DNA of 64,000 nucleotides from Flavobacteriales bacterium (lineage in GTDB: Bacteria; Bacteroidota; Bacteroidia; Flavobacteriales_C; GCA-002722245). This document shows, piece by piece, positions 1-64,000 of the stretch. Positions within the stretch are counted from its first letter, which is position 1. Each line of letters opens with the position of its first letter. The position numbers were made by a program, and so were the translations under genes. The notes under the pieces were generated by a model that saw only the letters and a list, made by a program, of their open reading frames with translations, was not told the origin of the DNA and did not search any database. The stretch is from contig JAHEZM010000004.1 of assembly GCA_023251075.1 (NCBI GenBank), positions 62,001 to 126,000 of the forward strand. The letters run 5' to 3'.

Positions 1-2
1 AT

Positions 3-74
3 TTAATGAAAGGTGAAGTGTATTTGAATAAAAAGAAATTGCTGGAGTGTGAGCTTAAATTGGCTGGACTTTAG
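3..74 (+). CDS. C-terminal end of an upstream gene, possibly a hotdog dehydratase
   Basis: Reading frame 3 is open from the window edge to a TAG at 72-74 and would encode the last 23 residues of a protein that starts outside the window. The tail (G-E-V-Y, then a lysine-rich turn, then E-C-E-L-K-L-A) resembles the last beta-strands of hotdog-fold acyl-ACP dehydratases, where a strand of the form 'G.v.vdgk.v.eael' is usual. It lies 14 nt before the acyl carrier protein gene and on the same strand, so it is probably part of the same operon. The fragment is too short for a firm family call. Confidence 0.4.
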   Translation, partial: LMKGEVYLNKKKLLECELKLAGL

Positions 75-88
75 CTTAAAATATTGCT

Positions 89-352
89 ATGGATATCGAG
101 AAAATTAAATTAGAATTAAAAAGTCAGATTATTGAGCAACTCAATTTGATTGATATTAAAGCAGAGGATATTCGCGATGAAGATCCCTTGTTTGTAGAAG
201 GTTTAGGACTTGATTCGATTGATGCTTTGGAGTTGGTGGTTATTCTTGAAAAATATCATGGTGTAAAAATTACAGATGAAACATTGGGTAGGAAAGTTTT
301 ATACAGCATTCAAACGATGGCTGAATTTGTGGTGGCTGAAAAGTTGAAATAA
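89..352 (+). CDS. Acyl carrier protein
   Basis: This 87-residue acidic helical protein carries growing acyl chains as thioesters on a phosphopantetheine arm. The attachment motif G-L-D-S-I-D-A-L-E-L sits at about residues 40-49, with the serine as the modified residue. Length and motif are typical of ACPs. It is followed after 2 nt by a ketosynthase, then a chain-length-factor-like protein and a hotdog protein. That order points to a dedicated ACP of an aryl-polyene or flexirubin pathway rather than the housekeeping AcpP; this is an inference from context. Confidence 0.9.
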   Translation: MDIEKIKLELKSQIIEQLNLIDIKAEDIRDEDPLFVEGLGLDSIDALELVVILEKYHGVKITDETLGRKVLYSIQTMAEFVVAEKLK

Positions 353-354
353 GC

Positions 355-1524
355 ATGAAAATATTTGTTAGCGGAATAGGAGTGATTAGTGCTATTGGAT
401 TGAATAGCAAAAAAAATTATGAAGCATTGCGATCCGGAGATTCTGGTATTAAATATTCTTCCAAACACCATTTAATGTTGGGTGAGGTTCCCCTTTCCAA
501 TGAAGAACTGGAAGAGATGAATGGGGTTAAGGGCAGAGATTTTTCAAGAACTACTTTGTTGGCGTTAAATGCAGTAAAGGAGGCATGGGGAGCAAATAAA
601 ATTTCAAGTGAAATTCGAACCGGTTTTATTTCTTCCACCTCCGTGGGAGGATTAGATAAAATGGAAGAATATTATTTTCAATATTTAAAGGAGAGTAATT
701 CCGATTATCATTCAAAAATGATTTTTGATAATGGAACAACTAGTGAAGAAATTGCAAATGAATTAGGGATTTCCGGATTTGTTTCCACTTTGTCTACAGC
801 TTGTTCTTCTGGTCCGAATGCAATTTTGTATGGAGCACGTTTGTTGGAGTTGAATCGATTGGACAGGGTAGTGGTGGGTGGTTGTGATCCTTTAGCGCTA
901 TTTGATTTGAAAGGATTTAGTTCTTTGAATATTTATGATAAAAATATTTGTAAACCCTTCGATCAATCTCGAAAAGGATTGAACATTGGTGAAGCAGCAG
1001 GGTATTTGGTTTTAGAAAACGAAAAAAGTTTGGTTGAAACAGGAAATAAAGTTTTGTGTGTTTTATCGGGGTGGAATAATTCTACTGATGCTTATCATCA
1101 AACAGCTAGTTCACCTAATGGAAAAGGAGCAACCTTAGCGATGAATAGAGCGTTAGAAAAAGCAATGTTGGATATTAGTGATATTGATTATATCAATGCT
1201 CATGGAACAGGAACAGAAAACAATGATTTATCAGAAGCAATGGCTTTCAAAAATGTTTTTGGAAATGACGTTCCATCATTTAGTTCTACTAAAGGTTATA
1301 CCGGACATACTTTAGCGGCAGCGGGGGCAATTGAGGCAGTATATTGTGTTTTATCTCTTCTCCATCAAGCGAAATTTTCGAATTTGAATTTTACAGAAAA
1401 AATGAAAGACATTGATTTTTGTCCTCAGTTAATTCATGAAGAAGGAGTTTCTGTTAATCATGTTTTATCGAATTCATTTGGTTTTGGAGGTAATTGTTCT
1501 TCATTAATTTTTAGTAAAAATTAA
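355..1524 (+). CDS. Beta-ketoacyl-ACP synthase (KAS II type)
   Basis: A condensing enzyme that extends an ACP-bound acyl chain by decarboxylative condensation with malonyl-ACP. All three catalytic residues of the thiolase-fold family are visible: Cys150 in S-T-A-C-S-S-G, His283 in N-A-H-G-T-G-T, and His318 in G-Y-T-G-H-T. The length of 389 residues is normal for one KAS subunit. It is paired with the following gene, which looks like a non-catalytic partner; together they resemble the ketosynthase/chain-length-factor heterodimers of aryl polyene and flexirubin clusters. The gene is 2 nt after the ACP gene and 3 nt before the next, so it is in one operon. Confidence 0.9.
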   Translation: MKIFVSGIGVISAIGLNSKKNYEALRSGDSGIKYSSKHHLMLGEVPLSNEELEEMNGVKGRDFSRTTLLALNAVKEAWGANKISSEIRTGFISSTSVGGLDKMEEYYFQYLKESNSDYHSKMIFDNGTTSEEIANELGISGFVSTLSTACSSGPNAILYGARLLELNRLDRVVVGGCDPLALFDLKGFSSLNIYDKNICKPFDQSRKGLNIGEAAGYLVLENEKSLVETGNKVLCVLSGWNNSTDAYHQTASSPNGKGATLAMNRALEKAMLDISDIDYINAHGTGTENNDLSEAMAFKNVFGNDVPSFSSTKGYTGHTLAAAGAIEAVYCVLSLLHQAKFSNLNFTEKMKDIDFCPQLIHEEGVSVNHVLSNSFGFGGNCSSLIFSKN

Positions 1525-1527
1525 AAA

Positions 1528-2469
1528 ATGTATATCAGCGCTGCATCTTCAATTTCTTTTCAAAATTCATTTAGGAATAAAGGATTTTCTGATCAGCTTT
1601 TAGAGATGGGTGATGAGCAAACAATAATTTATCCTGATTATTCACCTTTTATTCCAGCAATGGACAGAAGAAGAATGAGTGAAGGTACCAAGATGTCGGT
1701 TGCTTGTGCGATCGATTGTCTTTCACAAATTAATCTTCAGCAACCCGATGCAGTAATTGTGGGTACTGCTTTAGGTAGTAGTAATCACACGAAAAAATTT
1801 CTCGATAAAATCGCTTCAGCGGAAGGAGGATTAATTTCCCCTACGTCATTTATTCAATCAACGCACAATACTTTTGCGGGACAAATTTCTTTATTGCTGA
1901 AGAATCATGGATACAATACCACTCATACGCAGAATAGTTTATCTTTCGAACAAGCTTTGATTGATAGTACATTGTGTATTGGTGAAGGAGCGAAAAATGT
2001 TTTGGTAGGTGGAGTAGATGAAAATGAACCAATATTATATCACTTACCTGTCCGTTTAAAAAAGAGTGATATTAAAGTGGGGTATGGCGCTTCATTTTTT
2101 GTTTTGTCGTTGGATAAAAAAGATGATTTTTCGGCAAAATTGTTAGCTGTTGAAAGTTATAGTGGTGTTAAAAATGTAAATGTTTTTGCTGATCAAGTAT
2201 TGCAGCAAAATGAGATTAAGAGTGACGAAATAGATTTGGTTTTATATTCATCGTGTGAACAAAATATAGAAGTAGAATTATCATCTTTTTTTCCAAAATC
2301 CTCTTTGATAGATTTTCAAAAATATTGCGGGGTATATTTAAGTAATTCATCCTTTGCATTACATTTAGCATTCGATTTTTTACAACAAGAAAAAGGTGTT
2401 AAAACTGTTTTGGTGTATAATAATTTGATTTCAGAAAATTTAGGTTTGCTGTTGTTAAAGCGAGTATAG
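1528..2469 (+). CDS. Ketosynthase-like chain-length factor (no active-site Cys)
   Basis: A 313-residue ketosynthase-like protein, shorter than a full KAS. The stretch corresponding to the catalytic Cys loop reads H-T-Q-N-S-L-S-F-E-Q, so the cysteine is absent, and the HGTGT histidine motif of the preceding gene is also missing. A family-like G-G-V-D-E-N-E segment remains after it. These traits match the chain-length-factor-like subunits (beta-ketoacyl synthase N-terminal-like) of aryl polyene and flexirubin clusters, which dimerise with the catalytic ketosynthase and shape the product cavity. It sits 3 nt after that ketosynthase and 1 nt before the hotdog gene. Assignment rests on motif absence plus context. 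Confidence 0.75.
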   Translation: MYISAASSISFQNSFRNKGFSDQLLEMGDEQTIIYPDYSPFIPAMDRRRMSEGTKMSVACAIDCLSQINLQQPDAVIVGTALGSSNHTKKFLDKIASAEGGLISPTSFIQSTHNTFAGQISLLLKNHGYNTTHTQNSLSFEQALIDSTLCIGEGAKNVLVGGVDENEPILYHLPVRLKKSDIKVGYGASFFVLSLDKKDDFSAKLLAVESYSGVKNVNVFADQVLQQNEIKSDEIDLVLYSSCEQNIEVELSSFFPKSSLIDFQKYCGVYLSNSSFALHLAFDFLQQEKGVKTVLVYNNLISENLGLLLLKRV

Positions 2470-2470
2470 T

Positions 2471-2833
2471 ATGGTGTTGCTGAACGATTTTTTTACAATA
2501 GTAAAGCATGAGGAATCTACAGGAAAGACAACAATAGCTTTAAATGGAAAGCATGTGGTGTATAAGGGGCATTTTCCCGGGCATCCTGTTACCCCGGCGG
2601 TAATACAAATGAAGTTGGTTCATGAATTATTGGAATTTCGTTTAGCATATAAAGTAAAATTGGTTTCCGTATCACAAGCAAAATTTTTAAAAATTTTGAA
2701 TCCAGAAGAATTTAATAGTTTGGAAGTGGAAATAGATTTTACCGAAAAAGACGATGAAATTTTGTTGAATGCAGTGGGTTTAAATCAATCACTAGTATTT
2801 TTTAAGATTCAGGCGTTTTATACAAAATGTTGA
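2471..2833 (+). CDS. Hotdog-fold dehydratase-like protein (ApeI/FabZ type)
   Basis: A 120-residue protein with the FabZ-type motif G-H-F-P-G-H-P-V-T-P at residues 33-42, including the histidine expected at the active site (H34). In FabZ the following helix carries a catalytic Glu (P-G-V-L-I-L-E); here the same position reads P-A-V-I-Q-M-K, so Lys replaces it. That is closer to the ApeI-like hotdog proteins found in aryl polyene clusters than to a normal FabZ. It is the last gene of the lipid operon and ends 1 nt before the stop of the convergent nuclease gene, leaving no room for a separate terminator. Confidence 0.75.
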   Translation: MVLLNDFFTIVKHEESTGKTTIALNGKHVVYKGHFPGHPVTPAVIQMKLVHELLEFRLAYKVKLVSVSQAKFLKILNPEEFNSLEVEIDFTEKDDEILLNAVGLNQSLVFFKIQAFYTKC

Positions 2834-2834
2834 A

Positions 2835-5606
2835 TTAACAATACTCGCAATATTTAGAATTTTTGTTGTGGTGATATTCCATTTCTACACTAAATAAATC
2901 TTCGAAAATTTTTCTCAATTCATTTTTGTAAGCGTGACAGGTTGCAATATCTGCTTTGCTTTCGTTGTTGTAGTTGAATTGTAGTAAACCTTTGTCGAGA
3001 GATCGAAAAGAAAAAATGCCAGGAGATACAGAGCTTATTTCAGGATGTTTTTCTAAGTATAACATACTGTACCAAAGTAGTTGTAAGGCTTTGCTTTTAT
3101 CTTCCTTACGGATATCTTCCATCTTATTCAACTTCAATCCTGATTCTTTTACATTACCTGTTTTGTAATCAATCAACCGAATAGTATTTCCTACTTTATC
3201 AATCCTATCGGCCTTACCCGTTAAGTGAATTTTCACTTTTTCATCATTCACGGTAATTTCTATTTCTCCCTCAACACTTTCTTCTAAACTAATAATGCTG
3301 AGCGTTTGATTTTGTACTGTGAGATCTTCAATAAAAGCGATTTCATTTTTCAAAAACTGATCGATAACATCGATGGCAACGTTGTAGAAAAGATGATTTT
3401 TTCCAGTGTTTATTTCCGATATATTTTCTTTTTCAAAAGCTTCAATTAAAAGCGATTGAGTTTTAGGTTGCATTTTTTTTACATCTTCGGAATTCACTAT
3501 TTTTCCTATGTAGGGTTTATACATGTGCTCCAAAACATAATGTATTACAGTGCCCATGCTACCCACTTGAATGTCTTCTTCTACCTCGTCTTTTTCCCCT
3601 AAACCAATAATTCTTTTGTAATAGAAATCGGAAGAACAAGTGTGTAAGTTGTTAATGGCTGTAGGTGAAAAACCTTTCTGGGCCATTTTGCTTAATCGAT
3701 CAATTACTTCTGGTGTGTTGCGTAGCAAAGGAAATGGTGACGAATTATTGCTGTTCGAAGAAATAGAACTTTGATAGCTAGTTAAATTCACATTGGAGTT
3801 ATGGGGGAAATATTCCATTTCTAACTGACTCAAAAAGCGACTTTTTTCATTTTGTGCACCAAAATTATCGCTAGCAGAAGTGTATAAAAGATAAATATTT
3901 TTTGCACGTTGAATCAATCTGTAGAAATGGTACGCATAGATCGCATCATTTTCCTGATAGGTGTGCAATCCAAATTCTTTTTTGATGTCGTGAGGAATGA
4001 AAGATTGTTGACTTTTTTCTTTGGGGATCACTCCTTCATTCATGGAAAGTAGAATAATATTTTCGAAATCGAGCGCTCTGCTTTCCAGCATCCCCATTAT
4101 TTGTAAGCCTTGTAGCGGTTCTCCGTAAAATGATAATTTCTCTTGCTTGATGAGTTTTATATAAATTCTCTTTAGTGTTTTGAGTGTGTTCAACTCTTTG
4201 AAATTAAACTTTCGAATAAGATTTTGAACTTGTTGTAAAAAGGTATGGAAAGCAAAAAGGTATTCTGTTTCGATGGGGAAATTATCATTGAATTTTTCTT
4301 TCAGTTTTGAAATAAGTAGTAGTGCGGTGTTAATGAATTCAATACTGTCTCGGTTTTTGTTATGCAATAAAAAAGCAATTTCATTACCTAAAATTTGAAT
4401 GCATTTTTCTTGAGTAATATAGATCTTATTGTTTTTAGTAATGTATGAATTTAGTTCATTAAATTTTTCCTTGTTATACAGTAGTAATTGAATTTTTTCG
4501 TGTGCAAAAAAGAGCAATAAATCCTGGTGATAGAAGAGATAATCCTTTCCTTTTCCTTTTGTGTTTTCGTGTAAAGAAAATAACTGAAGCAGCAATGGGT
4601 ATAAATCGATTTGTTTAATCGGTAAGCCCATAGTGATATTGGCATTTTTTGTTTCTTCGGGTAGTTGATTGAGCAAGGGAAGTAATAAATTCTCATCGCC
4701 TAAAATAACGGCTGATTGAGGTGAATTCGATGGTATTTTGTTTTTTAAAATATCGGCTGCAACATTGGCTTGTAATACATTTTGCGGACAACCGATGATG
4801 TGAATATTTTTTTGGTCGTTGTGCAATAAACTTTCCTTGAATTGAAAGTTGTGTGTGGCCCAGGATTGATGATATTGTCGCAGAAAAAAACCAGCTTCCT
4901 GATTTTTGTTTTGCAGATAATATTCATCGCTATCCCACAGAATATTGGCTTTTCCTTGTCGGAGAGCTTTCTGAATTACTTTTTCTTCAGCAGGAGTGAG
5001 TGCATTGAGTCCTGCAAAAATTATTTTATGATAAGGAAGATTTTCGAAGTCATCGAATTCAGCTGCTTTTCTATAAGATTGTCCTGCGGTACAAAGTTGG
5101 TTTTCTGCTAATTCACTATGTAGTTTAAAATAGTAAGTGCTTAAATTTTTCCAAAACCTTAAATATTCTTTTTGAAAATCGCTCAATGCTTGTCCGTCTA
5201 CATTCCATACTTCTAAAGCTCTTGTTTCGCTAATGTAATTGAAGAATTTATTGGGTTCAACCAAATGGCGATCGATACTGTCAAAATCGGCTAGCAACGC
5301 AGGTGCCCAGTTTAAAAAATCATTGAGATTATCTTGTTCTTCTTCATTGGTATTCTCTTGATAAATTTTGAAGAAGTGTAAAGTCAATTCAAAATTGTTC
5401 ACTGTATTTTTTCCACTCAATTGATGAATAAATTCATCCATAGATAGAAACGTAGGTGCCCAAAAAGTAGATTGATAAGTATTGGCCAATTCCTTTTTTA
5501 AAAACAAAGAAGCTCTTTTGGTAGGTAGAACAACACAGAGGTTTTCTGTATTATTTTTGTGCTCTTGAGCAATAAAATCACTTACTTGTTTTAGAAACGA
5601 AATCAT
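2835..5606 (-). CDS. PD-(D/E)XK nuclease family protein, AddB-like
   Basis: A 923-residue protein with an AddB-like plan. The N-terminus has a degenerate nucleotide-binding region (L-C-V-V-L-P-T-K-R-A), the middle is an inactive UvrD-like helicase fold, and the C-terminus is a RecB-type nuclease. Nuclease signs are G-T-V-I-H-Y-V-L-E-H (His motif, around residue 700), K-A-D-R-I-D then I-D-Y-K-T-G (around 797-818), and a downstream Gln in A-L-Q-L-L-W-Y. AddB enzymes bind an Fe-S cluster with one Cys before the nuclease and C-x2-C-x5-C after it. Here a Cys precedes the domain (H-T-C-S-S-D), but the protein ends at C-E-Y-C, so the last Cys is missing. No AddA-like helicase gene is adjacent. Its role would be double-strand break processing, by family inference. 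Confidence 0.8.
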   Translation of the reverse strand: MISFLKQVSDFIAQEHKNNTENLCVVLPTKRASLFLKKELANTYQSTFWAPTFLSMDEFIHQLSGKNTVNNFELTLHFFKIYQENTNEEEQDNLNDFLNWAPALLADFDSIDRHLVEPNKFFNYISETRALEVWNVDGQALSDFQKEYLRFWKNLSTYYFKLHSELAENQLCTAGQSYRKAAEFDDFENLPYHKIIFAGLNALTPAEEKVIQKALRQGKANILWDSDEYYLQNKNQEAGFFLRQYHQSWATHNFQFKESLLHNDQKNIHIIGCPQNVLQANVAADILKNKIPSNSPQSAVILGDENLLLPLLNQLPEETKNANITMGLPIKQIDLYPLLLQLFSLHENTKGKGKDYLFYHQDLLLFFAHEKIQLLLYNKEKFNELNSYITKNNKIYITQEKCIQILGNEIAFLLHNKNRDSIEFINTALLLISKLKEKFNDNFPIETEYLFAFHTFLQQVQNLIRKFNFKELNTLKTLKRIYIKLIKQEKLSFYGEPLQGLQIMGMLESRALDFENIILLSMNEGVIPKEKSQQSFIPHDIKKEFGLHTYQENDAIYAYHFYRLIQRAKNIYLLYTSASDNFGAQNEKSRFLSQLEMEYFPHNSNVNLTSYQSSISSNSNNSSPFPLLRNTPEVIDRLSKMAQKGFSPTAINNLHTCSSDFYYKRIIGLGEKDEVEEDIQVGSMGTVIHYVLEHMYKPYIGKIVNSEDVKKMQPKTQSLLIEAFEKENISEINTGKNHLFYNVAIDVIDQFLKNEIAFIEDLTVQNQTLSIISLEESVEGEIEITVNDEKVKIHLTGKADRIDKVGNTIRLIDYKTGNVKESGLKLNKMEDIRKEDKSKALQLLWYSMLYLEKHPEISSVSPGIFSFRSLDKGLLQFNYNNESKADIATCHAYKNELRKIFEDLFSVEMEYHHNKNSKYCEYC

Positions 5607-5643
5607 TATATTAGAACAACTAATTTATTCACCCACCTAAAGT

Positions 5644-6036
5644 ATGAAATATATGAAGAAGCTTCTATTGAAATTTCTATTAATTGGAGTCCTTACTGTT
5701 ACAGGATGTTGTAGCGGAGGGGCGGGTGGTTCATCGGTAATACATGGTATGGTAATGCATCATGAAGCAATGATACCTAATACTACTATCTATATAAAAT
5801 ACAAAGCAAAGGAATTACCCTCTACTGATGTTTCTAAATACGATGCTCATGTTCAAGCGGGGTCGGATGCGATGTACACCGTTAGTGGCTTGGAGTGTGG
5901 AGATTATTATTTGTATGGTGTAGGAATAGATCCGTCACTTATTGCTCCTGATAATATTGTAAAAGGAGGAGTTCATGTGAAGATCACCAAAGATGGTACT
6001 ACAACAGAAACCGATGTGTTCGTTACAGAAGATTAA
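5644..6036 (+). CDS. Small predicted lipoprotein of unknown function
   Basis: A 130-residue protein with a lipoprotein signal peptide ending in L-T-V-T-G-C (Cys22 as the likely acylated residue). The mature part reads like one beta-sandwich of the prealbumin or carboxypeptidase-regulatory type: V-I-H-G-M-V, P-N-T-T-I-Y-I, then Y-T-V-S-G-L and G-D-Y-Y-L-Y-G near the end, a common pattern for such domains. It starts 37 nt from the divergent nuclease gene and precedes the S24 regulator by about 80 nt, but nothing links it to either. No specific function is recognised. Confidence 0.7.
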   Translation: MKYMKKLLLKFLLIGVLTVTGCCSGGAGGSSVIHGMVMHHEAMIPNTTIYIKYKAKELPSTDVSKYDAHVQAGSDAMYTVSGLECGDYYLYGVGIDPSLIAPDNIVKGGVHVKITKDGTTTETDVFVTED

Positions 6037-6045
6037 AATGAAAAA

Positions 6046-6077
6046 TTTGCAAGTTTAGTTTTAATCTCCTATTTTGG
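6046..6077 (+). promoter_or_regulatory. Candidate Bacteroidota-type promoter for the S24 regulator
   Basis: TTTG at 6046-6049 and TATTTTGG at 6070-6077 are separated by 20 nt. This is close to the known Bacteroidota promoter pattern (TTTG near -33, TAnnTTTG near -7), with one mismatch in the second box. It lies about 40 nt upstream of the start codon at 6116, leaving a short leader. No Shine-Dalgarno sequence is present, as usual in this phylum. Confidence 0.4.
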
Positions 6078-6115
6078 TAAAAATTAAAGCATTTACTGTT
6101 TAAAAAATTATCAAA

Positions 6116-6913
6116 ATGATTTATTTCTCTGCAAATTTAAAGGTATTACGAAAACGTAAAAAAAAGTCGCAAGAGGATTTGTCTGCTGAATTAGGCATCA
6201 CAAGATCGAGTCAAAGTGCTTACGAAGTAGGGAATGCTGAACCGAATTTTGACACCTTGATCAAGGTTTCTGAATACTTTAAATTTCCGATTGATATTTT
6301 ATTAAAAGAGGATTTATCTACCTATTCTGATTTACGATTATTAAATATAGAGAGTGGTTATGAAGTAGATATTACAGGAAGAAAACTTCGTGTGCTGGCA
6401 TCAACAGTAGATGATAAAAATGAAGAGAATATAGAATTGGTTCCTGTTAATGCACGTGCAGGTTATACGGCAGGTTATGCTGATCCTGAATACATTAAAG
6501 TGTTACCTACTTTTCAATTGCCATTTTTATCGAAACAAAAAAAATACAGAACATTTCCTATCAGTGGTGATTCTATGCCGCCAGTATCTAATGGTTCATT
6601 TGTAACGGGTGAATATGTTCAAAATTGGGAATATATACAATCGGGTTATCCTTACATTATTATCACGAAAGAAGAAGGAATTGTATTTAAAGTAGTTTAT
6701 AATCACATTAAAGACAAGAGAACTTTGTTGCTGTGTAGCACCAATCCTGATTATCAGCCTTATGAAATTTCCATTGCCGATATTTTGGAAGTTTGGAAAT
6801 TCACCAATTACATTAGTTCGCAGTTGCCGGAACCAAATTTATCGAGAGACAAATTAGCTGAAACAGTTCTTCAGTTACAGAAAGATATGGCATTTTTAAA
6901 AAATAAGAGCTAA
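6116..6913 (+). CDS. XRE-family regulator with S24 (LexA/CI-like) peptidase domain
   Basis: A 265-residue DNA-binding regulator. Residues 1-65 form a helix-turn-helix of the Cro/CI type (K-S-Q-E-D-L-S-A-E-L-G-I). The C-terminal half is an S24 self-cleaving domain with nucleophile Ser153 in S-G-D-S-M-P-P and general base Lys192 in V-F-K-V-V. An Ala-Gly pair (A115-G116 in N-A-R-A-G-Y-T) upstream is a plausible cleavage site. The last 30 residues look like a coiled coil. Such proteins are known as SOS or phage repressors, but in Bacteroidota many stand alone outside prophages, and no phage genes are nearby. The target and the trigger are unknown. Confidence 0.85.
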   Translation: MIYFSANLKVLRKRKKKSQEDLSAELGITRSSQSAYEVGNAEPNFDTLIKVSEYFKFPIDILLKEDLSTYSDLRLLNIESGYEVDITGRKLRVLASTVDDKNEENIELVPVNARAGYTAGYADPEYIKVLPTFQLPFLSKQKKYRTFPISGDSMPPVSNGSFVTGEYVQNWEYIQSGYPYIIITKEEGIVFKVVYNHIKDKRTLLLCSTNPDYQPYEISIADILEVWKFTNYISSQLPEPNLSRDKLAETVLQLQKDMAFLKNKS

Positions 6914-6989
6914 CCTATTGCGCATCCTTTCTGTATAAGAATTTACGTTTATTCAGGGAGTTGGAAATCGTTAATTTTAAATTATTTCA

Positions 6990-9260
6990 GTGAGATCACG
7001 CTTTCTTATATTGTTGTTGCTTTTGTCGTTATCAATGCTTGCTCAAAAGCGAGTGATTAGTGGTTATGTGAGCGATTCCCTGTCGAAAGAAAGTATGATC
7101 GGAGTGAGTGTTTTTGATCAAAAAAATAAGCAGGGTAACATCACGAATTCATTTGGTTTTTATTCCATTTCTCTACCTGCTGATTCTGTAGAAATTTCTT
7201 TTTCATTTGTGGGTTATTCTACTCAAATTATTAAGCTGTTATTAGAGCGTGACACTACCATGAACGTGGTTTTACATCATGAAATTTCGCAAGTAAAAGA
7301 AGTGAAAATCACGGCCCTAAAAAATAAAGATCAGGATGGAATGAGTTTAAATGAACTTAAAATTGACCCTAAGAAATTAATTACCATGCCTTCTTTTGCA
7401 GGGGAAACCGATCCTTTGAAAATTATGCAATTGATGCCGGGTGTTAAAGCAGGGCAGGAAGGAACGAATGGCATTTATGTGCGAGGAGGAAATGCAGATC
7501 AGAATTTGATTTTACTGGATGATGCTCCAGTGTATAATCCCGGACATTTACTTGGTTTTTTTTCGGTATTTAACAATGATGCGATTAAAGATGTGAAGTT
7601 GATTAAAGGAGGTTTCGATGCGCAGTATGGAGGAAGACTATCGTCGGTAGTTGATATTAGAACAGAAGATGGTAACATGAGAAAAACGGAGTTGGAGGGT
7701 GGAGTAGGCTTACTTTCATCACGCTTTACGGTACAAGGTCCAATTAAAAAAGATACCATTTCCTATATGGTGGGAGCGAGAAGATCTTACATCGATCAAT
7801 TATCGAAACTCACCAATTTCGCGGTACCCTATTATTTCTATGATTTGAATGCCAAGATCAATTATAAAATGAATGCCAAGACACGACTGTATTTGAGTGG
7901 TTATTTTGGAAATGATATTTTAACTATAGGGCAAGCCAATAAAGATCAGTACGGAACTTTATCGGGTTTTGGATTTAACCTCATGAATTCAACCGCAACT
8001 TTGCGTTTGAATAGAGAGCATAGCGCAAAATTATTTGCCAATTACTCATTAATTACTACTGGTTTTGGGTATGATGTGAGTGGGCAATTTTCGGGTAATT
8101 CTATTTTGGTGAGATCAACTATCAGAGATTGGGGTGCAAAAGCAGATTACAATTATTATGCGAACGATAAGCATTTTGTGAAATTCGGGGGATTCTTTAC
8201 TACACATGTTTTCACACCCAACTTTATTAGTACCAGTGGTGAGATTACAGAGTTTATTAAAAGCAGAGTTCCCAATACTATTTACATGAATGAATTTGCG
8301 GCCTATGCTTCTGATCAGTATAAAGTGAATTCAAAATTTGTGTTGAATTATGGATTGCGATTGAGTGGAGCGTTAGTACAGCAAACCTCTTATATGGGAT
8401 TAGAGCCAAGAATAATGACTGCCTACCAACTTACTAAGAAATTTGCGATCAAGGCAAGTTATTCAAGAATGAGGCAATACATGCATTTGGTATCGAGTTC
8501 AACTGTTTCTCTGCCTACCGATTTGTGGTATCCTGTTACAAAAAATGTTCGACCATTGTATAGTGATCAGTACACTTTAGGTGCTGAATGGACATTGGCT
8601 AAAATTAAAAGTAAAGTGGTGGTGGAAGGGTATTATAAAAAAATGCACAATGTAATTCAGTACAAAGAAGGAGCTGATATTTTGTTGAATGACAAGTTTG
8701 AAAATGAAATTTTAGCAGGATTGGCCGAAGCGTATGGCGGAGAATTTTTCATACAAAAACAAGCAGGAAGATTTAGTGGATGGGTAGGTTATACTTTGTC
8801 GTGGTCGTTGAATTATTTTGCTGAATTGAATAAGGGAAAAGCATTTTATTCGAAGTTTGATCGCCGCCACGATTTATCCATTGTTCTTAACTATAAAGTA
8901 AATGATCGCTGGAATTTATCGGCAGTTTGGGTGTATATGACGGGTGCAAGATTTACACCACAAATCGGACAATATTTCATGCCTAATTCTTCTTTAACAG
9001 AGATCAATGTGATTCCTATTTACACCGATAGAAATGCAGTGACTATGTCGCCCACTCATCGTTTGGATATTAGTGCTACGTTAATGTCGAAACCAGAAAA
9101 AAAATTCAAATATGATTTGGTGTTTGGCGTTTACAATGTGTACAATCGCGCTAGTCCGTTCGTTGTTGAAATTGCACGATCAAGCAATGGTTCATTAACC
9201 TATCAACAACCAGGTTTATTTGGGATTGTACCTTATTTCGCCTATAATTTTAAAATATGA
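6990..9260 (+). CDS. TonB-dependent receptor with N-terminal carboxypeptidase-like domain
   Basis: A 756-residue outer-membrane receptor. The start is a GTG at 6990; an in-frame stop lies 10-12 nt upstream and the next ATG would remove the signal peptide. After the signal peptide comes a CarboxypepD_reg-like domain (about 22-105), then a plug domain with V-R-G-G-N-A-D-Q-N-L-I-L-L-D and Q-Y-G-G-R-L-S-S-V-V-D, then the barrel ending in Y-F-A-Y-N-F-K-I. It is shorter than SusC proteins (about 1000 residues) and is followed not by SusD but by a DUF4249 lipoprotein that overlaps it by 4 nt (ATGA). A second such pair lies on the other strand at 13548-16771. The substrate cannot be told from sequence. 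Confidence 0.9.
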   Translation: MRSRFLILLLLLSLSMLAQKRVISGYVSDSLSKESMIGVSVFDQKNKQGNITNSFGFYSISLPADSVEISFSFVGYSTQIIKLLLERDTTMNVVLHHEISQVKEVKITALKNKDQDGMSLNELKIDPKKLITMPSFAGETDPLKIMQLMPGVKAGQEGTNGIYVRGGNADQNLILLDDAPVYNPGHLLGFFSVFNNDAIKDVKLIKGGFDAQYGGRLSSVVDIRTEDGNMRKTELEGGVGLLSSRFTVQGPIKKDTISYMVGARRSYIDQLSKLTNFAVPYYFYDLNAKINYKMNAKTRLYLSGYFGNDILTIGQANKDQYGTLSGFGFNLMNSTATLRLNREHSAKLFANYSLITTGFGYDVSGQFSGNSILVRSTIRDWGAKADYNYYANDKHFVKFGGFFTTHVFTPNFISTSGEITEFIKSRVPNTIYMNEFAAYASDQYKVNSKFVLNYGLRLSGALVQQTSYMGLEPRIMTAYQLTKKFAIKASYSRMRQYMHLVSSSTVSLPTDLWYPVTKNVRPLYSDQYTLGAEWTLAKIKSKVVVEGYYKKMHNVIQYKEGADILLNDKFENEILAGLAEAYGGEFFIQKQAGRFSGWVGYTLSWSLNYFAELNKGKAFYSKFDRRHDLSIVLNYKVNDRWNLSAVWVYMTGARFTPQIGQYFMPNSSLTEINVIPIYTDRNAVTMSPTHRLDISATLMSKPEKKFKYDLVFGVYNVYNRASPFVVEIARSSNGSLTYQQPGLFGIVPYFAYNFKI

Positions 9261-10141
9261 TGAAAAGAATAAAAATACTATTGATCGTTTTCATTGTAGG
9301 TATTTATGCTTGCCGGCCAAAACCCTTGGAAATTGATATACAAGCAGCTCCTCCTAAGTTGGTGGTTGCTTCGCAAATTGTTCCTGAAACAGTTTTGGGA
9401 GTTATTGTAACACGTAGTTTTACAGCATTACAGCATGAGATTTACAATGAAGGATCGAAAAGCGTATCTCAGGAGTTTACCAATAATATTATTGTTCAAA
9501 ATGCTTTTGTGACGGTTAAATACGCTGGAATTACTGATACACTTTTTGCAGTTGATACCATTCCAGGATTGTATGTAAGCGCTAAAACTTTGCAAATTCC
9601 ATATCAGGAATATGAGTTGAATGTATATGATCCTGTATTGAACGAAAGCGTGAGTGCAAAATCGTCGATGTTACCTGCTGTAAAATTCGATACGGTATAT
9701 CCTATAGTGAAAGGAGCAAAAGAAATAAACTTAAAATTTTCATTCAAAGATTTCGAAGGTCAGAATTGGTATTTACTTAATGTTTATAAAGCAAACAACA
9801 ATAGTAATATTGCCAATCTGGATGTTAATTCTATTCCTTTTTCTACAGGAAAAAATCAATTGATTCAAACTCAATTGATCAATGATGTAGTTTACAACAC
9901 CAAAAATATTGACATTGAATTACAGTTGAAAGATGTAACCAGTGCAGATACCATAGGAGTAACGATTGCTAACATCTCAGAGGGGTATTATACATTCTTG
10001 CAGGCCCAAAGTAAAATTGATGGGATTATTTCTCAGTTCTTTCGTGAGCCGGTAAATACTCCCACCAATGTTCAAAATGGTTATGGATATTTTAGTGCAT
10101 ACGACCCTGATGTGAAGATCATAGATATTGGGAAATACTAG
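9257..10141 (+). CDS. DUF4249 lipoprotein, partner of the TonB receptor
   Basis: A 294-residue lipoprotein: the signal peptide ends in G-I-Y-A-C, with Cys19 as the likely lipid anchor. The mature protein looks like the DUF4249 family, with an opening of the form P-P-K-L-V-V-A-S-Q-I and a second domain with repeated beta-strands. DUF4249 genes are regularly coupled to TonB receptors in Bacteroidota. Here the start codon overlaps the receptor stop (ATGA), which implies translational coupling and a joint function at the outer membrane, perhaps as a substrate lid or capture protein (inferred). It ends 1 nt before the stop codon of the convergent PorP/SprF gene. Confidence 0.8.
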   Translation: MMKRIKILLIVFIVGIYACRPKPLEIDIQAAPPKLVVASQIVPETVLGVIVTRSFTALQHEIYNEGSKSVSQEFTNNIIVQNAFVTVKYAGITDTLFAVDTIPGLYVSAKTLQIPYQEYELNVYDPVLNESVSAKSSMLPAVKFDTVYPIVKGAKEINLKFSFKDFEGQNWYLLNVYKANNNSNIANLDVNSIPFSTGKNQLIQTQLINDVVYNTKNIDIELQLKDVTSADTIGVTIANISEGYYTFLQAQSKIDGIISQFFREPVNTPTNVQNGYGYFSAYDPDVKIIDIGKY

Positions 10142-10142
10142 A

Positions 10143-11111
10143 TTAATTAAAGCCTACACAAGGTAATACTCTAATTTTATTGGGTTTGTTTTTAGCACAT
10201 TTGAATAAATATCCCATAGATATTTCGTGTGACCCAACGTTAGCGGTTCCTAAGTTTGAAAAGGTAACATCGTAGCTATATCCAAATCTGAAATTGGATT
10301 TTTGAATACCTACCGATACAATTATTGCATCTCTTGTTCTGTACATTAATCCACCGGTTAACGGACCTTTTTTCATGTACATTCCAATATTTATTTCACG
10401 GAAATCTTTTTGTTGTTGAAATATAATTTGAGGAGAGATATAGGATTCTTGTCGGAGATATTTTGGTCCATGGTTGTATAAAGGAATAATCATACCTGCA
10501 TGAGCCGTAAATTTTCGAGGCAAAAGAGATTCTCCGTTCATAAACGATTGGTTGGGAGTGAGTAAATGATGGGCTGCAAAACCCGCTTGAAAATATTTAC
10601 TGTAAACAATTAAGCCAGAAGAAAAATCAGGATACATTACTTTCGTTGAAGGAACAATTTCTCCATAAATATTGCTAGGTCCTGTTTTAGGATTAATTCT
10701 ATCTCCAAATAATTGATTGGCGCCGTTTAAGCTTTTTTGTTCAAGATCGGCTTGAACCGCAAAGCTGAAGGATAAATCATGATTGATGGGTTGATTGAAA
10801 GCATACATTAATCCAACCCGGTTAGTAACCACTACACCTTTCCCTGCATTGTCGGTAGAAACCAACATTCCTAACCCACCAAATTTATTAATATTTTGAT
10901 CATAAGAAGCGCTATAGGTAACATAAGTTCCTTGAATTTGTGGCCATTGATCACGAAAGTTAGTAGCTAATCTTCCACATACATTTGTTCCTGCAAAGGC
11001 TGGATTGAGATAGAGAGGATTTGCGTAAAACTGACTGAATTGAGGATCTTGGGCGTTGAGCTTCGATGCAAACAAAGCTAGCGCCAACCATGTAAATAGT
11101 TTCTTCTTCAT
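10143..11111 (-). CDS. PorP/SprF family outer-membrane protein
   Basis: A 322-residue outer-membrane beta-barrel with signal peptide (cleavage near L-N-A-Q). The N-terminal signature of the PorP/SprF family is clear: D-P-Q-F-S-Q-F-Y-A-N-P, then N-P-A-F-A-G-T and R-D-Q-W-P. Known members work with the type IX secretion system, for example SprF for SprB export in Flavobacterium and PorP in Porphyromonas, and are often paired with large CHU_C adhesins. No adhesin is next door; instead it is the last gene of an operon with a sigma factor and an anti-sigma/PorP-like fusion, 52 nt downstream of the latter. Confidence 0.9.
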   Translation of the reverse strand: MKKKLFTWLALALFASKLNAQDPQFSQFYANPLYLNPAFAGTNVCGRLATNFRDQWPQIQGTYVTYSASYDQNINKFGGLGMLVSTDNAGKGVVVTNRVGLMYAFNQPINHDLSFSFAVQADLEQKSLNGANQLFGDRINPKTGPSNIYGEIVPSTKVMYPDFSSGLIVYSKYFQAGFAAHHLLTPNQSFMNGESLLPRKFTAHAGMIIPLYNHGPKYLRQESYISPQIIFQQQKDFREINIGMYMKKGPLTGGLMYRTRDAIIVSVGIQKSNFRFGYSYDVTFSNLGTANVGSHEISMGYLFKCAKNKPNKIRVLPCVGFN

Positions 11112-11163
11112 ACTTTTGAATTTAAAAGTTGCTCCTGGTCTGAAACGTCCGTTCTGTCTAGTT

Positions 11164-12831
11164 TTATTTCTTAATCACGTATCTCATTGTTAACTGGTGA
11201 GAGCTAACTAAATCATTCGTTAAATTAAAGTTCGTAGGTACATTCGAAAGTCCGTAACTATAAGTGAAACGTAGTTTATCATTCGAGTATCCTAAGCTAA
11301 ACATCATCGCATCGGCCGTAGAGAAATGTGCACCAGCCAATACATGTTTGTATCTCACGATATTACTCATCCAAATTTTATTGTAATCACCTTGCTTTCT
11401 AATGCTAATACTTGGTGAATAAACCCAGTTTGAGTTTTCATTCTTTCTAATATCAGTTCCCATTTGAGCAGTTAACTTCATAGGAATGTTAACATTTTGA
11501 TCAAAGAAAGAAAGTTTATAGGATGGACTAAACATATTGTCTAAACCAAACCCGGCATAAAACACTCTGGTGTTTATTAGTAAGCCAGCACCAAAGCTAC
11601 CGTATAGAACGTTGCTTGTACCAATGTTTTCAGGAATGTAAGCTGTTGAAGCTAATAAAACACCTGTTCTAGGATCAATAAAATCACCTGCACTAATTTT
11701 ATCCCAGTTTAAAACTCTATTATTTAAACCGTATTTAATAGAAGGTTCGATACTGATATTCGCCAATTTAAATTTAGGTGAGTAAACAAAAGATGCACCT
11801 GTAGAAGAGTATCTGTTAGCGCCCATTACATCAGACGATAAAACAAGAGCTACACCGCCTTTGATTTTATTTACATAACCATCTACTGAAATAGAATTGG
11901 TTAAGAAACTAGATGAATTTAGTTCGGGCCATTCGCTTCTGCTTACTGTTTTAATTCTTATTCCATCGGTTGTTCCTGCGAAAGAAGGATTTTCTTGAAT
12001 AGGTGAAGCGCCTCCATATAGAACAAACGGATCTCCAAGATTAATCAATTCAATACCTCCATGCATTTCATCTTTAATCTTTTTCGCTGATTTTTTAACA
12101 CCTGGTACTACAGAAATGATATTTTGAGAGAAATCATTTAATTCTTTAATAGAAGGTTCATTGAACGATAATATACTCGCTGTTTCTACTACAGCAGTTG
12201 CATCTATTGAATTTGATTTCACATCATTAATAGCTACGTTATTATTATTTGTGGTATTATCTCCAATAAAGGATGCCATCAAGTTCACGTGACCAATTTT
12301 TCTTTGCTCTTCCCATCTTCTTAGTCTTTCAACACCAGCTGAATTTTTACTTATATTATCTATGTCCACAAGGGTATTAGTATTGGATTGAGTAACAATA
12401 TCTGATTTTTCAGAAGATAAAGTGCTAGTAATAGTAGTTGGAGTATTATTATCAACTACATTTCTAGAAGAGCTATTTGCATTTTTATCTTGATTGCTAT
12501 TGTTGGCAGTATTGTTATTTCTGTTTTCAAATTTAAAATCGTGGTAGATAGCGTAGCTTAGGAACGACAAAAGAACCAGCAGTAAAGAGCTGATTCCCCA
12601 TTTGAACCATGGTGTTTTTCCTTTATTTTCATCGGCAAGCAAAGAGTCAACGTGTTTGTATTGAAGATTATCATCTTCTACAAAACTATTTTCCCAAGCA
12701 TTAAAATCTTTTTGAAACGAAGGATTTTCACCGATAAATTTATCTACTTCCAGCTTTTCCTGGAGCGATAAATTACCTTCGAAATAATCGAAAAGTACCT
12801 CGTCGATATTGTTTTTACTAATCATCATCAT
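11164..12831 (-). CDS. Anti-sigma factor fused to a PorP/SprF-like beta-barrel (dual-membrane-spanning type)
   Basis: A 555-residue protein of unusual build. Residues 1-75 are a short acidic, helical anti-sigma-like domain (D-E-V-L-F-D-Y-F-E-G-N-L), presumably cytoplasmic. Residues 77-96 form one transmembrane helix. About 100-260 is a Asn/Ser/Thr-rich linker. From about 265 to the end is a barrel-like domain that matches the neighbouring PorP/SprF protein (N-P-S-F-A-G-T and R-S-E-W-P against N-P-A-F-A-G-T and R-D-Q-W-P) and ends in Q-L-T-M-R-Y-V-I-K-K. The start overlaps the ECF sigma gene by 4 nt, supporting the anti-sigma role. This layout fits the dual-membrane-spanning anti-sigma (Dma) factors described in Bacteroides, which join inner and outer membranes in one chain. 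Function and topology here are inferred. Confidence 0.75.
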   Translation of the reverse strand: MMMISKNNIDEVLFDYFEGNLSLQEKLEVDKFIGENPSFQKDFNAWENSFVEDDNLQYKHVDSLLADENKGKTPWFKWGISSLLLVLLSFLSYAIYHDFKFENRNNNTANNSNQDKNANSSSRNVVDNNTPTTITSTLSSEKSDIVTQSNTNTLVDIDNISKNSAGVERLRRWEEQRKIGHVNLMASFIGDNTTNNNNVAINDVKSNSIDATAVVETASILSFNEPSIKELNDFSQNIISVVPGVKKSAKKIKDEMHGGIELINLGDPFVLYGGASPIQENPSFAGTTDGIRIKTVSRSEWPELNSSSFLTNSISVDGYVNKIKGGVALVLSSDVMGANRYSSTGASFVYSPKFKLANISIEPSIKYGLNNRVLNWDKISAGDFIDPRTGVLLASTAYIPENIGTSNVLYGSFGAGLLINTRVFYAGFGLDNMFSPSYKLSFFDQNVNIPMKLTAQMGTDIRKNENSNWVYSPSISIRKQGDYNKIWMSNIVRYKHVLAGAHFSTADAMMFSLGYSNDKLRFTYSYGLSNVPTNFNLTNDLVSSHQLTMRYVIKK

Positions 12832-13322
12832 ATCAAATTATTAATATCCTTTATCTGGTCTTTTATCTTTTGTCGGGCGCGAAACAAATACACTTTAACT
12901 TGTGATTCGTTTAATTTTAATATTTCTCCTATTTCCTCGTAGCTATAGCCTTCGAGGTCTCTCATTAACAATATTGATTTTTGAATTTCAGGAAGAGTAT
13001 TAATGTATTTGTAAATAATCTCTTTCAATTCAAAGCTCTGATTATCGCTACTTTCTGCATGTGGTTCGGCATAAGGAGCGGTTTCTATCGACTGCATTCT
13101 ACTGTGCTTTTTAACAAAGTTAATCAGCGCATTATGAGCAGTAGTAAAAAGCCAGGACTTAGCCTTCTCAAACTCCACATTGTCGAGGTTTTGCCATAAT
13201 TTTAAGAACGAATCTTGTACAATGTCGTTTGCATCGTCTTCATCGCGAAGAGATTTGTAAACGTATCCGTACAGCCGATGGCTAAGGGATAGGACTGCTT
13301 TATTGTATTCCTGTGTTGTCAA
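12828..13322 (-). CDS. ECF-type RNA polymerase sigma factor
   Basis: A 164-residue extracytoplasmic-function sigma factor. Region 2 (about residues 18-45) contains D-A-N-D-I-V-Q-D-S-F-L-K-L-W, used for core and -10 binding. Region 4 (about 108-155) contains L-P-E-I-Q-K-S-I-L-L and the recognition helix L-N-E-S-Q-V-K-V-Y-L-F-R-A-R. It is the first gene of an operon, followed with a 4-nt overlap by the anti-sigma/PorP-like fusion and then a PorP/SprF gene. The simplest reading is that it controls its own operon and other envelope or T9SS genes once the fusion protein releases it; targets are not visible. Confidence 0.9.
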   Translation of the reverse strand: MTTQEYNKAVLSLSHRLYGYVYKSLRDEDDANDIVQDSFLKLWQNLDNVEFEKAKSWLFTTAHNALINFVKKHSRMQSIETAPYAEPHAESSDNQSFELKEIIYKYINTLPEIQKSILLMRDLEGYSYEEIGEILKLNESQVKVYLFRARQKIKDQIKDINNLI

Positions 13323-13475
13323 AATACCTCCTTAGTTTCCCTTGTATAACAGCTTAGTGCTAAAACAATCTGGAAAGTTTAAAAGTTACACACCCTTTAA
13401 AAAAAAGTGAGATTCGAGTAAAGTTCGTGATTATTTAGGAGAAAGGGAAGGGGGAGTTGTTATTTGTTTAATGTT

Positions 13476-13525
13476 TAAAGTTCAATGTTAGCTGAGGTTT
13501 TAGCTATTGCTAACATTGAACTTTA
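13476..13525. repeat. 17-bp perfect inverted repeat, possible terminator
   Basis: Arms 13476-13492 and 13509-13525 are exact reverse complements around a 16-nt loop. The site lies between the end of the leftward DUF4249 gene (13548) and the start of the leftward sigma gene (13322), so as RNA it could end the receptor transcript. It lacks a clear T-run after the stem, so it may instead be a palindromic repeat. Confidence 0.6.
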
Positions 13526-13547
13526 CTACAAGTGCATTATTGGTAAA

Positions 13548-14414
13548 TTATTTTACCACGTCAATTTTACGACTTAGGGCAGAAGTACAGAACCATCCTT
13601 GCGCATCAGCGCCACTTCCTGCGGTACGAATAATATTGGTTCGTACGTTATTGGTGGGGGTAGCAAACAATCCTTGGTTATTGATTTGATCTACCATTTC
13701 ACCAAAATATTGCCAGGTATCTTTAGTAATGGAATAGATTTCTACTCTCACGGAATCACCCACTTCGTAAGGTTTTTGAAAGTTGTTGATAGAATATCTC
13801 ACCGGTTGAATAAACATTGCACCATCGTAGCCAGGGTAGAATTGGCCACCATTTACAGACAAATTGATTGTGCTTGGACCATCATTGTTAACGCCATTGG
13901 TATAACTTTTAATCCAGTAGAAATCGAATTGATTGGCAGGATCGTTGGCGTAAAACTGACCAAATAAACCATTGGGTTGCCCATCAAAGCCAATATTAGG
14001 TTCAAAAGCCATACTATCAATTGTCGGAGCAACATTTACCTGAGAACCTGCTTCGTATTTACTTCCCTGAAAATCAATTAATAACCGGTAGCTTATGCCT
14101 AGTTTACAAAGAGTATCCACATTGTTTTGTGCCCAAACATATTTACCCGAATTATTATTATCGGTAAAATGAAAGGTATCTCCTTCGCTGCTTACAACTT
14201 TAACTAATGCGCCCACGGCAGGTTCAGCAGTATTTTGATCGAAATAAGGGCGAGAATAAGTCAATGTAATTTGCTGACTGATGGTATCGCTATTGATGAA
14301 AGCATCAACCACTAAAAAAGGAGTTTCGTCTTTTAGTTTAACATCAATAACCTTTTCGCATGAGCTAAGGAATATAGCGGCAGATAGTATAAGAAGTAAT
14401 TTTTTCATACTCAT
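13548..14414 (-). CDS. DUF4249 lipoprotein, partner of the second TonB receptor
   Basis: A 288-residue lipoprotein with signal peptide ending F-L-S-S-C-E (Cys19 likely acylated). The mature start (V-I-D-V-K-L-K-D-E-T-P-F-L-V-V-D-A-F-I-N) is typical of DUF4249. Its ATG shares one base with the receptor's stop (TAATG), so the two are translationally coupled; a second in-frame ATG two codons later is an alternative start. It is the counterpart of the DUF4249 gene at 9257-10141, and the two receptor/lipoprotein pairs are therefore likely paralogous modules. Function beyond a role with the receptor is unknown. Confidence 0.8.
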   Translation of the reverse strand: MSMKKLLLILSAAIFLSSCEKVIDVKLKDETPFLVVDAFINSDTISQQITLTYSRPYFDQNTAEPAVGALVKVVSSEGDTFHFTDNNNSGKYVWAQNNVDTLCKLGISYRLLIDFQGSKYEAGSQVNVAPTIDSMAFEPNIGFDGQPNGLFGQFYANDPANQFDFYWIKSYTNGVNNDGPSTINLSVNGGQFYPGYDGAMFIQPVRYSINNFQKPYEVGDSVRVEIYSITKDTWQYFGEMVDQINNQGLFATPTNNVRTNIIRTAGSGADAQGWFCTSALSRKIDVVK

Positions 14415-16771
14415 TAGAATTTAAAATTATAAGAAACAGAAGGGATAACAGTACTGATAATGGTGTACTGAATGGCTTGTGTTTTGGTAGCATCTTTCGG
14501 GTCTGTTTGAAAATATACAGTAAAGGCATTGCTTCGAGCGTAAACATTGTATACAGAAACAACGCATTCGCCATACCATTTTCTATTTGTTTTTTCTTTT
14601 GGTTTGAAGGTTAGTGACAAATCGAGACGATGATAAGGAGTTATGCGGTAGTTGTTTCTTGCATCGTTTTCGATGTGTGCGTAATTGATTCCCTGAACAG
14701 TAATTTTGCTGTTAGGAAAAGTAGAAGGAGCACCGGTAGTATAAATAAAGTTGGCACCCAGTTCAATTCTTTTGGTAATATTATAAGAAAGAACAAGATT
14801 TAAATAGTGTGTTTTATCGAAGCGCGTGGGGTACCAGTTGTCTTTATTGATACTGGGTGTTTGACGTTCAGATCGTGAAAGAGTATAACTCAACCATCCG
14901 TTTAATCTTCCTTCGCTTTTTCTCACAAAAAATTCTGCGCCATAAGATCTTCCGGTTCCACTTAACAATTGAGCTTCATAGGTTTCGTTCAACAACAAGT
15001 TTGCGTTTTTGATGTAATCCAATTGATTCTGCATTTTTTTGTAATATACTTCCACAGAGCTTTCTAAAGCATTGTTAAAGAAATTTCTGAAATACCCTAT
15101 AGCCACCTGATCGGCAATTTGAGGTTTTAAGTTATTGGTGCTAATCGACCACATATCTAATGGAGTGGAAGCAGCTGTGTTGGAAAGAAGGTGAATGTAT
15201 TGCGACATTCTGTTGTAAGATGCTTTGATAGAACTTTGTTCATTCACATCATATTTAAACGACAAACGTGGTTCAGGATTCCAGTAGCTTTTTATTATTT
15301 CCAAAGTGTTGTGATCGGTAGTGCTGATCAATTCTTTTTCGCTTCCAACCAAGGTATCTTTATAGCTATAGCTTTTTCCTTTTCCAAGAAATTGGTAAAA
15401 TGAAGTTCTGATACCGTAGGATAAAATAATTCTCGATCCTATTTTCTGCTCATTTTCTATGTAAGCAGCCGATTCTAATGCGTATTTATCAGCAAGTGTA
15501 ATACCACTGCTTTGTCCGCCTGAAGAAAATGTTGCACTCCCCGGTTTAATATTATAGTAAATCGATTGAGCTCCAAAGCGAACAGTGTTTTTAGTATTGG
15601 GATACCATGTGAATTCAGGTTTAACGCTATAGTTAATGATGTTCGATTTCCAGTGAAAACCATCGGCATCACCATCTTTTCCGAAATCCAATCGATAATC
15701 GTAGTTGCTGTAATAAGCAGTAGTATTCATGAAAAGCTTATTCGAGAAAAGGTGATTCCAGCGAGCTGTGGCTGTAGAGTTTCCCCAATTGAACCCAAAT
15801 AAATTACCTCCAAAAACGTCTCTACCAAAATAGCCGGAAAGAAAAACCTTGTTTTTTTCATTGATGTCCCAATTGGCTTTAGCAGTTAAATCGTAGAAAT
15901 AAAACTTAGAATCTTTAAAGCTTGCACTTAAAAAAGGTTTTGCGAGAATGTCGATGTATGATCTTCTGCCAGCAATAATGAATGATCCTTTCTTTTTTGT
16001 TCCGGGTATAGGACCTTCTAAAGTTAGGCGACTAAATATTACACCTATTCCACCCGATCCGGTGAATTTATTTTTATTTCCTTCTTTCATTCTAACATCT
16101 AACACAGAGGAGAGTCGGCCACCATATTGAGGATTAATACCACCTTTAATCAACTTTACACTTTTAACAGCATCAGGATTGAAAACGGAAAAGAAGCCAA
16201 ATAAGTGAGAAGAATTGTAAACAGGTGCTTCATCCAATAGAATTAAATTTTGATCGATGTTACCACCACGAACGTTAAAACCTGTAGCGCCTTCACCTAC
16301 TGTAGAAACTCCTGGTAAGGTTTGAATGCTTCTGATCACATCGGGTTCTCCTAATAAAGCGGGCATTTTATTAATGGCTTTTATATCCATTTGTATGGTG
16401 CTCATCTCTATTTTTTTTACGTTGTCGTTCTTTCTTTTTGCTGTAATTTTCACTTCATCGACTTCAGTACTTTTCGCTTTTATCGCGATATCTAATTGGG
16501 TATTTGATTTCAGTTCAATTTTTTGTTCAACGGTTTCCATTCCCACAAATGAAATCGTTAAGGTGTAGGTACCTTTGGGTAGAGTAATAGAGAAAAATCC
16601 GTATTCATTACTCACGGTTCCCGTATTATTTTCTTTGATCATAATGGAGGCACCATTCACCACTTCGCCATTATCAGGGTTTTTAATATAACCATTAATG
16701 GTAAAATTGTCTTGCGCCTGGCTCATCAAAAAAGAGAAGGTTAAAAATAAAGTGGTAAGAATACGCTGCAT
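14414..16771 (-). CDS. TonB-dependent receptor with N-terminal carboxypeptidase-like domain
   Basis: A 785-residue outer-membrane receptor. I place the start at the ATG at 16771 (M-Q-R-I-L-T-T-L-F-L), because it gives a normal signal peptide; the frame is open 14 codons further upstream. After the signal peptide there is a CarboxypepD_reg-like domain (F-T-I-N-G-Y-I, G-T-V-S-N-E-Y-G-F-F), a plug with V-R-G-G-N-I-D-Q-N-L-I-L-L-D-E-A-P, and a barrel ending in S-V-S-Y-N-F-K-F. The plug is closely similar to that of the receptor at 6990-9260 (shared P-Q-Y-G-G-R-L-S-S-V-like segment and L-I-K-G-G). It is coupled to the DUF4249 gene and has no SusD partner. Substrate unknown. Confidence 0.9.
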   Translation of the reverse strand: MQRILTTLFLTFSFLMSQAQDNFTINGYIKNPDNGEVVNGASIMIKENNTGTVSNEYGFFSITLPKGTYTLTISFVGMETVEQKIELKSNTQLDIAIKAKSTEVDEVKITAKRKNDNVKKIEMSTIQMDIKAINKMPALLGEPDVIRSIQTLPGVSTVGEGATGFNVRGGNIDQNLILLDEAPVYNSSHLFGFFSVFNPDAVKSVKLIKGGINPQYGGRLSSVLDVRMKEGNKNKFTGSGGIGVIFSRLTLEGPIPGTKKKGSFIIAGRRSYIDILAKPFLSASFKDSKFYFYDLTAKANWDINEKNKVFLSGYFGRDVFGGNLFGFNWGNSTATARWNHLFSNKLFMNTTAYYSNYDYRLDFGKDGDADGFHWKSNIINYSVKPEFTWYPNTKNTVRFGAQSIYYNIKPGSATFSSGGQSSGITLADKYALESAAYIENEQKIGSRIILSYGIRTSFYQFLGKGKSYSYKDTLVGSEKELISTTDHNTLEIIKSYWNPEPRLSFKYDVNEQSSIKASYNRMSQYIHLLSNTAASTPLDMWSISTNNLKPQIADQVAIGYFRNFFNNALESSVEVYYKKMQNQLDYIKNANLLLNETYEAQLLSGTGRSYGAEFFVRKSEGRLNGWLSYTLSRSERQTPSINKDNWYPTRFDKTHYLNLVLSYNITKRIELGANFIYTTGAPSTFPNSKITVQGINYAHIENDARNNYRITPYHRLDLSLTFKPKEKTNRKWYGECVVSVYNVYARSNAFTVYFQTDPKDATKTQAIQYTIISTVIPSVSYNFKF

Positions 16772-16961
16772 AGGGTATGTTTTATCTGCGGCGAAATTAA
16801 TGTATATAATCAAACACAGAAACTTTAATTAGGTGAGAAGTCGATAGAAGTCGGTGAGCAGTAAAAAATGTAGTTTAATAACTTGTTAAAAAATATGTAA
16901 TGCATGTTCCTCGTTAGCAGTTTAATTATTCTATTTTTAGCTCAAACTTAAACTTAATACA

Positions 16962-17882
16962 ATGGAAGAAAATAAATCAGAAAGCAAAAATCGCATAGTT
17001 CCTGTTTTATGGGGAGCAATAGCATTATTGTTGGGGGGTGTCATTTTTTTGATACTTAACAAAAATCAGGTAGTTGAAGAAAAAGACGATCAGATTACGG
17101 ATGTCATTAAAGCTCGTGATTCTATCACTGTTATCTACAATGAGGTTTCTTCAGAATCTGCTCGTTTGAAGGGTGATAATGAGAAATTAAATGCCGTTTT
17201 AGGTGAGCGCGATAAAGAAGTAGCAGATAGTAAAGCACGTATCGATGAGTTTTTGAAAACAGTAAAAGATAAAGACAAACGAATTGCATTTATCAATGCT
17301 GAAAAAGAAAAACTGAGAAAAAAGAATTTGCAATATGAAGAGCAAATTGATCAGTTGTTGTTAGAAAATAAAGAGCTTACTAAAAAGAAAGCGGAGTTGG
17401 AAGATGAACTTTCTACTGTATCTAAAGACAGAGATAACTACAAAAACAAAGCAGAAATTGGTGCTAAGTTAAGAGCTGAATACATTACTGTAAAAGCTTT
17501 AAGAGATAGAATGATAGGAGATGGCTTGAAAGAAACAAGCTTAGCTAAAAGAACCAAAAAGCTAGATGTTGCTTTTAGTGTTTTGAAAAATGAAATTGCA
17601 GTAAGCGGTCCGCGTATTTTATACTTAAGAGTGGTTGCTCCGGGTGGAACAGCAGTAATGGGTGGCGGTGCTTCTGGTTCTGGTAAATTTATTAATCCGG
17701 AAACTAAACAGGAAGTATTGTATTCTACTAAAAAAGAATTTACTTATACTGGTTCTCAACAAGATGATATTCACTTAGAGTTTGAAGATGGGGCCGACAA
17801 AGCATTTCCAGCAGGAGAATATTTAATTGAAATATATATCGACAAAACTTTGGGCGCACAAACCAAGGTGACGTTAAAATAA
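16962..17882 (+). CDS. Membrane-anchored coiled-coil protein of unknown function
   Basis: A 306-residue protein with a short cytoplasmic start, one transmembrane helix at about residues 13-32 (L-W-G-A-I-A-L-L-L-G-G-V), a long charged coiled coil (about 40-190; many E, K, L, with R-K-K-N-L-Q-Y-E-E-Q-I-D-Q-L), and a beta-rich C-terminal domain of about 100 residues (G-P-R-I-L-Y-L-R-V-V-A-P-G-G). It has no recognised family that I can name. It stands alone, with a 40-bp inverted repeat just downstream, and could be a structural envelope protein. Confidence 0.75.
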   Translation: MEENKSESKNRIVPVLWGAIALLLGGVIFLILNKNQVVEEKDDQITDVIKARDSITVIYNEVSSESARLKGDNEKLNAVLGERDKEVADSKARIDEFLKTVKDKDKRIAFINAEKEKLRKKNLQYEEQIDQLLLENKELTKKKAELEDELSTVSKDRDNYKNKAEIGAKLRAEYITVKALRDRMIGDGLKETSLAKRTKKLDVAFSVLKNEIAVSGPRILYLRVVAPGGTAVMGGGASGSGKFINPETKQEVLYSTKKEFTYTGSQQDDIHLEFEDGADKAFPAGEYLIEIYIDKTLGAQTKVTLK

Positions 17883-17897
17883 TTTTTTCTCCTTAGT

Positions 17898-18006
17898 AGG
17901 ACGATAGTTCCTTCGGGGTACCTCAGGATGACAATCACTCTCAAAACTCACTCTCACTCTGTGCTTTGATTGTCATCCTGAGGTACCCCGAAGGAACTAT
18001 CGTCCT
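17898..18006. repeat. Perfect 40-bp inverted repeat with 29-nt loop
   Basis: Arms 17898-17937 and 17967-18006 are exact reverse complements. The arm core (GTCATCCTGAGG and GAAGGAAC) resembles intergenic palindromes that I recall as widespread in bacterial draft genomes. It fills the gap between the coiled-coil gene and the ABC ATPase gene and ends 22 nt before the latter's start, so it must be transcribed if the ATPase is read from upstream. A small non-autonomous element or REP-like repeat is likely; a strong hairpin in RNA is certain. Confidence 0.9.
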
Positions 18007-18028
18007 TATTAGAAGTTCATAATTCGTT

Positions 18029-18745
18029 ATGCTACAAGTCAAAAACATTTCATTTTCATACCAAGACAAATCGGTTTTGAAAAACATTTCTTTCAATTTA
18101 AAAGAGGGAAAAATATTAGGGTTGTTGGGAAGAACAGGTGTGGGTAAATCAACTTTATTACGAATTATTAAAGGTTTGTTGGATCCAAGTAAAGGCGAAG
18201 TTTTTTTTAACGGTGAGAAAGTATTCGGACCAAAAGACAGATTGGTTCCCGGGCATGATGGGATAGAATTGGTACATCAGGATTTTCAGTTGTTTGAAAA
18301 AATAAATGTTCACGATAACATTAAGCATTTGTTGATTCGCTACGATGTGAAATATCAGGAAAAAAGAGCAGCTGAAATTTTACGAATTTGTCATCTTACC
18401 AAGTTTAAAAATCGATTACCTAAAGAATTGTCGGGCGGACAACAACAGCAAATTGCCATTGCAAGAGCATTGGCGATTGAACCGAAATTAATACTGCTCG
18501 ACGAACCTTTCAGTCATTTAGATAACATTTCTAAAAAAGAAGTGAAAGAAGTGGTTTTGAACATCAAAAAAGAACTCCATACAGCTTTTGTTTTTGTAAC
18601 ACATGATCACCATGAAGCTTTAGCTTTATCGGATGAATTAATTGTATTGGATAAAGGGAAAATAGCTCAACACGGAAAAACAAAAAGTGTTTTTGCAAAA
18701 CCAGTGAATGAAACTGTTGCCGGGTTGTTGGGGAAGGAGATTTGA
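18029..18745 (+). CDS. ABC transporter ATP-binding protein
   Basis: A 238-residue ATPase subunit. Visible motifs: Walker A G-R-T-G-V-G-K-S-T (34-42), Q-loop V-H-Q-D-F-Q, signature L-S-G-G-Q-Q-Q-Q, Walker B L-I-L-L-D-E-P, D-loop S-H-L-D, and switch His in V-T-H-D-H-H-E-A. The C-terminal part (G-K-I-A-Q-H-G-K-T) is like importers of the polyamine, sulfate or amino acid classes, but no permease or binding protein gene is adjacent, so the substrate is unknown. It is flanked on both sides by palindromic repeat elements. Confidence 0.9.
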   Translation: MLQVKNISFSYQDKSVLKNISFNLKEGKILGLLGRTGVGKSTLLRIIKGLLDPSKGEVFFNGEKVFGPKDRLVPGHDGIELVHQDFQLFEKINVHDNIKHLLIRYDVKYQEKRAAEILRICHLTKFKNRLPKELSGGQQQQIAIARALAIEPKLILLDEPFSHLDNISKKEVKEVVLNIKKELHTAFVFVTHDHHEALALSDELIVLDKGKIAQHGKTKSVFAKPVNETVAGLLGKEI

Positions 18746-18766
18746 TTTCACTCCCCCCACACACAA

Positions 18767-18977
18767 TTCGTCCTTGCGAGATCCGTCAGCTGACGGATGA
18801 AGCAATCATGCTAATGTTTTTAATTTCAATTGCCGTCGGTTTTAACCGACGGATTTGATTGTTTTCATAATAGGCTTTAGCCGAATAATATTTTTTTGGC
18901 TAAAGCCCTATCTGTATTCTTTTTCCCGTCGGTTAAAACCGACGGCAATTTACTGGAAGTGATGAAGCAAGGACGAA
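18767..18977. repeat. Nested inverted-repeat element of about 210 bp
   Basis: Concentric inverted repeats: outer 18767-18777 with 18967-18977 (11 bp), middle 18828-18852 with 18926-18950 (25 bp exact), inner 18871-18882 with 18898-18910 (one-base bulge). Each middle arm is itself a hairpin (CCGTCGGTT with AACCGACGG). A separate 18-bp palindrome lies at 18781-18798. There is no coding capacity, so it resembles a MITE or a cluster of REP-like palindromes placed between two convergent genes. It fills most of the 255-nt gap. Confidence 0.85.
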
Positions 18978-19000
18978 CTAGGTGGAGTTTAGTTATTTAC

Positions 19001-20692
19001 TCATTCAATCACTGCATCCTTTTCGCATTCTATAATGTAAGTAAACGTTAAGGTTTTGGTTTCCTTTGCCTTCATCACTATTTTCCATTCCAATGATCCT
19101 GTGTTGGCATTCAATTTTGCACCGGCAGATTCAGTCAGTTTAATTTTGTATTTCTCACTGGTTGAAATAGGTTGTTGATCTTGAATAATTACTTCTTCAG
19201 AATTGTTGTTTATATTTTTTAAAGTGATTTCAATAGTCATTTCTCTTGATTTTAAATTCGACAAAGCAATGTTTTTAGTTTCATCTTTTATTTTTTTGCG
19301 AACGGCAATTACACTTTGGTTTCTTCCCAAAGAAATTTGTAATGAATCGGTGGGTTTCCAAACATCAATTAATGTTTCACCCATATATGTGTTTTTAAAG
19401 TAAATGTTTACCGGTCCGTTCAATAAATTCAAATTTTCCCACCCGCCAATTTTTGCAACGATGTACGACTGCTTATCGAGTTTCGGCACAGCATAGCGTT
19501 GGTATACTGCGTTAATGGTAGTTTGACTTACAAAAATTAAAATACTTTTATCACTGCTTTTCAGCGTACAGGGCAATTCAATATCAAATTCCACATTGGT
19601 GAAAGAAGGATGTTTATCGATTTCTACTTTCGTAATCGCTTCATTTTTCCATAAAGCATCAGCCTCATTCAATTCTAGCATTGCGTTACTCATTGAGGTT
19701 GGAGCTGCAGATTTTATATTTTCATATTCTGTATGTTCTTTATATTTTTTGTTAAAAGATATATTCGGACGATAAATTGGTTTACTCACATCCCACACTG
19801 GTAATTCAGGTTTTAAGTTGCAATTGGTAGGATTGAAGGTGGAAAGTTTTATCGGAATATTTTCCCAATCCATTCCAGATGCCTGATAAATATTTGCCTT
19901 GTAAGTAAGTGCAATTGCTTCATCGGTTCCGTTAGAACGAAGATCGTAGGCCGGCGACCAGCCTGCATCTGTAATCACATAGTTGATTTCCATTTTTGCA
20001 CCCTTAATTTCTTTTTCCGAAAAAACAGTCACCACTATTTCATTTTGCGCTTCTGTATTGGCTGTTTTTGGGGTGGTAATTTGAATTTCATAATTTTTTA
20101 ATTCCATTAAACGAGAATTAATTCTTTCAGTATTTAGACACAATTGATTTTGTTTTATTTTGAATTTATACATCTCTCCATCGATTTCATCGAGTTTTAT
20201 TCTATAGTATTGAATCACTTCTTTTAAAATGGGCAGAGTATCATTTATGCCATTATTCACCATTAAATTATTGGTAATAATCATATCTTTTTCACCTTGC
20301 AGATGTATTAATTTCTGATTGTTTTGTTCGGTGGCTAATTTCAAAATGAAAAGAGAATCGTTTAAAGTTTTCATTTCAGCAATCACCTTTGGAGAAAGCT
20401 TTTGAGGTTTAATCGCTTCAGGTACAAAATAGTTGATACCATGAGTTACATCTAAAATAATATAGGAGTCGGCGCTGGTAGCTTGCACGCTTTTGGGGAT
20501 AATATGATCTGATAGTTCCCGAAAAATAAATTTATTATTTCCTTTTTTTAAATCCACTGTTGAGCTTCGAAAAACCTGAGCTCCTTCCAGAAATAAAGTG
20601 GCTTTCGATATTTTTGATTTTACAACGATACCTTCCTGCGCGAACATATTGAGCGAGTAGAGGCATACCATTAATAGAGCTAATTTTTTCAT
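19001..20692 (-). CDS. DUF4139/DUF4140 (MuiA-like) protein, secreted
   Basis: A 563-residue protein with a signal peptide (cleavage near N-M-F-A-Q). The N-terminal region (S-K-I-S-K-A-T-L-F-L-E-G-A-Q-V-F) is a DUF4140 pattern, followed by a helical segment (about 95-200), then DUF4139 with V-I-T-D-A-G-W-S-P-A-Y-D-L-R and a C-terminal beta domain ending in T-F-T-Y-I-I-E-C-E. Annotators often call such proteins mucoidy-inhibitor MuiA-like, but their molecular role is not known. It is a single gene, convergent with the ABC ATPase and divergent from the M48 operon. Confidence 0.8.
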   Translation of the reverse strand: MKKLALLMVCLYSLNMFAQEGIVVKSKISKATLFLEGAQVFRSSTVDLKKGNNKFIFRELSDHIIPKSVQATSADSYIILDVTHGINYFVPEAIKPQKLSPKVIAEMKTLNDSLFILKLATEQNNQKLIHLQGEKDMIITNNLMVNNGINDTLPILKEVIQYYRIKLDEIDGEMYKFKIKQNQLCLNTERINSRLMELKNYEIQITTPKTANTEAQNEIVVTVFSEKEIKGAKMEINYVITDAGWSPAYDLRSNGTDEAIALTYKANIYQASGMDWENIPIKLSTFNPTNCNLKPELPVWDVSKPIYRPNISFNKKYKEHTEYENIKSAAPTSMSNAMLELNEADALWKNEAITKVEIDKHPSFTNVEFDIELPCTLKSSDKSILIFVSQTTINAVYQRYAVPKLDKQSYIVAKIGGWENLNLLNGPVNIYFKNTYMGETLIDVWKPTDSLQISLGRNQSVIAVRKKIKDETKNIALSNLKSREMTIEITLKNINNNSEEVIIQDQQPISTSEKYKIKLTESAGAKLNANTGSLEWKIVMKAKETKTLTFTYIIECEKDAVIE

Positions 20693-20808
20693 AATCTTTA
20701 TCTTTTTGTTTCATCGAAACTATAGATGAATTATGAGTTAGGTAAGCTACAATTAGGGAACTGGTATTTTGACTTAGGGAAGTTGCTTGTTTTTTTTATT
20801 TTAGCGCC

Positions 20809-22758
20809 ATGAGAGGATGTTTATTTATTCTATTAGTATTCAGTTTGCAATTACTTCGAGGGCAGGACTATAGTCAAATACTTGCTCAAATCGATCGGAA
20901 ATGCGATAGCTTGTCGGCAGTTTATGGTGCTCTTCCAGAGAAAGACAAAGAGTTGTTTCGTTACTCTATTGCCGCACATCAACAGCAACTATTTGCTTTC
21001 AATGAAATCGACAAGAATGAAAAATTTGAAAAATACCTGCTCGAAGTTTACAAGAAAATAAAACCTGGTTCTACGAATCTTCCCAATGTTTATATTTATA
21101 AATCTTCGTATCCTAATGCATTTACTATTTTTAATGGAGATATATTTTTTCACTGGGCTTTTATTGCCGATTTAGAAAACGAAGCTTCCCTGGCTTTCAC
21201 AATGGGGCATGAGGTTACACACTATGATGCGTCGCATTTGTATTTGAGTCATTTGCGTTATACTGAGCAAAATAATATAGATAAAAAGGGAATGATTCAA
21301 AGCTACCAGTTTGAACAGAACCAGGAATATTTTGCCGATAGTGTTGGTTTTGTATTGGGAACTAAAGCCGGGTACAAATGGAAAGCAGGAATATCTGACT
21401 TTTATGAATTTGTGAGTTTAGATACCATTATGAATTATTTGCAGAAAAAAACAAATATATACGATGCCGATGGAAAATTAATTAATGATATTTTTTACAA
21501 TGATTTATCGGATACTCTTTTTAGATCGCATCCTCCAACGAATAGTAGAATTAATAAATGGAATTTATGGGGTGCCGGAGTAACATCTTCGGGTAAGGAA
21601 TTTATAGTAAGCGATGTCCTATTCAAAGAGTTTCAGGAATATTGCAGAGAGAAAACTTTGGAATATTATCTTCAACAAAAAGATTACCGTTTAGGACTAA
21701 TAAAAGCTTTTAAATATTATTGTTTGCATCCAGAGAATAAAAAATTTAAGTATTATTTGTTGGAGTTTTTAAGAAGAAAACTCTCTTTAAAATCATCGCT
21801 TACCAATACTCCATTTTTAGCCGATATTTTCAGCTTGGAAGAAGGGAAGTCGATATACAGTAATTTGAGGTGGGTTTTCAGATCGGATGATGATCTTAAA
21901 AAAGTGAAAAGCAAAATAATTCCGCTTATCACTTTCTTTGGAGATAGCTATAAAGATCTTCTCCAATATCTTACTCAGAAAATTGAAAATGAATATGAGG
22001 AAACCTACCTGAGTATGGCTTTGCTCAACTATAATGATGAAGTAGTTAAAAATAAGTATTTGGAAAAATATTTGTCATTCGAAAACATCCAATACAAAGA
22101 TTTTGCAATAGCTTTTAGAGATGGTGAGTTGGCTTATAAATTTAGAGAAAATAAGGATCGCGTATTCATTTATAAAGGCACTGATTTTTATGATGTGTAT
22201 AAAGAAGGTATGATAATGGATGAAAGGAAATCGATTTCTTTTGAACGTAAATTATCAGAGAAGATATATTCCTTTGTAAATAGCAAAAAATACAAACAAA
22301 AAACGTATTTGTGGAATGAATATAATTTGGCGGAGAAAGGAATGTATGAAGGCTTTAGTAATATTGTAGAGGCACAAATTTTTTCTGTATACAACAGTGA
22401 ACAAGGGAGTACATCGGGCTTAAGAATATCCAATTCTTCAGATAATATTTTTTTACTTGCGCCGGAATTGTGGACTTTTTTGTATCGTTATAAAATTGCT
22501 GAAATATCGGTAATTGGTGCTTATGTTGAGCTGAATAAAAAAACATCTCTTTTGTCTCATTTTTATTGCTATCTGGCCACTTATTATCCTCAGCGACATG
22601 GTTTGGAATACTACTATGATAAGTCGAGGTATCATTATTTTATTTCATCGAATACCCTTGTTGCGTCTGACTTGAAGTGGACAGCAAAGCGCACAGAGGG
22701 AAGAAGCTTTTTAACCCCTTTTTTATTGACTACCGAAATTTATTTTTTAATGAAATGA
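20809..22758 (+). CDS. Secreted M48-like zinc metalloprotease with long C-terminal extension
   Basis: A 649-residue exported protein (signal peptide 1-19). The zinc-binding motif H-E-V-T-H is at residues 134-138, in M-G-H-E-V-T-H-Y-D-A-S-H, and the third ligand is likely Glu173 in N-Q-E-Y-F-A-D-S-V-G, as in peptidase family M48. The peptidase part covers about residues 25-260 (R-S-H-P-P-T-N-S-R near its end). The last 390 residues have no family that I recognise. It leads a three-gene operon: the next gene overlaps by ATGA, and so does the third. A periplasmic protein quality-control or envelope role is an inference. Confidence 0.8.
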   Translation: MRGCLFILLVFSLQLLRGQDYSQILAQIDRKCDSLSAVYGALPEKDKELFRYSIAAHQQQLFAFNEIDKNEKFEKYLLEVYKKIKPGSTNLPNVYIYKSSYPNAFTIFNGDIFFHWAFIADLENEASLAFTMGHEVTHYDASHLYLSHLRYTEQNNIDKKGMIQSYQFEQNQEYFADSVGFVLGTKAGYKWKAGISDFYEFVSLDTIMNYLQKKTNIYDADGKLINDIFYNDLSDTLFRSHPPTNSRINKWNLWGAGVTSSGKEFIVSDVLFKEFQEYCREKTLEYYLQQKDYRLGLIKAFKYYCLHPENKKFKYYLLEFLRRKLSLKSSLTNTPFLADIFSLEEGKSIYSNLRWVFRSDDDLKKVKSKIIPLITFFGDSYKDLLQYLTQKIENEYEETYLSMALLNYNDEVVKNKYLEKYLSFENIQYKDFAIAFRDGELAYKFRENKDRVFIYKGTDFYDVYKEGMIMDERKSISFERKLSEKIYSFVNSKKYKQKTYLWNEYNLAEKGMYEGFSNIVEAQIFSVYNSEQGSTSGLRISNSSDNIFLLAPELWTFLYRYKIAEISVIGAYVELNKKTSLLSHFYCYLATYYPQRHGLEYYYDKSRYHYFISSNTLVASDLKWTAKRTEGRSFLTPFLLTTEIYFLMK

Positions 22759-23429
22759 GAAAATTCTTTTTTAATATAATTTTGATTTGTTTATCGTGTT
22801 CTTCTTATGCGGGAAAGGGATTTATGGCAAGTACTGCACAAGTGAGTGTAAATTTGAATGAAATAATTACGGTACAGAAATACAATATTTCATTTGATTA
22901 TTTTTTATCACACAGATATGCCATTGGTATTAGCGCTTCACATATGAATCGTGATTTTGCCATTAATGATGCTCGTCCTTTTAGTTATTTCGCACAAAGT
23001 TCAATTGATCCCAATAACAAAGCAAATTTTAAGGGGGATGAAGTTTATTTAAGATTTTATCATCGTACAAAATTTTTCCAAAATATTGTTCCTATGGGAT
23101 TAACATTAGGGTTTAATTTAGGTTTTATGAAATGTTCGATTGAGCAAACCTACCAATCAAAATATGCAAAGTATGATGATTTGTATTTGTTTGTTGAGCC
23201 CTTTATTAAAAATACTTTTGCAATCACCCCAAAATTGGGACTTTTTTGCGGTGTATCGGCAGCATTTTCTGTTAAAGACAATCCTGATTATGATCGTTTT
23301 CAGGAAGCCTGGAGTAGTCCTTTTCGCACATTTAATTCCTCTGTAAATCACAATTATGATTTTGCGAATAAAGGAGGTTTTTTCTTTGGTGTTTTGAATT
23401 TGAATTACGGAATTACTTATTTGTTATGA
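22755..23429 (+). CDS. Predicted outer-membrane beta-barrel protein, unknown function
   Basis: A 224-residue protein. The frame is open further upstream, but I take the ATG at 22755 because it overlaps the previous stop (ATGA) and begins a signal peptide (M-R-K-F-F-F-N-I-I-L-I-C-L, cleavage near S-Y-A-G). The rest is made of alternating short beta-strands with aromatic ends (L-N-Y-G-I-T-Y-L-L at the C-terminus), suggesting a small outer-membrane barrel. Middle gene of the M48 peptidase operon. No specific family recognised. Confidence 0.65.
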   Translation: MRKFFFNIILICLSCSSYAGKGFMASTAQVSVNLNEIITVQKYNISFDYFLSHRYAIGISASHMNRDFAINDARPFSYFAQSSIDPNNKANFKGDEVYLRFYHRTKFFQNIVPMGLTLGFNLGFMKCSIEQTYQSKYAKYDDLYLFVEPFIKNTFAITPKLGLFCGVSAAFSVKDNPDYDRFQEAWSSPFRTFNSSVNHNYDFANKGGFFFGVLNLNYGITYLL

Positions 23430-25096
23430 AAAGATTTTTTTTATTGTTTTCTTTTTTGTTTTTGCAAAGTGTATTGTTTTCTCAAAATCTTCCTTTGTTT
23501 GATAAGGTGAAAACATCATTGCCCGCAATATTGTCGCAGAATAATCAAATTGCCTATGTAAATACACCTTATGTGTTTTCCAATACAGAAATACATTTAA
23601 TAGATGCCAAGGGCACTCAGCGTTTTTTGTATGAATCGAAAGAGGTGAAAATTAAATCGAATTTAATTCCGCTGAATGATAAGTGGTATTTTTTATCGAG
23701 TAGTGCAGATTATACGGCTGATAAGGTAGAATATCAAATAGTTGAATTGAATAACAGGGCTGAGTTTTTATTCCAGAAAGAAGTAATGAGTTGTGAAGAG
23801 AAATTAGGCGAAAATCATTTTTATGGCGTAGTAAATTATACTACTAAAATGCCATTTGCTGCCAACTTATATGCTTCCAATAATCAAAAATACATTTTAA
23901 GTGTAGCATCAAAATTAATTGGTTTTGCAGGCTTGTCGTTTAATCCTGAAATGGGTGCTCAGTTGTCGAATGGTATTTCTTATGCCGATGATTATGCTAA
24001 CTATAGTCATACGCATACTCTGCAATCTCAGGGGGTAAATAATTTCAAAGATTATGATCAGTCTGAAGAAGTGTGTCATTTTTCGCTGATGGATACGAAG
24101 TTAAATGTATTAACTAAAGGATCTTATTCATTTGGGGTTAAGAGAGATAAAATAAGAAGCTTGTCGGCTCACGTTGATGACGATGGAAATATTTTTTTAA
24201 TTCTCGATGTTCGTCAGGAATTTGTAGGAAAAACCAATCGTATTATTATTGTTAAGATTGGAAATAAGTCGGTAGCTGAAGAAAGAATAGAATTAAATTT
24301 AGATGTTTTTAATGCCAATGGTGTTAAGCATTTTATTGAAGGAAATAAACTTTCTTTTGTAGGATTTGTTTGTAAGGAAGAAGATGAAGGAAAGGGATTG
24401 TCGGGAGTTTTTTATTCAAGAGTTAATTTGAATGATATGAAAATTCAGGAGAAGAATGTAAGTCTTTTCGATTCCTCAGAAGTTTTAATGATTAATAAAA
24501 TGTATGAATATGAATTTAAACCGGTGAATCCTGCAGATGGAAAAGTGATGAAGAGTCCGCACGCAGATAATAAGTTGGTAAAGGAAAAGGATATTTCAAG
24601 AGCATTGATTACTCCATTTTTTTGTCAGTCTATTGAATTGCTGGGAGATTCCTCTTGTTTAATTGCTATGCAGTTTCGAAGTTACTGGGATCAATTGGGA
24701 TATAATGAATCCTATTGTTCTAAAATAATTGTTTTAAGGATAGATGAGTTGGGTAAAAAGAAATCGGCTATTTATCAATTTGGAGAGGCGGAGAAAAATA
24801 CCTTTGTGAGAGGAATGAGTTTTTTAAAGAATGATAATAATGTATCCTTGATTTTTAATGGCTCCTTTTCGAAGGCTCCCATGGCTACTTATCAGGCTGA
24901 TTTTAATGTTTTCAGTTTAGAAAAACCTTTACCTCGTGTTTTAAGTGAATTTAAAAAAGGTAAAAAAACTTTGGTTTATCGTCAATCTTCTATGCCTTCC
25001 TATATCAAAAATAATTTTTTGATATATGTAGTTGAATCGAAAAACGCCAATGCGTATTTTCAAAAGCATTATTTAAGTGTTTTTACGCTCAAATAA
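23426..25096 (+). CDS. Secreted protein of unknown function in the M48 operon
   Basis: A 556-residue exported protein (signal peptide ending near V-L-F-S-Q). The sequence shows repeated short beta-strands with D-D-D-G-N-I-F-L-I-L-D and similar turns, which could be a beta-propeller, but no known repeat signature is clear. Its start overlaps the previous gene by ATGA, making it the third gene of the operon with the M48 peptidase and the small barrel protein. The stop is 7 nt from the convergent thioesterase stop. Function unknown. Confidence 0.65.
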   Translation: MKRFFLLFSFLFLQSVLFSQNLPLFDKVKTSLPAILSQNNQIAYVNTPYVFSNTEIHLIDAKGTQRFLYESKEVKIKSNLIPLNDKWYFLSSSADYTADKVEYQIVELNNRAEFLFQKEVMSCEEKLGENHFYGVVNYTTKMPFAANLYASNNQKYILSVASKLIGFAGLSFNPEMGAQLSNGISYADDYANYSHTHTLQSQGVNNFKDYDQSEEVCHFSLMDTKLNVLTKGSYSFGVKRDKIRSLSAHVDDDGNIFLILDVRQEFVGKTNRIIIVKIGNKSVAEERIELNLDVFNANGVKHFIEGNKLSFVGFVCKEEDEGKGLSGVFYSRVNLNDMKIQEKNVSLFDSSEVLMINKMYEYEFKPVNPADGKVMKSPHADNKLVKEKDISRALITPFFCQSIELLGDSSCLIAMQFRSYWDQLGYNESYCSKIIVLRIDELGKKKSAIYQFGEAEKNTFVRGMSFLKNDNNVSLIFNGSFSKAPMATYQADFNVFSLEKPLPRVLSEFKKGKKTLVYRQSSMPSYIKNNFLIYVVESKNANAYFQKHYLSVFTLK

Positions 25097-25103
25097 ATTA
25101 CAA

Positions 25104-25598
25104 TTATTTTTTCGCTAACGAAGATTCAATCTCATGTGCACGTTCATACACATCAATCATTGGTCGGGGAACTAAAACATTAGTGAGTAAGGTGGTAAGT
25201 TCATCATCATGAGAAGTAGCTTTTAATGTTTTTAAGTTGATGTGAACAAAGGTTGAGCGCAGTACAGATTTTACATGTGTATGATCTTTATCATACATCA
25301 CCATTTCAATAGTAATGGATTTATCGGCAAAAGCAATTACTTCAGATGTAATACTTACTTCTTCTCTTAAGTTAGCGGGTTTTCTATACACTATTTCATG
25401 CTTTCCAACCAACCACGCCACGCCTTTTTGTCGCGACATAGCGAAAATATCCAAGTCGTAAAAGTGAACCAAATGATCTTCACGTGCATTTAAAAAGCAG
25501 TCGATGTATCTTCCGTTATTTAAATGACCATACATATCACAATCTTGAAACTGAATTGTTTTTTTACTGACGGGTGTTTTCTCCAGTTGTGTTGACAT
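25104..25598 (-). CDS. Acyl-CoA thioesterase, 4HBT (YbgC/FadM-like) family
   Basis: A 164-residue single hotdog-domain protein. The catalytic loop C-D-M-Y-G-H-L-N-N-G-R-Y is the typical 4-hydroxybenzoyl-CoA thioesterase pattern with the active-site Asp in Q-D-C-D-M. It would hydrolyse acyl-CoA thioesters in the cytoplasm; the chain length cannot be told. It lies 4 nt downstream of a HAD phosphatase gene and is likely co-transcribed with it. Confidence 0.85.
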   Translation of the reverse strand: MSTQLEKTPVSKKTIQFQDCDMYGHLNNGRYIDCFLNAREDHLVHFYDLDIFAMSRQKGVAWLVGKHEIVYRKPANLREEVSITSEVIAFADKSITIEMVMYDKDHTHVKSVLRSTFVHINLKTLKATSHDDELTTLLTNVLVPRPMIDVYERAHEIESSLAKK

Positions 25599-25602
25599 AT
25601 AA

Positions 25603-26247
25603 TTAATTATTTAAATACGATTTTACTTCGCGAATATCTCTGATCAGCGGAACGTTCATAGGAGTAAGAAGTTTCACATTATGATCCTGAGGTGCATATC
25701 CAATGGCTTTGAATCCCCCTTTTTTCGCGGCAGTCAAGCCCGAAACACTATCTTCTACTACCAGGCATTCTTCTACACTAAAACCCATTTCTTTGGCGGC
25801 CCATAAGAAAACACCGGGTTCTGGTTTCCATTGTTGAATTTCGTAAGCGCTGAATATTTTATTTTCAAAATGATGAATCAGTTTAGCAGTGGTAAGGTTT
25901 AAAATAATTTTTGCTTTTTGAGCACTGGAGGCGGTACAAAAAGGTAGAGGAAAATCTTCTAACAATTCATGAATTCCAGGAATGGGAGTAACTTCTTTTT
26001 TAAAAGCTTCAAAAGATTTATCGCGAAATCTTGCTTCAAAATTTTCGGGTAAAGTCATGTTGAATAAATTTTCTACATGGCGCATGCAAGCTCCTAAAGA
26101 GGTACCCGAAAAATCAACGGCCATTTTGGCAATAGGTGCTTTATATCCTAGTTCTTCCAGTACTTCTCCAAAAACTCTAAAGGAAGTTGTTTCGGTATCT
26201 ACCAAAACTCCATCACAATCAAATAGTACGCACTTAAACTTACTCAT
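25603..26247 (-). CDS. HAD-superfamily phosphatase, beta-phosphoglucomutase-like
   Basis: A 214-residue HAD hydrolase. Motif I is F-D-C-D-G-V-L-V-D-T-E (Asp10 nucleophile, Asp12 acid/base), motif II C-T-A-S-S, motif III Lys in Q-W-K-P-E-P-G, and motif IV V-V-E-D-S-V-S-G. The helical cap between motifs I and II matches subfamily I, which includes beta-phosphoglucomutase and small sugar-phosphate or phosphoglycolate phosphatases. The substrate is unknown. First gene of a two-gene operon with the thioesterase. Confidence 0.85.
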   Translation of the reverse strand: MSKFKCVLFDCDGVLVDTETTSFRVFGEVLEELGYKAPIAKMAVDFSGTSLGACMRHVENLFNMTLPENFEARFRDKSFEAFKKEVTPIPGIHELLEDFPLPFCTASSAQKAKIILNLTTAKLIHHFENKIFSAYEIQQWKPEPGVFLWAAKEMGFSVEECLVVEDSVSGLTAAKKGGFKAIGYAPQDHNVKLLTPMNVPLIRDIREVKSYLNN

Positions 26248-26431
26248 TGCTCAAAAGTAAGTAGAATATTCTGATCAACTACACAATCAACATGTTTATA
26301 TAATGTCAAGTATTTTGTGGAGTGAAATGTGAGTATTAAATATATATGGACATTTTATGGACATCAATACAATTACTGCTATTTATGCTGGGCGATAGGT
26401 AAATTTACTTTACACTAAAACCCTAAAATCT

Positions 26432-28696
26432 ATGATCGTATTTAGAAAACTTTCCTTTGTATTATTTTTCTTTTTGATAGGCAATGTACTATTTGCCCAA
26501 AACAAAAAAATTGCCGGATTTTGGCCCGATTATGCTACCAAGAACATCAACAACATTCAGTATAGCAAATTAACAGATATCTATTATGCTTTTATTTGGC
26601 CAACCACTGCAGCGGTGCTTCAGGCTCACGATGCGAATGGCAATGTTGTAAACAGTTATGCTACCAATAGCGGTTTAAATACTATTTTGAAGCCTTTATT
26701 AACTAAAGCAGTTGCAGCCAATGTTAAAATGCATGTGTCGGTAGGAGGTAATAATTTGTCTTCCGGTTTTTCAACGGCTATATCAACGGCCAATAACAGA
26801 ACAAAATTTGTGGATAGCTTAGGAGCTATTGTTTCTCGATTTAATTTGGATGGAGTAAATATCGACTGGGAATTCCCGGCAGCGGGGGATCTAAATAATT
26901 TAGCCACTTTCATGACGGCCTTGAATACTAAATTAGATGCTGTGGGTGTGCAAAAAGGAAAAACCATTGAGTTATCGATTGCGGTAGGAATGGGAGTTTT
27001 TGATGGAGATGGTATTGCCGCAAGCTCAACTATTTTTAACGTGGTGGATTATATTTTTTTAATGGGTTTTGATGCAAAAGGTAATTGTTGCGTTTGTGAT
27101 GCAAACAATCATTCATCACAAAATGTTGCATTAAACATCATTAAAAAATGGGGAACAACAGGTGTTACCGCAGCGTGTGGATCAACAGGTTCTGCAAAGA
27201 ATGCTCCGGTTTCAAAATTCGTTTTAGGATTACCTGCCTATTCAGGTACTGGACCGAACTACAATAAATTTGCTTCCACCAATACTCCTGCTGCTTATTA
27301 CAATGATGCCGATGGAATATTGGGCGGGTATGACTACAATTCTTGTCCAATGATTCAAACCAAAGTAACTACTATCATGAGTACTTATTCAGGTGCTGGA
27401 GTTTGGTTTTGGGAATTAGATGCCGATAGAGATGATCAATACAGTTTGTTGGGTTGTGCTTATACCGCAATGGCTCCTTATATGTGTGTTGCTCAGGCAC
27501 CGGCTTTAGGAGCAGATCAGATTACTTGCGGACCAGCAATTACATTGACTTCAGGAGTAAGTGCTGGCAATGGTATTACTTTTAAATGGTATAAAGATGA
27601 TGTGTTAATTAATGGTGCAACTTCTACTTCTTATCAGGCTTCAACTGCTGGAAATTATAAAGTAGTAGTAGATAATAATGGCTGTTCAAAATCTGATGTG
27701 GCAATGGTATCTGTAAATCAACCTTTGGTTACGCAAGGAGATACAGTTTGTACTACTTCTGAAAATGCAATTTTAAAAGTGCTTACTCCCGGCGGACCTT
27801 ATTCATGGTATGCTGCTTCAAGTGGTGGTAGTGTATTGGCAACGGGTAATAATTATACTACCACAGTGCCTTCAACTAAAGATTTTTATGTGGAAGGTTT
27901 AGGTGGTGCATCACAATTGTTTGGGCCAGCTGGTCCGTTGAATAATGTTAATGATGTTGGTGGAGTAGTGGGTTGGTATTCTGATGGAGTTTATGTTGCC
28001 AATGTGAACGAAATTGATACACTTCAAATTGATTTTGATGTGAATGTTACCTTGGATTCTATTTCTGTTTATGCCGATTATCACGCTGCTGCAAAACAAG
28101 TAATTTTCACTATTCTGAATAGCAACGGAACAGTGTTTTTTACCAAAAACTTTGCGATGCCAATTGGATCAGAAGGCCTGACTTCTTTATATTGTGGAGC
28201 TTCTATTCCTGCCGGAACAGATTATAAATTTACTTTAACAGGAAGTACTTCTGTAGTTTGGTATGATGCTACTAAAGCAGCTTATCCTTATGTGGTAAGT
28301 GGTATTGGAAAAATAAAACACGCTTTGGCTTCATGGGGAGCAGATAATGCTTTATATCCAAGTATTTACAATATGAAAATAACAGTGGGTAGCTATGGTG
28401 GTTGTGGTCGTCAGGCAGTTCATGTATTACTTGATCCATGTTTGTCAACTTTTGATTTAAGTTCTTCTGCAGCCAAAGTTTATCCAAATCCTAGTTCCTC
28501 TTCTTTCACCGTTGATTTAAGTGAATTGAAAAATATTCGTTCAGTTCAGTTGTTTGATGTGGCTGGAAAATTAGTTCAAACTTTAGTGATTTCAGGAAAT
28601 AATTTGATTTTCGGTTCTGATTTAAAAGCAGGAATTTATTTCGTTCAAATTACTTCTGCCCAAGGAACTCAAAATATACAAGTGGTTAAAAATTAG
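26432..28696 (+). CDS. Secreted GH18 chitinase-like protein with T9SS sorting domain
   Basis: A 754-residue exported glycoside hydrolase. Signal peptide 1-22. The GH18 barrel covers about residues 25-350; the catalytic motif L-D-G-V-N-I-D-W-E (139-147, acid Glu147) is complete. Around residues 355-440 is an Ig-like domain, then a beta-rich region of about 190 residues (possible binding domain), and the last 80 residues are a type IX sorting domain (V-Y-P-N-P-S-S-S-S, ending I-Q-V-V-K-N). It should cleave chitin or related beta-1,4-GlcNAc polymers at or beyond the cell surface. It is a single gene with its own terminator just downstream. Confidence 0.88.
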   Translation: MIVFRKLSFVLFFFLIGNVLFAQNKKIAGFWPDYATKNINNIQYSKLTDIYYAFIWPTTAAVLQAHDANGNVVNSYATNSGLNTILKPLLTKAVAANVKMHVSVGGNNLSSGFSTAISTANNRTKFVDSLGAIVSRFNLDGVNIDWEFPAAGDLNNLATFMTALNTKLDAVGVQKGKTIELSIAVGMGVFDGDGIAASSTIFNVVDYIFLMGFDAKGNCCVCDANNHSSQNVALNIIKKWGTTGVTAACGSTGSAKNAPVSKFVLGLPAYSGTGPNYNKFASTNTPAAYYNDADGILGGYDYNSCPMIQTKVTTIMSTYSGAGVWFWELDADRDDQYSLLGCAYTAMAPYMCVAQAPALGADQITCGPAITLTSGVSAGNGITFKWYKDDVLINGATSTSYQASTAGNYKVVVDNNGCSKSDVAMVSVNQPLVTQGDTVCTTSENAILKVLTPGGPYSWYAASSGGSVLATGNNYTTTVPSTKDFYVEGLGGASQLFGPAGPLNNVNDVGGVVGWYSDGVYVANVNEIDTLQIDFDVNVTLDSISVYADYHAAAKQVIFTILNSNGTVFFTKNFAMPIGSEGLTSLYCGASIPAGTDYKFTLTGSTSVVWYDATKAAYPYVVSGIGKIKHALASWGADNALYPSIYNMKITVGSYGGCGRQAVHVLLDPCLSTFDLSSSAAKVYPNPSSSSFTVDLSELKNIRSVQLFDVAGKLVQTLVISGNNLIFGSDLKAGIYFVQITSAQGTQNIQVVKN

Positions 28697-28733
28697 TTTG
28701 ATTTAAAACTGGCTTTTAAACATATTCAATTTG

Positions 28734-28767
28734 AAAAAGTGTCGCGTTGCGGCACTTTTTCTTTTTT
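28734..28767 (+). terminator. Rho-independent terminator after the GH18 gene
   Basis: An 8-bp stem (28734-28741 with 28753-28760) extends through three G-C pairs and a wobble to a 3-nt loop, and is followed by a T-rich tract. It starts 38 nt after the stop codon of the GH18 gene. Confidence 0.8.
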
Positions 28768-28800
28768 AGTATAGCTTACCTTCAGCGAAAATATAACTAT

Positions 28801-29670
28801 ATGAAATACTTCCTTTTTTCTTTCGCTGTTGTTTTTCTTTTTGGATGTGCAGCACATCAGGTCTGTGATTCGAAAACTCAAGACAAAGAAATTGTTCAGA
28901 AATTATACACCAAAAGATATAAGGAATCATTACATGAAAGAGATTCTTTGTGTGCGCAATCTAAAAAACTTACAGCCGATACCACACAGTTTGGTAAGTT
29001 GTTGCGCGATGAAAAAAAGAAGTTGGCCGAGCAGGTGAAAGAGTACAATGAACTGAATACTATTTATGAAAATTTAAAAAAATCGACCGGTGAAGAGTTA
29101 ACAAAACTAAATGAAACACTCACTAAAAAAGCTGCTGAGTTAGAAGAAAAACAAAAGAAGGTAGATCACCTGGAAAAAGCATTGGCCGATCGTCAGGCGA
29201 CTTTGGATAATTTATTTGCATCCATCAAAAAAGCATTGGTTGATTTTTCCCCATCAGAACTTACGGTGGAATTGAAAGATGGAAAATTATATGTTTCTCT
29301 TTTAGATAAATTGTTATTTAAATCGGGAAGTGCGGATGTGGAAGCAAGAGGAGTGGAAGCTTTACAAAAATTAGCAAGTGTTCTTAAAACAGATGAATCC
29401 TACGATATATCCGTAGAAGGACATACCGATAATTTACCTATTAAAACTGCGGTTTATAGAGATAATTGGGATTTAAGTACTTATCGTGCAAGCAGTGTAG
29501 TACGTATTTTAATCGATAATAAAATTGGTGCAACGCGTTTAACTTCTGCAGGAAAAGGAGAATTTCACCCTATTGCCAGCAATGATATTCCGGAAGGACG
29601 TTCTAAAAACAGAAGAACAGAAATTATATTGGTTCCCGATTTAAGTGAGATCATGAAGTTAGTGAAGTAA
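28801..29670 (+). CDS. OmpA-family peptidoglycan-binding lipoprotein
   Basis: A 289-residue protein, read from the ATG at 28801, which gives a proper lipoprotein signal peptide (F-L-F-G-C, Cys16); the open frame begins 18 codons earlier, inside the terminator of the preceding gene, and is not likely used. The middle (about 30-140) is a Lys/Glu-rich coiled coil. The C-terminal OmpA domain (about 150-285) has the diaminopimelate-contact motif V-E-G-H-T-D-N-L-P and S-K-N-R-R-T-E-I. It likely links the outer membrane to peptidoglycan. A strong terminator follows, so the gene is monocistronic. Confidence 0.88.
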   Translation: MKYFLFSFAVVFLFGCAAHQVCDSKTQDKEIVQKLYTKRYKESLHERDSLCAQSKKLTADTTQFGKLLRDEKKKLAEQVKEYNELNTIYENLKKSTGEELTKLNETLTKKAAELEEKQKKVDHLEKALADRQATLDNLFASIKKALVDFSPSELTVELKDGKLYVSLLDKLLFKSGSADVEARGVEALQKLASVLKTDESYDISVEGHTDNLPIKTAVYRDNWDLSTYRASSVVRILIDNKIGATRLTSAGKGEFHPIASNDIPEGRSKNRRTEIILVPDLSEIMKLVK

Positions 29671-29688
29671 TAAAAGAATACATTATGG

Positions 29689-29720
29689 AAAGCCATCCGT
29701 CATCTGACGGATGGCTTTTT
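29689..29720 (+). terminator. Rho-independent terminator after the OmpA gene
   Basis: A 13-bp perfect stem (29689-29701 with 29706-29718) with a 4-nt loop and a following T-run. The stem core CCGTCATCTGACGG is almost the same as the palindrome at 18781-18798. Confidence 0.85.
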
Positions 29721-29814
29721 TGTTTTTTCTGGATCGAAAGAATTGGGAAAAATTATTTTGTTTGATGTGTTCGTTATACATATATTGAACCCCTACTTGA
29801 ATTATTTACAATCT

Positions 29815-32328
29815 ATGAAAAAACCAATTTTATACTTCCTGATGGGAGTAATGTCGTTGAACTCATTTGCTCAAAATCAGAAGATGCGAGAGTTGATGAA
29901 AGAGTCGGAAATTGAAAAAGAAAATGCATTAAAAAATTCTAATCAGTTTCTCCAATCATTTCAAAATTCGAATACCGATTACGCAAGTTATTTACAGGCT
30001 AAGGCTTGGAATTACAGGGCACAAACCATTTTTACCAATCCCGTAAATCCAGGTTTGTATGTAGGAGGCAGGTACAATGATGTGTTAGTAGATAAAACAA
30101 ATAGTATTGCTTTAGCAGCACCCAATGGTGGTGGGTTATGGAGTTTTAATCCTGCTACCGGAACAAATTTTAAAGCCGTTGATGACTTTAGTTCGTTTAT
30201 GGCGGCCAATTGCATTGAACAAAATCCAAACAATAAACAAGAAATTTTGGTGGGTACTGGAGATCCGAATGGTATTGCGGGATATGGAATTTTCAGATCA
30301 ACAAATGGAGGACTTAATTTTTCGCAGATTTCTTCTACGAGTCCAACTCAAAACATCGATTTTCAAACTATCAGAAAAATAAAATATTCACCTGTAACTG
30401 CCAACACCATATATGTTGCTACTAATTCAAAAGTATATCGGTCTACTGATAATGGAAGCGTTTGGAGTTTAGTGTTCACTGCACCAGGATGGGGTGGTAA
30501 TAGTATAATGTCTCTTGATTTTACCACTACTACGGGCGTTGCAGTAGCTTGTCTTTACTCAGGTGTTCATTTGTCTCCTTCAGGAAATAGTGGAACATAT
30601 ACTTTAGTAACTAGTGTGTTACCTAATAATTCTACAGGTAATTATACCGGAGCCAATGGTAGTCCTCGCGGGTGTGTGCTGGCTTCTTTCGCTGGGAATA
30701 GAAACACTATATATGCTTTTTTCTCTGTGATTAATTCTGGAAATAATGCAGGTAATGGTGATTATGATTTATACAAATCGGTAAATGCCGGAGGGGTGTG
30801 GACTAAAGTAGCATCAACTTACCCAACTCTTTGGGTGGCACAAGAATATTATTCGCTTACCATGGCAGTGCATCCTACTAATGCCAATAATATTGTTATT
30901 GGTAGTGGAGCCTGGGGTTATTCAACCGATGGAGGATCTACCTGGAAATCTGGTCTTTTAGGAGAGGTGGATTATCATTGCACTCGTTTCGATGCTTCTG
31001 ATCCGGATAAAGCCTGGTTGGGTTATGATCAAGGCTTTATGCAAGCTGATTTTGGTGCTACTGGTTCTTATTACGATTATAATGTAGCACAAAATGTAAC
31101 GCAAATAAAACAAACTGAATATGCTAATACCGGTAATGTGGTGACTTCACAAGTGTATTATGTAGATTATTTTCCTCAAAATATGGGAGATGCATTTTTG
31201 ATGGGACAGCAGGATGGTGGAAATTTCGTTAGTTATCCCACCGATCAGAATCCGCGATGGAGAGTTACAGTGGGCGATGGTTTTGCGACTTATGTTAACA
31301 AACAGGATCCAACCAAAGTATGGGCAAGTACACAGAGAAATAATGTACAGGTTACCACCACAAAAGGTACTAATTTAAATCAGGGAGATTTAACTCAAAT
31401 TGGTTCGCTTACCGATAATTCTGTTTGGGGTACTGATTTTTATGGAAATAATGTAAATGGAAGTATGGTATTTGTTCCATCTACAACCGCTTTGAAAAGA
31501 ACCACCGATAACGGAACTAATTTCACTAGTATTCTTACCTATACCAATCGTGGTTCCAATAAAGTTGCTGTTCAGGAAATTGCAGATCCTGTAGTGTATA
31601 TGGCAGGAAAACCTAACGGATTAGCATCTAATATTATTCGAATTCCAAATGCAGGAACGTTGAATTCGCCCACAACAACTACCATCAGTAATATTTTTGC
31701 AAACACGAATGATTCACCCGATAAAATTTCCATTGACCCTAATAATGTGAATACTGTTTATGTTTGTTCGGCATATGGTGAAGCCGTGAAAATCACTAAT
31801 GCAAATACAGGTACTCCAACTATTGCCAGCATTAAAGGAAATCTTCCCAATGTTATTTTCAATATGGTTATTGCTCCTAAAAATTTCGCAAACTACTTAA
31901 TTGCAGGAACCAATATTGGATTGTTTTTTTCAACCGATAACGGAACTACATGGGAAATGAGTTATGAAGTTCCTGCCACTCAAATTACTGATTTGAAAAT
32001 GAGAAATTCCGATAATCGTTTGTTTATTGGAACTTATGGAAGAGGAGTGTGGGCAGTAACGGTGGGCTCTTATGTTACCTCTATTCAGGATGCTAAAAGT
32101 ATTGAATTCAACATATATCCTAATCCGGCTTCGGGAAGAATTAATGTGAAAGATAATTACGACAAAAATTCTTTTGTGGTGATGTATAATATTCTGGGAG
32201 AAAAAGTATTGGAAAGTTATAATAAACAGAATATCGATATTTCAACGCTTACTTCGGGTGCTTATATTGTTCATTTAAAAAATGCAAATGGAGATGTGTT
32301 AGCTACTCAGAAATTAGTAGTGAATTAA
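29815..32328 (+). CDS. Secreted BNR/VPS10-like beta-propeller protein with T9SS sorting domain
   Basis: An 837-residue exported protein; the ATG at 29815 gives a signal peptide (M-K-K-P-I-L-Y-F-L, cleavage near S-F-A-Q), while the open frame extends 24 codons upstream without one. The body carries repeated Asp-box-like turns (S-T-D-N-G-S-V-W, S-T-D-G-G-S-T-W, S-T-D-N-G-T-T-W), as in sialidase, xyloglucanase and sortilin-type propellers. The last 75 residues are a type IX sorting domain (I-Y-P-N-P-A-S-G-R, ending Q-K-L-V-V-N). GH74 xyloglucanases share this fold, but no catalytic pair can be assigned with confidence, so only the fold is claimed. Confidence 0.8.
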   Translation: MKKPILYFLMGVMSLNSFAQNQKMRELMKESEIEKENALKNSNQFLQSFQNSNTDYASYLQAKAWNYRAQTIFTNPVNPGLYVGGRYNDVLVDKTNSIALAAPNGGGLWSFNPATGTNFKAVDDFSSFMAANCIEQNPNNKQEILVGTGDPNGIAGYGIFRSTNGGLNFSQISSTSPTQNIDFQTIRKIKYSPVTANTIYVATNSKVYRSTDNGSVWSLVFTAPGWGGNSIMSLDFTTTTGVAVACLYSGVHLSPSGNSGTYTLVTSVLPNNSTGNYTGANGSPRGCVLASFAGNRNTIYAFFSVINSGNNAGNGDYDLYKSVNAGGVWTKVASTYPTLWVAQEYYSLTMAVHPTNANNIVIGSGAWGYSTDGGSTWKSGLLGEVDYHCTRFDASDPDKAWLGYDQGFMQADFGATGSYYDYNVAQNVTQIKQTEYANTGNVVTSQVYYVDYFPQNMGDAFLMGQQDGGNFVSYPTDQNPRWRVTVGDGFATYVNKQDPTKVWASTQRNNVQVTTTKGTNLNQGDLTQIGSLTDNSVWGTDFYGNNVNGSMVFVPSTTALKRTTDNGTNFTSILTYTNRGSNKVAVQEIADPVVYMAGKPNGLASNIIRIPNAGTLNSPTTTTISNIFANTNDSPDKISIDPNNVNTVYVCSAYGEAVKITNANTGTPTIASIKGNLPNVIFNMVIAPKNFANYLIAGTNIGLFFSTDNGTTWEMSYEVPATQITDLKMRNSDNRLFIGTYGRGVWAVTVGSYVTSIQDAKSIEFNIYPNPASGRINVKDNYDKNSFVVMYNILGEKVLESYNKQNIDISTLTSGAYIVHLKNANGDVLATQKLVVN

Positions 32329-32339
32329 ATCTATCAATC

Positions 32340-32383
32340 TTAAAATAAAAAAGCTCCAAAATTTTGGAGCTTTTTTATTTTAA
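32340..32383. terminator. Bidirectional terminator between convergent genes
   Basis: A perfect 44-bp palindrome (arms 32340-32361 and 32362-32383) with A-runs on one side and T-runs on the other of a GCTCC core. It can end transcripts from the propeller gene and from the U32 gene. Confidence 0.9.
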
Positions 32384-32405
32384 GATTGGGTGGAGTTCAG
32401 AAAAA

Positions 32406-34265
32406 TCAATCTTCCTCAAACTCTAATTCTGCATCCTTTTCCCAGATTTCCATCTCGCAAGGTTTGCAGTTGAATTTTAATTTGTAGGCATTAGTACCAT
32501 GCGTCAGTGTAAGTGGTTCTTTTACTTTGGTGCCTAAAGTTTCTTTGTGATATTTCGGACATTTTCCCAACTCATATTTCACGCAGTATTTTGTTACCAT
32601 TACGCGAGATTTACCAGGATCCCATTGCAACTCAAATGCTTTTTCAATTTCTGTAACGCCATGACGTTCGTAAAATTTACGCGCCAATTTGTTCGCTACG
32701 TTGTAAGTGAAATCTAATTTTTCTACCGGATAAGGATGATCGGTTTTTACCAATTGATGTTCTTCTCTGTGATAGCTTTTTAATCTTATTTGGGTGAGTT
32801 GTTCTAAAGCAGTTCTTCTTAATTCATTGATCTTTGAAATGGGTAAAAACCAATTGCCCGAAAATTCCACTTCTATCTCATCGGCGATGTAAGGTGTGTT
32901 TCCTGTTTTCGCTAAATTCGTTTTAATGTTTGGAATGATCGATTCGTTGTTCTTGGTTTTTTCTTTAGGATGAATGCAGGTAGCAAAGCTTTCACAACCA
33001 TCTTCATCGGTCACCAACAATTGAAATCCGTCGGTAGTTTCTGTCAATGAAAGTTTCGTGCTTATTTTTCTAATCGTGCTGTCTTCACGTTCTACCAACT
33101 TGTTAAAAGCAGCATCACTATTTCTAAAAATAGATGTTCCGTTCGCAATAGATTTAGGAGCGTGAAAATAAACCAAATCACCTTCTACTTTATTTACCAA
33201 AGCACCATCGGCAACACCTTCATCGTTTAAAAAATATAGGCCGTCGCCATTGTTTAGCTTGTTTGCATTTTCAATTTGATAGGCATTTCCTTTGGTTTGA
33301 ATAAGCTTACCAATAATTTGACCTTTTGATTTCGGACTCTCCCACGAACCAATACTTTCTTTTCTTTCGTTGGCAAAATAATCGGTGTAACCGCGATTAA
33401 AACTTCTGTCCATTTGAGGTTCAAAATTGTACAAAGTTCTTCCCGAAGAAGCTTTCACATATTTCTCATTTCCTTCTAAGAAACTATCTAATTTTTTACG
33501 TAAATACGACGTATTATTTTTTACATACACCACATCTTTCAATCTCCCTTCAATTTTAAATGAAACAACACCTGCTTCAATCAATTGAGGAAGATGATCA
33601 CTTAAATCTAAATCTTTAATAGAAAGCAAATGACTATTTGCAATTAAAGTATCACCATTTCCATCTACCAAATTGTAAGGCAAGCGACAATTTTGTGCAC
33701 ATGAACCACGATTGGCACTACGTTCACCGTTGGCAACACTCATGTAGCAATTACCGCTAAACGATACACACAACGCACCCGACACAAAAAACTCCAATTC
33801 CACCGGAGTAGCATCATGAATTTCTTTAATTTGGTGTAAGTTTAATTCTCTTGCCAATACTACACGTTTCATTCCCGCATCGGCCAAAAATTTAACATGT
33901 TTAGGATCTCTGTTGTTGGCTTGTGTACTGGCGTGAATCACGATAGGAGGTAAGTCCATTTCCATAATGGCCATATCCTGAACGATGAGTGCATCTACCC
34001 CGATTTCATACAATTGATATATCATTTTTCGGCACTCTTCCAGTTCATTATCATACAAAATGGTATTGATTACTACAAATACCTGAGCACGAAACAAGTG
34101 TGCATATTTTACCATTTCAGCAACATCTTCAATAGAATTGGTCGCGTTAGAACGTGCACCAAATAGAGGCGCACCAATATATACCGCATCGGCACCGGCA
34201 TTGATGGCAGCCATACCTTGCTCTAAATTTTTTGCAGGTGCGAGTATTTCAACTTTTGTCTTCAT
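32406..34265 (-). CDS. U32 family protein (RlhA/TrhP-like)
   Basis: A 619-residue protein; the ATG at 34265 is chosen because the conserved start (V-E-I-L-A-P-A-K-N) follows it, though the frame is open 13 codons upstream. The U32 signature is present (E-F-F-V-S-G-A-L-C-V-S-F-S-G-N-C), followed by R-G-S-C-A-Q-N-C-R-L. These cysteines are likely Fe-S ligands, as in RlhA and TrhP. In Escherichia coli such proteins hydroxylate 23S rRNA or tRNA uridines, despite the old 'peptidase' name. A C-terminal Cys-rich tail (C-P-K-Y and C-K-P-C) is also present. The exact RNA target is unknown. Confidence 0.85.
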   Translation of the reverse strand: MKTKVEILAPAKNLEQGMAAINAGADAVYIGAPLFGARSNATNSIEDVAEMVKYAHLFRAQVFVVINTILYDNELEECRKMIYQLYEIGVDALIVQDMAIMEMDLPPIVIHASTQANNRDPKHVKFLADAGMKRVVLARELNLHQIKEIHDATPVELEFFVSGALCVSFSGNCYMSVANGERSANRGSCAQNCRLPYNLVDGNGDTLIANSHLLSIKDLDLSDHLPQLIEAGVVSFKIEGRLKDVVYVKNNTSYLRKKLDSFLEGNEKYVKASSGRTLYNFEPQMDRSFNRGYTDYFANERKESIGSWESPKSKGQIIGKLIQTKGNAYQIENANKLNNGDGLYFLNDEGVADGALVNKVEGDLVYFHAPKSIANGTSIFRNSDAAFNKLVEREDSTIRKISTKLSLTETTDGFQLLVTDEDGCESFATCIHPKEKTKNNESIIPNIKTNLAKTGNTPYIADEIEVEFSGNWFLPISKINELRRTALEQLTQIRLKSYHREEHQLVKTDHPYPVEKLDFTYNVANKLARKFYERHGVTEIEKAFELQWDPGKSRVMVTKYCVKYELGKCPKYHKETLGTKVKEPLTLTHGTNAYKLKFNCKPCEMEIWEKDAELEFEED

Positions 34266-34351
34266 AAGAGGTGCAAATGTCTGATAAATAATGTAGTATA
34301 GCAAGAGGCTACTGAAGATCTAAAGTTTACTTTATTGGGTTTCAGTAAAGT

Positions 34352-37300
34352 TTAATAGATAACTTCCACCCATCCATTCAATGTATATTCATGATTAGAG
34401 CTGTCTTCATAGTGAATGACATAGTAGTATACACCTTGCGATACCAAGCGGTTTCCATAATACATATCCCAAGCTGGCAAGATGTCTTTTGATATAAACA
34501 TTTGTACTCCCCAACGATCAAATACTTTAAAATCGATGTGCTGAATATTGTCCATTAGTTTTTTATAATTACCATCATTTACGCCATCGAATTTATCTTT
34601 GCAGGCTTGCAGAATATCATTTTGTCCATCTCCGTTAGGCGTTACCACATTAGGCATACAAATGATAACAGGGTCGCAATATTCGGTGATAGTAATTGAA
34701 TCGTTTGTTTCACATCCAAATTCATTTTGCACTTTAAGCCAGTATGTGCCGGGTGCAGTGATTTCCTGAAAATTATTGCTGAGATTGTTGTTCCACCATT
34801 GAATATTTTGAAAGGCATTGTTGAAACTTAGGTTCAATTTCTCATGGGCACCGAAGCACATCACAGTATCATTTCCTAAGTTCAGTTGTGGTTTTTGATG
34901 TAGGTTTACCAAAGTTTTGGCCGTACCCACGCATCCTGCCGCATCGGTTATTTGCACTTGATAAAATCCAGCGTTGGCCGTTTTTAGTGAAGGACTCGTT
35001 TGTCCATTATTCCAGGCATAAGAGAGTGGTGGTGTAAAGCTATTGCTGATGTTTGGTACGATGGAAGTATTTTCATTTTCGCAAATATTCACAAGGGTAT
35101 CAATATTTACAGATAAAGAATCTTTAAGATAAATATTAATTGTTTTGCTGTAAGAACAATGGTTGGAATCATTTACAGAAAGAGTGATTTGAGTACTTGC
35201 TCCGGCATAAAATATTTGAGCGGTGCTGTCTCCTGTCGTCCACTTAAATGTTTTAAAGTTTGCGGGTGTGGGCTGTAGCGATACACCTATTCCTACACAC
35301 TTACTTGTGTCGTTAAGAGAAAAAACAGGCAGTGGTTTTTTTGCCAAACTGAATAGCGTATCAGAGCTGCAAGTAGTGTTCGGATTTACAACATGAAGAT
35401 TGATTTGTCCTGCAGTATAGAAATGTACAGAATCTTGTGTCTTTTGTGTACCATCAGGAAGGATCCAGTGGTAAGCGTAATTATTATTGCTGGCAGATAG
35501 GATTATGGAATCATTTTCACAATACGATGTTTTATCCATGCCGATCAAAGCATAGGGAAGAGGAAGAACAGAAATTTGAATGGAATCAGATGATGAACAA
35601 TTGTTCACTGTTACACTTACTTTATACAAGCCTTCACTATTTACTGTTATGTTTGAAGAATTACTGTTGCCAGGATACCAGTGATAAGTTGCATTCGGTA
35701 AAGCTGCATTTAAAGTAACTGAAGAATCGACACAAATACTGAAATCTGATCCGAGGTTGATGTTGGGTAAAGGGTTAACAGCCAGTGAAAATGAAACAAC
35801 ATCAGAGCTGCACAAAATACTATCCAGTATAACAGTATAATTGCCGGCAGTGAATATTTCAATGGCATTGCTGTCGCCGGTAAAATTATTTGGCCCTGTC
35901 CACCAGTAATTTCCGGCATTGGCATCTAAACTTAATTTCAGTGTATCTCCATTACAAATGGTTTTGTTGCCTATGTTATTGAGCAAAGGTTTTTTGTTTA
36001 CCGTGATCAAAGCCTTTGCCGTATCAGAGGTACAAGTGTTACTATCTACAAGAAGGAGGTAGGTGCCTGCATTTTTTACACTAATGATTTTGTTTGCAGA
36101 AGTAAAGTTATTCGGACCATACCATGCATATTTTGCATAGGTGTTATTGGCATCCAATTGAGTGCTGTCACTTTCACAAATGGTGTCATTAAATAAGATA
36201 GGAGCAAGAGGTTTTTTTCTCAGCGTGATTTGTGCTGAATCAGGTGCAGAGTTACATTGCAAACTATCAGTGATAACTAAATAGTTTCCCGCCTGGTTTG
36301 CCTGTATCTGCCTTGTATCTGCTGTAAATCCGTTGGGACCTGTCCATGTGTAAGATGTTTTTCCACTTCCCGCATCCAATGTTGCAAAATTTCCTTCACA
36401 GAAAAAAGTATCAGAAAGATGTACGGAAGGAATTTGTTTCAGATAAAAAGAACGTTGAGGATTGTTCGGACAACCATTGCCATTTGCAGTAACATGAAAT
36501 TGCAAAGTATAGAGTCCGCTCACACCATTTTTAATATGCAAAATACTATCCTTAGAAATAGATGCAGAAGAGAGTGCGGGTTTGCTTACGATGCTCCACG
36601 AACCGGCTTCTGTGGTGATTTTATATTGGTTTAGAAAAAGAGAATCGATATCGCTGCATTGATTTGGAATACTTGCTTTTAAACTAGTATCTCCGCACAA
36701 TTGAATTCCACCAAAAATAATATACTCGTAAGTTTTTCCGGCTGAGTTCATTTCGCCATTTACACCAAGGGTGAAACCATTATTGATAAAATCTTTAATG
36801 GCAGAGGTTTGTGCATCACCGGTAAATTTATAGGAAGTATCTTGTCCCATGGCAGTGGTTCTGAACCAAACATTTTGTCCACCATTGTAATCTTTAATCA
36901 TGATGAATTGTGGTTCTAGTGCACTGATATAGGTGTCGTCTAAACTGGTACCTGTATAGGTTCCAGTTTGTACATAATTGGAAGGTTTAAAAGTGACATA
37001 GTTGTATTTCACTCCATTTGCCGGACCATCATGTGTTCCTCTATCACTCACTGGACGCAAAAGAAATCCGGTATTGGTGAGATCATCTACAATCTTTTCG
37101 GCATTGCTTAAAGAAGAACCTTGGGTAAAATTCCACATGTGATTGCTGTTTCCATTATCCAATGTGAATTGCGCGGGAGAAACTTCATCCCATTGATTAG
37201 TGATTCCTTCACCCAATATCCAAATCATTTCGGGGCGGTATCCTATGGTATTGATATCAAGATTCAAAGCAGAGCAGGTTCCCAGGTTGGTCCATACAGA

Positions 37301-37813
37301 AGAGTTGATGTCGGGGCGGTTGGAGGCATCCGACATATGACCGTTTTTTGCGTGATAAGTAATTCCCAAATAAGTCACCATAGAACCCGGAGAATACCAA
37401 CTCGCCGTTTGCCATGCCGCAGCACCACAATTCACCGGAGTAAAACTTCCAACAGTGATGGATCCATCGGCATCATCCCATGCAGTGTAATAATAAGTAA
37501 CACCTGCAGAGTTGGAACAGGAAGACGACGACACGGTAAAACCATCGCTATCCAAAGATTGAATATAACCGGTATTGGGTGCATCATTGGTATTTAACAA
37601 TTTGGCATAACCGGTACTCATAGTAGAGGTGGCTATCCATCCATCTTGCATATTGCCACTTTTTACCAAAACCACTTCGGGTTTAAATCCTAAGCCCGAA
37701 ATCTTTTGAGATGAACTACCGTTACCGGTATATTTTCCGGAAATGTAAGCAGCTGTTGCAAGATTTTGCATTGCAAGGGTGAAGATGACTAATATAATAT
37801 TGCGTGAGCTCAT
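34352..37813 (-). CDS. Large surface protein with CBM5/12-like module, Ig-like repeats and CHU_C domain
   Basis: A 1153-residue exported protein (signal peptide about 1-22). Residues 24-125 and about 182-370 hold a repeated domain (G-L-G-F-K-P-E-V-V-L-V-K in the first copy) of unknown function. Between them, residues 133-178 look like a CBM5/12 chitin/cellulose-binding module (Y-S-P-G-S-M-V-T-Y-L-G, W-T-N-L). Then come about eight Ig-like repeats with a recurrent C-..-D-S pattern, and a gliding-motility CHU_C domain (about 1065-1153; P-N-G-D-G-Q-N-D, V-F-D-R-W-G) that marks T9SS type B export and cell-surface anchoring. It lacks a visible catalytic domain, so it is likely an adhesin for insoluble polysaccharide. 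It lies next to the AraC-controlled glucan locus. Confidence 0.85.
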   Translation of the reverse strand: MSSRNIILVIFTLAMQNLATAAYISGKYTGNGSSSQKISGLGFKPEVVLVKSGNMQDGWIATSTMSTGYAKLLNTNDAPNTGYIQSLDSDGFTVSSSSCSNSAGVTYYYTAWDDADGSITVGSFTPVNCGAAAWQTASWYSPGSMVTYLGITYHAKNGHMSDASNRPDINSSVWTNLGTCSALNLDINTIGYRPEMIWILGEGITNQWDEVSPAQFTLDNGNSNHMWNFTQGSSLSNAEKIVDDLTNTGFLLRPVSDRGTHDGPANGVKYNYVTFKPSNYVQTGTYTGTSLDDTYISALEPQFIMIKDYNGGQNVWFRTTAMGQDTSYKFTGDAQTSAIKDFINNGFTLGVNGEMNSAGKTYEYIIFGGIQLCGDTSLKASIPNQCSDIDSLFLNQYKITTEAGSWSIVSKPALSSASISKDSILHIKNGVSGLYTLQFHVTANGNGCPNNPQRSFYLKQIPSVHLSDTFFCEGNFATLDAGSGKTSYTWTGPNGFTADTRQIQANQAGNYLVITDSLQCNSAPDSAQITLRKKPLAPILFNDTICESDSTQLDANNTYAKYAWYGPNNFTSANKIISVKNAGTYLLLVDSNTCTSDTAKALITVNKKPLLNNIGNKTICNGDTLKLSLDANAGNYWWTGPNNFTGDSNAIEIFTAGNYTVILDSILCSSDVVSFSLAVNPLPNINLGSDFSICVDSSVTLNAALPNATYHWYPGNSNSSNITVNSEGLYKVSVTVNNCSSSDSIQISVLPLPYALIGMDKTSYCENDSIILSASNNNYAYHWILPDGTQKTQDSVHFYTAGQINLHVVNPNTTCSSDTLFSLAKKPLPVFSLNDTSKCVGIGVSLQPTPANFKTFKWTTGDSTAQIFYAGASTQITLSVNDSNHCSYSKTINIYLKDSLSVNIDTLVNICENENTSIVPNISNSFTPPLSYAWNNGQTSPSLKTANAGFYQVQITDAAGCVGTAKTLVNLHQKPQLNLGNDTVMCFGAHEKLNLSFNNAFQNIQWWNNNLSNNFQEITAPGTYWLKVQNEFGCETNDSITITEYCDPVIICMPNVVTPNGDGQNDILQACKDKFDGVNDGNYKKLMDNIQHIDFKVFDRWGVQMFISKDILPAWDMYYGNRLVSQGVYYYVIHYEDSSNHEYTLNGWVEVIY

Positions 37814-38105
37814 AGTATTGGTTTTTTGATATTTCCCAATTTATTCCATCTCTTCTCTAAATGATATTCTTTTCAGGAATTGAATGGTTCTTTTTGGTTT
37901 TGAATGATGTTATTCCTTAAATGAACATTAACAAAATGAGTATGAGTAATACTTTTAATAAATATTTCAAGGAATTGACAGACTAAAAAATTAGTAAGTG
38001 AATTACCTTATTTCGACGAAAAAAAGTATTTATTTGTCGGAAAATACAGCACATACCAGGGGGAAATATTTGCTGTGTGGAATATATACGGGTTAGGTGA
38101 TAAGA

Positions 38106-38175
38106 GATTGCCCGTCTTTCCCCTCTGTTTTTTAAATCTCAGGCAGGCAATCATGAAAAGAATTGAGATTTAAAA
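38106..38175. repeat. Two interleaved stem-loops
   Basis: Stem A pairs 38106-38112 with 38146-38152; stem B pairs 38130-38141 with 38164-38175 (12 bp exact). The two overlap so that only one can form, unless as a pseudoknot. Stem B includes the stop codon of the short ORF at 38170-38343 in its right arm. Neither is followed by a T-run. Confidence 0.5.
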
Positions 38176-38343
38176 TGGATCGATATAGGTGAAGTAATGT
38201 TCTGTATTTCCTGAATTGGATTCGGTGAAAAGCATATCATCTGCTATAACCACACTTATATTAAATAAAAGTAGAAGTATAGAGAAGAAAATAATGAAAA
38301 GCCATAGTCTCAATCTGAAATTTTTACTGATAGTAGTTTTCAT
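38170..38343 (-). CDS. Small predicted membrane or secreted protein (57 residues)
   Basis: A 57-codon open frame. The product begins with a basic stretch (M-K-T-T-I-S-K-N-F-R), has one strong hydrophobic helix at about residues 13-34, and ends with a polar tail rich in Asn, Glu and Tyr (residues 35-57). This looks like a signal peptide or signal-anchor with a small external tail. It has no recognised family. It sits alone between the AraC genes and the CHU_C gene. It could be chance, but the charge-then-hydrophobic layout supports a real small protein. Confidence 0.45.
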   Translation of the reverse strand: MKTTISKNFRLRLWLFIIFFSILLLLFNISVVIADDMLFTESNSGNTEHYFTYIDPF

Positions 38344-38652
38344 AGTTGTAGTTTAAAGTGATAAAGTAAAGGTAAGGGGGGCATAGTTGGACACACTTCA
38401 CAAAAAGAAAGTTTCTTTTTACACTTTCGATACTCATTTTAGAATTTAATTAACTTGTTAATTAACAAATCCTTTAGTATCAATTGTTTCATGAGTTTTC
38501 TTGTTTTGATAGGTATGATTAATTTCAGGTAAAAAGCTTGATAAATTCTTGCGGCAAGTTTATATTCTTGTGTTAGCTTTTAATTTCAATTGGATATAAA
38601 AAATGCAGGAAGTTAAATGAATAGTGAAGGATCATTAATAAAAAAAGGCGAA

Positions 38653-39759
38653 TTATACTTTATGCTGTAGTTTGAAATCTTTTGGTGAAAGATTAGTTTC
38701 GCCTTTAAATATTCTATTGAAATGTGTTACATGTTTGTATCCGCATTTTACTGCAATTTCCGCAATAGGAAGATGGGTTTGCAGAAGTAAATTTTTGGCC
38801 TCTATGATTCTAACCATGTTGAGATATTGGTTGAAATTTGAGTTTAAATCCTGTTTCAAAATGGTGTTGATCTCTTTAGCATTGATGTTTAATTTGTCTT
38901 CTGCATGGTGAAGATTTAGTTCGGGGTTACTGAATTTCTGACCAATAAATAATTTTATGGCTTCCAATTTCTCATGGTCTATCGGTTCAATATTTGTAGC
39001 TTGAACCGGCACAAATATTTTTTTATTGACAGGGAAAATAAAAACAAAAAACACACTGATATTAAAACAAAGAGTAAATAACAACGCTTTAAAAATTAAT
39101 GGTTTATTGTTGTGGTAAATATTTATTTCGCTGATTTCAATTTCGTCATTTCCACCTCCCTTTAAAATTTTACAACTCCCAATAATGATACTTTTCAGAT
39201 TTTTATATTCAAAAACACGAAGGTCTGTTTGGTTTTTTCCGTGAAAGCGCAGCCACCAATCTGCAGGTTTAAAATTTTGAAGATTCAATTCGTATTCTTC
39301 TTTGTCGCCAATTTGAATTTCATCTTCAAATGCAATTCTTTTGTGTTTTTTTAAGGTATCATTTACAGAGGGCTCTTCAAAGGTGAGCATCACCGGAATT
39401 CTTTTTCCTTTTTTGGCCTTTATCCTAAACATGATTTTGTTCATGTCGTCTAAATCTACAAGGGTTTGTGTACTGTCTTTTTTCGATATTACTACGGCTG
39501 TAAAAGGGTCGGGGCGGCTGGACGTAAGACTATACGATAGGGTAAGTTTATTAGGTGATTTCTGAATAGAATAAACGCTGTGTGATGGGCCTTCTTCGTG
39601 ATAACCTATTATGCGGTAGTCTTCCAGGGAATGAGGAAAGATAGTTTCGTCCTTGAAGGAAATGAATATAAGAACGATTCCGGCAATAAGGAGATTACCA
39701 CTGATTAAAATAGTGGAGAACCACTTTTTATTTATTTGTTTCCAACTCAGCATGACCAT
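38653..39759 (-). CDS. Membrane-anchored AraC-family transcriptional regulator (downstream copy)
   Basis: A 368-residue regulator with two transmembrane helices (about 14-35 and 221-243) enclosing a periplasmic domain of about 185 residues, which contains paired Trp residues (A-D-W-W-L-R-F) suited to sugar stacking. The C-terminal AraC DNA-binding domain (about 265-366) has both helix-turn-helix units: L-P-I-A-E-I-A-V-K-C-G-Y and H-F-N-R-I-F-K-G. The architecture is shared with the gene just upstream (19 nt gap), so the two are tandem paralogs in one operon. A role as a sensor of extracellular glucan products is inferred from its neighbours. Confidence 0.8.
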   Translation of the reverse strand: MVMLSWKQINKKWFSTILISGNLLIAGIVLIFISFKDETIFPHSLEDYRIIGYHEEGPSHSVYSIQKSPNKLTLSYSLTSSRPDPFTAVVISKKDSTQTLVDLDDMNKIMFRIKAKKGKRIPVMLTFEEPSVNDTLKKHKRIAFEDEIQIGDKEEYELNLQNFKPADWWLRFHGKNQTDLRVFEYKNLKSIIIGSCKILKGGGNDEIEISEINIYHNNKPLIFKALLFTLCFNISVFFVFIFPVNKKIFVPVQATNIEPIDHEKLEAIKLFIGQKFSNPELNLHHAEDKLNINAKEINTILKQDLNSNFNQYLNMVRIIEAKNLLLQTHLPIAEIAVKCGYKHVTHFNRIFKGETNLSPKDFKLQHKV

Positions 39760-39778
39760 TCAAAATATTCCCTAAATA

Positions 39779-40969
39779 TCAGGTCACCTTTTTGGTGTTT
39801 TTTTCTCTGAATTCTGACGGAGTACAATTTTCATATTGTTTAAATACCCGTGTAAAATGATTGGCAGTACTATATCCCACTGAGTATAAAATCTCTTTAA
39901 TGCTAATGTCGGTTTCACTCAGCATTCGTTTGGCTTCCTGAAGTCGCATATAATTAAGGTATTCACGAAAAGCAAGTTTATATTTTTCCATAATGAAACT
40001 GGAAATTATTTTTTCATTTTTTCCAATCATTTTGGAAGTGAGTTGTAGTGACAATTCGGGATTGGTGTAATTATTAGCAAGATATTTTATCAGTTCTTTC
40101 TCCCATGTATTATCGTTTTTGTTCAGGTTATTATCTTCCACTGGCTTAAACTGAATAACAATAGGTTCCTGTTGTTTGGATTGCTGTATTTTTATCCACA
40201 TGAAGATAACTATGCATAGTAAATAGAGGTTGAGGAAGATGATAAAAAATAAGCTGTATGATTTTCCCAGCGTAATCTTTTTAACGGTAACTACAATGTT
40301 CTTTGAAGCATCAATTACAGAACCATGCGCCAGCGTAATTTTTTGTGTTGATGTCCAATCGGGTGAAGGAAGTTCCTTTCCGGGTGTGCTCCAATCCCTT
40401 TCCCACCAGGTAGCCGTAGCAAAGTCGTTAATAGTACAACTTAAAATATTTACTCCGTTTTTTAGGTTGAAAATTTTCGAGTTGTAGCGATATGAATCAG
40501 GGTTAGAATTGTGGGTGATGCCTTTTTCAAAAGTTCTGATATTAGCGTCAATACTTGCTAAATTAGAGGTTTCTATTTCAAAGGAGAGTTTATTGTAATC
40601 GGTAATGAAATTAAATGATTTTTCTTTTGTTGCGGTAAAATCAATACCTGCATATTTTATATCGGTATTGCCTATTTTATAATTGATGCTTACGGTATTG
40701 TCTTTTATTGCAAAGGAATTGATCATAGTGTTTCCTTTATTCTCTTTACTATCGGAAAACGAAGTTACATTAATGTTTTTGCCAGGGAATACAGAATAAT
40801 CCTCCTGGTACTCAAATAAAAAGAAGATCAGAGCTCCCAGTATAGCAGGAAGCACTAGTATAAGTATATTTTTTGGTTGTAAAAGCAGCTTGATTACCAT
40901 AGGCCAATTGACTCGAAGGTAATTTAAAGTCTTTACATTTTCAAGCAGTTTGGTAAACATTTTAAGCAT
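39779..40969 (-). CDS. Membrane-anchored AraC-family transcriptional regulator (upstream copy)
   Basis: A 396-residue regulator with the same plan as its neighbour: transmembrane helices at about 33-53 and 237-258, a periplasmic domain of about 180 residues (with T-A-T-W-W-E-R-D-W), and a C-terminal AraC domain (about 290-392; S-I-K-E-I-L-Y-S-V-G-Y, H-F-T-R-V-F-K-Q). Gene order makes it the first in the two-gene operon. Its start lies 378 nt from the divergent exported-protein gene, and the space between holds two pairs of half-sites, one facing each gene. Autoregulation and control of the glucan operons are inferred. An alternative start is the Met at codon 4. Confidence 0.8.
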   Translation of the reverse strand: MLKMFTKLLENVKTLNYLRVNWPMVIKLLLQPKNILILVLPAILGALIFFLFEYQEDYSVFPGKNINVTSFSDSKENKGNTMINSFAIKDNTVSINYKIGNTDIKYAGIDFTATKEKSFNFITDYNKLSFEIETSNLASIDANIRTFEKGITHNSNPDSYRYNSKIFNLKNGVNILSCTINDFATATWWERDWSTPGKELPSPDWTSTQKITLAHGSVIDASKNIVVTVKKITLGKSYSLFFIIFLNLYLLCIVIFMWIKIQQSKQQEPIVIQFKPVEDNNLNKNDNTWEKELIKYLANNYTNPELSLQLTSKMIGKNEKIISSFIMEKYKLAFREYLNYMRLQEAKRMLSETDISIKEILYSVGYSTANHFTRVFKQYENCTPSEFREKNTKKVT

Positions 40970-41105
40970 TTGAGGGCTGGTTAGTTTAAGGGTTAATATA
41001 TTTTTAGGTGAAGAAGGTGAGCGATTTCTGAAAATTAATGCTCATCTGATTTTTTTCAGTGCAATAATTTATTGAAGTGCTTGTATATGTGTTTCTCCAT
41101 TTTTA

Positions 41106-41135
41106 TTAAATGCAGGGGAAAAAGATTTTAATGCA
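41106..41135 (-). promoter_or_regulatory. Candidate AraC half-site pair facing the AraC operon
   Basis: Read on the minus strand, TGCATTAAA (41135-41127) and TGCATTTAA (41114-41106) begin 21 bp apart, two helical turns, as in AraC-type tandem half-sites. The proximal copy ends 136 nt before the start codon at 40969, nearly the same distance as the pairs facing the genes at 41348 and 52828. Confidence 0.5.
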
Positions 41136-41174
41136 ATAAAAAGAATAAAATCCAATTAGCTATTCCAATCAACC

Positions 41175-41204
41175 TGCATTTTATACAAAACAGTGTGCAT
41201 TTTA
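41175..41204 (+). promoter_or_regulatory. Candidate AraC half-site pair upstream of the glucan locus
   Basis: TGCATTTTA occurs at 41175-41183 and again at 41196-41204, 21 bp start to start, with an A-rich spacer (TACAAAACAGTG). The proximal copy ends 143 nt before the ATG at 41348. A near-identical pair precedes the GH5 gene (52653-52683). Confidence 0.6.
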
Positions 41205-41311
41205 CGATAGTTAAGGAGGTGTTAATTTAATTAATCACCAATTAAATCAATGTTCTTATAAAATGTATGCTGCTTTTTGGAAAATAAGAAGCTCTTCCTT
41301 TTTTCATCTTC

Positions 41312-41319
41312 TACTTTTG
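41312..41319 (+). promoter_or_regulatory. Candidate -7 promoter box (TACTTTTG)
   Basis: TACTTTTG matches TAnnTTTG exactly, 28 nt before the start codon at 41348. No TTTG box stands at the usual distance upstream, which fits an activator-dependent promoter. Weak support on its own. Confidence 0.3.
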
Positions 41320-41347
41320 ATTCATTCAACGCAAAAAAAAACATACT

Positions 41348-42322
41348 ATGAAAAAAACCTTAACTAATTTATTATTCCTTTTAACTGGATTAAATTTAAG
41401 CGCGCAGTGCATATCATCTTATAACTCTACAGGGTTTTATGATGATTTTACTTCAGTCACCGATAAAGACAGCTTGTATTTTTGGGATGAAGCCACACTT
41501 ACAGGTGATGCCAACCCTAATTTTCAGGCTGTAAAAGTCAGAAGTGGTGGTGTGATTAACTACACTGTTAGTCAGGGAAAAGGAGAATATGTTCCTTTTG
41601 GAGTTTCTTTTGGAGATAACAATGGCACTCCAATTACTATTGATTTGTCGGGAGATAAAACCTTTTCGGTAAAATTCACCAACAATAGTGATTCTACTAT
41701 TATAATAAGAATGACCATTCAGGATATCAATGGAAATGAATTGGATACTTATTCAGATGCGGTAACCGACGGGCAGTTCTCCAATGCGTGGAAATATACC
41801 ATCGCTACCGGAAGTTTGGCCCCCAATGCAAGTACTACTTTCAGTGGTACTTATGCAGGTGCGGTAAAAGCTAATTATACTAACAGTACTTTCGTTTCTA
41901 CATTCGATTTTACAAAAGTGAAGGGTGTATATATTACTGTTTTGAATAACAATAAGGATGCGGCAGATGGATACAAACCTCTTAAACTGAGTTCAGTTGA
42001 TATTGCAATGGATGCTATTAAAGTAGGTGCTTGCGTGTCGGCGGGAAGTAATTCAGTTGTTGAAGAACAACATTTATCATTTTCTCTTTTTCCCAATCCA
42101 GTGAGTGAAGGTGAACTGAATGTAAGTGTGAATGCTGACCAGGCATCTTCCTCTTTACTTCGTGTGTTTGATATGCAAGGGCGTTTGCTGAAAGAGCAAA
42201 ATTGTACTGTGATGAATGGCGCTTTTACTTTGGATGTATCCATGTTGGAGTCAGGACTCTATTCACTTAGTTTGATTTCCAACACAGAAAGCCATAATAA
42301 TCTATTGTTTAGCATAAAATAA
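41348..42322 (+). CDS. T9SS-exported protein with jelly-roll-like domain
   Basis: A 324-residue exported protein (signal peptide ends near L-N-L-S-A-Q). Residues about 25-235 form one beta-sandwich-like domain that opens with Y-D-D-F-T-S and carries G-E-Y-V-P-F-G and I-R-M-T-I-Q-D-I-N-G; similar blocks occur twice in the lipoprotein at 47399-48544 (A-Y-V-P-F-G in its first copy). The last 75 residues are a type IX sorting domain (S-L-F-P-N-P-V-S-E-G). No catalytic motif is seen, so a carbohydrate-binding or scaffolding role at the cell surface is likely. It is the first gene after the operator region and precedes the six-gene glucan operon by 115 nt, with a large hairpin between. Confidence 0.75.
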   Translation: MKKTLTNLLFLLTGLNLSAQCISSYNSTGFYDDFTSVTDKDSLYFWDEATLTGDANPNFQAVKVRSGGVINYTVSQGKGEYVPFGVSFGDNNGTPITIDLSGDKTFSVKFTNNSDSTIIIRMTIQDINGNELDTYSDAVTDGQFSNAWKYTIATGSLAPNASTTFSGTYAGAVKANYTNSTFVSTFDFTKVKGVYITVLNNNKDAADGYKPLKLSSVDIAMDAIKVGACVSAGSNSVVEEQHLSFSLFPNPVSEGELNVSVNADQASSSLLRVFDMQGRLLKEQNCTVMNGAFTLDVSMLESGLYSLSLISNTESHNNLLFSIK

Positions 42323-42337
42323 TAAAAATACACTCCC

Positions 42338-42425
42338 GGAGCCTTTTCAATGTTGTAGTGACGACCCGACCCCAATCAAGTAGTATACACGCTTCTCTTC
42401 AGTGAAGTAAACATGAAAAGGCTCC
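42338..42425 (+). terminator. Large stem-loop between the exported-protein gene and the glucan operon
   Basis: GGAGCCTTTTCA (42338-42349) pairs with TGAAAAGGCTCC (42414-42425); with a one-base bulge the stem extends by TGTT/AACA (42351-42354 with 42410-42413). The loop is about 55 nt and can form a small inner hairpin. A T-rich tract (TTTCCTTTT) follows directly, and the next start codon is 12 nt beyond the stem. It may act as a partial terminator, an mRNA processing site, or a block on translation of the next gene. Confidence 0.65.
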
Positions 42426-42437
42426 TTTCCTTTTAAA

Positions 42438-44504
42438 ATGAATAAAAAATTAGCCGGCATATCATTTTTATTTTGTGTTCTGTTTTTCTCCAATCTTAAG
42501 GGAAGCGATTCTCTCGTTGACAAGAAATATAAGCAGTTTAGCAATCTTGTTCTTTCAGGTTATGTTCGGCCCTATGTGCAATACAGAAGCATGAATAATT
42601 ATTATCCGGGCATGCCCAATGCTGCTTTGCAAAACATTGCTTTAAATGGTTATGAAATAAGTGGCGGGCAGGCTGCCGGATACCAGGAACCATTTTTATT
42701 ACTCAGGTTGGAAGCCAAGCCCAGTTCAAAAACCAGTTTCAAAATAGAATATGCTTTTGATGACCAGTTGGATGGTATCATCAAGTCAAATAAAAACGAA
42801 CCTGTAGATGGTATCATTACACCTTACTCAAAGAGAGTGAGTATTTACAGAATATTTCAGTTTCAGGCCCAAACCATCACTACAAAAGGAACTTTTAAAA
42901 TAATTGCCGGTGGCGGAGTGAACTGGTACAGATTGAGTCCGCTTACTTTATGGAATTATGAATATCGCGATGATCTATTTGAACGCTATCCGTGGGAACC
43001 CGAAGGTAAGGCCATGTCGCGTTACAACAGTTTTTACGAAGTGCAAAATGTGGCGCGTGATGCAAGGTGGGGCAATACAGGAACACAAGGTTTTATTTTG
43101 GAAGCCAATTCACTTCCATTAGGATTCAATGCGGTGATACTTTATGGAAAAACCGACAATAGTGGTGGTTTTCAATCTTATGTAAATGGCATTCCAAAAA
43201 ATATGCTGTCGGGAAGAATTTCAAAAACTTTGGGTGCACAACAAATAGCATTGAATTATTTCAGCCAGTTTGGATATTATGACGGCACCGCTCTATATAA
43301 GATAGATCAGAATATCGCCAGTGCAGAATGGAAAAGAAATTTTAAAGTCTTCAAAGTTTTTTTGGAAGCCGGTGCAGGCCGATACGCTGAAAATGGAACA
43401 CTCACTTCCGCCAACTATTACCATTATTTTGGAAGAAGTACAAGTTCCAGCGATACTGCGGCATCTTTCATCAATCCATGGGCTCCTTGTGCCAACTTAC
43501 AGATCGATATAGATAAAAATATTTTTCCGCTCAGTGCTCAGTTTTTTTACATCAATAAAAGTGTAGTAAATGTTAATAGCCAGGTACTCAACACCAGTAA
43601 TAGCCATGCTATGGGAACTCCTTCCAATGTGAATTCTCCTTACGATGTTACCACCCTGCGCGGAGCTGTGACCGATGTTGGACAGATGGCCAATAACCGT
43701 ATGGGTACCTCTCTCAAATATGAAAATACTTTTAAGAAATTGAAGCTGATGATGGGCACAGGAGTATCACAGGAAATTGAAAATCTGTACAAAACTTATA
43801 CTTCATCTTCTTACAACATGCCGAATAATTTTGCTTCCTTTTTAGGATATGCGCAATCGTTTAACAGCATTACTTTTCAGCATCGAGCTAATCAATTTAC
43901 ACGTTCAAGATTTGGTTATTATATGAACAATGTTGGTCCGTACAATAAGGTGATCAACATGTACAGAAGGTCTTTTGAAACGGTTGCCATCACGGATACT
44001 AATGTAAACTATCGCAAAGGATACAACTCAATCGATTTTAATTGGAAGTATAAATTTCTGATCGGAAAAAGAGATCTTATTATTTCTAATTATTACAATT
44101 ATTCTTCTGTGCAGGATCATTTGTCGCCGTTTCCTGTATTCAGTAATAAAGCATTTTTGCGTTATTTCTACACCGAGTTAAACACTTTCTTTTCTTTGCA
44201 TTCTAAGTTGACCCTGATTGCATTTGTAAGTTTTGAAAGAGTAATGGGAAATATGCGCACAGCCTTGGCTGATGCAGATGGTAAGCTAATCACAGATCCT
44301 ACCTCAGGCATTGCAGTTTACAACGCGAACGGAAAACCGATAGATCAATTTGGTCATGGTTACGGATTTGGTGTTGATTATGATTTTGCTCCAAGAGCAG
44401 GGATCTATTTGAGAAGCAGATGGTTTGATCATCGGGATAAAAATTTTATCTCCGATCAATTCAGCGGAATAGAATCTTCACTTGAATTAAAAATTTTCTT
44501 TTGA
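42438..44504 (+). CDS. Predicted outer-membrane beta-barrel protein, first gene of glucan operon
   Basis: A 688-residue exported protein (signal peptide about 1-22) made almost wholly of amphipathic beta-strands rich in Tyr, Phe, Asn and Gly, ending in E-S-S-L-E-L-K-I-F-F, the aromatic C-terminus usual for outer-membrane barrels. It opens with V-L-S-G-Y-V-R-P-Y-V-Q-Y. It has no plug domain or TonB box, so it is not a TonB receptor. The following barrel gene starts 1 nt after its stop. By gene order it resembles the outer-membrane proteins of the Cytophaga hutchinsonii CHU_1276-1280 cellulose locus (from memory). A role in glucan binding or uptake is inferred. Confidence 0.7.
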   Translation: MNKKLAGISFLFCVLFFSNLKGSDSLVDKKYKQFSNLVLSGYVRPYVQYRSMNNYYPGMPNAALQNIALNGYEISGGQAAGYQEPFLLLRLEAKPSSKTSFKIEYAFDDQLDGIIKSNKNEPVDGIITPYSKRVSIYRIFQFQAQTITTKGTFKIIAGGGVNWYRLSPLTLWNYEYRDDLFERYPWEPEGKAMSRYNSFYEVQNVARDARWGNTGTQGFILEANSLPLGFNAVILYGKTDNSGGFQSYVNGIPKNMLSGRISKTLGAQQIALNYFSQFGYYDGTALYKIDQNIASAEWKRNFKVFKVFLEAGAGRYAENGTLTSANYYHYFGRSTSSSDTAASFINPWAPCANLQIDIDKNIFPLSAQFFYINKSVVNVNSQVLNTSNSHAMGTPSNVNSPYDVTTLRGAVTDVGQMANNRMGTSLKYENTFKKLKLMMGTGVSQEIENLYKTYTSSSYNMPNNFASFLGYAQSFNSITFQHRANQFTRSRFGYYMNNVGPYNKVINMYRRSFETVAITDTNVNYRKGYNSIDFNWKYKFLIGKRDLIISNYYNYSSVQDHLSPFPVFSNKAFLRYFYTELNTFFSLHSKLTLIAFVSFERVMGNMRTALADADGKLITDPTSGIAVYNANGKPIDQFGHGYGFGVDYDFAPRAGIYLRSRWFDHRDKNFISDQFSGIESSLELKIFF

Positions 44505-44505
44505 T

Positions 44506-46242
44506 ATGAATGCAGTAAAAATCACTTTGTTGTTTTTTGTTTTGATAGCTATTCGGCTACCGGCACAAACATTATATTTTAATGGATTGGGTCGGGTTTT
44601 GGTAACCAACGATGCTATCGATGGCAACATCAATGTGAACGATAAACAAAGTATTCGCAAAGCTACTGGAGGCTATACTTTATTTGATCTTGGCATTAAT
44701 GTTCAGCCTTCCGAATTTCTAAGAGCTTCTGTTACGCTGCGTGCAAAAAATGCTTTTGGCGGATTTTACGGCGATGGAAGTGTGATCACTTTCCGACAAT
44801 TTAAATTGGATGGGATCATCTCCAAAAAAGTAAAATATGAAGTAGGTGATATCGATTTAATGTTAACGCCTTATACTCTATTTAATAATTACGAAAGCTA
44901 TATCGATCACGAAGCAGAATTGTTTAATCAACGTAGAAAAATAGTGTATTATGAAAACTTCAATTTCGGAAATAAATGGAGACTGCAAGGAGCGAATGTA
45001 ACAGCACAGTTGGTGAGCGATCGCTACATTGAAAAAATCGGACTCCAGTTTTTTGCCACCCGTATTGCGCGAGCAAATTATTTTAACAATCAGGTACCCG
45101 ACCGACTTTTGTTGGGTTCTAGAATTGATGTTCTGCAAAGCAAATATTTTCAGTACGGATTAAATTATGCGCAGTTGAATGATGTACACGGAACTTCTCC
45201 TTCGCCTTCAGTAGTGCTCAACAATAAAGTGCTAACAGGCGATTGGAAATTGAGTTTGAGAAAAGGGGATTTCGTATGGAGTATTTATGGTGAAGCAGGT
45301 GGATCAACTTATACTTATTCTGCTTCCGATTCTTCCCGATCTAAACAAGATTATTTTTACGATGCTGGCATCAGTATGCTTTACAAACCTTTAAAATTAA
45401 AGGTTTTCGCAGCAGTGAAAAATGTAGGCAAAGATTTTAATTCTCCTTCTGCGCAAACCCGCAGAGTTTTCGATCTGGCTACCAACAGCTTGTTTCCTTC
45501 TTATACTTTTTCTGGCGCAACAACATGGAGAACACCTACTTTGTTCGATCGCTTTACCGATGAAAAATCGATGAGGAATACTACCATCATGGATACCTTG
45601 GTGCAATTCAATCCGTTGTATAATAATGTTCAGCCTTATGGAAGTGCTACACCTAACAGACAAGGAATAACAGCCGGAATCTCTTTAGGGACAGATGAAA
45701 AAATTGTACATGCCGATTTGAATATGGCATTTTTACAAGAGGTAACGGAAGAGATCAACAATGGTCGCCGACAGTTTTTATTGTTACAAGGTGGAGCCAA
45801 TGTGAATTTAAATAAATGGTGGAAAAGAGATCAGAAATGTGTTTTCACTATGGGATTTCAATATGAAAAAACAAAAAGAGATTTGCAGCCCAATGTAATC
45901 TCACTGCAATCTGGTTTCGTTGATGTAGGCTTGAGTTACGAGATTCTGAAATCTTTTGATATTCTTTTTGCTTATAAAACTTTCTCAGGGAAAGGAAATG
46001 AATTTTATTCAAAGCGAGATGCATTTAATGTTCTGGTGACCAATCCGGTGCAAGTGCTCAACTTCGATTTAACGCAACAAATTTTTGGTGGTGGATTGCG
46101 CTTGTGTCACAGCAAAAATTCTTTTACTACGCTACAATATTATTTCATAAAGGTAAATGATAGCTTACTGAAAGACAGCAATGGTAATGCTTTGGAGTAC
46201 AATGTTAAACAGTTGTTTGTTCAATACAACTTAATATTTTAA
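44506..46242 (+). CDS. Predicted outer-membrane beta-barrel protein, second gene of glucan operon
   Basis: A 578-residue exported protein (signal peptide, cleavage near R-L-P-A-Q). Like the preceding gene product it consists of amphipathic strands with aromatic girdles and ends in Q-L-F-V-Q-Y-N-L-I-F, an outer-membrane barrel terminus. It opens with L-Y-F-N-G-L-G-R-V-L-V-T-N-D. It has no TonB plug and no enzyme motif. It is 1 nt after the first barrel gene and 2 nt before a lipoprotein gene, so the two barrels and two lipoproteins are probably made together and may form one outer-membrane complex. Function is inferred from context only. Confidence 0.7.
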   Translation: MNAVKITLLFFVLIAIRLPAQTLYFNGLGRVLVTNDAIDGNINVNDKQSIRKATGGYTLFDLGINVQPSEFLRASVTLRAKNAFGGFYGDGSVITFRQFKLDGIISKKVKYEVGDIDLMLTPYTLFNNYESYIDHEAELFNQRRKIVYYENFNFGNKWRLQGANVTAQLVSDRYIEKIGLQFFATRIARANYFNNQVPDRLLLGSRIDVLQSKYFQYGLNYAQLNDVHGTSPSPSVVLNNKVLTGDWKLSLRKGDFVWSIYGEAGGSTYTYSASDSSRSKQDYFYDAGISMLYKPLKLKVFAAVKNVGKDFNSPSAQTRRVFDLATNSLFPSYTFSGATTWRTPTLFDRFTDEKSMRNTTIMDTLVQFNPLYNNVQPYGSATPNRQGITAGISLGTDEKIVHADLNMAFLQEVTEEINNGRRQFLLLQGGANVNLNKWWKRDQKCVFTMGFQYEKTKRDLQPNVISLQSGFVDVGLSYEILKSFDILFAYKTFSGKGNEFYSKRDAFNVLVTNPVQVLNFDLTQQIFGGGLRLCHSKNSFTTLQYYFIKVNDSLLKDSNGNALEYNVKQLFVQYNLIF

Positions 46243-46244
46243 GT

Positions 46245-47399
46245 ATGCACTTGAAGAAAACTTTATATCTCCTTTTCTTTCTTTCTCTTCTTCTTTCATG
46301 TGAGAGGAATACAGAAGCTATTGGTCCGGAATACAAAATTCCTTCGGCCGATTTTAAAATGCTCAATGCTTTTTCTGCTGCTCAAAATAATATTGATTTT
46401 TCTATTTCATCAGAACAAATTTTTACTGCCTCTTTTTCTGAAAACGTAAGTTGGTTTGTAAATCTAAAAGGATCTAAATCGGGAGCGAAAAAAAGTATCA
46501 GTGGTTTTTCAAAAGAGTTGAATATGGCCAATTGCAAATGGAATGGCAACCACGACGATCTGTATTTTTTCAGGTCGGGTGAAACAGTAGTAGCTACTTT
46601 AACTTTCCTCGGTTCAACACTAAGTTTTACAGATACTTTTAATCTCGTTACGGCTCGCAGCTGGAATATTCCCGGAAAGATAATTCCTGTATTGAATTTT
46701 GAATCGGGTGCTTCTACTTTCGATTACCAATTTTACGATGGTCCGTCAGATAAATATCCTACTTATAAAGTAACCTATTCTGTGAAAAACGGTGTGCAGA
46801 GTGATATGTTTTCCGGTCTCAACAACAGCATACAAAGTGTATTGAAAAATGTGAGTGGTGATACTATACAAGGATTTCCTAGAGGCTCTATAGAGGGAGA
46901 GAAGCTGTACCGTTTTGCAGGAAAAGACGGCGTGTATAACGGCGACGGATACAGTGATTATTTCATTGGTGGAGCCGGTATGGGCAAGGTGGGATATTAT
47001 GCTTTAAGCTCAGATCCCGATCAGGTGTATTTCAATATTTATGTATTTGGTACTGGCGATCCCAACTCTAAACTGGTTATTAATTTCAACGAAGATGATG
47101 ATGGAAATGGAAATGCTGATGCGGGCAACCAAAGCGAAAATTATATTTTATATGAAGATGAATATGCTTATGGAATTCAGGTTTCCTGGGAAGGATGGAA
47201 ATTGATTTCGGTAAAATATGATGATCTCGAATTGTCGGCCGACGGCGCAAAAGCAAAATACGGCAATAAGAAAAAAGAGCCGCACAAAATTGCTAAAATG
47301 GGTTTTGTATTGTTGAGTACAAAAAAGGGTGATCAGGCCAATGTGAATTTTGATTTTCCTGTTTTTACTATCGCGCAAATATTTAATCCTGCTCAATAA
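46245..47399 (+). CDS. Surface lipoprotein with jelly-roll-like domain
   Basis: A 384-residue lipoprotein (lipobox S-L-L-L-S-C, Cys19). The N-terminal 140 residues look like an Ig-like or PKD-like domain; the C-terminal half (about 145-380) reads as a galactose-binding-like jelly roll with exposed aromatics (Y-G-I-Q-V-S-W-E-G-W-K-L-I) and an acidic loop (N-E-D-D-D-G-N-G-N) suited to calcium. Such modules often bind beta-glucans (CBM11- or CBM4-like); the family is not certain. It shares one base with the next gene (TAATG). Third gene of the operon. Confidence 0.7.
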   Translation: MHLKKTLYLLFFLSLLLSCERNTEAIGPEYKIPSADFKMLNAFSAAQNNIDFSISSEQIFTASFSENVSWFVNLKGSKSGAKKSISGFSKELNMANCKWNGNHDDLYFFRSGETVVATLTFLGSTLSFTDTFNLVTARSWNIPGKIIPVLNFESGASTFDYQFYDGPSDKYPTYKVTYSVKNGVQSDMFSGLNNSIQSVLKNVSGDTIQGFPRGSIEGEKLYRFAGKDGVYNGDGYSDYFIGGAGMGKVGYYALSSDPDQVYFNIYVFGTGDPNSKLVINFNEDDDGNGNADAGNQSENYILYEDEYAYGIQVSWEGWKLISVKYDDLELSADGAKAKYGNKKKEPHKIAKMGFVLLSTKKGDQANVNFDFPVFTIAQIFNPAQ

Positions 47400-48544
47400 T
47401 GCAAAGATTTCTTTCATATATCATTTTGTTTTTTCTATTGTCGGGTTTATCGGCCTGTCTGCATTTTGCAGAGCCTGTACTCGATCATAATGCACAATTG
47501 GCAGAATACCAGGAAGCCGAAAAAGGAGTAAATGCACTGCTGATGAACAAAGGAGTAATCGATCAATTCTCTGACGAAATTTATAGTTGGTGGGGTGCCA
47601 ATGGAATTACTTTAAGCAGGAAGCAGGATACTTTCAAAGTGGTGATCAACAATGTAGGATCGGCTTATGTTCCTTTTGGTAGAGAAATTACTTCAATTGA
47701 TTTTACCACGAGTCATCTTTTGCGTGTACGCATGCGTTGCGAAGGGAAATCATCGCCTGTGGTTCGTCTCGATTTGAAAGACAATATGGGAAGAACAACC
47801 AATGCTATGGCGGTACAAAATCGTGTGACGGCAAATAAATCTTATCAGGATTTTTATTACTATTTCAGAGATAAATATGTGCAGGCGTGGCCTGATAAGC
47901 AGATAGTAGATTCTACATTGATCTCTTCTGTGATGTTTTTTGTGAATCCGGGAATGACCGACTGGACAGGCGTTTTATACATCGATGAAATTGAGGCACT
48001 GCCTCTAGATAGTCTGCCGAAAAAAGAATCAAAGTCAAGTTTGGTCGTAGATGATTTTAGTGATGAACCAAGCGCATGGTGGGTTGGAAGCAGTAAAATT
48101 GCATTGGAAAAAGAAGCAGACATCGACATCTTGAAAATTACTTCAGATGGTGCGGGTGCTAATTACGAAACTTTCGGAAGAGCTTTTGAAAGAGTGGATT
48201 GTAATAAGTCGCCTATCATTCGAATTCGCGCCAGAGCAGAAAAAAAAGCAGGAGATAAAAATCCTAAAATAAGAATAGCACTTAAAGATAATAATGGCTA
48301 TACCAGCAATGAATTTGATATCGTGCAAGAGATCGACAGCAGCATGAATTATAAAAATTATTTTTTCGATTGCAGAGGTAAATTTTCACAAACTTATCCT
48401 GATCAGCATAGTGTTAATGCAAATGCTATTGAAGGTCTTGTGATTTTTATCAATAGTGGCGGACCGGCATTCTACGGCAAAATATATATAGAAGAAATTG
48501 AAGTGATCGATGAGAAAAAAATGAATGAATTACTAAAGCAATGA
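47399..48544 (+). CDS. Surface lipoprotein with two tandem jelly-roll-like domains
   Basis: A 381-residue lipoprotein (lipobox S-G-L-S-A-C, Cys20). It contains two copies of one domain, about 55-200 and 220-375: D-Q-F-S-D-E-I-Y-S-W-W-G against D-D-F-S-D-E-P-S-A-W-W-V, Y-V-P-F-G-R-E against Y-E-T-F-G-R-A, and I-D-E-I-E-A against I-E-E-I-E-V at the ends. The paired Trp residues fit sugar stacking. The first copy's Y-V-P-F-G block recurs in the exported protein at 41348-42322. It overlaps both neighbours (1 nt and 4 nt), so it is tightly coupled to the GH9 gene. A glucan-binding role is inferred. Confidence 0.75.
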   Translation: MQRFLSYIILFFLLSGLSACLHFAEPVLDHNAQLAEYQEAEKGVNALLMNKGVIDQFSDEIYSWWGANGITLSRKQDTFKVVINNVGSAYVPFGREITSIDFTTSHLLRVRMRCEGKSSPVVRLDLKDNMGRTTNAMAVQNRVTANKSYQDFYYYFRDKYVQAWPDKQIVDSTLISSVMFFVNPGMTDWTGVLYIDEIEALPLDSLPKKESKSSLVVDDFSDEPSAWWVGSSKIALEKEADIDILKITSDGAGANYETFGRAFERVDCNKSPIIRIRARAEKKAGDKNPKIRIALKDNNGYTSNEFDIVQEIDSSMNYKNYFFDCRGKFSQTYPDQHSVNANAIEGLVIFINSGGPAFYGKIYIEEIEVIDEKKMNELLKQ

Positions 48545-50319
48545 CTAAAAAATTAATATTCTATTTTTGGAAATGGATGATCTTATTCATTTTGTTTTTT
48601 CTCTTCCAATCTATCCTTTTTGCACAGGATAAAATAAGACTCAACCAGTTGGGATATTATTGTGGTGCACCTAAAATAGCAGTGGTGTTATCGCCACAAG
48701 CAAATGTTTTTTTTGTGGTGGATGATGCAAGTCACGACACTATTTATCATGCTAATTTATTGAAGACAGAATTTTGGGAATACTCTGGTGATTCGGCAAG
48801 GAAAGCCAATTTTTCAAAAGTAAACCGAGAAGGTAAATTTCATCTTTTTGTACCGGGAATAGGCACTTCCTATGCTTTCGAAATTACACACAATACTTTT
48901 CTTCCGGCAGCGAAATCTTCTTTGAAAATGTATTATTTACAAAGAGCTTCAATAGATATTCAAGAGCAATATGCCGGAAAATTTGCAAGAAAAAAAGGTC
49001 ATCCCGATGACCACGTGATGGTACATCCCTCCGCGGAAAGTGCGTCACGTGGCGCTGGAACTATCTTTAAAAGTGAAGGAGGATGGTATGATGCGGGAGA
49101 TTACAATAAATACATTGTGAACTCAGGTATCAGCACTTATACTTTAATAATGACTTACGAACATCTCGCTCCTTATTTTGATACACTGAATACCAATATT
49201 CCTGAAAGCAAAAACAAGATTCCCGACATCCTGGATGAGGTGTTGTATAACCTGCGCTGGATGCTGAGTATGCAAGATACCGATGGTGGTGTTTATCATA
49301 AACTCACCAACAGCAATTTCGATGGAAACCTCATGCCTGCCGATGCGCAAGAGCCCAGATATGTGGTGATGAAAACCACTGCCGCATCTTTAGATTTTGC
49401 TGCGGTGTGTGCGGTAGCACATCGTATTTTTAAAAAATACAATCAGCAAATGCCTGGCTTTTCCGACAGCTGTTTACAAGCTTCTTTAAATGCATGGAGC
49501 TGGGCGAAAAAAAATCCCAATGTGAAATATTTACAAAATAAAATGAATGCAGAATTCAATCCCGATATCGTGACAGGTGCTTATGACGATAATAATTTAC
49601 AGGATGAATTTCAATGGGCTGCTACCGAATTATTTATTGCCACATCAAAATACAGTTACCTCGTAGAAATGAATCTGGAAGCTTCATTGAGCAAAAATTT
49701 TAATATCCCCAACTGGCAAAATGTAGGTTCGCTGGGCTATTACAGCTTGATGACGAAAAGAGAAGAACTGGAATTCATCGAAGCTGAAAAGATAGAATTG
49801 ATCAAAGCAAAGATTTTAAAATGTGCCGATGAATTGGTGAAAGGTTATAAGAAATCTGCATTTGCTGTTCCTATAGGAACCTGGTCGGGAGATTTTTGCT
49901 GGGGAAGTAATGCGCATGCCGGCAATGAAGGAATAGTATTGTTGCAAGCATATTTGATCAGCGGAGATGTTGAATATATGGAAGCTGCATTGGCAGTGAT
50001 GGATTATTTTTTAGGAAGAAATGGAACCTCTTATTCTTTCTTAACAGGCTTCGGCGACAAGCAAGTGATGCATTCGCATCACCGTCCGTCGGAAGCAGAT
50101 GGAATCACTGAACCTCTGCCGGGATACCTTGTAGGTGGACCGAATCCGGGAATGGAAGATGCATCGAATTGCGGAGGAAAATATGTGTGCAAACTTCCTG
50201 CATCTGCCTATATCGATGATGTCTGCAGTTATGCCTCCAATGAAGTTGCCATCAACTGGAATGCTCCTTTTGTATACCTCTCTTTTTCTATTCACCAACA
50301 CTATAAAAACTCAAAATGA
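48541..50319 (+). CDS. GH9 endoglucanase with N-terminal Ig-like domain
   Basis: A 592-residue exported glycoside hydrolase (signal peptide about 1-29, no lipobox, no T9SS domain). Residues 30-118 form the CelD-type Ig-like domain (I-R-L-N-Q-L-G-Y) that precedes many GH9 catalytic domains. The (alpha/alpha)6 barrel has G-G-W-Y-D-A-G-D-Y-N-K (Asp184 and Asp187), H-S-H-H-R-P-S, and the acid Glu568 in Y-A-S-N-E-V-A-I-N-W-N. It inverts and cleaves beta-1,4-glucan. Without a sorting signal it should act in the periplasm or be held by the operon's outer-membrane proteins. It overlaps the lipoprotein and the GH3 genes by 4 nt each. Confidence 0.92.
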   Translation: MTKKLIFYFWKWMILFILFFLFQSILFAQDKIRLNQLGYYCGAPKIAVVLSPQANVFFVVDDASHDTIYHANLLKTEFWEYSGDSARKANFSKVNREGKFHLFVPGIGTSYAFEITHNTFLPAAKSSLKMYYLQRASIDIQEQYAGKFARKKGHPDDHVMVHPSAESASRGAGTIFKSEGGWYDAGDYNKYIVNSGISTYTLIMTYEHLAPYFDTLNTNIPESKNKIPDILDEVLYNLRWMLSMQDTDGGVYHKLTNSNFDGNLMPADAQEPRYVVMKTTAASLDFAAVCAVAHRIFKKYNQQMPGFSDSCLQASLNAWSWAKKNPNVKYLQNKMNAEFNPDIVTGAYDDNNLQDEFQWAATELFIATSKYSYLVEMNLEASLSKNFNIPNWQNVGSLGYYSLMTKREELEFIEAEKIELIKAKILKCADELVKGYKKSAFAVPIGTWSGDFCWGSNAHAGNEGIVLLQAYLISGDVEYMEAALAVMDYFLGRNGTSYSFLTGFGDKQVMHSHHRPSEADGITEPLPGYLVGGPNPGMEDASNCGGKYVCKLPASAYIDDVCSYASNEVAINWNAPFVYLSFSIHQHYKNSK

Positions 50320-52538
50320 AAAATATTTTTGCAAGCTTATTTTTATTGTTCCTGATCTCCTGTACAAATACAGAAAAGAATGCCAATACTTTTCCTGCTG
50401 AAGTAAAAGAATTATTGGACAATATGTCGGTAGAAGAAAAGGCCGGACAACTCACCATTTTAAATTTAACCGTCTTGGTAAAGACCGATAGCGTTACAGG
50501 AAAAATTGTTTTGGATTCTGCAAAGCTGAAAGATTTCATGGTGAATCACATGGTAGGAAATATTTTGAATACGCACTCTGTTGCGTTGAGCGACAGCAAT
50601 TGGAGAAGCATCATTGTTACGCTGCAAAAATATGCGCAGCAAACACCGAATAAAATTCCGGTGTTGTATGGAATAGATGCTATTCACGGTGCAACGTATA
50701 CTTCCAATTCAGTTTTATTTCCTCACAACATGGCTTTGGGTGCATCACGAAATCCGGAACTGGCACGCTTGGCAGCCAAGGCTACCGCAGCCGATGTGAG
50801 AGCATCAGGTATTCGCTGGAATTATGCACCCGTGTTGGATGTAGCGCGTCAGCCTTTATGGGCAAGGTTTGGCGAAAGCTACGGAGAAGATCCTTTTTTA
50901 GTAGGCGAAATGGGTAAAGCTGCAGTGAAAGGATATGAAGAAGATGGATTAAATAAAACGACAGGAGTAGCATCGTGTATGAAACATTATCTGGCTTACT
51001 CTGCTCCTACTACAGGCAAAGACAGATCGCCATCACTTATTCCTGAAATCACTTTACGTGAATATTATTTACCTCCGTTTGAAGCTTGTGTAAAAGCAGG
51101 TTCTTCATCGATCATGATCAACTCTTCAGAAATAAATGGCGTACCTGTTCATGGCAGCAGTTATTTGTTGAAAGATGTATTGCGTGGAGAACTGGGTTTT
51201 GAAGGATTGGTGGTTTCCGATTGGATGGATGTAATGCGTTTGCACGATCGACATCATGTAGCAAAAGATTACAGAGAAGCTACCAAAATGGCCATTAATG
51301 CTGGTATTGACATGAGTATGGTACCTTACGATACACGCTTTACCGATCAGGTGATCGACCTGGTAAAAGCTGGTGAAATTTCTATGGAGCGTTTGGACGA
51401 AGCCTGTGGAAGAGTACTCACCTTGAAATATAAATTAGGCTTGTTTAGTGATGGTGGATTGCCTGAAGAAACAGCGATCAAAAATTTCAATCCCGAAAAA
51501 AATAAAGAACTTGCGATCACTGCTGCAAGAGAATGTTTAACTCTCCTGAAAAATAAAAATGATGTGCTTCCTCTTAAGAAAGGATGCAAAATTTTATTGG
51601 CTGGAAAAGGAGCAGAGAATATTTCCATGATGAATGGTTGCTGGTCGTATTGCTGGCAGGGTAACGACAATAATTTATATCCCAATTATTATACTTCTTT
51701 GTCTCAGGAATTAAAAAAGATAGCAGGTGAAAATTCTGTAATTCTTGAAAAAGGAAATCAAATAAAATCCACTTCTGAAGATGTGATTGTTTTGTGTTTG
51801 GGTGAAGATGCTTATGCTGAAACTCCTGGTTCCATAAGAGAACTGGATTTAGATGAAGATCAGCAACAGTTAGCCATGAGTGCTTATGCCACAGGTAAGC
51901 CGGTAATCTTGGTGCTAATGGAAGGAAGGCCGCGCATCGTACGTAAAATAGAACCTGAAGCATCAGGAATATTGATGACTTATTGGAGTGGATTTGGAGC
52001 TCCAAAAGCCATTGCCGAATGTTTGTTCGGAGAAATGAATCCTTCAGGTAAATTGCCTTTTTCTTATCCGAAATATTCGGGCTATTATTTGCCTTACGAT
52101 TATAAGTACAGCGATTTGGATGAAGAACTGCAAATTGGTGTTTTCACCAAAACAGGTTATGATGTTCAATGGCCTTTTGGTTTTGGTTTGAGTTATACTC
52201 ATTTTACTTATTCGGTGATTGAAGCAGATACGGTATTGTTTGGTGATGCCATGCTGAATATTTCTGTTATGGTGAAAAACACAGGAAAGGTGGATGGTGC
52301 AGAAGCAGTGGAGTTATATACCCGTGATCATTATGCGAGCGTTGCACCCAGTATGCGTCGTTTAAGAGCTTTCAATAAAGTGTTCCTGAAAAAAGGAGAA
52401 TCGAAAAAAATCACTTTTCAATTGAGCGCGAAAGATCTGAGTTTTGTAAATACAGACATGAAAAGAGTAACTGAAGATGGGAAGTTTGATATCATCATTG
52501 CCGATCAGGTGAAAGAGTTTATTTATTACGCGAAATAA
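50316..52538 (+). CDS. GH3 beta-glucosidase, lipoprotein
   Basis: A 740-residue GH3 enzyme. The signal peptide ends in L-F-L-I-S-C (Cys16), so it is a lipoprotein. The N-terminal barrel contains Y-G-I-D-A-I-H-G and the nucleophile Asp302 in V-V-S-D-W-M-D-V; K-H-Y sits at K223-H224. The second alpha/beta domain (about 370-580) and a C-terminal fibronectin-III-like domain (about 640-735) follow. It is typical of BglX-type beta-glucosidases and should release glucose from the cello-oligomers made by the GH9 enzyme, at the inner face of the outer membrane or on the surface. It is the last gene of the six-gene operon. Confidence 0.92.
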   Translation: MKNIFASLFLLFLISCTNTEKNANTFPAEVKELLDNMSVEEKAGQLTILNLTVLVKTDSVTGKIVLDSAKLKDFMVNHMVGNILNTHSVALSDSNWRSIIVTLQKYAQQTPNKIPVLYGIDAIHGATYTSNSVLFPHNMALGASRNPELARLAAKATAADVRASGIRWNYAPVLDVARQPLWARFGESYGEDPFLVGEMGKAAVKGYEEDGLNKTTGVASCMKHYLAYSAPTTGKDRSPSLIPEITLREYYLPPFEACVKAGSSSIMINSSEINGVPVHGSSYLLKDVLRGELGFEGLVVSDWMDVMRLHDRHHVAKDYREATKMAINAGIDMSMVPYDTRFTDQVIDLVKAGEISMERLDEACGRVLTLKYKLGLFSDGGLPEETAIKNFNPEKNKELAITAARECLTLLKNKNDVLPLKKGCKILLAGKGAENISMMNGCWSYCWQGNDNNLYPNYYTSLSQELKKIAGENSVILEKGNQIKSTSEDVIVLCLGEDAYAETPGSIRELDLDEDQQQLAMSAYATGKPVILVLMEGRPRIVRKIEPEASGILMTYWSGFGAPKAIAECLFGEMNPSGKLPFSYPKYSGYYLPYDYKYSDLDEELQIGVFTKTGYDVQWPFGFGLSYTHFTYSVIEADTVLFGDAMLNISVMVKNTGKVDGAEAVELYTRDHYASVAPSMRRLRAFNKVFLKKGESKKITFQLSAKDLSFVNTDMKRVTEDGKFDIIIADQVKEFIYYAK

Positions 52539-52547
52539 AAGTACTTC

Positions 52548-52578
52548 CGTTTGGGCGACCCTTGCGGTCGCCCAAACG
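52548..52578. repeat. 13-bp perfect hairpin downstream of the glucan operon
   Basis: CGTTTGGGCGACC (52548-52560) pairs exactly with 52566-52578 around a 5-nt loop. It starts 9 nt after the GH3 stop. No T-run follows, so it may be a REP-like element or mRNA 3'-end protector rather than a standard terminator. Beyond it, 52579-52652 shows nothing else of note. Confidence 0.65.
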
Positions 52579-52652
52579 AACACACAAACCCTTCTTCGCC
52601 TTTCATTTTAGTTCAACCACTCTGCATCTTGCGCTTCCCCTTTTTTTAAACA

Positions 52653-52683
52653 CACATTTTAGTAAAAAGCATAGTGCATTTTA
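52653..52683 (+). promoter_or_regulatory. Candidate AraC half-site pair upstream of the GH5 operon
   Basis: CACATTTTA (52653-52661) and TGCATTTTA (52675-52683) start 22 bp apart, with an A-rich spacer as at 41175-41204. The proximal copy ends 144 nt before the ATG at 52828, against 143 nt at the 41348 gene. Confidence 0.55.
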
Positions 52684-52827
52684 GTGTAAAATGTACTTTT
52701 CATTTCCCGCAATTTATTGATAATCAGATAAGGTGATTAATGTACATTTAAAAGATTCAAATGAGTCATCTAAACTGTCATTTGAACTTAACTTTCCCTA
52801 TCTCAAAAAACTAAAACCTATTCCGTT

Positions 52828-54555
52828 ATGAAAAAACTACTAAGTGTGTTTGCTTGCCTACTTATTGCAACTCATTTTCTTTTGGCTCAAAGTCCGGTAG
52901 CTCTCCATGGAGCATTAAAAGTTTCGGGTTCAAGTATTCTAGATCAAAATAATTCTCCGGTGAGTTTTGCGGGGATGAGTCTTTTTTGGAGCAACACTTC
53001 CTGGGGAGGTGAAAAATTTTATAACACTTCTGCTATCAATTCTGTGGTGACCGATTGGAAAGCAACTATTGTTCGCGCCGCTATGGGAGTAGATGAAAGT
53101 GGTGGTTATATTTCTGATGCTGCCAATAATAAAACGAGAGTTAAAACTGTAGTGGATGCAGCTATCGCCAATGGTATTTATGTGATCATCGATTTCCACA
53201 GTCATTACGCACACAACTATAAACAAACAGCCATCGATTTTTTTAAGGAAATGGCAACCACTTATGGTTCAAATCCCAACGTGATCTATGAAATATACAA
53301 TGAGCCTTTGAGCGTATCATGGTCGAGTGTGATCAAGCCTTATGCTTTAGATGTGATCAAAGAAATTCGTGCGATCGACCCCGATAATTTAATTATAGTA
53401 GGTACTCCAAATTGGTCGCAAGATGTGGATGTTGCCTCTACCGATCCAATTACTTCTTATTCAAACATAGCTTATACTTTACACTTTTATGCAGGTACGC
53501 ACGGACAGTCGTACCGAGATAAAGCTATCACGGCCATGAACAATGGAATTGCTTTGATGGTAACGGAATGGGGAACCGTAAACGCTGATGGAAATGGATC
53601 GGTGAATAGCAGTGAAACTGACAATTGGGTGACCTTCATGTGTCAGTATAATTTAAGCAATTGCAATTGGTCGTTGAACGATAAATCGGAAGGAGCATCG
53701 GCGCTGAATTCCGGAGTATCTACCACTGGTCCGTGGAGTAGCGGTAATCTCACATCTTCTGGAACAAAAATAAAATCTATTCTTTCAACATGGTGTGGAG
53801 GAGTGTATGGAGGAGTAGGAACAACGCAAACAGCTTACAACAATACCTCGCAATTGATTCCAGGTAAAGTGGAGATGGAAAAATATGATGTAGGCGGACA
53901 AAGCGTTTCTTATTACGAAACAACAAATACCAATGAGGCAGGTTCTACCTATAGAGGAAGTGATCCTGTGGATATTGGAGCCACTGGGTCGGGTGGATAT
54001 TCTTTGGGGTATGTGGCAGTAGGTGAGTGGTTGGAATATACAGTAAATGTGAGCAGCACCGATAGCTATACCGTAACGTTTAATTCGGCAGCTGCAAGTG
54101 GATATGGTGGAACATTTAATTTATATGTGGACGGAGTAAAAATCTTGGGTCCGGTGAGCACAGGAACCACTGCATCATGGTCGACTTATCAAGTAAAAAC
54201 AGCAGGAACGGTAAATCTTACCAGTGGTACGCATCTCCTGAAATTAGAAATTGCCACTGCGGCTTTCAATCTTGATTATGTTGAATTTACACTCAACTCA
54301 CCTACAAACATTGACGGTAATGGATTGCTAATTCAACCTAAATTATTTCCTAATCCATCTTCGCAAAATATTTATGTAGAAGCACCAGCAAATTCTTTAC
54401 TTACTATTTATGATGTGGATGGAAAAGAACTCATCAACCAAAAACTTTTAGCTGAACTCAACTGTTTGGAAACTCAAAATTTTAGCAGTGGAGTTTATTT
54501 CGTTACAATTCGTTCGAACGATATCTGTAATACTATAAAGTTTATCAAGAATTAA
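52828..54555 (+). CDS. GH5 endoglucanase with CBM6 and T9SS sorting domain
   Basis: A 575-residue exported cellulase (signal peptide 1-20, ending L-L-A-Q). The GH5 barrel (about 27-325) has acid/base Glu159 in Y-E-I-Y-N-E-P and nucleophile Glu247 in V-T-E-W-G-T, and resembles subfamily 2. A CBM6 jelly roll follows (about 345-490; V-E-M-E-K-Y-D, G-E-W-L-E-Y-T-V, L-D-Y-V-E-F). The last 75 residues are a type IX type A sorting domain (L-F-P-N-P-S-S-Q). It should cut beta-1,4-glucan at or outside the cell surface. It heads an operon with a CHU_C protein (4 nt gap) and a GH8 protein. Confidence 0.93.
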   Translation: MKKLLSVFACLLIATHFLLAQSPVALHGALKVSGSSILDQNNSPVSFAGMSLFWSNTSWGGEKFYNTSAINSVVTDWKATIVRAAMGVDESGGYISDAANNKTRVKTVVDAAIANGIYVIIDFHSHYAHNYKQTAIDFFKEMATTYGSNPNVIYEIYNEPLSVSWSSVIKPYALDVIKEIRAIDPDNLIIVGTPNWSQDVDVASTDPITSYSNIAYTLHFYAGTHGQSYRDKAITAMNNGIALMVTEWGTVNADGNGSVNSSETDNWVTFMCQYNLSNCNWSLNDKSEGASALNSGVSTTGPWSSGNLTSSGTKIKSILSTWCGGVYGGVGTTQTAYNNTSQLIPGKVEMEKYDVGGQSVSYYETTNTNEAGSTYRGSDPVDIGATGSGGYSLGYVAVGEWLEYTVNVSSTDSYTVTFNSAAASGYGGTFNLYVDGVKILGPVSTGTTASWSTYQVKTAGTVNLTSGTHLLKLEIATAAFNLDYVEFTLNSPTNIDGNGLLIQPKLFPNPSSQNIYVEAPANSLLTIYDVDGKELINQKLLAELNCLETQNFSSGVYFVTIRSNDICNTIKFIKN

Positions 54556-54559
54556 AATT

Positions 54560-57500
54560 ATGAGAATCATCTTTACACTAACACTATTACTATTACAGTA
54601 CGCCGCAATGGCGCAGTGTACCAATGTGCCAGTGAAGGAGGCGGTTAGAAATGGAGATTTTGAATTGGGCTACCTTACGGCTTCAGGTTCAAAACATCTT
54701 TATACAGCGGGAGGCAATTTAGATTTTTACAGCGATTTCGCTTTTGCAGGAAATACACCCACTTCTAATAGTGCTCCTTGTTATTGGGACATGGGTGATA
54801 AATATGTAGTAGCCAAAGCAGAGACTTTTAAGTGTGATGGTGGTACTTCCTCTTTCACTAATAATCCTTATTGGGGTGTGAATTATTTGGGTGCTGCAAA
54901 TTTTAAAGATCACACTAAAGGAGCGAGTGGATATGCCTTACTGGTGGATCTTAAAAATTTAACCACCAGTTCTGAAACAGGCGGGAAACCTATTGCTTGG
55001 GAACAACATATGGATATTGTTCCGAATCAAACTTATTGGTTTTCTGCATGGATTGCGAACTATCATACGGGTACTCCTCCAATCATGCAGGTTTCTGTTT
55101 TGCCTTATTCTAATGGTGTTTTAGACAATAGTGGAATTACGGTACTTCCTGTGAGTGGTGCTGCTACCGGACTCATGGTGTGGAACCAGATGTCGACCAG
55201 TTGGGTACCTACCCAAACTTATGATGCAGTGACATTGCGATTTGAATTTGTGAATGTGAGCGGTGGTGCTTCCGGATTGGATATTGCCATTGATGATATT
55301 TCATTTATTAATAGTTGTCAGAATTTAAGCGGACAAAATGCATACGTTGCCGATTTCTCTTTGCCAGATACTGTCAACTTGTGTACATATCCCGGAACAA
55401 CCGTTTCGCTTGATCCTAAAGTTCCTTCCGGCCAAAGAAACAATGCTTCCATTACTTGGTATTCGGGTTCTGGAAATTCGCAAACTGAAATTGCAAATGG
55501 TGTTTGGACAAAAGATATTTCTGCTGTGGGAGAATACAGAGTTTGTGTACAGGATCCTGATAATAATTGTGCAGTGAGTGACAGAGTGGTATTTGTTGAA
55601 AATCCTTCAGCACAAGTGAATGATTTAGTTTTGTGTTCCCCAAGTACCTATACACTTGATGCCGGAATCACTACTCCTACTGTAGGTGTTAGCAGCATCA
55701 ACTGGAGCGGTGCTTCAGGAACTTCTACTTCTAAAACATACACCGTAAATAAATCGGGATCACATTCTTTGAATTATATTTCTGCAGCCGGACACAGTTG
55801 CACACTTACCAAAACTTTTAATGTAACGAGCAAGATGCCGATTGCTCCTACCAATCTTGAAATTTGTGATGGATCTTCTTCACCAGTTCATTTAACTGTT
55901 GGAGATGGTTTGGCTTATAAATGGAGTACCTCTCCTATCATGTTACCATTGATAGGAAGCGGAGTGAATGTTTCGTGGACCCCTGCTGGTAGTGGTGATA
56001 AAACTTTGTATTTGCAAAGTGCAGTCACTACTCCAGCAGGTACCATGACAGGTCCTGCAGCAGTGCAATCGAGCTGGGTTTCCAGCTTGACTACCGATAT
56101 CAATGTACACCAAACCATCAATATCAAATCGGCGATGATGGGTTTGCAAACTTATTCAGGTGCGTGTCTAGGAGCCGGAACTTCCACTACTGTGTTAGTG
56201 GAAGTTCTGGATGCCTCCAATGCTGTGGTGGAAAGTAAAACGGTAACTGTTCCTTGTGGAGTGGCAAGTGAAATAAATCTCAATATTACTTTGCAGGCCG
56301 GACAATATAAATTACGTGCAACAGGAAATGGCGGTGCGCAATTATGGACAACAGAAAATTACAACAATGCTACTTCTCCTAATTTATTTTCTTTAGCAGG
56401 ATATTTGGATATTACTTCTTACAGCGCTCACTGTGGTGCATTCGGCAATTTAAAAATTGAACAGTCGGAAGCCTGCGATCCAATTCCTGTTTTGATCAAA
56501 GCAAAAGTTTGTTGTACTCCTCCAACAGATAATCCTAAAATAGATTATACAACAAGTGTTCTCGAAGTGTGTGAACCTTCTTCCGCAACTATTGTGAGCA
56601 AAACGCTCAGCAACGCATTGGATTACCAATGGCAGGTGTCGCACAACAATGGCACCACATGGAAAGATACTTTATCGGCCTCTGTAGTGAGTGGTGGAAA
56701 AGTAAATTTATCAGGTGTTAACACCAATGGATGGTATCGTTTGGTGATTGCTACTACAGGGAATTTAGGAGAATCCTGTGTGAAATATTCTGATTCTGCA
56801 GTAGTGAAAATTAAACCATTGCCAAAGAATATCAGTGTAACAGTTTCACCACTTAAAACTGAATTTTGTGCAGGAGAATCTTATACCTTAAATGCCAGTG
56901 CAACAGGTGCAGTTTCTTATTCATGGAAGTTAGATGGAAGTAGTACATCAGCAAGTATTCAGGGAAAAACAACTCCCGGAATTTATCTATATAAAGTAGT
57001 GGCTACACTTGATGGATGTGTTGATTCTTCAAATGTTTCCACCGTAACGGTAAATGCTTTGGATAGTGCTTCTTTGTTAGATATAGGGGCTATGTGTTCT
57101 TCTGCTGAAGCGATAAATGTCAGCGATTATTTATCGGCTGGTTCAAGTACCGGAGGAGCTTTTTCAGGAAGTGGAATTACTGATTCTTCTCTCGGAACAT
57201 TTGATCCCTTCTCACTTTTAGAAGCTGATTACTGGATAAAATATACTACGGCAGGGAAATGTAAAGCTGTAGATTCTGTGTCGATAAAAATTACCAGCAG
57301 CATTAATTTAAGTTTTTCATCGGGTCAGAATTTAGTTTTTTGTAAGAATGCTTCTGCGCAAACTTTGCAAGTAAATCAATTGCTTGCCGGAGCAACATTT
57401 TATTCTTTCAGTGGAACAGGAATCAGCAATGCTACCAGCGGAGTTTTTGATCCTTCACTCTCTTCAGTAAATGTAGATACTATTTATTACAGTAAGAGTG

Positions 57501-58846
57501 GAACATGTGGTGATACTGCAAAAGCGGTGGTGGAGATTTATAATGTAGATACTGCATCTATCAACCCTGCATCAACAATGTGCGAAAGCGAAGGAACTTT
57601 TCAATGCACAGTTTCTGCGAATTCAAGTGCGGGTTCATGGAGCTCTGATTGCGGAATATGTTTAAGTACTTCAGGTGTGTTTGACCCCTCAATAGCTCAG
57701 GCAGGTCAGCATAAAATTATTTACAGCACTAAAGGTCAGTGTCCGGATGCAGATACCATTTTGATCACTGTTGTTGCACCTCAAAATATTCAGATCACTT
57801 CTGCCGGACCATTTTGTTCCAATGCATCCAATCAACAATTGCAGGTAAATAAAAGCGGAGGAATATGGAGTGGAGCAGTAGATGCCAACGGATTATTTTC
57901 TCCATTAACTTCAGGAAGCGGAAGTCATCAAGTGAAATATACATTGAACGGAGTTTGTGTAAGCAGCGATTCTATTTCTGTTGCGGTGAACCAATTACCG
58001 CAGGTGAAAATTGATCCTGAAAGAATAGAAGGTTGTGTGCCGCTGACTTTAACTTTTGTTGATTCATCCAATGCTGCATCATCATTAGCCATATGGAATT
58101 TCGATGACGGAACAATTGAAAATAAAACTCAATCGAATGGAAAAATTCAGCATGTTTTTAAAAATGCTGGCTCCTATAGTGTGAATTTGAAAGTACAATT
58201 TTTAAATGGTTGTGAAGACAGTTCAACTGCAAAAATTAATGTGCTGGAAGTACCTGAAGCAGATTTTTCCATGTCGGCTGAATTGGTGAATACTCAGGAT
58301 CCTAGCGTTCAGTTTTTCAATCACTCCTTCGGAGCAACCCAATATATATGGCTTTTTGGTGATTCGGTATCTACGCATGGAGATCCTTTTATTTCCTCAA
58401 ATTTCGAAAACACAGTTGTTTTTGATCCTACGCATGCCGAAGCAAAATCTAAAAAAAGTTTAGGTGCCGATTCTGTATGGATCAGCTTGCTGGCCATGAA
58501 AGGTGGCTGCGCTGATACTGCCAGAAAAATGTTGATGATCAGGGACGTGTTTACTCTTTTTACACCCAATGCTTTTACACCCAATGATGATAACGTGAAC
58601 GATTTATTTTTTCCTAACGGTGTAAATATACTTTGCGAAACATGCAGCAATTACAAGTTTATGATCTTCAACCGCTGGGGCGAACTCATTTTTGAAAGTA
58701 GTACGCCTTATGAAGGATGGAACGGAAAAAAATTCAATAATATGAATCCGGTGGAGATTGATACTTACGTGTGGAGAGTAGAATATACCGATTCATTCAC
58801 GAATAAATCAGGAAAAAAAATGGGATCAGTTTCAGTAATCAGATAA
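54560..58846 (+). CDS. Very large surface protein with CBM4/9-like domain, Ig/PKD repeats and CHU_C domain
   Basis: A 1428-residue exported protein (signal peptide 1-18). Residues about 20-255 resemble a CBM4/9 jelly roll (V-R-N-G-D-F-E-L-G at the start, I-A-I-D-D-I-S-F-I at the end). A long run of Ig-like modules follows, some with a G-G-x-F/W-S-G-x-G pattern and F-D-P, then a PKD domain (about 1150-1230; W-N-F-D-D-G-T) and the CHU_C domain (about 1335-1428; P-N-D-D-N-V-N-D, I-F-N-R-W-G). No catalytic motif is visible. It is likely a cell-surface adhesin or scaffold for cellulose, placed between the GH5 and GH8 genes of one operon. Confidence 0.85.
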   Translation: MRIIFTLTLLLLQYAAMAQCTNVPVKEAVRNGDFELGYLTASGSKHLYTAGGNLDFYSDFAFAGNTPTSNSAPCYWDMGDKYVVAKAETFKCDGGTSSFTNNPYWGVNYLGAANFKDHTKGASGYALLVDLKNLTTSSETGGKPIAWEQHMDIVPNQTYWFSAWIANYHTGTPPIMQVSVLPYSNGVLDNSGITVLPVSGAATGLMVWNQMSTSWVPTQTYDAVTLRFEFVNVSGGASGLDIAIDDISFINSCQNLSGQNAYVADFSLPDTVNLCTYPGTTVSLDPKVPSGQRNNASITWYSGSGNSQTEIANGVWTKDISAVGEYRVCVQDPDNNCAVSDRVVFVENPSAQVNDLVLCSPSTYTLDAGITTPTVGVSSINWSGASGTSTSKTYTVNKSGSHSLNYISAAGHSCTLTKTFNVTSKMPIAPTNLEICDGSSSPVHLTVGDGLAYKWSTSPIMLPLIGSGVNVSWTPAGSGDKTLYLQSAVTTPAGTMTGPAAVQSSWVSSLTTDINVHQTINIKSAMMGLQTYSGACLGAGTSTTVLVEVLDASNAVVESKTVTVPCGVASEINLNITLQAGQYKLRATGNGGAQLWTTENYNNATSPNLFSLAGYLDITSYSAHCGAFGNLKIEQSEACDPIPVLIKAKVCCTPPTDNPKIDYTTSVLEVCEPSSATIVSKTLSNALDYQWQVSHNNGTTWKDTLSASVVSGGKVNLSGVNTNGWYRLVIATTGNLGESCVKYSDSAVVKIKPLPKNISVTVSPLKTEFCAGESYTLNASATGAVSYSWKLDGSSTSASIQGKTTPGIYLYKVVATLDGCVDSSNVSTVTVNALDSASLLDIGAMCSSAEAINVSDYLSAGSSTGGAFSGSGITDSSLGTFDPFSLLEADYWIKYTTAGKCKAVDSVSIKITSSINLSFSSGQNLVFCKNASAQTLQVNQLLAGATFYSFSGTGISNATSGVFDPSLSSVNVDTIYYSKSGTCGDTAKAVVEIYNVDTASINPASTMCESEGTFQCTVSANSSAGSWSSDCGICLSTSGVFDPSIAQAGQHKIIYSTKGQCPDADTILITVVAPQNIQITSAGPFCSNASNQQLQVNKSGGIWSGAVDANGLFSPLTSGSGSHQVKYTLNGVCVSSDSISVAVNQLPQVKIDPERIEGCVPLTLTFVDSSNAASSLAIWNFDDGTIENKTQSNGKIQHVFKNAGSYSVNLKVQFLNGCEDSSTAKINVLEVPEADFSMSAELVNTQDPSVQFFNHSFGATQYIWLFGDSVSTHGDPFISSNFENTVVFDPTHAEAKSKKSLGADSVWISLLAMKGGCADTARKMLMIRDVFTLFTPNAFTPNDDNVNDLFFPNGVNILCETCSNYKFMIFNRWGELIFESSTPYEGWNGKKFNNMNPVEIDTYVWRVEYTDSFTNKSGKKMGSVSVIR

Positions 58847-58848
58847 AA

Positions 58849-61800
58849 ATGAAAAACAGGAAATTGAAATATTTATTCTCGCTTTTGCTCATCTTTTTTT
58901 ACATGAGCACAACTGTGTTTTCGCAAGTGAGTTTTCAGATCAATTCAGGTGATCCTAATTTTCCTTTTCCTCAATTCAAAGATTATAAAGGAGGTATTTC
59001 TTTAGCTACTCAAAATGGAGAAGGTGTTCCGCATGCCGAGATGGAGCAACGCATTCGTGATGCTTACCAAATTCTAACGAATAATTTAACTTATAATGTA
59101 AACAAGGGAGGAACCTACGGTGCGGTGACGGTTTCCGGGGTGAAATATATTATGCCTCACGATGGTTTTTCGGGAGCTGATGTAACACATTGTGCTTGTG
59201 TGGAAGCCGATGGTTATTATTTATTGGCGATGGCCTATATGGGTGATAAAGCTACCTTCGACGGCTATTACATGTGGATGCATGATCGTCAGTTTCAAAA
59301 GACACAACGCTTTATTGATTGCATCATCAACTCTCCAGGATATTCTTATAGTCCGGGTATTTCAGGTGCAGGAAGTTTTGGAAATTCCACCAATGTTTTA
59401 GGTGGTGCACTTACCGGAAATTCTGCGATGGATGGTGATGTGGATCTAGCATTGGCTTTGCTTGTAGCATGGAAACAATGGGGGGATAATGGAACCATTT
59501 GTACCAATCCATGCACCGGACAACCTGTTACCTATAAAGATGAAGCGATCAAGTACATCAAAACAATGGTGGATACTACTTTATTTAATTTGAACTGGAC
59601 GAATTACGTAACAGGAATTATTGGTTTTGATGGCTATCATAAAGGTGGCGATTCGTGGGGAGAAACTACGAATTGGGCAACTGGTGGTTACAAAGGAATG
59701 ATTCCCGAAGCAAAAGGATCTACCATGAATTATGTGGATTATGCAGCGCCTTCTTACTTTCATTCTTTTGCTGAAATGCTCACTGCAGAAAATGAATCGC
59801 CATGGTGCATCGATCAATACAAAAGAGGTGAAGCATCTGATGATTGGTTGATCGGACAAGCACATGCCAAAGGATATATTTCATGGGCCGGACAATATAC
59901 TGTAGTAGGAACTACAACAAATTTCACTTCGTTCATGGCCAGTGAAGACAATCGTTTTGCATGGAGAACACATTTGAATTATTTGTGGAATGGAGCTCCT
60001 GTTAATACATGGAATCCTGTAACGCATCAATACACCGCAGGAAGTAATTCTTATGAATATGATGCAGCCATTCGCATGGCAAATTTCATGAAGGCACCCG
60101 AAGCTGCTCCGTACAACAATGCTTGTCGTACACACAACACTTTAACTTATGGTGGTCCGCCAAACGTGCGCTGGCAATATAATCCCGATGGAACAAGTGG
60201 AGGGGCTTTTCCTCTGAATTGGGCACAGGGAACAAGTTCTCCTGCTGCAGTAGTTTCAGGCGATAGAAATTTAATGGCACAAATGTTCCGACAATGTGTG
60301 ATCGAATGGGATCAGTACAACGACAATGCCCAAAAATATCTCACGTCGAGACCTCGCTATTTTCATGAATGGAATCGATTGCTGGGCATGCTCGTGCTTT
60401 CAGGAAATTATCATGATCCGCTTGATTTTTCTACTCAGCCCAATATGAAAGTTTATTTGGCCACAGATAAAACTTATGCCTCTTCCTGCGATGAAATTAC
60501 GTACACTATTTCTTATAGAAATTATGGAAAAGATGATGCTCATAATGTAATAATCAGCGATACTCTTCCCAACGGAATTTCTTATCTATCCTCAACTAAA
60601 CCTGCAACACTCACGGGCAAAATATTGACTTTCAATATTGGAACTGTTGCAGGTTTTAAAACTGGCGGACTCGCAGCCACCATGGATTCCATTGTAATAA
60701 AAGTGAAGGTGGAAAAAAGTGCAACGGGTGTTATAAAAAATCGCGCAACAGTAAAATGTTCTGATGGTAGCGGATGGGTAAGTAATGAATATCCCAACAG
60801 GATAACGGCAACGATGGAAAGAAATTGGGTGGATATCATCAATGAACATCCTTTGAGCATTACTAAAATTGCATCGAAGAGTACGGTTAAACCTGGCGAT
60901 ACTTTGTCGTACACCATTGTGGTGAAAAATAAATCGGTTCCATTTTTAAACGGAGGAAGATCGGCAGTTACTATAGCCGGCGGGCATTCAGGATTGGGAG
61001 CCAATGCAAGTACACTTACTCTGAAATACAGAATTTATCATGGTGCAGAAGAAGCGTATATCAATTACAAAAATTACAGAGTTTCTTATTTTTTGAATAA
61101 ACCTGGTCCGCCCACCTGGCAAATCAATACTACGGTAAATGAAGGATCATCAGTGGTGCCTACCACCACACAAGAAAATATTTCTCCCGGTGCTACATGG
61201 AATCATCGTTTCATTTTAACCTTCCCTGATCAGCTGGCGACCATTACTCCGCATCTAGCGTTTTACAGCGGACAGGGAAGGTACATTCATGAAGGAGCAT
61301 TGATGCCGCAACGATTGGTTTTTGATGTGCATGCAAGCAGCTGGATGGGACAAGACTGGACCAACGATTGGTCATCGGAACCTACCATGCAAGCGGCAGA
61401 TGGTGATGTGTACTGGCCTATCGCAAATGATTTCACGAATCCGTCTTTACTGAATCAACCCGTGTTAAAATACCATCCCAACAATTGTTCAAACAATGTT
61501 ACTAAAACCATTACCAAGCAATTGGTAGAAGAATGGGATGGCTATTGCTGGCGGAGAATTTATGGTGATGCACCTATCAGCGGAAGAGAATTAAACAATG
61601 TGGTGGTGAGTGATATTTTGCCTACCGGAGTTACTTTTGTTGGCTTCACCGCTGGTTATCCTGTGGGAACAGTGAATGGAAAAAATATTAGCTGGGATGC
61701 CATTGCTCAATTGAAAATTAACGACAGCATCGTCTATAAATTTTGGATGAAAGTAGATGGCGCTTGTCCGAAAGAAGATGAAACACTCACCAATATTGCC

Positions 61801-64000
61801 AAAGCAAGTGCGAACAATGAATGCGATGTTTTTGATACGGTGGTGGTTCAATCGATGTGTGATTCAGTATCTTTTAAAGCCGGAATTATTTCAAAAAATC
61901 AGGTTATATGTTATCATTCTTCACCTCTTAAATTCAATAGTGTTTCAGCACCTATCGGTGGAGATGGCAACTATGTATATACCTGGCAATCTTCTTCGGA
62001 TAGTTTAGTGTGGCTCGATATTTCTGGTGCAAATGATTCTGTTTACACGGCAGATACTTTAATACAAACTACTTGGTTTAGAAGAAAAGTGACATCGATG
62101 AATTTGAGTAAATATTCCAATGTGGTGAAGGTAGAAGTTCTGGATTCAATCGTTCCGGGAGAGATAGGCATAAATCAAAATATGTGTGCAGGTGAAAAAG
62201 CAGACAGTATAGTGGGTTTACTTGCTTCATCAAATTTTTCATTTGCCTGGCTCGCTTCCACCGATAGTATAACGTATTCTTTGCTATCGGGTGAAAATAA
62301 TTCTTTCTTATTGCCAGGTGTTGTACAACAAAATATGTATTACAAGAGGATCAGTATTTCACAAAGTTGTGGTGCCGATACCAGTGATCATGTATCGATT
62401 TGGATCAATGAAAAAGATGAAGCAGGAATAGAAAATTCCGGACCATTCTGCTTGCTCGATCCATCTGTGGATTTAACATTAAGCAGCGGTTCTTCAACAG
62501 GTGGAACATGGAGTGGAAATGGAATCACAAATGTAAATGCAGGTACTTTTGATCCCCAAACTGCTGGTACAGGAAAGCATACTGTTCAATACATCAGCGC
62601 AGGCATTTGTAGAGATACTGCAGCATTGGATATCGATGTGGTAGATGCGATGCACGCTGAAATTTCAGATGATATAATTTCATTATGTGAAGATACCGCG
62701 TCGTATGAAATATCTCTTGATGCATCAAGTACAACAGGGGGAACTTGGCTTTCTACACCAGATGCATTGATTAATGATGATGGTGTAATTAATCCCACTT
62801 ATGGTGCTGCCGGTAATTCTTATTTCGTGTATTATGTGGTCAATGGTGGAAGTGCTGGGTGCGCAGCTTCTGATAGTGTGGAAATTTCTTTGATGACTCG
62901 TGAGATTACTTCAGTCGATTCACCACATGATTCTGTTTGTTCTGGTGATGCACCTTTTAGTTTGCAGGTGAACAAAGAAGGAGGTATGTGGTTAGGTGAT
63001 TTCAATTCAACCTTATTTGATCCTTCTGTTTTTACGGCAGGAAAATCGTACAAAGCAATTTACACTCTGTTGGGTGAAAGTGGAAAATGTCCGGCATCTG
63101 ATTCTGTAGTCATTTTTATTCGCGAAAATAAACAGGTAGATCTTTCTTCTGATCAGGAAGTGTTGTGTGTAAACTCTTTTGCGATAACTCTGCATGCTAG
63201 TCCTGTTAACGGAATATTCAGTGGTTCGGGAATCAATGCACAAGGTGTGTTTGATCCCAAAATAGTAGGATTGGGGAAACATAAGGTGTATTATCAATTG
63301 CAAAATTCTTGTGGTGAAAGCGACTCTATAGAAATACAAGTGGATTCATTACCGATTTTGATTATTGTACCCGAAGAGTCGGTGGGTTGTTCGCCCTTAC
63401 AAGTTAATTTTTCACAGCATATTTCTTCTATTGTAAAAGAGATGACATGGAATTTTGATGATGGATCGGCTTTGTATCAATCGCACCAAAATGAAGAAGT
63501 ATCACATGTTTATGGAATTTCCAACGGAAAATATTTTGAAAGCAAAATTTTTGTCGATTATGAAAATGGTTGTAAAGATACCACTAGCGTAAAAGTAAGT
63601 TTGGAAAATCAACCGGTATCCGATTTTAGTTTTGATGAAGAAGTGAATGTACTTAATCCGTGGATGGCATTTCAAAATTTATCGCAAGGTGCGCAAAATT
63701 ATCAATGGTATTTTGATTCTTCGGCGAACCCTTCTTCATCATTAAATGAAAACGAATATGTGTATTTCAACACAAGTGTTGCCGATACTATTCCGGTAAT
63801 GTTGATTAGCAGCAATCAATATTGTTCTGATACACTCATCAAGAATATTATGATCCATAATGCTTTTAGTGTTTTTGTACCAAACGCTTTTACTCCTAAC
63901 GGCGACGGATTGAACGATGATTTTTTTCCCGATGGATTGAACCTCGATCTTTCGCCACAAAGAGATTATGAATTTTTGATCTTCGATCGTTGGGGAGAAT
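58849..64000 (+). CDS. Giant multidomain GH8 glucanase with CHU_C domain (3' end outside window)
   Basis: An open frame of at least 1717 codons that runs off the window. Signal peptide about 1-26. The GH8 domain (about 30-510) has the probable acid Glu119 in C-V-E-A-D-G-Y-Y-L-L and the family block D-G-D-V-D-L-A-L-A-L-L at 195-205, ending in W-K-Q-W; W-R-T-H-L-N-Y also fits. Then two DUF11-like domains (about 530-645 and 915-1000), Ig-like repeats with a G-G-T-W-S-G pattern (about 1185-1500), a PKD domain (about 1505-1590; W-N-F-D-D-G-S) and the start of a CHU_C domain (P-N-G-D-G-L-N-D, I-F-D-R-W-G-E). It starts 2 nt after the previous gene. Probable endo-beta-1,4-glucanase on the cell surface; xylanase or chitosanase activity, also known in GH8, is possible. 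Confidence 0.88.
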   Translation, partial: MKNRKLKYLFSLLLIFFYMSTTVFSQVSFQINSGDPNFPFPQFKDYKGGISLATQNGEGVPHAEMEQRIRDAYQILTNNLTYNVNKGGTYGAVTVSGVKYIMPHDGFSGADVTHCACVEADGYYLLAMAYMGDKATFDGYYMWMHDRQFQKTQRFIDCIINSPGYSYSPGISGAGSFGNSTNVLGGALTGNSAMDGDVDLALALLVAWKQWGDNGTICTNPCTGQPVTYKDEAIKYIKTMVDTTLFNLNWTNYVTGIIGFDGYHKGGDSWGETTNWATGGYKGMIPEAKGSTMNYVDYAAPSYFHSFAEMLTAENESPWCIDQYKRGEASDDWLIGQAHAKGYISWAGQYTVVGTTTNFTSFMASEDNRFAWRTHLNYLWNGAPVNTWNPVTHQYTAGSNSYEYDAAIRMANFMKAPEAAPYNNACRTHNTLTYGGPPNVRWQYNPDGTSGGAFPLNWAQGTSSPAAVVSGDRNLMAQMFRQCVIEWDQYNDNAQKYLTSRPRYFHEWNRLLGMLVLSGNYHDPLDFSTQPNMKVYLATDKTYASSCDEITYTISYRNYGKDDAHNVIISDTLPNGISYLSSTKPATLTGKILTFNIGTVAGFKTGGLAATMDSIVIKVKVEKSATGVIKNRATVKCSDGSGWVSNEYPNRITATMERNWVDIINEHPLSITKIASKSTVKPGDTLSYTIVVKNKSVPFLNGGRSAVTIAGGHSGLGANASTLTLKYRIYHGAEEAYINYKNYRVSYFLNKPGPPTWQINTTVNEGSSVVPTTTQENISPGATWNHRFILTFPDQLATITPHLAFYSGQGRYIHEGALMPQRLVFDVHASSWMGQDWTNDWSSEPTMQAADGDVYWPIANDFTNPSLLNQPVLKYHPNNCSNNVTKTITKQLVEEWDGYCWRRIYGDAPISGRELNNVVVSDILPTGVTFVGFTAGYPVGTVNGKNISWDAIAQLKINDSIVYKFWMKVDGACPKEDETLTNIAKASANNECDVFDTVVVQSMCDSVSFKAGIISKNQVICYHSSPLKFNSVSAPIGGDGNYVYTWQSSSDSLVWLDISGANDSVYTADTLIQTTWFRRKVTSMNLSKYSNVVKVEVLDSIVPGEIGINQNMCAGEKADSIVGLLASSNFSFAWLASTDSITYSLLSGENNSFLLPGVVQQNMYYKRISISQSCGADTSDHVSIWINEKDEAGIENSGPFCLLDPSVDLTLSSGSSTGGTWSGNGITNVNAGTFDPQTAGTGKHTVQYISAGICRDTAALDIDVVDAMHAEISDDIISLCEDTASYEISLDASSTTGGTWLSTPDALINDDGVINPTYGAAGNSYFVYYVVNGGSAGCAASDSVEISLMTREITSVDSPHDSVCSGDAPFSLQVNKEGGMWLGDFNSTLFDPSVFTAGKSYKAIYTLLGESGKCPASDSVVIFIRENKQVDLSSDQEVLCVNSFAITLHASPVNGIFSGSGINAQGVFDPKIVGLGKHKVYYQLQNSCGESDSIEIQVDSLPILIIVPEESVGCSPLQVNFSQHISSIVKEMTWNFDDGSALYQSHQNEEVSHVYGISNGKYFESKIFVDYENGCKDTTSVKVSLENQPVSDFSFDEEVNVLNPWMAFQNLSQGAQNYQWYFDSSANPSSSLNENEYVYFNTSVADTIPVMLISSNQYCSDTLIKNIMIHNAFSVFVPNAFTPNGDGLNDDFFPDGLNLDLSPQRDYEFLIFDRWGE

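Follow-up and report, generated by a model that had tools for sequence, protein, structure and literature searches.

A predicted anti-sigma factor with a PorP/SprF-type barrel and its putative regulon of T9SS type B cargo genes in uncultured Flavobacteriales

In the genome of an uncultured member of the Flavobacteriales, the gene that follows an ECF sigma factor gene encodes a protein that begins like an anti-sigma factor and ends like the PorP/SprF proteins of the T9SS, and it is itself followed by a gene for a free PorP. The question raised by this locus is what a sigma factor might be told by such a barrel, and which genes would respond. The locus was analyzed within a stretch of 64,000 nucleotides of contig JAHEZM010000004.1 (positions 62,001 to 126,000 of the forward strand), hereafter the window, and compared with other genomes of the class. 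The genomes appear to be metagenome-assembled, and their ORFs were called mechanically.

The fusion protein and its predicted fold

The preliminary description of the locus had read an anti-sigma-like N-terminus, one membrane helix, a linker of 160 residues and a PorP domain out of a single ORF, an arrangement that profile searches and an AlphaFold2 model confirm. The ORF is intact, overlaps the preceding sigma gene by 4 bases and lies on the same strand as the free PorP gene that comes after it (Table 1). The sigma gene product belongs with the sigma_PG0214/GFO_1088 family (NF058625, 140.6 bits with a cut-off of 130), and its TTG start is also kept in relatives.

Table 1. Features of the sigma factor operon, in window coordinates
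Feature	Coordinates	Strand	Basis or remark
Predicted sigma-operon promoter TGTAACTTTTAAACTTTCCAGATTGTTTTA	13361..13390	-	About 39 bases 5′ of the TTG start; kept in 8/8 family genomes and in G194
ECF sigma factor, 164 aa, TTG start	12828..13322	-	NF058625 above cut-off; Sigma70_r2, r4_2
Anti-sigma factor/PorP barrel fusion, 555 aa	11164..12831	-	ORF, domain matches, alignment, AlphaFold2 model
Anti-sigma-like domain, residues 1-70 (three helices within 6-49)	12622..12831	-	AlphaFold2 model; N-terminus profile
Transmembrane helix, residues 75-99	12535..12609	-	AlphaFold2 model; hydrophobic stretch conserved in alignment
Polar disordered linker, residues 100-262	12046..12534	-	pLDDT <50 over 96-257; sequence and length unconserved
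PorP/SprF-type 14-strand barrel, residues 263-555, without C-terminal cysteine tail	11167..12045	-	PF11751, TIGR03519, strands, fold match
Free PorP/SprF, 322 aa, signal peptide, two C-terminal cysteines (305, 318)	10143..11111	-	TIGR03519 232 bits; model

PF11751 (PorP_SprF) covers residues 281-551 of the fusion (E 5e-30, 105 bits, cut-off 22.3) and TIGR03519 covers residues 276-552 (113.5 bits, curated cut-off 90.6), the latter profile being matched only from its position 32 onward. A signal peptide of PorP type is not present in the fusion; since its N-terminus is instead the anti-sigma part, it is classified as a PorP-domain protein and not as a free PorP. The PorP signature that the fusion had been said to have in common with the next gene does occur in both, as ENPSFAGT and RSEWP in the fusion and as LNPAFAGT and RDQWP in the free PorP.

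Structure prediction had been proposed as a check of the fusion, and AlphaFold2, given 16 aligned sequences taken from the window and related loci and run on single chains only, modelled a C-terminal barrel of 14 strands within residues 291-554. The same model has helices at residues 6-17, 23-35 and 38-49, a membrane helix at residues 75-99, and no structure over residues 96-257 (pLDDT <50). The fused barrel matches the folds of FadL (Z 22.0, rmsd 2.8, 246 residues) and of the T9SS protein PorV (8gl6_F; Z 21.1, rmsd 3.3, 248 residues), and the model of the free PorP likewise has 14 main strands. An even number of strands places the N-terminus of the modelled barrel on the periplasmic side, in agreement with a tether arriving from the inner membrane; the barrel N-terminus is thus predicted to face the periplasm. 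About 160 residues, even partly extended, are long enough to bridge a periplasm a few tens of nm wide. The architecture of anti-sigma-like N-terminus, helix, tether and PorP barrel is well supported.

No Pfam or NCBIfam model matches the N-terminus of the fusion, which is assigned as an anti-sigma domain because of its position, its topology and the behavior of a profile built from the N-termini (residues 1 to about 100) of eight fusions. When this profile was applied to 80 loci, the surroundings of NF058625-like sigma genes across the class, it matched the gene directly behind the sigma gene in 57, a result that is the main support for the label.

Conservation of the fusion and its free PorP neighbor

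The fusion, the sigma gene and the promoter are retained in all eight near-complete members of the GTDB family of the window, all of which also possess SprA of the T9SS translocon. Full-length fusions in the seven further family genomes are 51-57% identical to that of the window within the same genus and 30-33% identical in the sister genus, and their alignment is conserved at both ends and unconserved in the linker. A scan of contigs with the single fusion sequence gave no match, and the alignment-based scan found nine loci; among 395 genomes of the class, there is one extra full-length fusion, in a genome of another family (G194), with the sigma gene 5′ and a free PorP 3′ of it. This distribution indicates that the fusion is old but rare. 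An ORF with a PorP domain on another contig (C11, L039) was considered as an anti-sigma fusion and rejected: it encodes a PorP-OmpA protein and has no adjacent sigma gene.

The free PorP directly behind the fusion is intact in six of the eight genomes. In the other two it seems to be a remnant (G001, L042 1820-2371) or split by a frameshift (G004, L045 8412-9376), with the fusion intact in both cases, and an assembly error is possible in each. Apparent breakage of the neighboring gene is what might lead one to regard the fusion as a functionless product of chance or decay, a notion that is hardly credible for an ORF that nine genomes from three genera carry in intact form, with conserved ends.

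Type B CTD proteins leaving the T9SS are received by PorP-like proteins, which retain them at the cell surface (PMC9143113, PMC12618676), and SprF is tied to the gliding track through cysteines of its periplasmic C-terminal tail (PMC12635249). Each of the six free PorPs encoded next to a fusion in the family has two C-terminal cysteines, as do 21 of a further 27 PorPs that were examined, whereas none of the nine fusions of this first type has a tail cysteine and six of them have no cysteine at all. With the cysteine pair absent, the fused barrel looks like a receptor freed from the role of carrier. Its barrel domain resembles the PorP/SprF shuttles and anchors in scoring above the PF11751 and TIGR03519 cut-offs and in having 14 strands, but the fusion differs from them in having no signal peptide of its own, a predicted cytoplasmic N-terminus and no C-terminal cysteine pair. 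It could nevertheless be supposed that the fusion is a working T9SS shuttle and anchor for the cargo of its regulon, with the anti-sigma part no more than a slow brake, lost by dilution or degradation along with the rest, as PorP-like proteins are stoichiometric shuttles or anchors of type B cargo (PMC12618676, PMC9143113) and type B genes are nearby: a type B cargo gene adjoins the free PorP in five of the eight genomes, although none adjoins the operon in this window. The missing tail of carrier PorPs, and an intact free PorP available for carrying directly behind the fusion in most of the genomes, make this supposition an unlikely one.

A promoter motif and its predicted regulon

Upstream of the sigma gene, TGTAAC and ATTGTTYTA are conserved with a spacing of 15-16 bases. 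A search for TGTAAC-N15/16-TTGTTYTA gave 47 matches in the eight family genomes, eight of them at the sigma operon, versus three for the reversed control. With the spacing fixed at 15 bases the motif is absent from the window, the spacing of the window copy being 16, and the variable-gap search finds it. The motif is likewise 5′ of the sigma gene in G194; in the remaining searched genomes, pooled, it shows no excess over the control.

Thirty-eight of the 39 non-self matches were followed, the remaining one being at a contig end. In 35 of them an ORF of at least 100 aa starts no more than 350 bases downstream, in most cases with a secreted-like beginning; the other three have no gene. Twenty of these ORFs are complete within the flanking sequence taken for each match, and six more became so once it was extended, giving 26 complete genes, and the T9SS type B sorting domain TIGR04131 is present in 20 of the 26, while six are not type B cargo. 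Against a background of 382 CHU_C domains in ~22,900 genes (~1.7%), the binomial probability is about 6e-31, a figure that overstates independence, as the targets are partly orthologues and not 26 independent events. On the other hand, that orthologous cargo genes have kept the motif in front of them is itself evidence of function. Of the five non-self matches in the genome of the window, three precede complete genes for type B cargo; the other two precede genes for large secreted proteins that are cut by contig ends. No other sigma factors were found among the genes behind the motif. Among the targets that are not cargo are one small secreted protein and two proteins resembling lipoproteins (L240 in G001:C86, L245 in G004:C40 and L246 in G004:C55).

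It is therefore a strong prediction from sequence that the sigma factor controls its own operon and T9SS type B cargo genes, although another sigma factor could read the same motif. In a genome of another family (G031), the motif was observed before a related sigma/anti-sigma pair, before a T9SS type A cargo gene on the contig of that pair, and also before a PKD-like protein; the anti-sigma gene of this pair is cut by the contig end (L050 G031:C118, L259 G031:C233).

The immediate neighbors of the operon might suggest different targets. Pairs of TonB-dependent receptor and DUF4249 genes flank it in the window (6990-10141 on the plus strand, 13548-16813 on the minus strand), and the pair 5′ of the sigma gene is retained within the genus and absent in the sister genus. 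A similar link, in which an ECF sigma factor receives its signal from a barrel in the outer membrane, is known from FecI-FecR-FecA systems (PMC9249621), and the fusion might be a FecI/FecR-like uptake regulator of the flanking genes, which stand on both sides of it in the window and beside it in the same genus. This is very improbable. A Pfam scan found no FecR domain and, in the receptors, no STN signalling domain; there is no TonB-dependent transducer here, and barrel and anti-sigma part are instead in one chain; the receptor genes do not stand beside the operon in the sister genus; and the promoter motif was not found before the receptor/DUF4249 genes, either with the fixed spacing or with both spacings.

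A second fusion and the proposed feedback

The genome of the window encodes another system of this kind. On contig C43 (L040:1000-4116), a sigma gene is accompanied by genes for a chain of 631 aa that combines a hydrophobic helix with a PorP domain (PF11751, 70.7 bits) and for a T9SS type B protein of 214 aa. The second system is found in all eight family genomes, the gene of G003 being broken by a run of N, and in all eight a small CTD-type protein (~215 aa) then follows, its gene overlapping in several; the CTD is confirmed by profile in five of the eight, although one of these five falls just below the Pfam cut-off. These small proteins have a lipoprotein-like signal at their start. A tree of 53 PorP domains separates the two fusion groups and places the second with free PorPs of two genomes from other families (G094 and G054; support 100/99) that adjoin small CTD proteins, the CTD being confirmed for G094. 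The separate positions indicate that PorP barrels have been joined to anti-sigma factors at least twice, and the relatives of the second barrel beside CTD proteins indicate that one of these barrels kept its CTD partner. In one further genome (L080:1465-3255, G026:C45), a protein of 274 aa with an anti-sigma-like stretch of the second type lies directly before a free PorP, and the two genes may be an unfused version of this second system. The second-type sigma genes (L069-L073) have upstream a classical ECF-like promoter, GCAACCCTTT-N11-CGTC, a search for which returned little beyond the second operon itself; accordingly, no regulon is claimed for this system. With type B cargo as the predicted regulon of the first fusion and a type B cargo gene adjoining the second, the connection to the T9SS is firmer than when it was first claimed.

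The wider group of NF058625-like sigma genes offers another view of what such barrels are for. The commonest order in the 80 loci is a sigma factor, a barrel-less anti-sigma factor and a separate outer-membrane protein. On a Cytophagales contig (L098), sigma factor, barrel-less anti-sigma factor and free PorP are encoded by separate genes, as they are in G025 (L051) with one extra gene between; in L117 a barrel of another type, OMP_b-brl_2, is fused in the manner of the Dma proteins described below. A PorP match occurs in only one of the 80 stretches (L130), about 1 kb beyond the next OMP gene, and so the PorP link is not general for the NF058625 group. From the usual presence of an OMP gene in related operons and the fusion of OMP_b-brl_2 in L117, it might be argued that barrels are generally used by these regulators, and that a barrel on an anti-sigma tether with a membrane helix is an outer-membrane assembly sensor: a decoy client of BAM, whose failed insertion would lead to a periplasmic cut and RseA-like release of the sigma factor, its PorP identity being incidental. 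We consider this improbable, though less so than the other alternatives, for the predicted regulon is T9SS cargo and not chaperones or BAM parts, and recruitment of a PorP domain happened on two occasions, one of them next to a CTD protein.

The closest known parallel is the Dma anti-sigma factors of Bacteroides thetaiotaomicron, which consist of an anti-sigma domain, a membrane helix, a long disordered tether and a C-terminal beta-barrel (PMC13088901, citing Pardue et al. 2024); the assertion that anti-sigma factors spanning both membranes are known in Bacteroides is borne out by this type, which has the same order of parts, a gene adjoining an ECF sigma gene, and an occurrence known only in Bacteroidota. 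The sigma partners of Dma are of type ECF21, and the reported effects of Dma1/2 concern vesiculation, nigD1 and PULs; here the adjacent ECF sigma gene is assigned by NF058625, the barrel is PorP/SprF, a family that goes unmentioned in the Dma2 paper, and the predicted regulon is T9SS type B cargo. No published PorP/anti-sigma fusion was found in the open-licence papers searched. The order of parts was already known from Dma; new are the barrel of PorP type, the predicted regulon of T9SS cargo and a second fusion of independent origin.

It is somewhat probable, then, that the fusion is a Dma-type anti-sigma factor that spans the envelope, with a PorP-type barrel for type B cargo and a sigma factor that controls cargo genes. 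The type B cargo gene beside the free PorP in five of the eight genomes speaks for this reading as well. The N-terminus would keep the ECF sigma factor at the inner membrane; the one membrane helix and its tether of ~160 residues would lead through the periplasm to a PorP barrel seated in the outer membrane. The sigma factor would transcribe its own operon together with genes for large type B cargo proteins that are secreted or displayed at the surface, and the barrel would most likely report type B cargo that has passed through the T9SS and been loaded at the surface. The state of the barrel might travel along the chain, by pulling, by exposure of a cleavage site or by release, so that the sigma factor is held or let go and cargo supply is coupled to cargo export. 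Binding of the sigma factor, outer-membrane insertion, cargo sensing and the sign of the signal are the parts of this scheme that we infer. Loading could activate or repress, as in cargo homeostasis; we lean slightly toward release of the sigma factor upon loading, by analogy with Porphyromonas gingivalis, where activation of the sigma factor SigP requires PorA, a CTD protein at the cell surface (PMC7712824). That system, too, ties a surface CTD protein to an ECF sigma factor of T9SS genes, but its link is the two-component system PorXY (PMC7712824), whereas here one polypeptide could join barrel and sigma factor, and the motif stands before cargo genes rather than machine genes. The more specific proposal of a secretion feedback in one polypeptide, in which exported type B cargo loads the barrel and thereby sets the activity of the cargo-gene sigma factor, a design that would have arisen twice from two PorP lineages, is tentative; we hold it to be possible, a little short of probable.

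How Bacteroidota match the production of T9SS cargo to its export is little known beyond PorXY-SigP of P. gingivalis. In the Flavobacteriales considered here, a candidate sensor, a sigma factor, a promoter motif and target genes can all be named from sequence, which makes the question directly testable. The known use of envelope-spanning anti-sigma factors would be extended from vesiculation to secretion, and the promoter signature offers a means to read cargo regulons in uncultured Flavobacteriales. Taken together, the findings suggest a direct feedback circuit from cell surface to gene in a group of these bacteria.

Follow-up and report, generated by a model that had tools for sequence, protein, structure and literature searches.

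The window, the whole stretch of 64,000 nucleotides that was analysed, contains six co-directional open reading frames at 42438-52538 on the + strand, in the order B1-B2-LP1-LP2-GH9-GH3 (Table 1). The junctions measure +1 nt at B1/B2, +2 nt at B2/LP1, -1 nt at LP1/LP2 and -4 nt at both LP2/GH9 and GH9/GH3. The tight coupling of six genes claimed in a preliminary description of this DNA is therefore borne out: neighbouring genes are separated by 1-2 nt or overlap by 1-4 nt. That description had drawn the operon over 41348-52538. The six genes indeed fill 42438-52538, whereas the part from 41348 to 42322 holds T9cbm, a gene that is not among the six and ends 115 nt 5' of B1. By hhalign (probability 93, E 3e-7), the N-terminal part of T9cbm and the CBM-like domain of LP2 are related. 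Directly 3' of the GH3 stop codon, a perfect hairpin forms the probable terminator of the operon, and the GH5-CBM6 gene is a separate unit and a likely surface partner of the operon.

Two AraC-type genes (38653-40969, - strand) are divergent from the operon. Each product contains two transmembrane helices, a segment between them and a C-terminal AraC HTH, and regulator 1 has six matches in its own genome. Judging from their position only, the pair may regulate the operon. In the two cellulose loci of sister species for which upstream DNA is available, L048 and L052, the AraC pair does not adjoin the locus, and homologues of T9cbm lie 5' of B1. The sensor region of the AraC proteins was also considered as a CBM-like domain, and hhalign against LP2 and T9cbm gave no match. 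The Bacteroidetes-type promoter TTTG-N-TANNTTTG occurs at a frequency no higher than chance and was not found 5' of the operon. The TGCATTTTA repeats were rejected as a conserved operator, as they are not conserved upstream of other loci.

Table 1. Features of the operon and its surroundings in the window
Feature	Position	Strand	Evidence
AraC-type regulator 2	38653..39759	-	Pfam HTH_18 E 4e-18; hydropathy peaks 14-35, 221-244
AraC-type regulator 1	39779..40969	-	Pfam HTH_18 E 6e-18; hydropathy peaks 33-54, 237-261
T9cbm, T9SS-secreted CBM-like protein	41348..42322	+	Por_Secre_tail E 3e-11
B1, outer-membrane barrel, 688 aa	42438..44504	+	CHU_1276 orthologue, 42% identity; barrel model
B2, outer-membrane barrel, 578 aa	44506..46242	+	CHU_1277 orthologue, 44% identity; barrel model
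LP1, core lipoprotein, 384 aa	46245..47399	+	CHU_1278 orthologue, 29% identity
LP2, lipoprotein, two CBM-like domains, 381 aa	47399..48544	+	CHU_1279 orthologue, 41% identity
GH9 endoglucanase with CelD_N Ig-like domain, 592 aa	48541..50319	+	Pfam; CHU_1280 orthologue, 54%
GH3 beta-glucosidase-type lipoprotein, 740 aa	50316..52538	+	Pfam
Perfect hairpin, probable terminator	52546..52580		15-pair stem, 9 G-C pairs
GH5-CBM6 endoglucanase, T9SS tail	52828..54555	+	GH5 E 3e-64, CBM_6 E 9e-20, Por_Secre_tail (Pfam)

Products of the operon and orthologues in Cytophaga

The endoglucanase and beta-glucosidase genes named in the preliminary description give clear Pfam matches to GH9 (E 2e-85, with CelD_N) and GH3 (E 1.5e-69). 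GH9 carries a Sec-type signal without a T9SS tail, possesses the DAGD and NE motifs and, as the single genomic match, is the only GH9 of the genome; the closest solved GH9 structure is the xyloglucanase BoGH9A (E 4e-146). B1, B2, LP1 and LP2 matched no Pfam and no NCBIfam family at curated cut-off, and a PDB sequence search with the barrel and LP1 profiles yielded no convincing match.

AlphaFold models, computed from input alignments of 47 sequences (B1) and 45 sequences (B2), adopt a barrel for both proteins with mean pLDDT of 82.7 and 91.5, respectively, and both sequences end with a C-terminal Phe. B1 and B2 are predicted to lack an N-terminal TonB plug, since the strands start soon after the signal peptide, at residue 36 in B1 and from residue 22 in B2. 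Pfam likewise detected no Plug domain in either protein, so both the models and Pfam agree with two non-TonB barrels, as proposed beforehand. DSSP assigns about 22 strands to the predicted B2 model. The long loops 118-157, which includes a helix, and 308-384 of B2 carry many of the invariant residues of the protein, among them A316-Q317 and PYG-ATPNR (377-385). Placed by strand count, these two loops would lie outside and constrict the pore, similar to the loop L3 that narrows the pore of porins. Foldseek searches of B1 and B2 against the PDB returned AlgE, chitoporin, OccK, MOMP, maltoporin, OprC and ZnuD with generic TM-scores of about 0.3-0.5; for B2, chitoporin, AlgE, OccK porins and maltoporin are among the closest folds, each with a low TM-score.

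Lipobox-like N termini were read from the sequences of LP1 (LLSC), LP2 (LSAC) and GH3 (LISC). LP2 consists of two copies of one CBM-like domain, and its residues Y256, F259 and F350 correspond to the cellulose-binding residues Y253, F256 and F343 of CHU_1279. Of the two lipoproteins initially described as carbohydrate-binding-like, LP2 fits by its domains and its identity to CHU_1279, whereas LP1 found no support and has no sequence similarity to any solved structure. LP1 was also considered as a relative of LP2, and hhalign gave no match.

BLASTP against C. hutchinsonii CHU_1276-1280 found similarity for each of the five proteins from B1 to GH9 (Table 1) in an identical gene order. The resemblance stated in the preliminary description is correct, with orthology and synteny for all five, and the GH3 gene listed in addition to them is present in the operon. 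A locus at 1.49 Mb of the genome G072 encodes a 375-aa LP2 homologue with W89, F92, F180, Y253, F256 and F343 as published for CHU_1279, and this genome is taken to be C. hutchinsonii. The genes chu_1276-chu_1280 have been described as an 'atypical PUL' that also occurs in C. aurantiaca and Sporocytophaga myxococcoides (PMC12016534), and others have shown that 1276, 1277, 1279 and 1280 are either required for the use of cellulose or important in it. The locus in the window is a further member of this known PUL. In genomes taken as Sporocytophaga, which belongs to Cytophaga's family, the loci read B1-B2-LP1-LP2-GH3, and their GH3 shares 53-54% identity with that of the window; Cytophaga-type loci contain GH9 and are without GH3.

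Distribution and substrate types of the B1-B2-LP1 core

The locus had been called SusCD-free, and this extends beyond the locus. No match to PF07980 or PF14322 of SusD was found anywhere in the genome (rated 100% complete, 45 contigs) with a positive Bacteroides control, so a search for a SusC/SusD pair elsewhere in the genome, the alternative named at the outset, found no SusD. PF07980 was absent from all nine genomes examined in the window's family (its own and eight others), and B1 and LP1 homologues were present in all nine. The genome encodes 16 TonB-plug proteins, and therefore there is no general loss of TonB receptors.

When 84,980 named species genomes were scanned with the B2 alignment, 180 relatives emerged. 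The best 80 of the 180, which were kept, come from Saprospiraceae, Cryomorpha, Rhodothermia, rumen Bacteroidales, Cytophagaceae MAGs and others; C. hutchinsonii is not among these best 80 and was reached via the family of G066. In an even sample of the class, 197 genomes from 118 genera, B2 is present in 22 genomes and 14 genera, and eight of the 22 genomes belong to the window's own family. B1 lies directly 5' and a lipoprotein gene directly 3' of B2 in 109 of 116 loci, a number that includes some loci counted twice and corresponds to 91 distinct triples. The remaining seven comprise five loci at contig ends and two with apparently broken or fused ORFs. The genome of the window harbours further B1/LP1 copies (C44:18-23 kb and C42:72-78 kb), and the module reaches up to five copies in sister species and up to eight in more distant genomes.

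Neighbouring genes were typed by Pfam on cluster representatives. Cellulose-type loci, the group of the window, combine LP2 with GH9 and/or GH3. Chitin-type loci, to which the own-genome copy L041 belongs, contain GH18, a nagB-type GlcN6P deaminase, a deaminase-PIG-L fusion and sometimes an SSF symporter, and in a second genus of the window's family the GH18 is fused to OmpA. The large beta-1,3-glucan-type group contains GH16, GH3, a CBM30-like lipoprotein and a propeller-LuxR regulator or SSF symporter. The barrel pair of Cryomorpha ignava (L111) is GH16-type. The chitin and beta-1,3-glucan labels are presumptive, as they are assigned from enzyme families. GH97 (L044, L049), GH65 (L122) and GH94 (L152) are neighbours in a few loci, which indicates that other glucans may be served too. 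Judging from these gene contexts, the B1-B2-LP1 core is not cellulose-specific and represents a much wider glycan module.

In the B2 tree as well as in the B1 tree, the 14 cellulose-type loci group as a single clade (support 0.94 and 1.0, respectively), comprising the window, three sister species, Cytophaga-type, Sporocytophaga-type and related loci, with the own-genome paralogues outside. This clade unites the window's family with Cytophaga and Sporocytophaga. Similarly, the chitin clade unites the family with Cytophagaceae MAGs, and the beta-1,3-glucan group unites it with Saprospiraceae and others. Over 67 labelled loci, the three labels require 2 changes, the minimum, on either barrel tree. 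Such sorting is as expected of substrate-specific importers and may partly reflect descent of the whole operon; it loses weight as evidence if operons move as complete units. Mirror-tree analysis gave an r of 0.91 for B1-B2 over 91 loci; where B1-B2 and B2-GH3 were compared in identical loci, r was 0.94 and 0.96, respectively. The similarity of the B1 and B2 trees lends no specific support to a contact, because it is no higher than that of B2 and GH3, and the mirror-tree result was rejected as proof of a B1-B2 complex.

The open-licence PMC literature, in which loci without susCD are mentioned generically (PMC9122927, PMC10108472), yielded no account of the general B1-B2-LP1 module, and the module apparently has been undescribed before.

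A proposed plug-less importer and alternative readings

We propose, with a probability of about 0.6, that the operon represents the cellulose type of a module independent of SusCD and acts as a plug-less SusCD-like importer of oligosaccharides, here cello-oligosaccharides. Outside the cell, T9SS-secreted surface enzymes, the GH5-CBM6 protein at 52828 among others, would cleave beta-1,4-glucan. The surface lipoproteins LP2, CBM-like and cellulose-binding by orthology, and LP1 would hold the chains or oligosaccharides, and the plug-less B1 and B2 would let cello-oligosaccharides cross the outer membrane with no TonB plug involved. The Sec-exported GH9 and the GH3 lipoprotein might then, at the outer membrane or beneath it, trim them to glucose, with energy provided by this downstream hydrolysis and by inner-membrane symport. 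SSF symporters adjoin several of the chitin- and beta-1,3-glucan-type loci. B1-B2-LP1 would serve as an exchangeable import core, and the second lipoprotein (LP2 or the CBM30-like one) together with the enzymes would set the substrate. In this model, transport, the division of labour, the cell location of GH9 and GH3 and the regulation are the presumed elements.

Published mutants of C. hutchinsonii bear on this model. Growth on 0.1% glucose is poor in the 1276 and 1279 mutants, and CHU_1279 is needed for growth on Avicel even with its binding residues mutated (PMC12016534); both observations fit a transport complex. For SusD, physical presence also matters more than binding, and we read CHU_1279 alike. 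PMC5553014, citing Ji 2014, ascribes to CHU_1277 a role in cellooligosaccharide assimilation. As counterpoints to import, a wide barrel without TonB energy would depend entirely on downstream hydrolysis and symport, and the fold matches of B1 and B2 are generic.

The importer could remain unchanged and serve another glucan, with crystalline cellulose replaced by soluble or amorphous beta-1,4-glucan, by mixed-linkage glucan or by xyloglucan. This reading is compatible with the importer and was weighed separately; we consider it possible but doubtful. With a single GH9 in the genome, as opposed to seven in C. hutchinsonii (PMC6247017), and a xyloglucanase as the nearest solved GH9, the substrate may be a beta-1,4-glucan in amorphous or soluble form, or a glucan related to it. 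However, GH9 shares 54% identity and synteny with CHU_1280, LP2 keeps the aromatic residues that bind Avicel in CHU_1279, the GH5-CBM6 gene is adjacent, and the operon contains no xylosidase or fucosidase.

It is unlikely that the barrels, the lipoproteins and GH9 constitute one outer-membrane complex that grips and directly processes insoluble cellulose, the idea of the preliminary description, with the barrels as scaffolds or chain-threading channels. C. hutchinsonii degrades cellulose by contact only, CHU_1277 is among the outer-membrane proteins recovered bound to cellulose (PMC5553014, citing Ji 2014), CHU_1279 binds cellulose (PMC12016534), and the operon genes are tightly coupled in translation, all of which would suit such a complex. 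Nevertheless, adhesion to cellulose persists in delta-chu_1279 cells, whose endoglucanase activity falls by only about 25% (PMC12016534), and the GH9 lacks a T9SS tail, while CHU_1280 is found in the periplasm as well as outside (PMC6247017). In addition, enzymes of the chitin and beta-1,3-glucan types occur with this same kind of barrel core, and this speaks for a general oligosaccharide importer rather than a machine working on cellulose.

Least probable is a role of B1 and B2 in delivering lipoproteins or glucosidases to the surface, for enzyme presentation rather than sugar uptake: cells that have lost CHU_1276 or CHU_1277 show less cell-associated beta-glucosidase (PMC5553014), but T9SS sorting tails throughout the window indicate that export is already served, the low-glucose growth defects of the 1276 and 1279 mutants point to uptake (PMC12016534), and a substrate-sorted barrel phylogeny is unexpected for an exporter. 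The beta-glucosidase effect of CHU_1277 loss, which could mean a display role, is a further counterpoint to import.

Beyond the single operon, we incline to the view that B1-B2-LP1 represents a phylum-wide second PUL class in Bacteroidota, a plug-less and SusCD-independent importer mainly for beta-linked glycans, with cellulose, chitin and beta-1,3-glucan lineages and up to five or more copies per genome, which would fully replace SusCD in the window's family.

Comparison with known systems

Passage of sugars through the outer membrane without SusCD in contact-dependent cellulose degraders of the Bacteroidota has so far been tied to Cytophaga and Sporocytophaga. The occurrence of a Cytophaga-type locus in another, SusD-less, freshwater-type lineage, together with the chitin and beta-1,3-glucan contexts, turns an oddity of Cytophaga into a general and testable transport hypothesis. 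PUL schemes defined by susCD would miss this class of glycan loci, as its core families are without a Pfam or NCBIfam model at curated cut-off.

Chitoporin, maltoporin, OccK and AlgE, among the best Foldseek matches of B1 or B2, are plug-less barrels as well. They differ in having fewer strands than the approximately 22 predicted here, show no sequence relation and do not come as gene pairs accompanied by a lipoprotein of their own. Similar to a canonical SusCD PUL, the operon combines outer-membrane barrels, glycan-binding lipoproteins, whose surface display is predicted here, and glycoside hydrolases, and substrate-specific paralogues exist within one genome. In contrast to that system, it encodes no SusD-family protein, no TonB plug or SusC, and two barrels instead of one.

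The closest known system is the chu_1276-1280 PUL, which shares the barrel-barrel-lipoprotein-lipoprotein-GH9 order, the aromatic residues of LP2 and one clade in both barrel trees, and which likewise contains no SusC/SusD pair in the locus. The window differs in that it comes from another, uncultured lineage, whose genome is without SusD, whereas C. hutchinsonii has SusC/SusD homologues. A T9SS-tailed CBM-like protein is encoded upstream, unlike in chu_1276-1280, and the AraC pair lies nearby, where an ECF sigma factor has been reported instead for C. hutchinsonii. Finally, a single operon of the window unites GH9, which is otherwise the enzyme of the Cytophaga locus, with GH3, the enzyme of the Sporocytophaga-type loci.

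Stem-loop, repeats and AraC-type regulators

The region between the gene of the T9SS-secreted CBM-like protein (T9cbm) and B1 folds at -28 kcal/mol (z -3.85 vs shuffles), and this stem-loop may separate expression of the T9SS-CBM gene unit from that of the B1 unit. Upstream of the operon, TGCATTTTA is present twice, exactly 21 bp apart (41175-41204), and at 52675-52695, ahead of the GH5 gene, a single further copy lies inside the palindrome TGCATTTTAGTGTAAAATGTA. Only 4 copies of TGCATTTTA are found in the window, 3 of them at these two sites. The spacing of the upstream pair is AraC-like, but the repeats are not conserved at other loci. The AraC-type regulators have 6 matches in the window's own genome, one of which adjoins the module copy on contig C42 (L042). 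Comparison of their sensor region with LP2 and with T9cbm by hhalign yielded no match to either.

Features of the window and related loci
Feature	Position	Strand	Remark
GH18 chitinase	26432-28696	+	T9SS tail
Two AraC-type regulators	38653-40969	-	each two TM helices with segment between
Stem-loop	42338-42425	+	between T9SS-CBM gene and B1
PKD/CHU_C T9SS surface protein	54560-58846	+	1428 aa; starts 4 nt past GH5 gene
Chitin-type module	L041: 6921-18731		own genome (G000:C44)
AraC-type match	L042: 445-1548
GH18-OmpA domain fusion	L063: 6159-7922		immediately upstream of B1; second genus of window's family
Sporocytophaga-type LP2	L203: 8316-10250

LP2, surface protein and public records

The Sporocytophaga-type LP2 is C-terminally extended to about 645 aa, and the extension seems to hold an additional CBM-like copy. 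A relative of the PKD/CHU_C protein adjoins the module in L042. L096 and L098, which are public entries under the titles Bifidobacterium breve and Chryseobacterium gleum, contain the Bacteroidota module as well; these species names look wrong.

Chitin-type module

The window's GH18 chitinase agrees with the chitin-type module elsewhere in its own genome, which comprises an SSF symporter, GH18, B1, B2, LP1, a second lipoprotein, nagB and a nagB-PIG-L-fusion-like protein. This module adjoins gapA/pfkA-like genes, and the placement of the chitin-type module is similar across both genera of the window's family.
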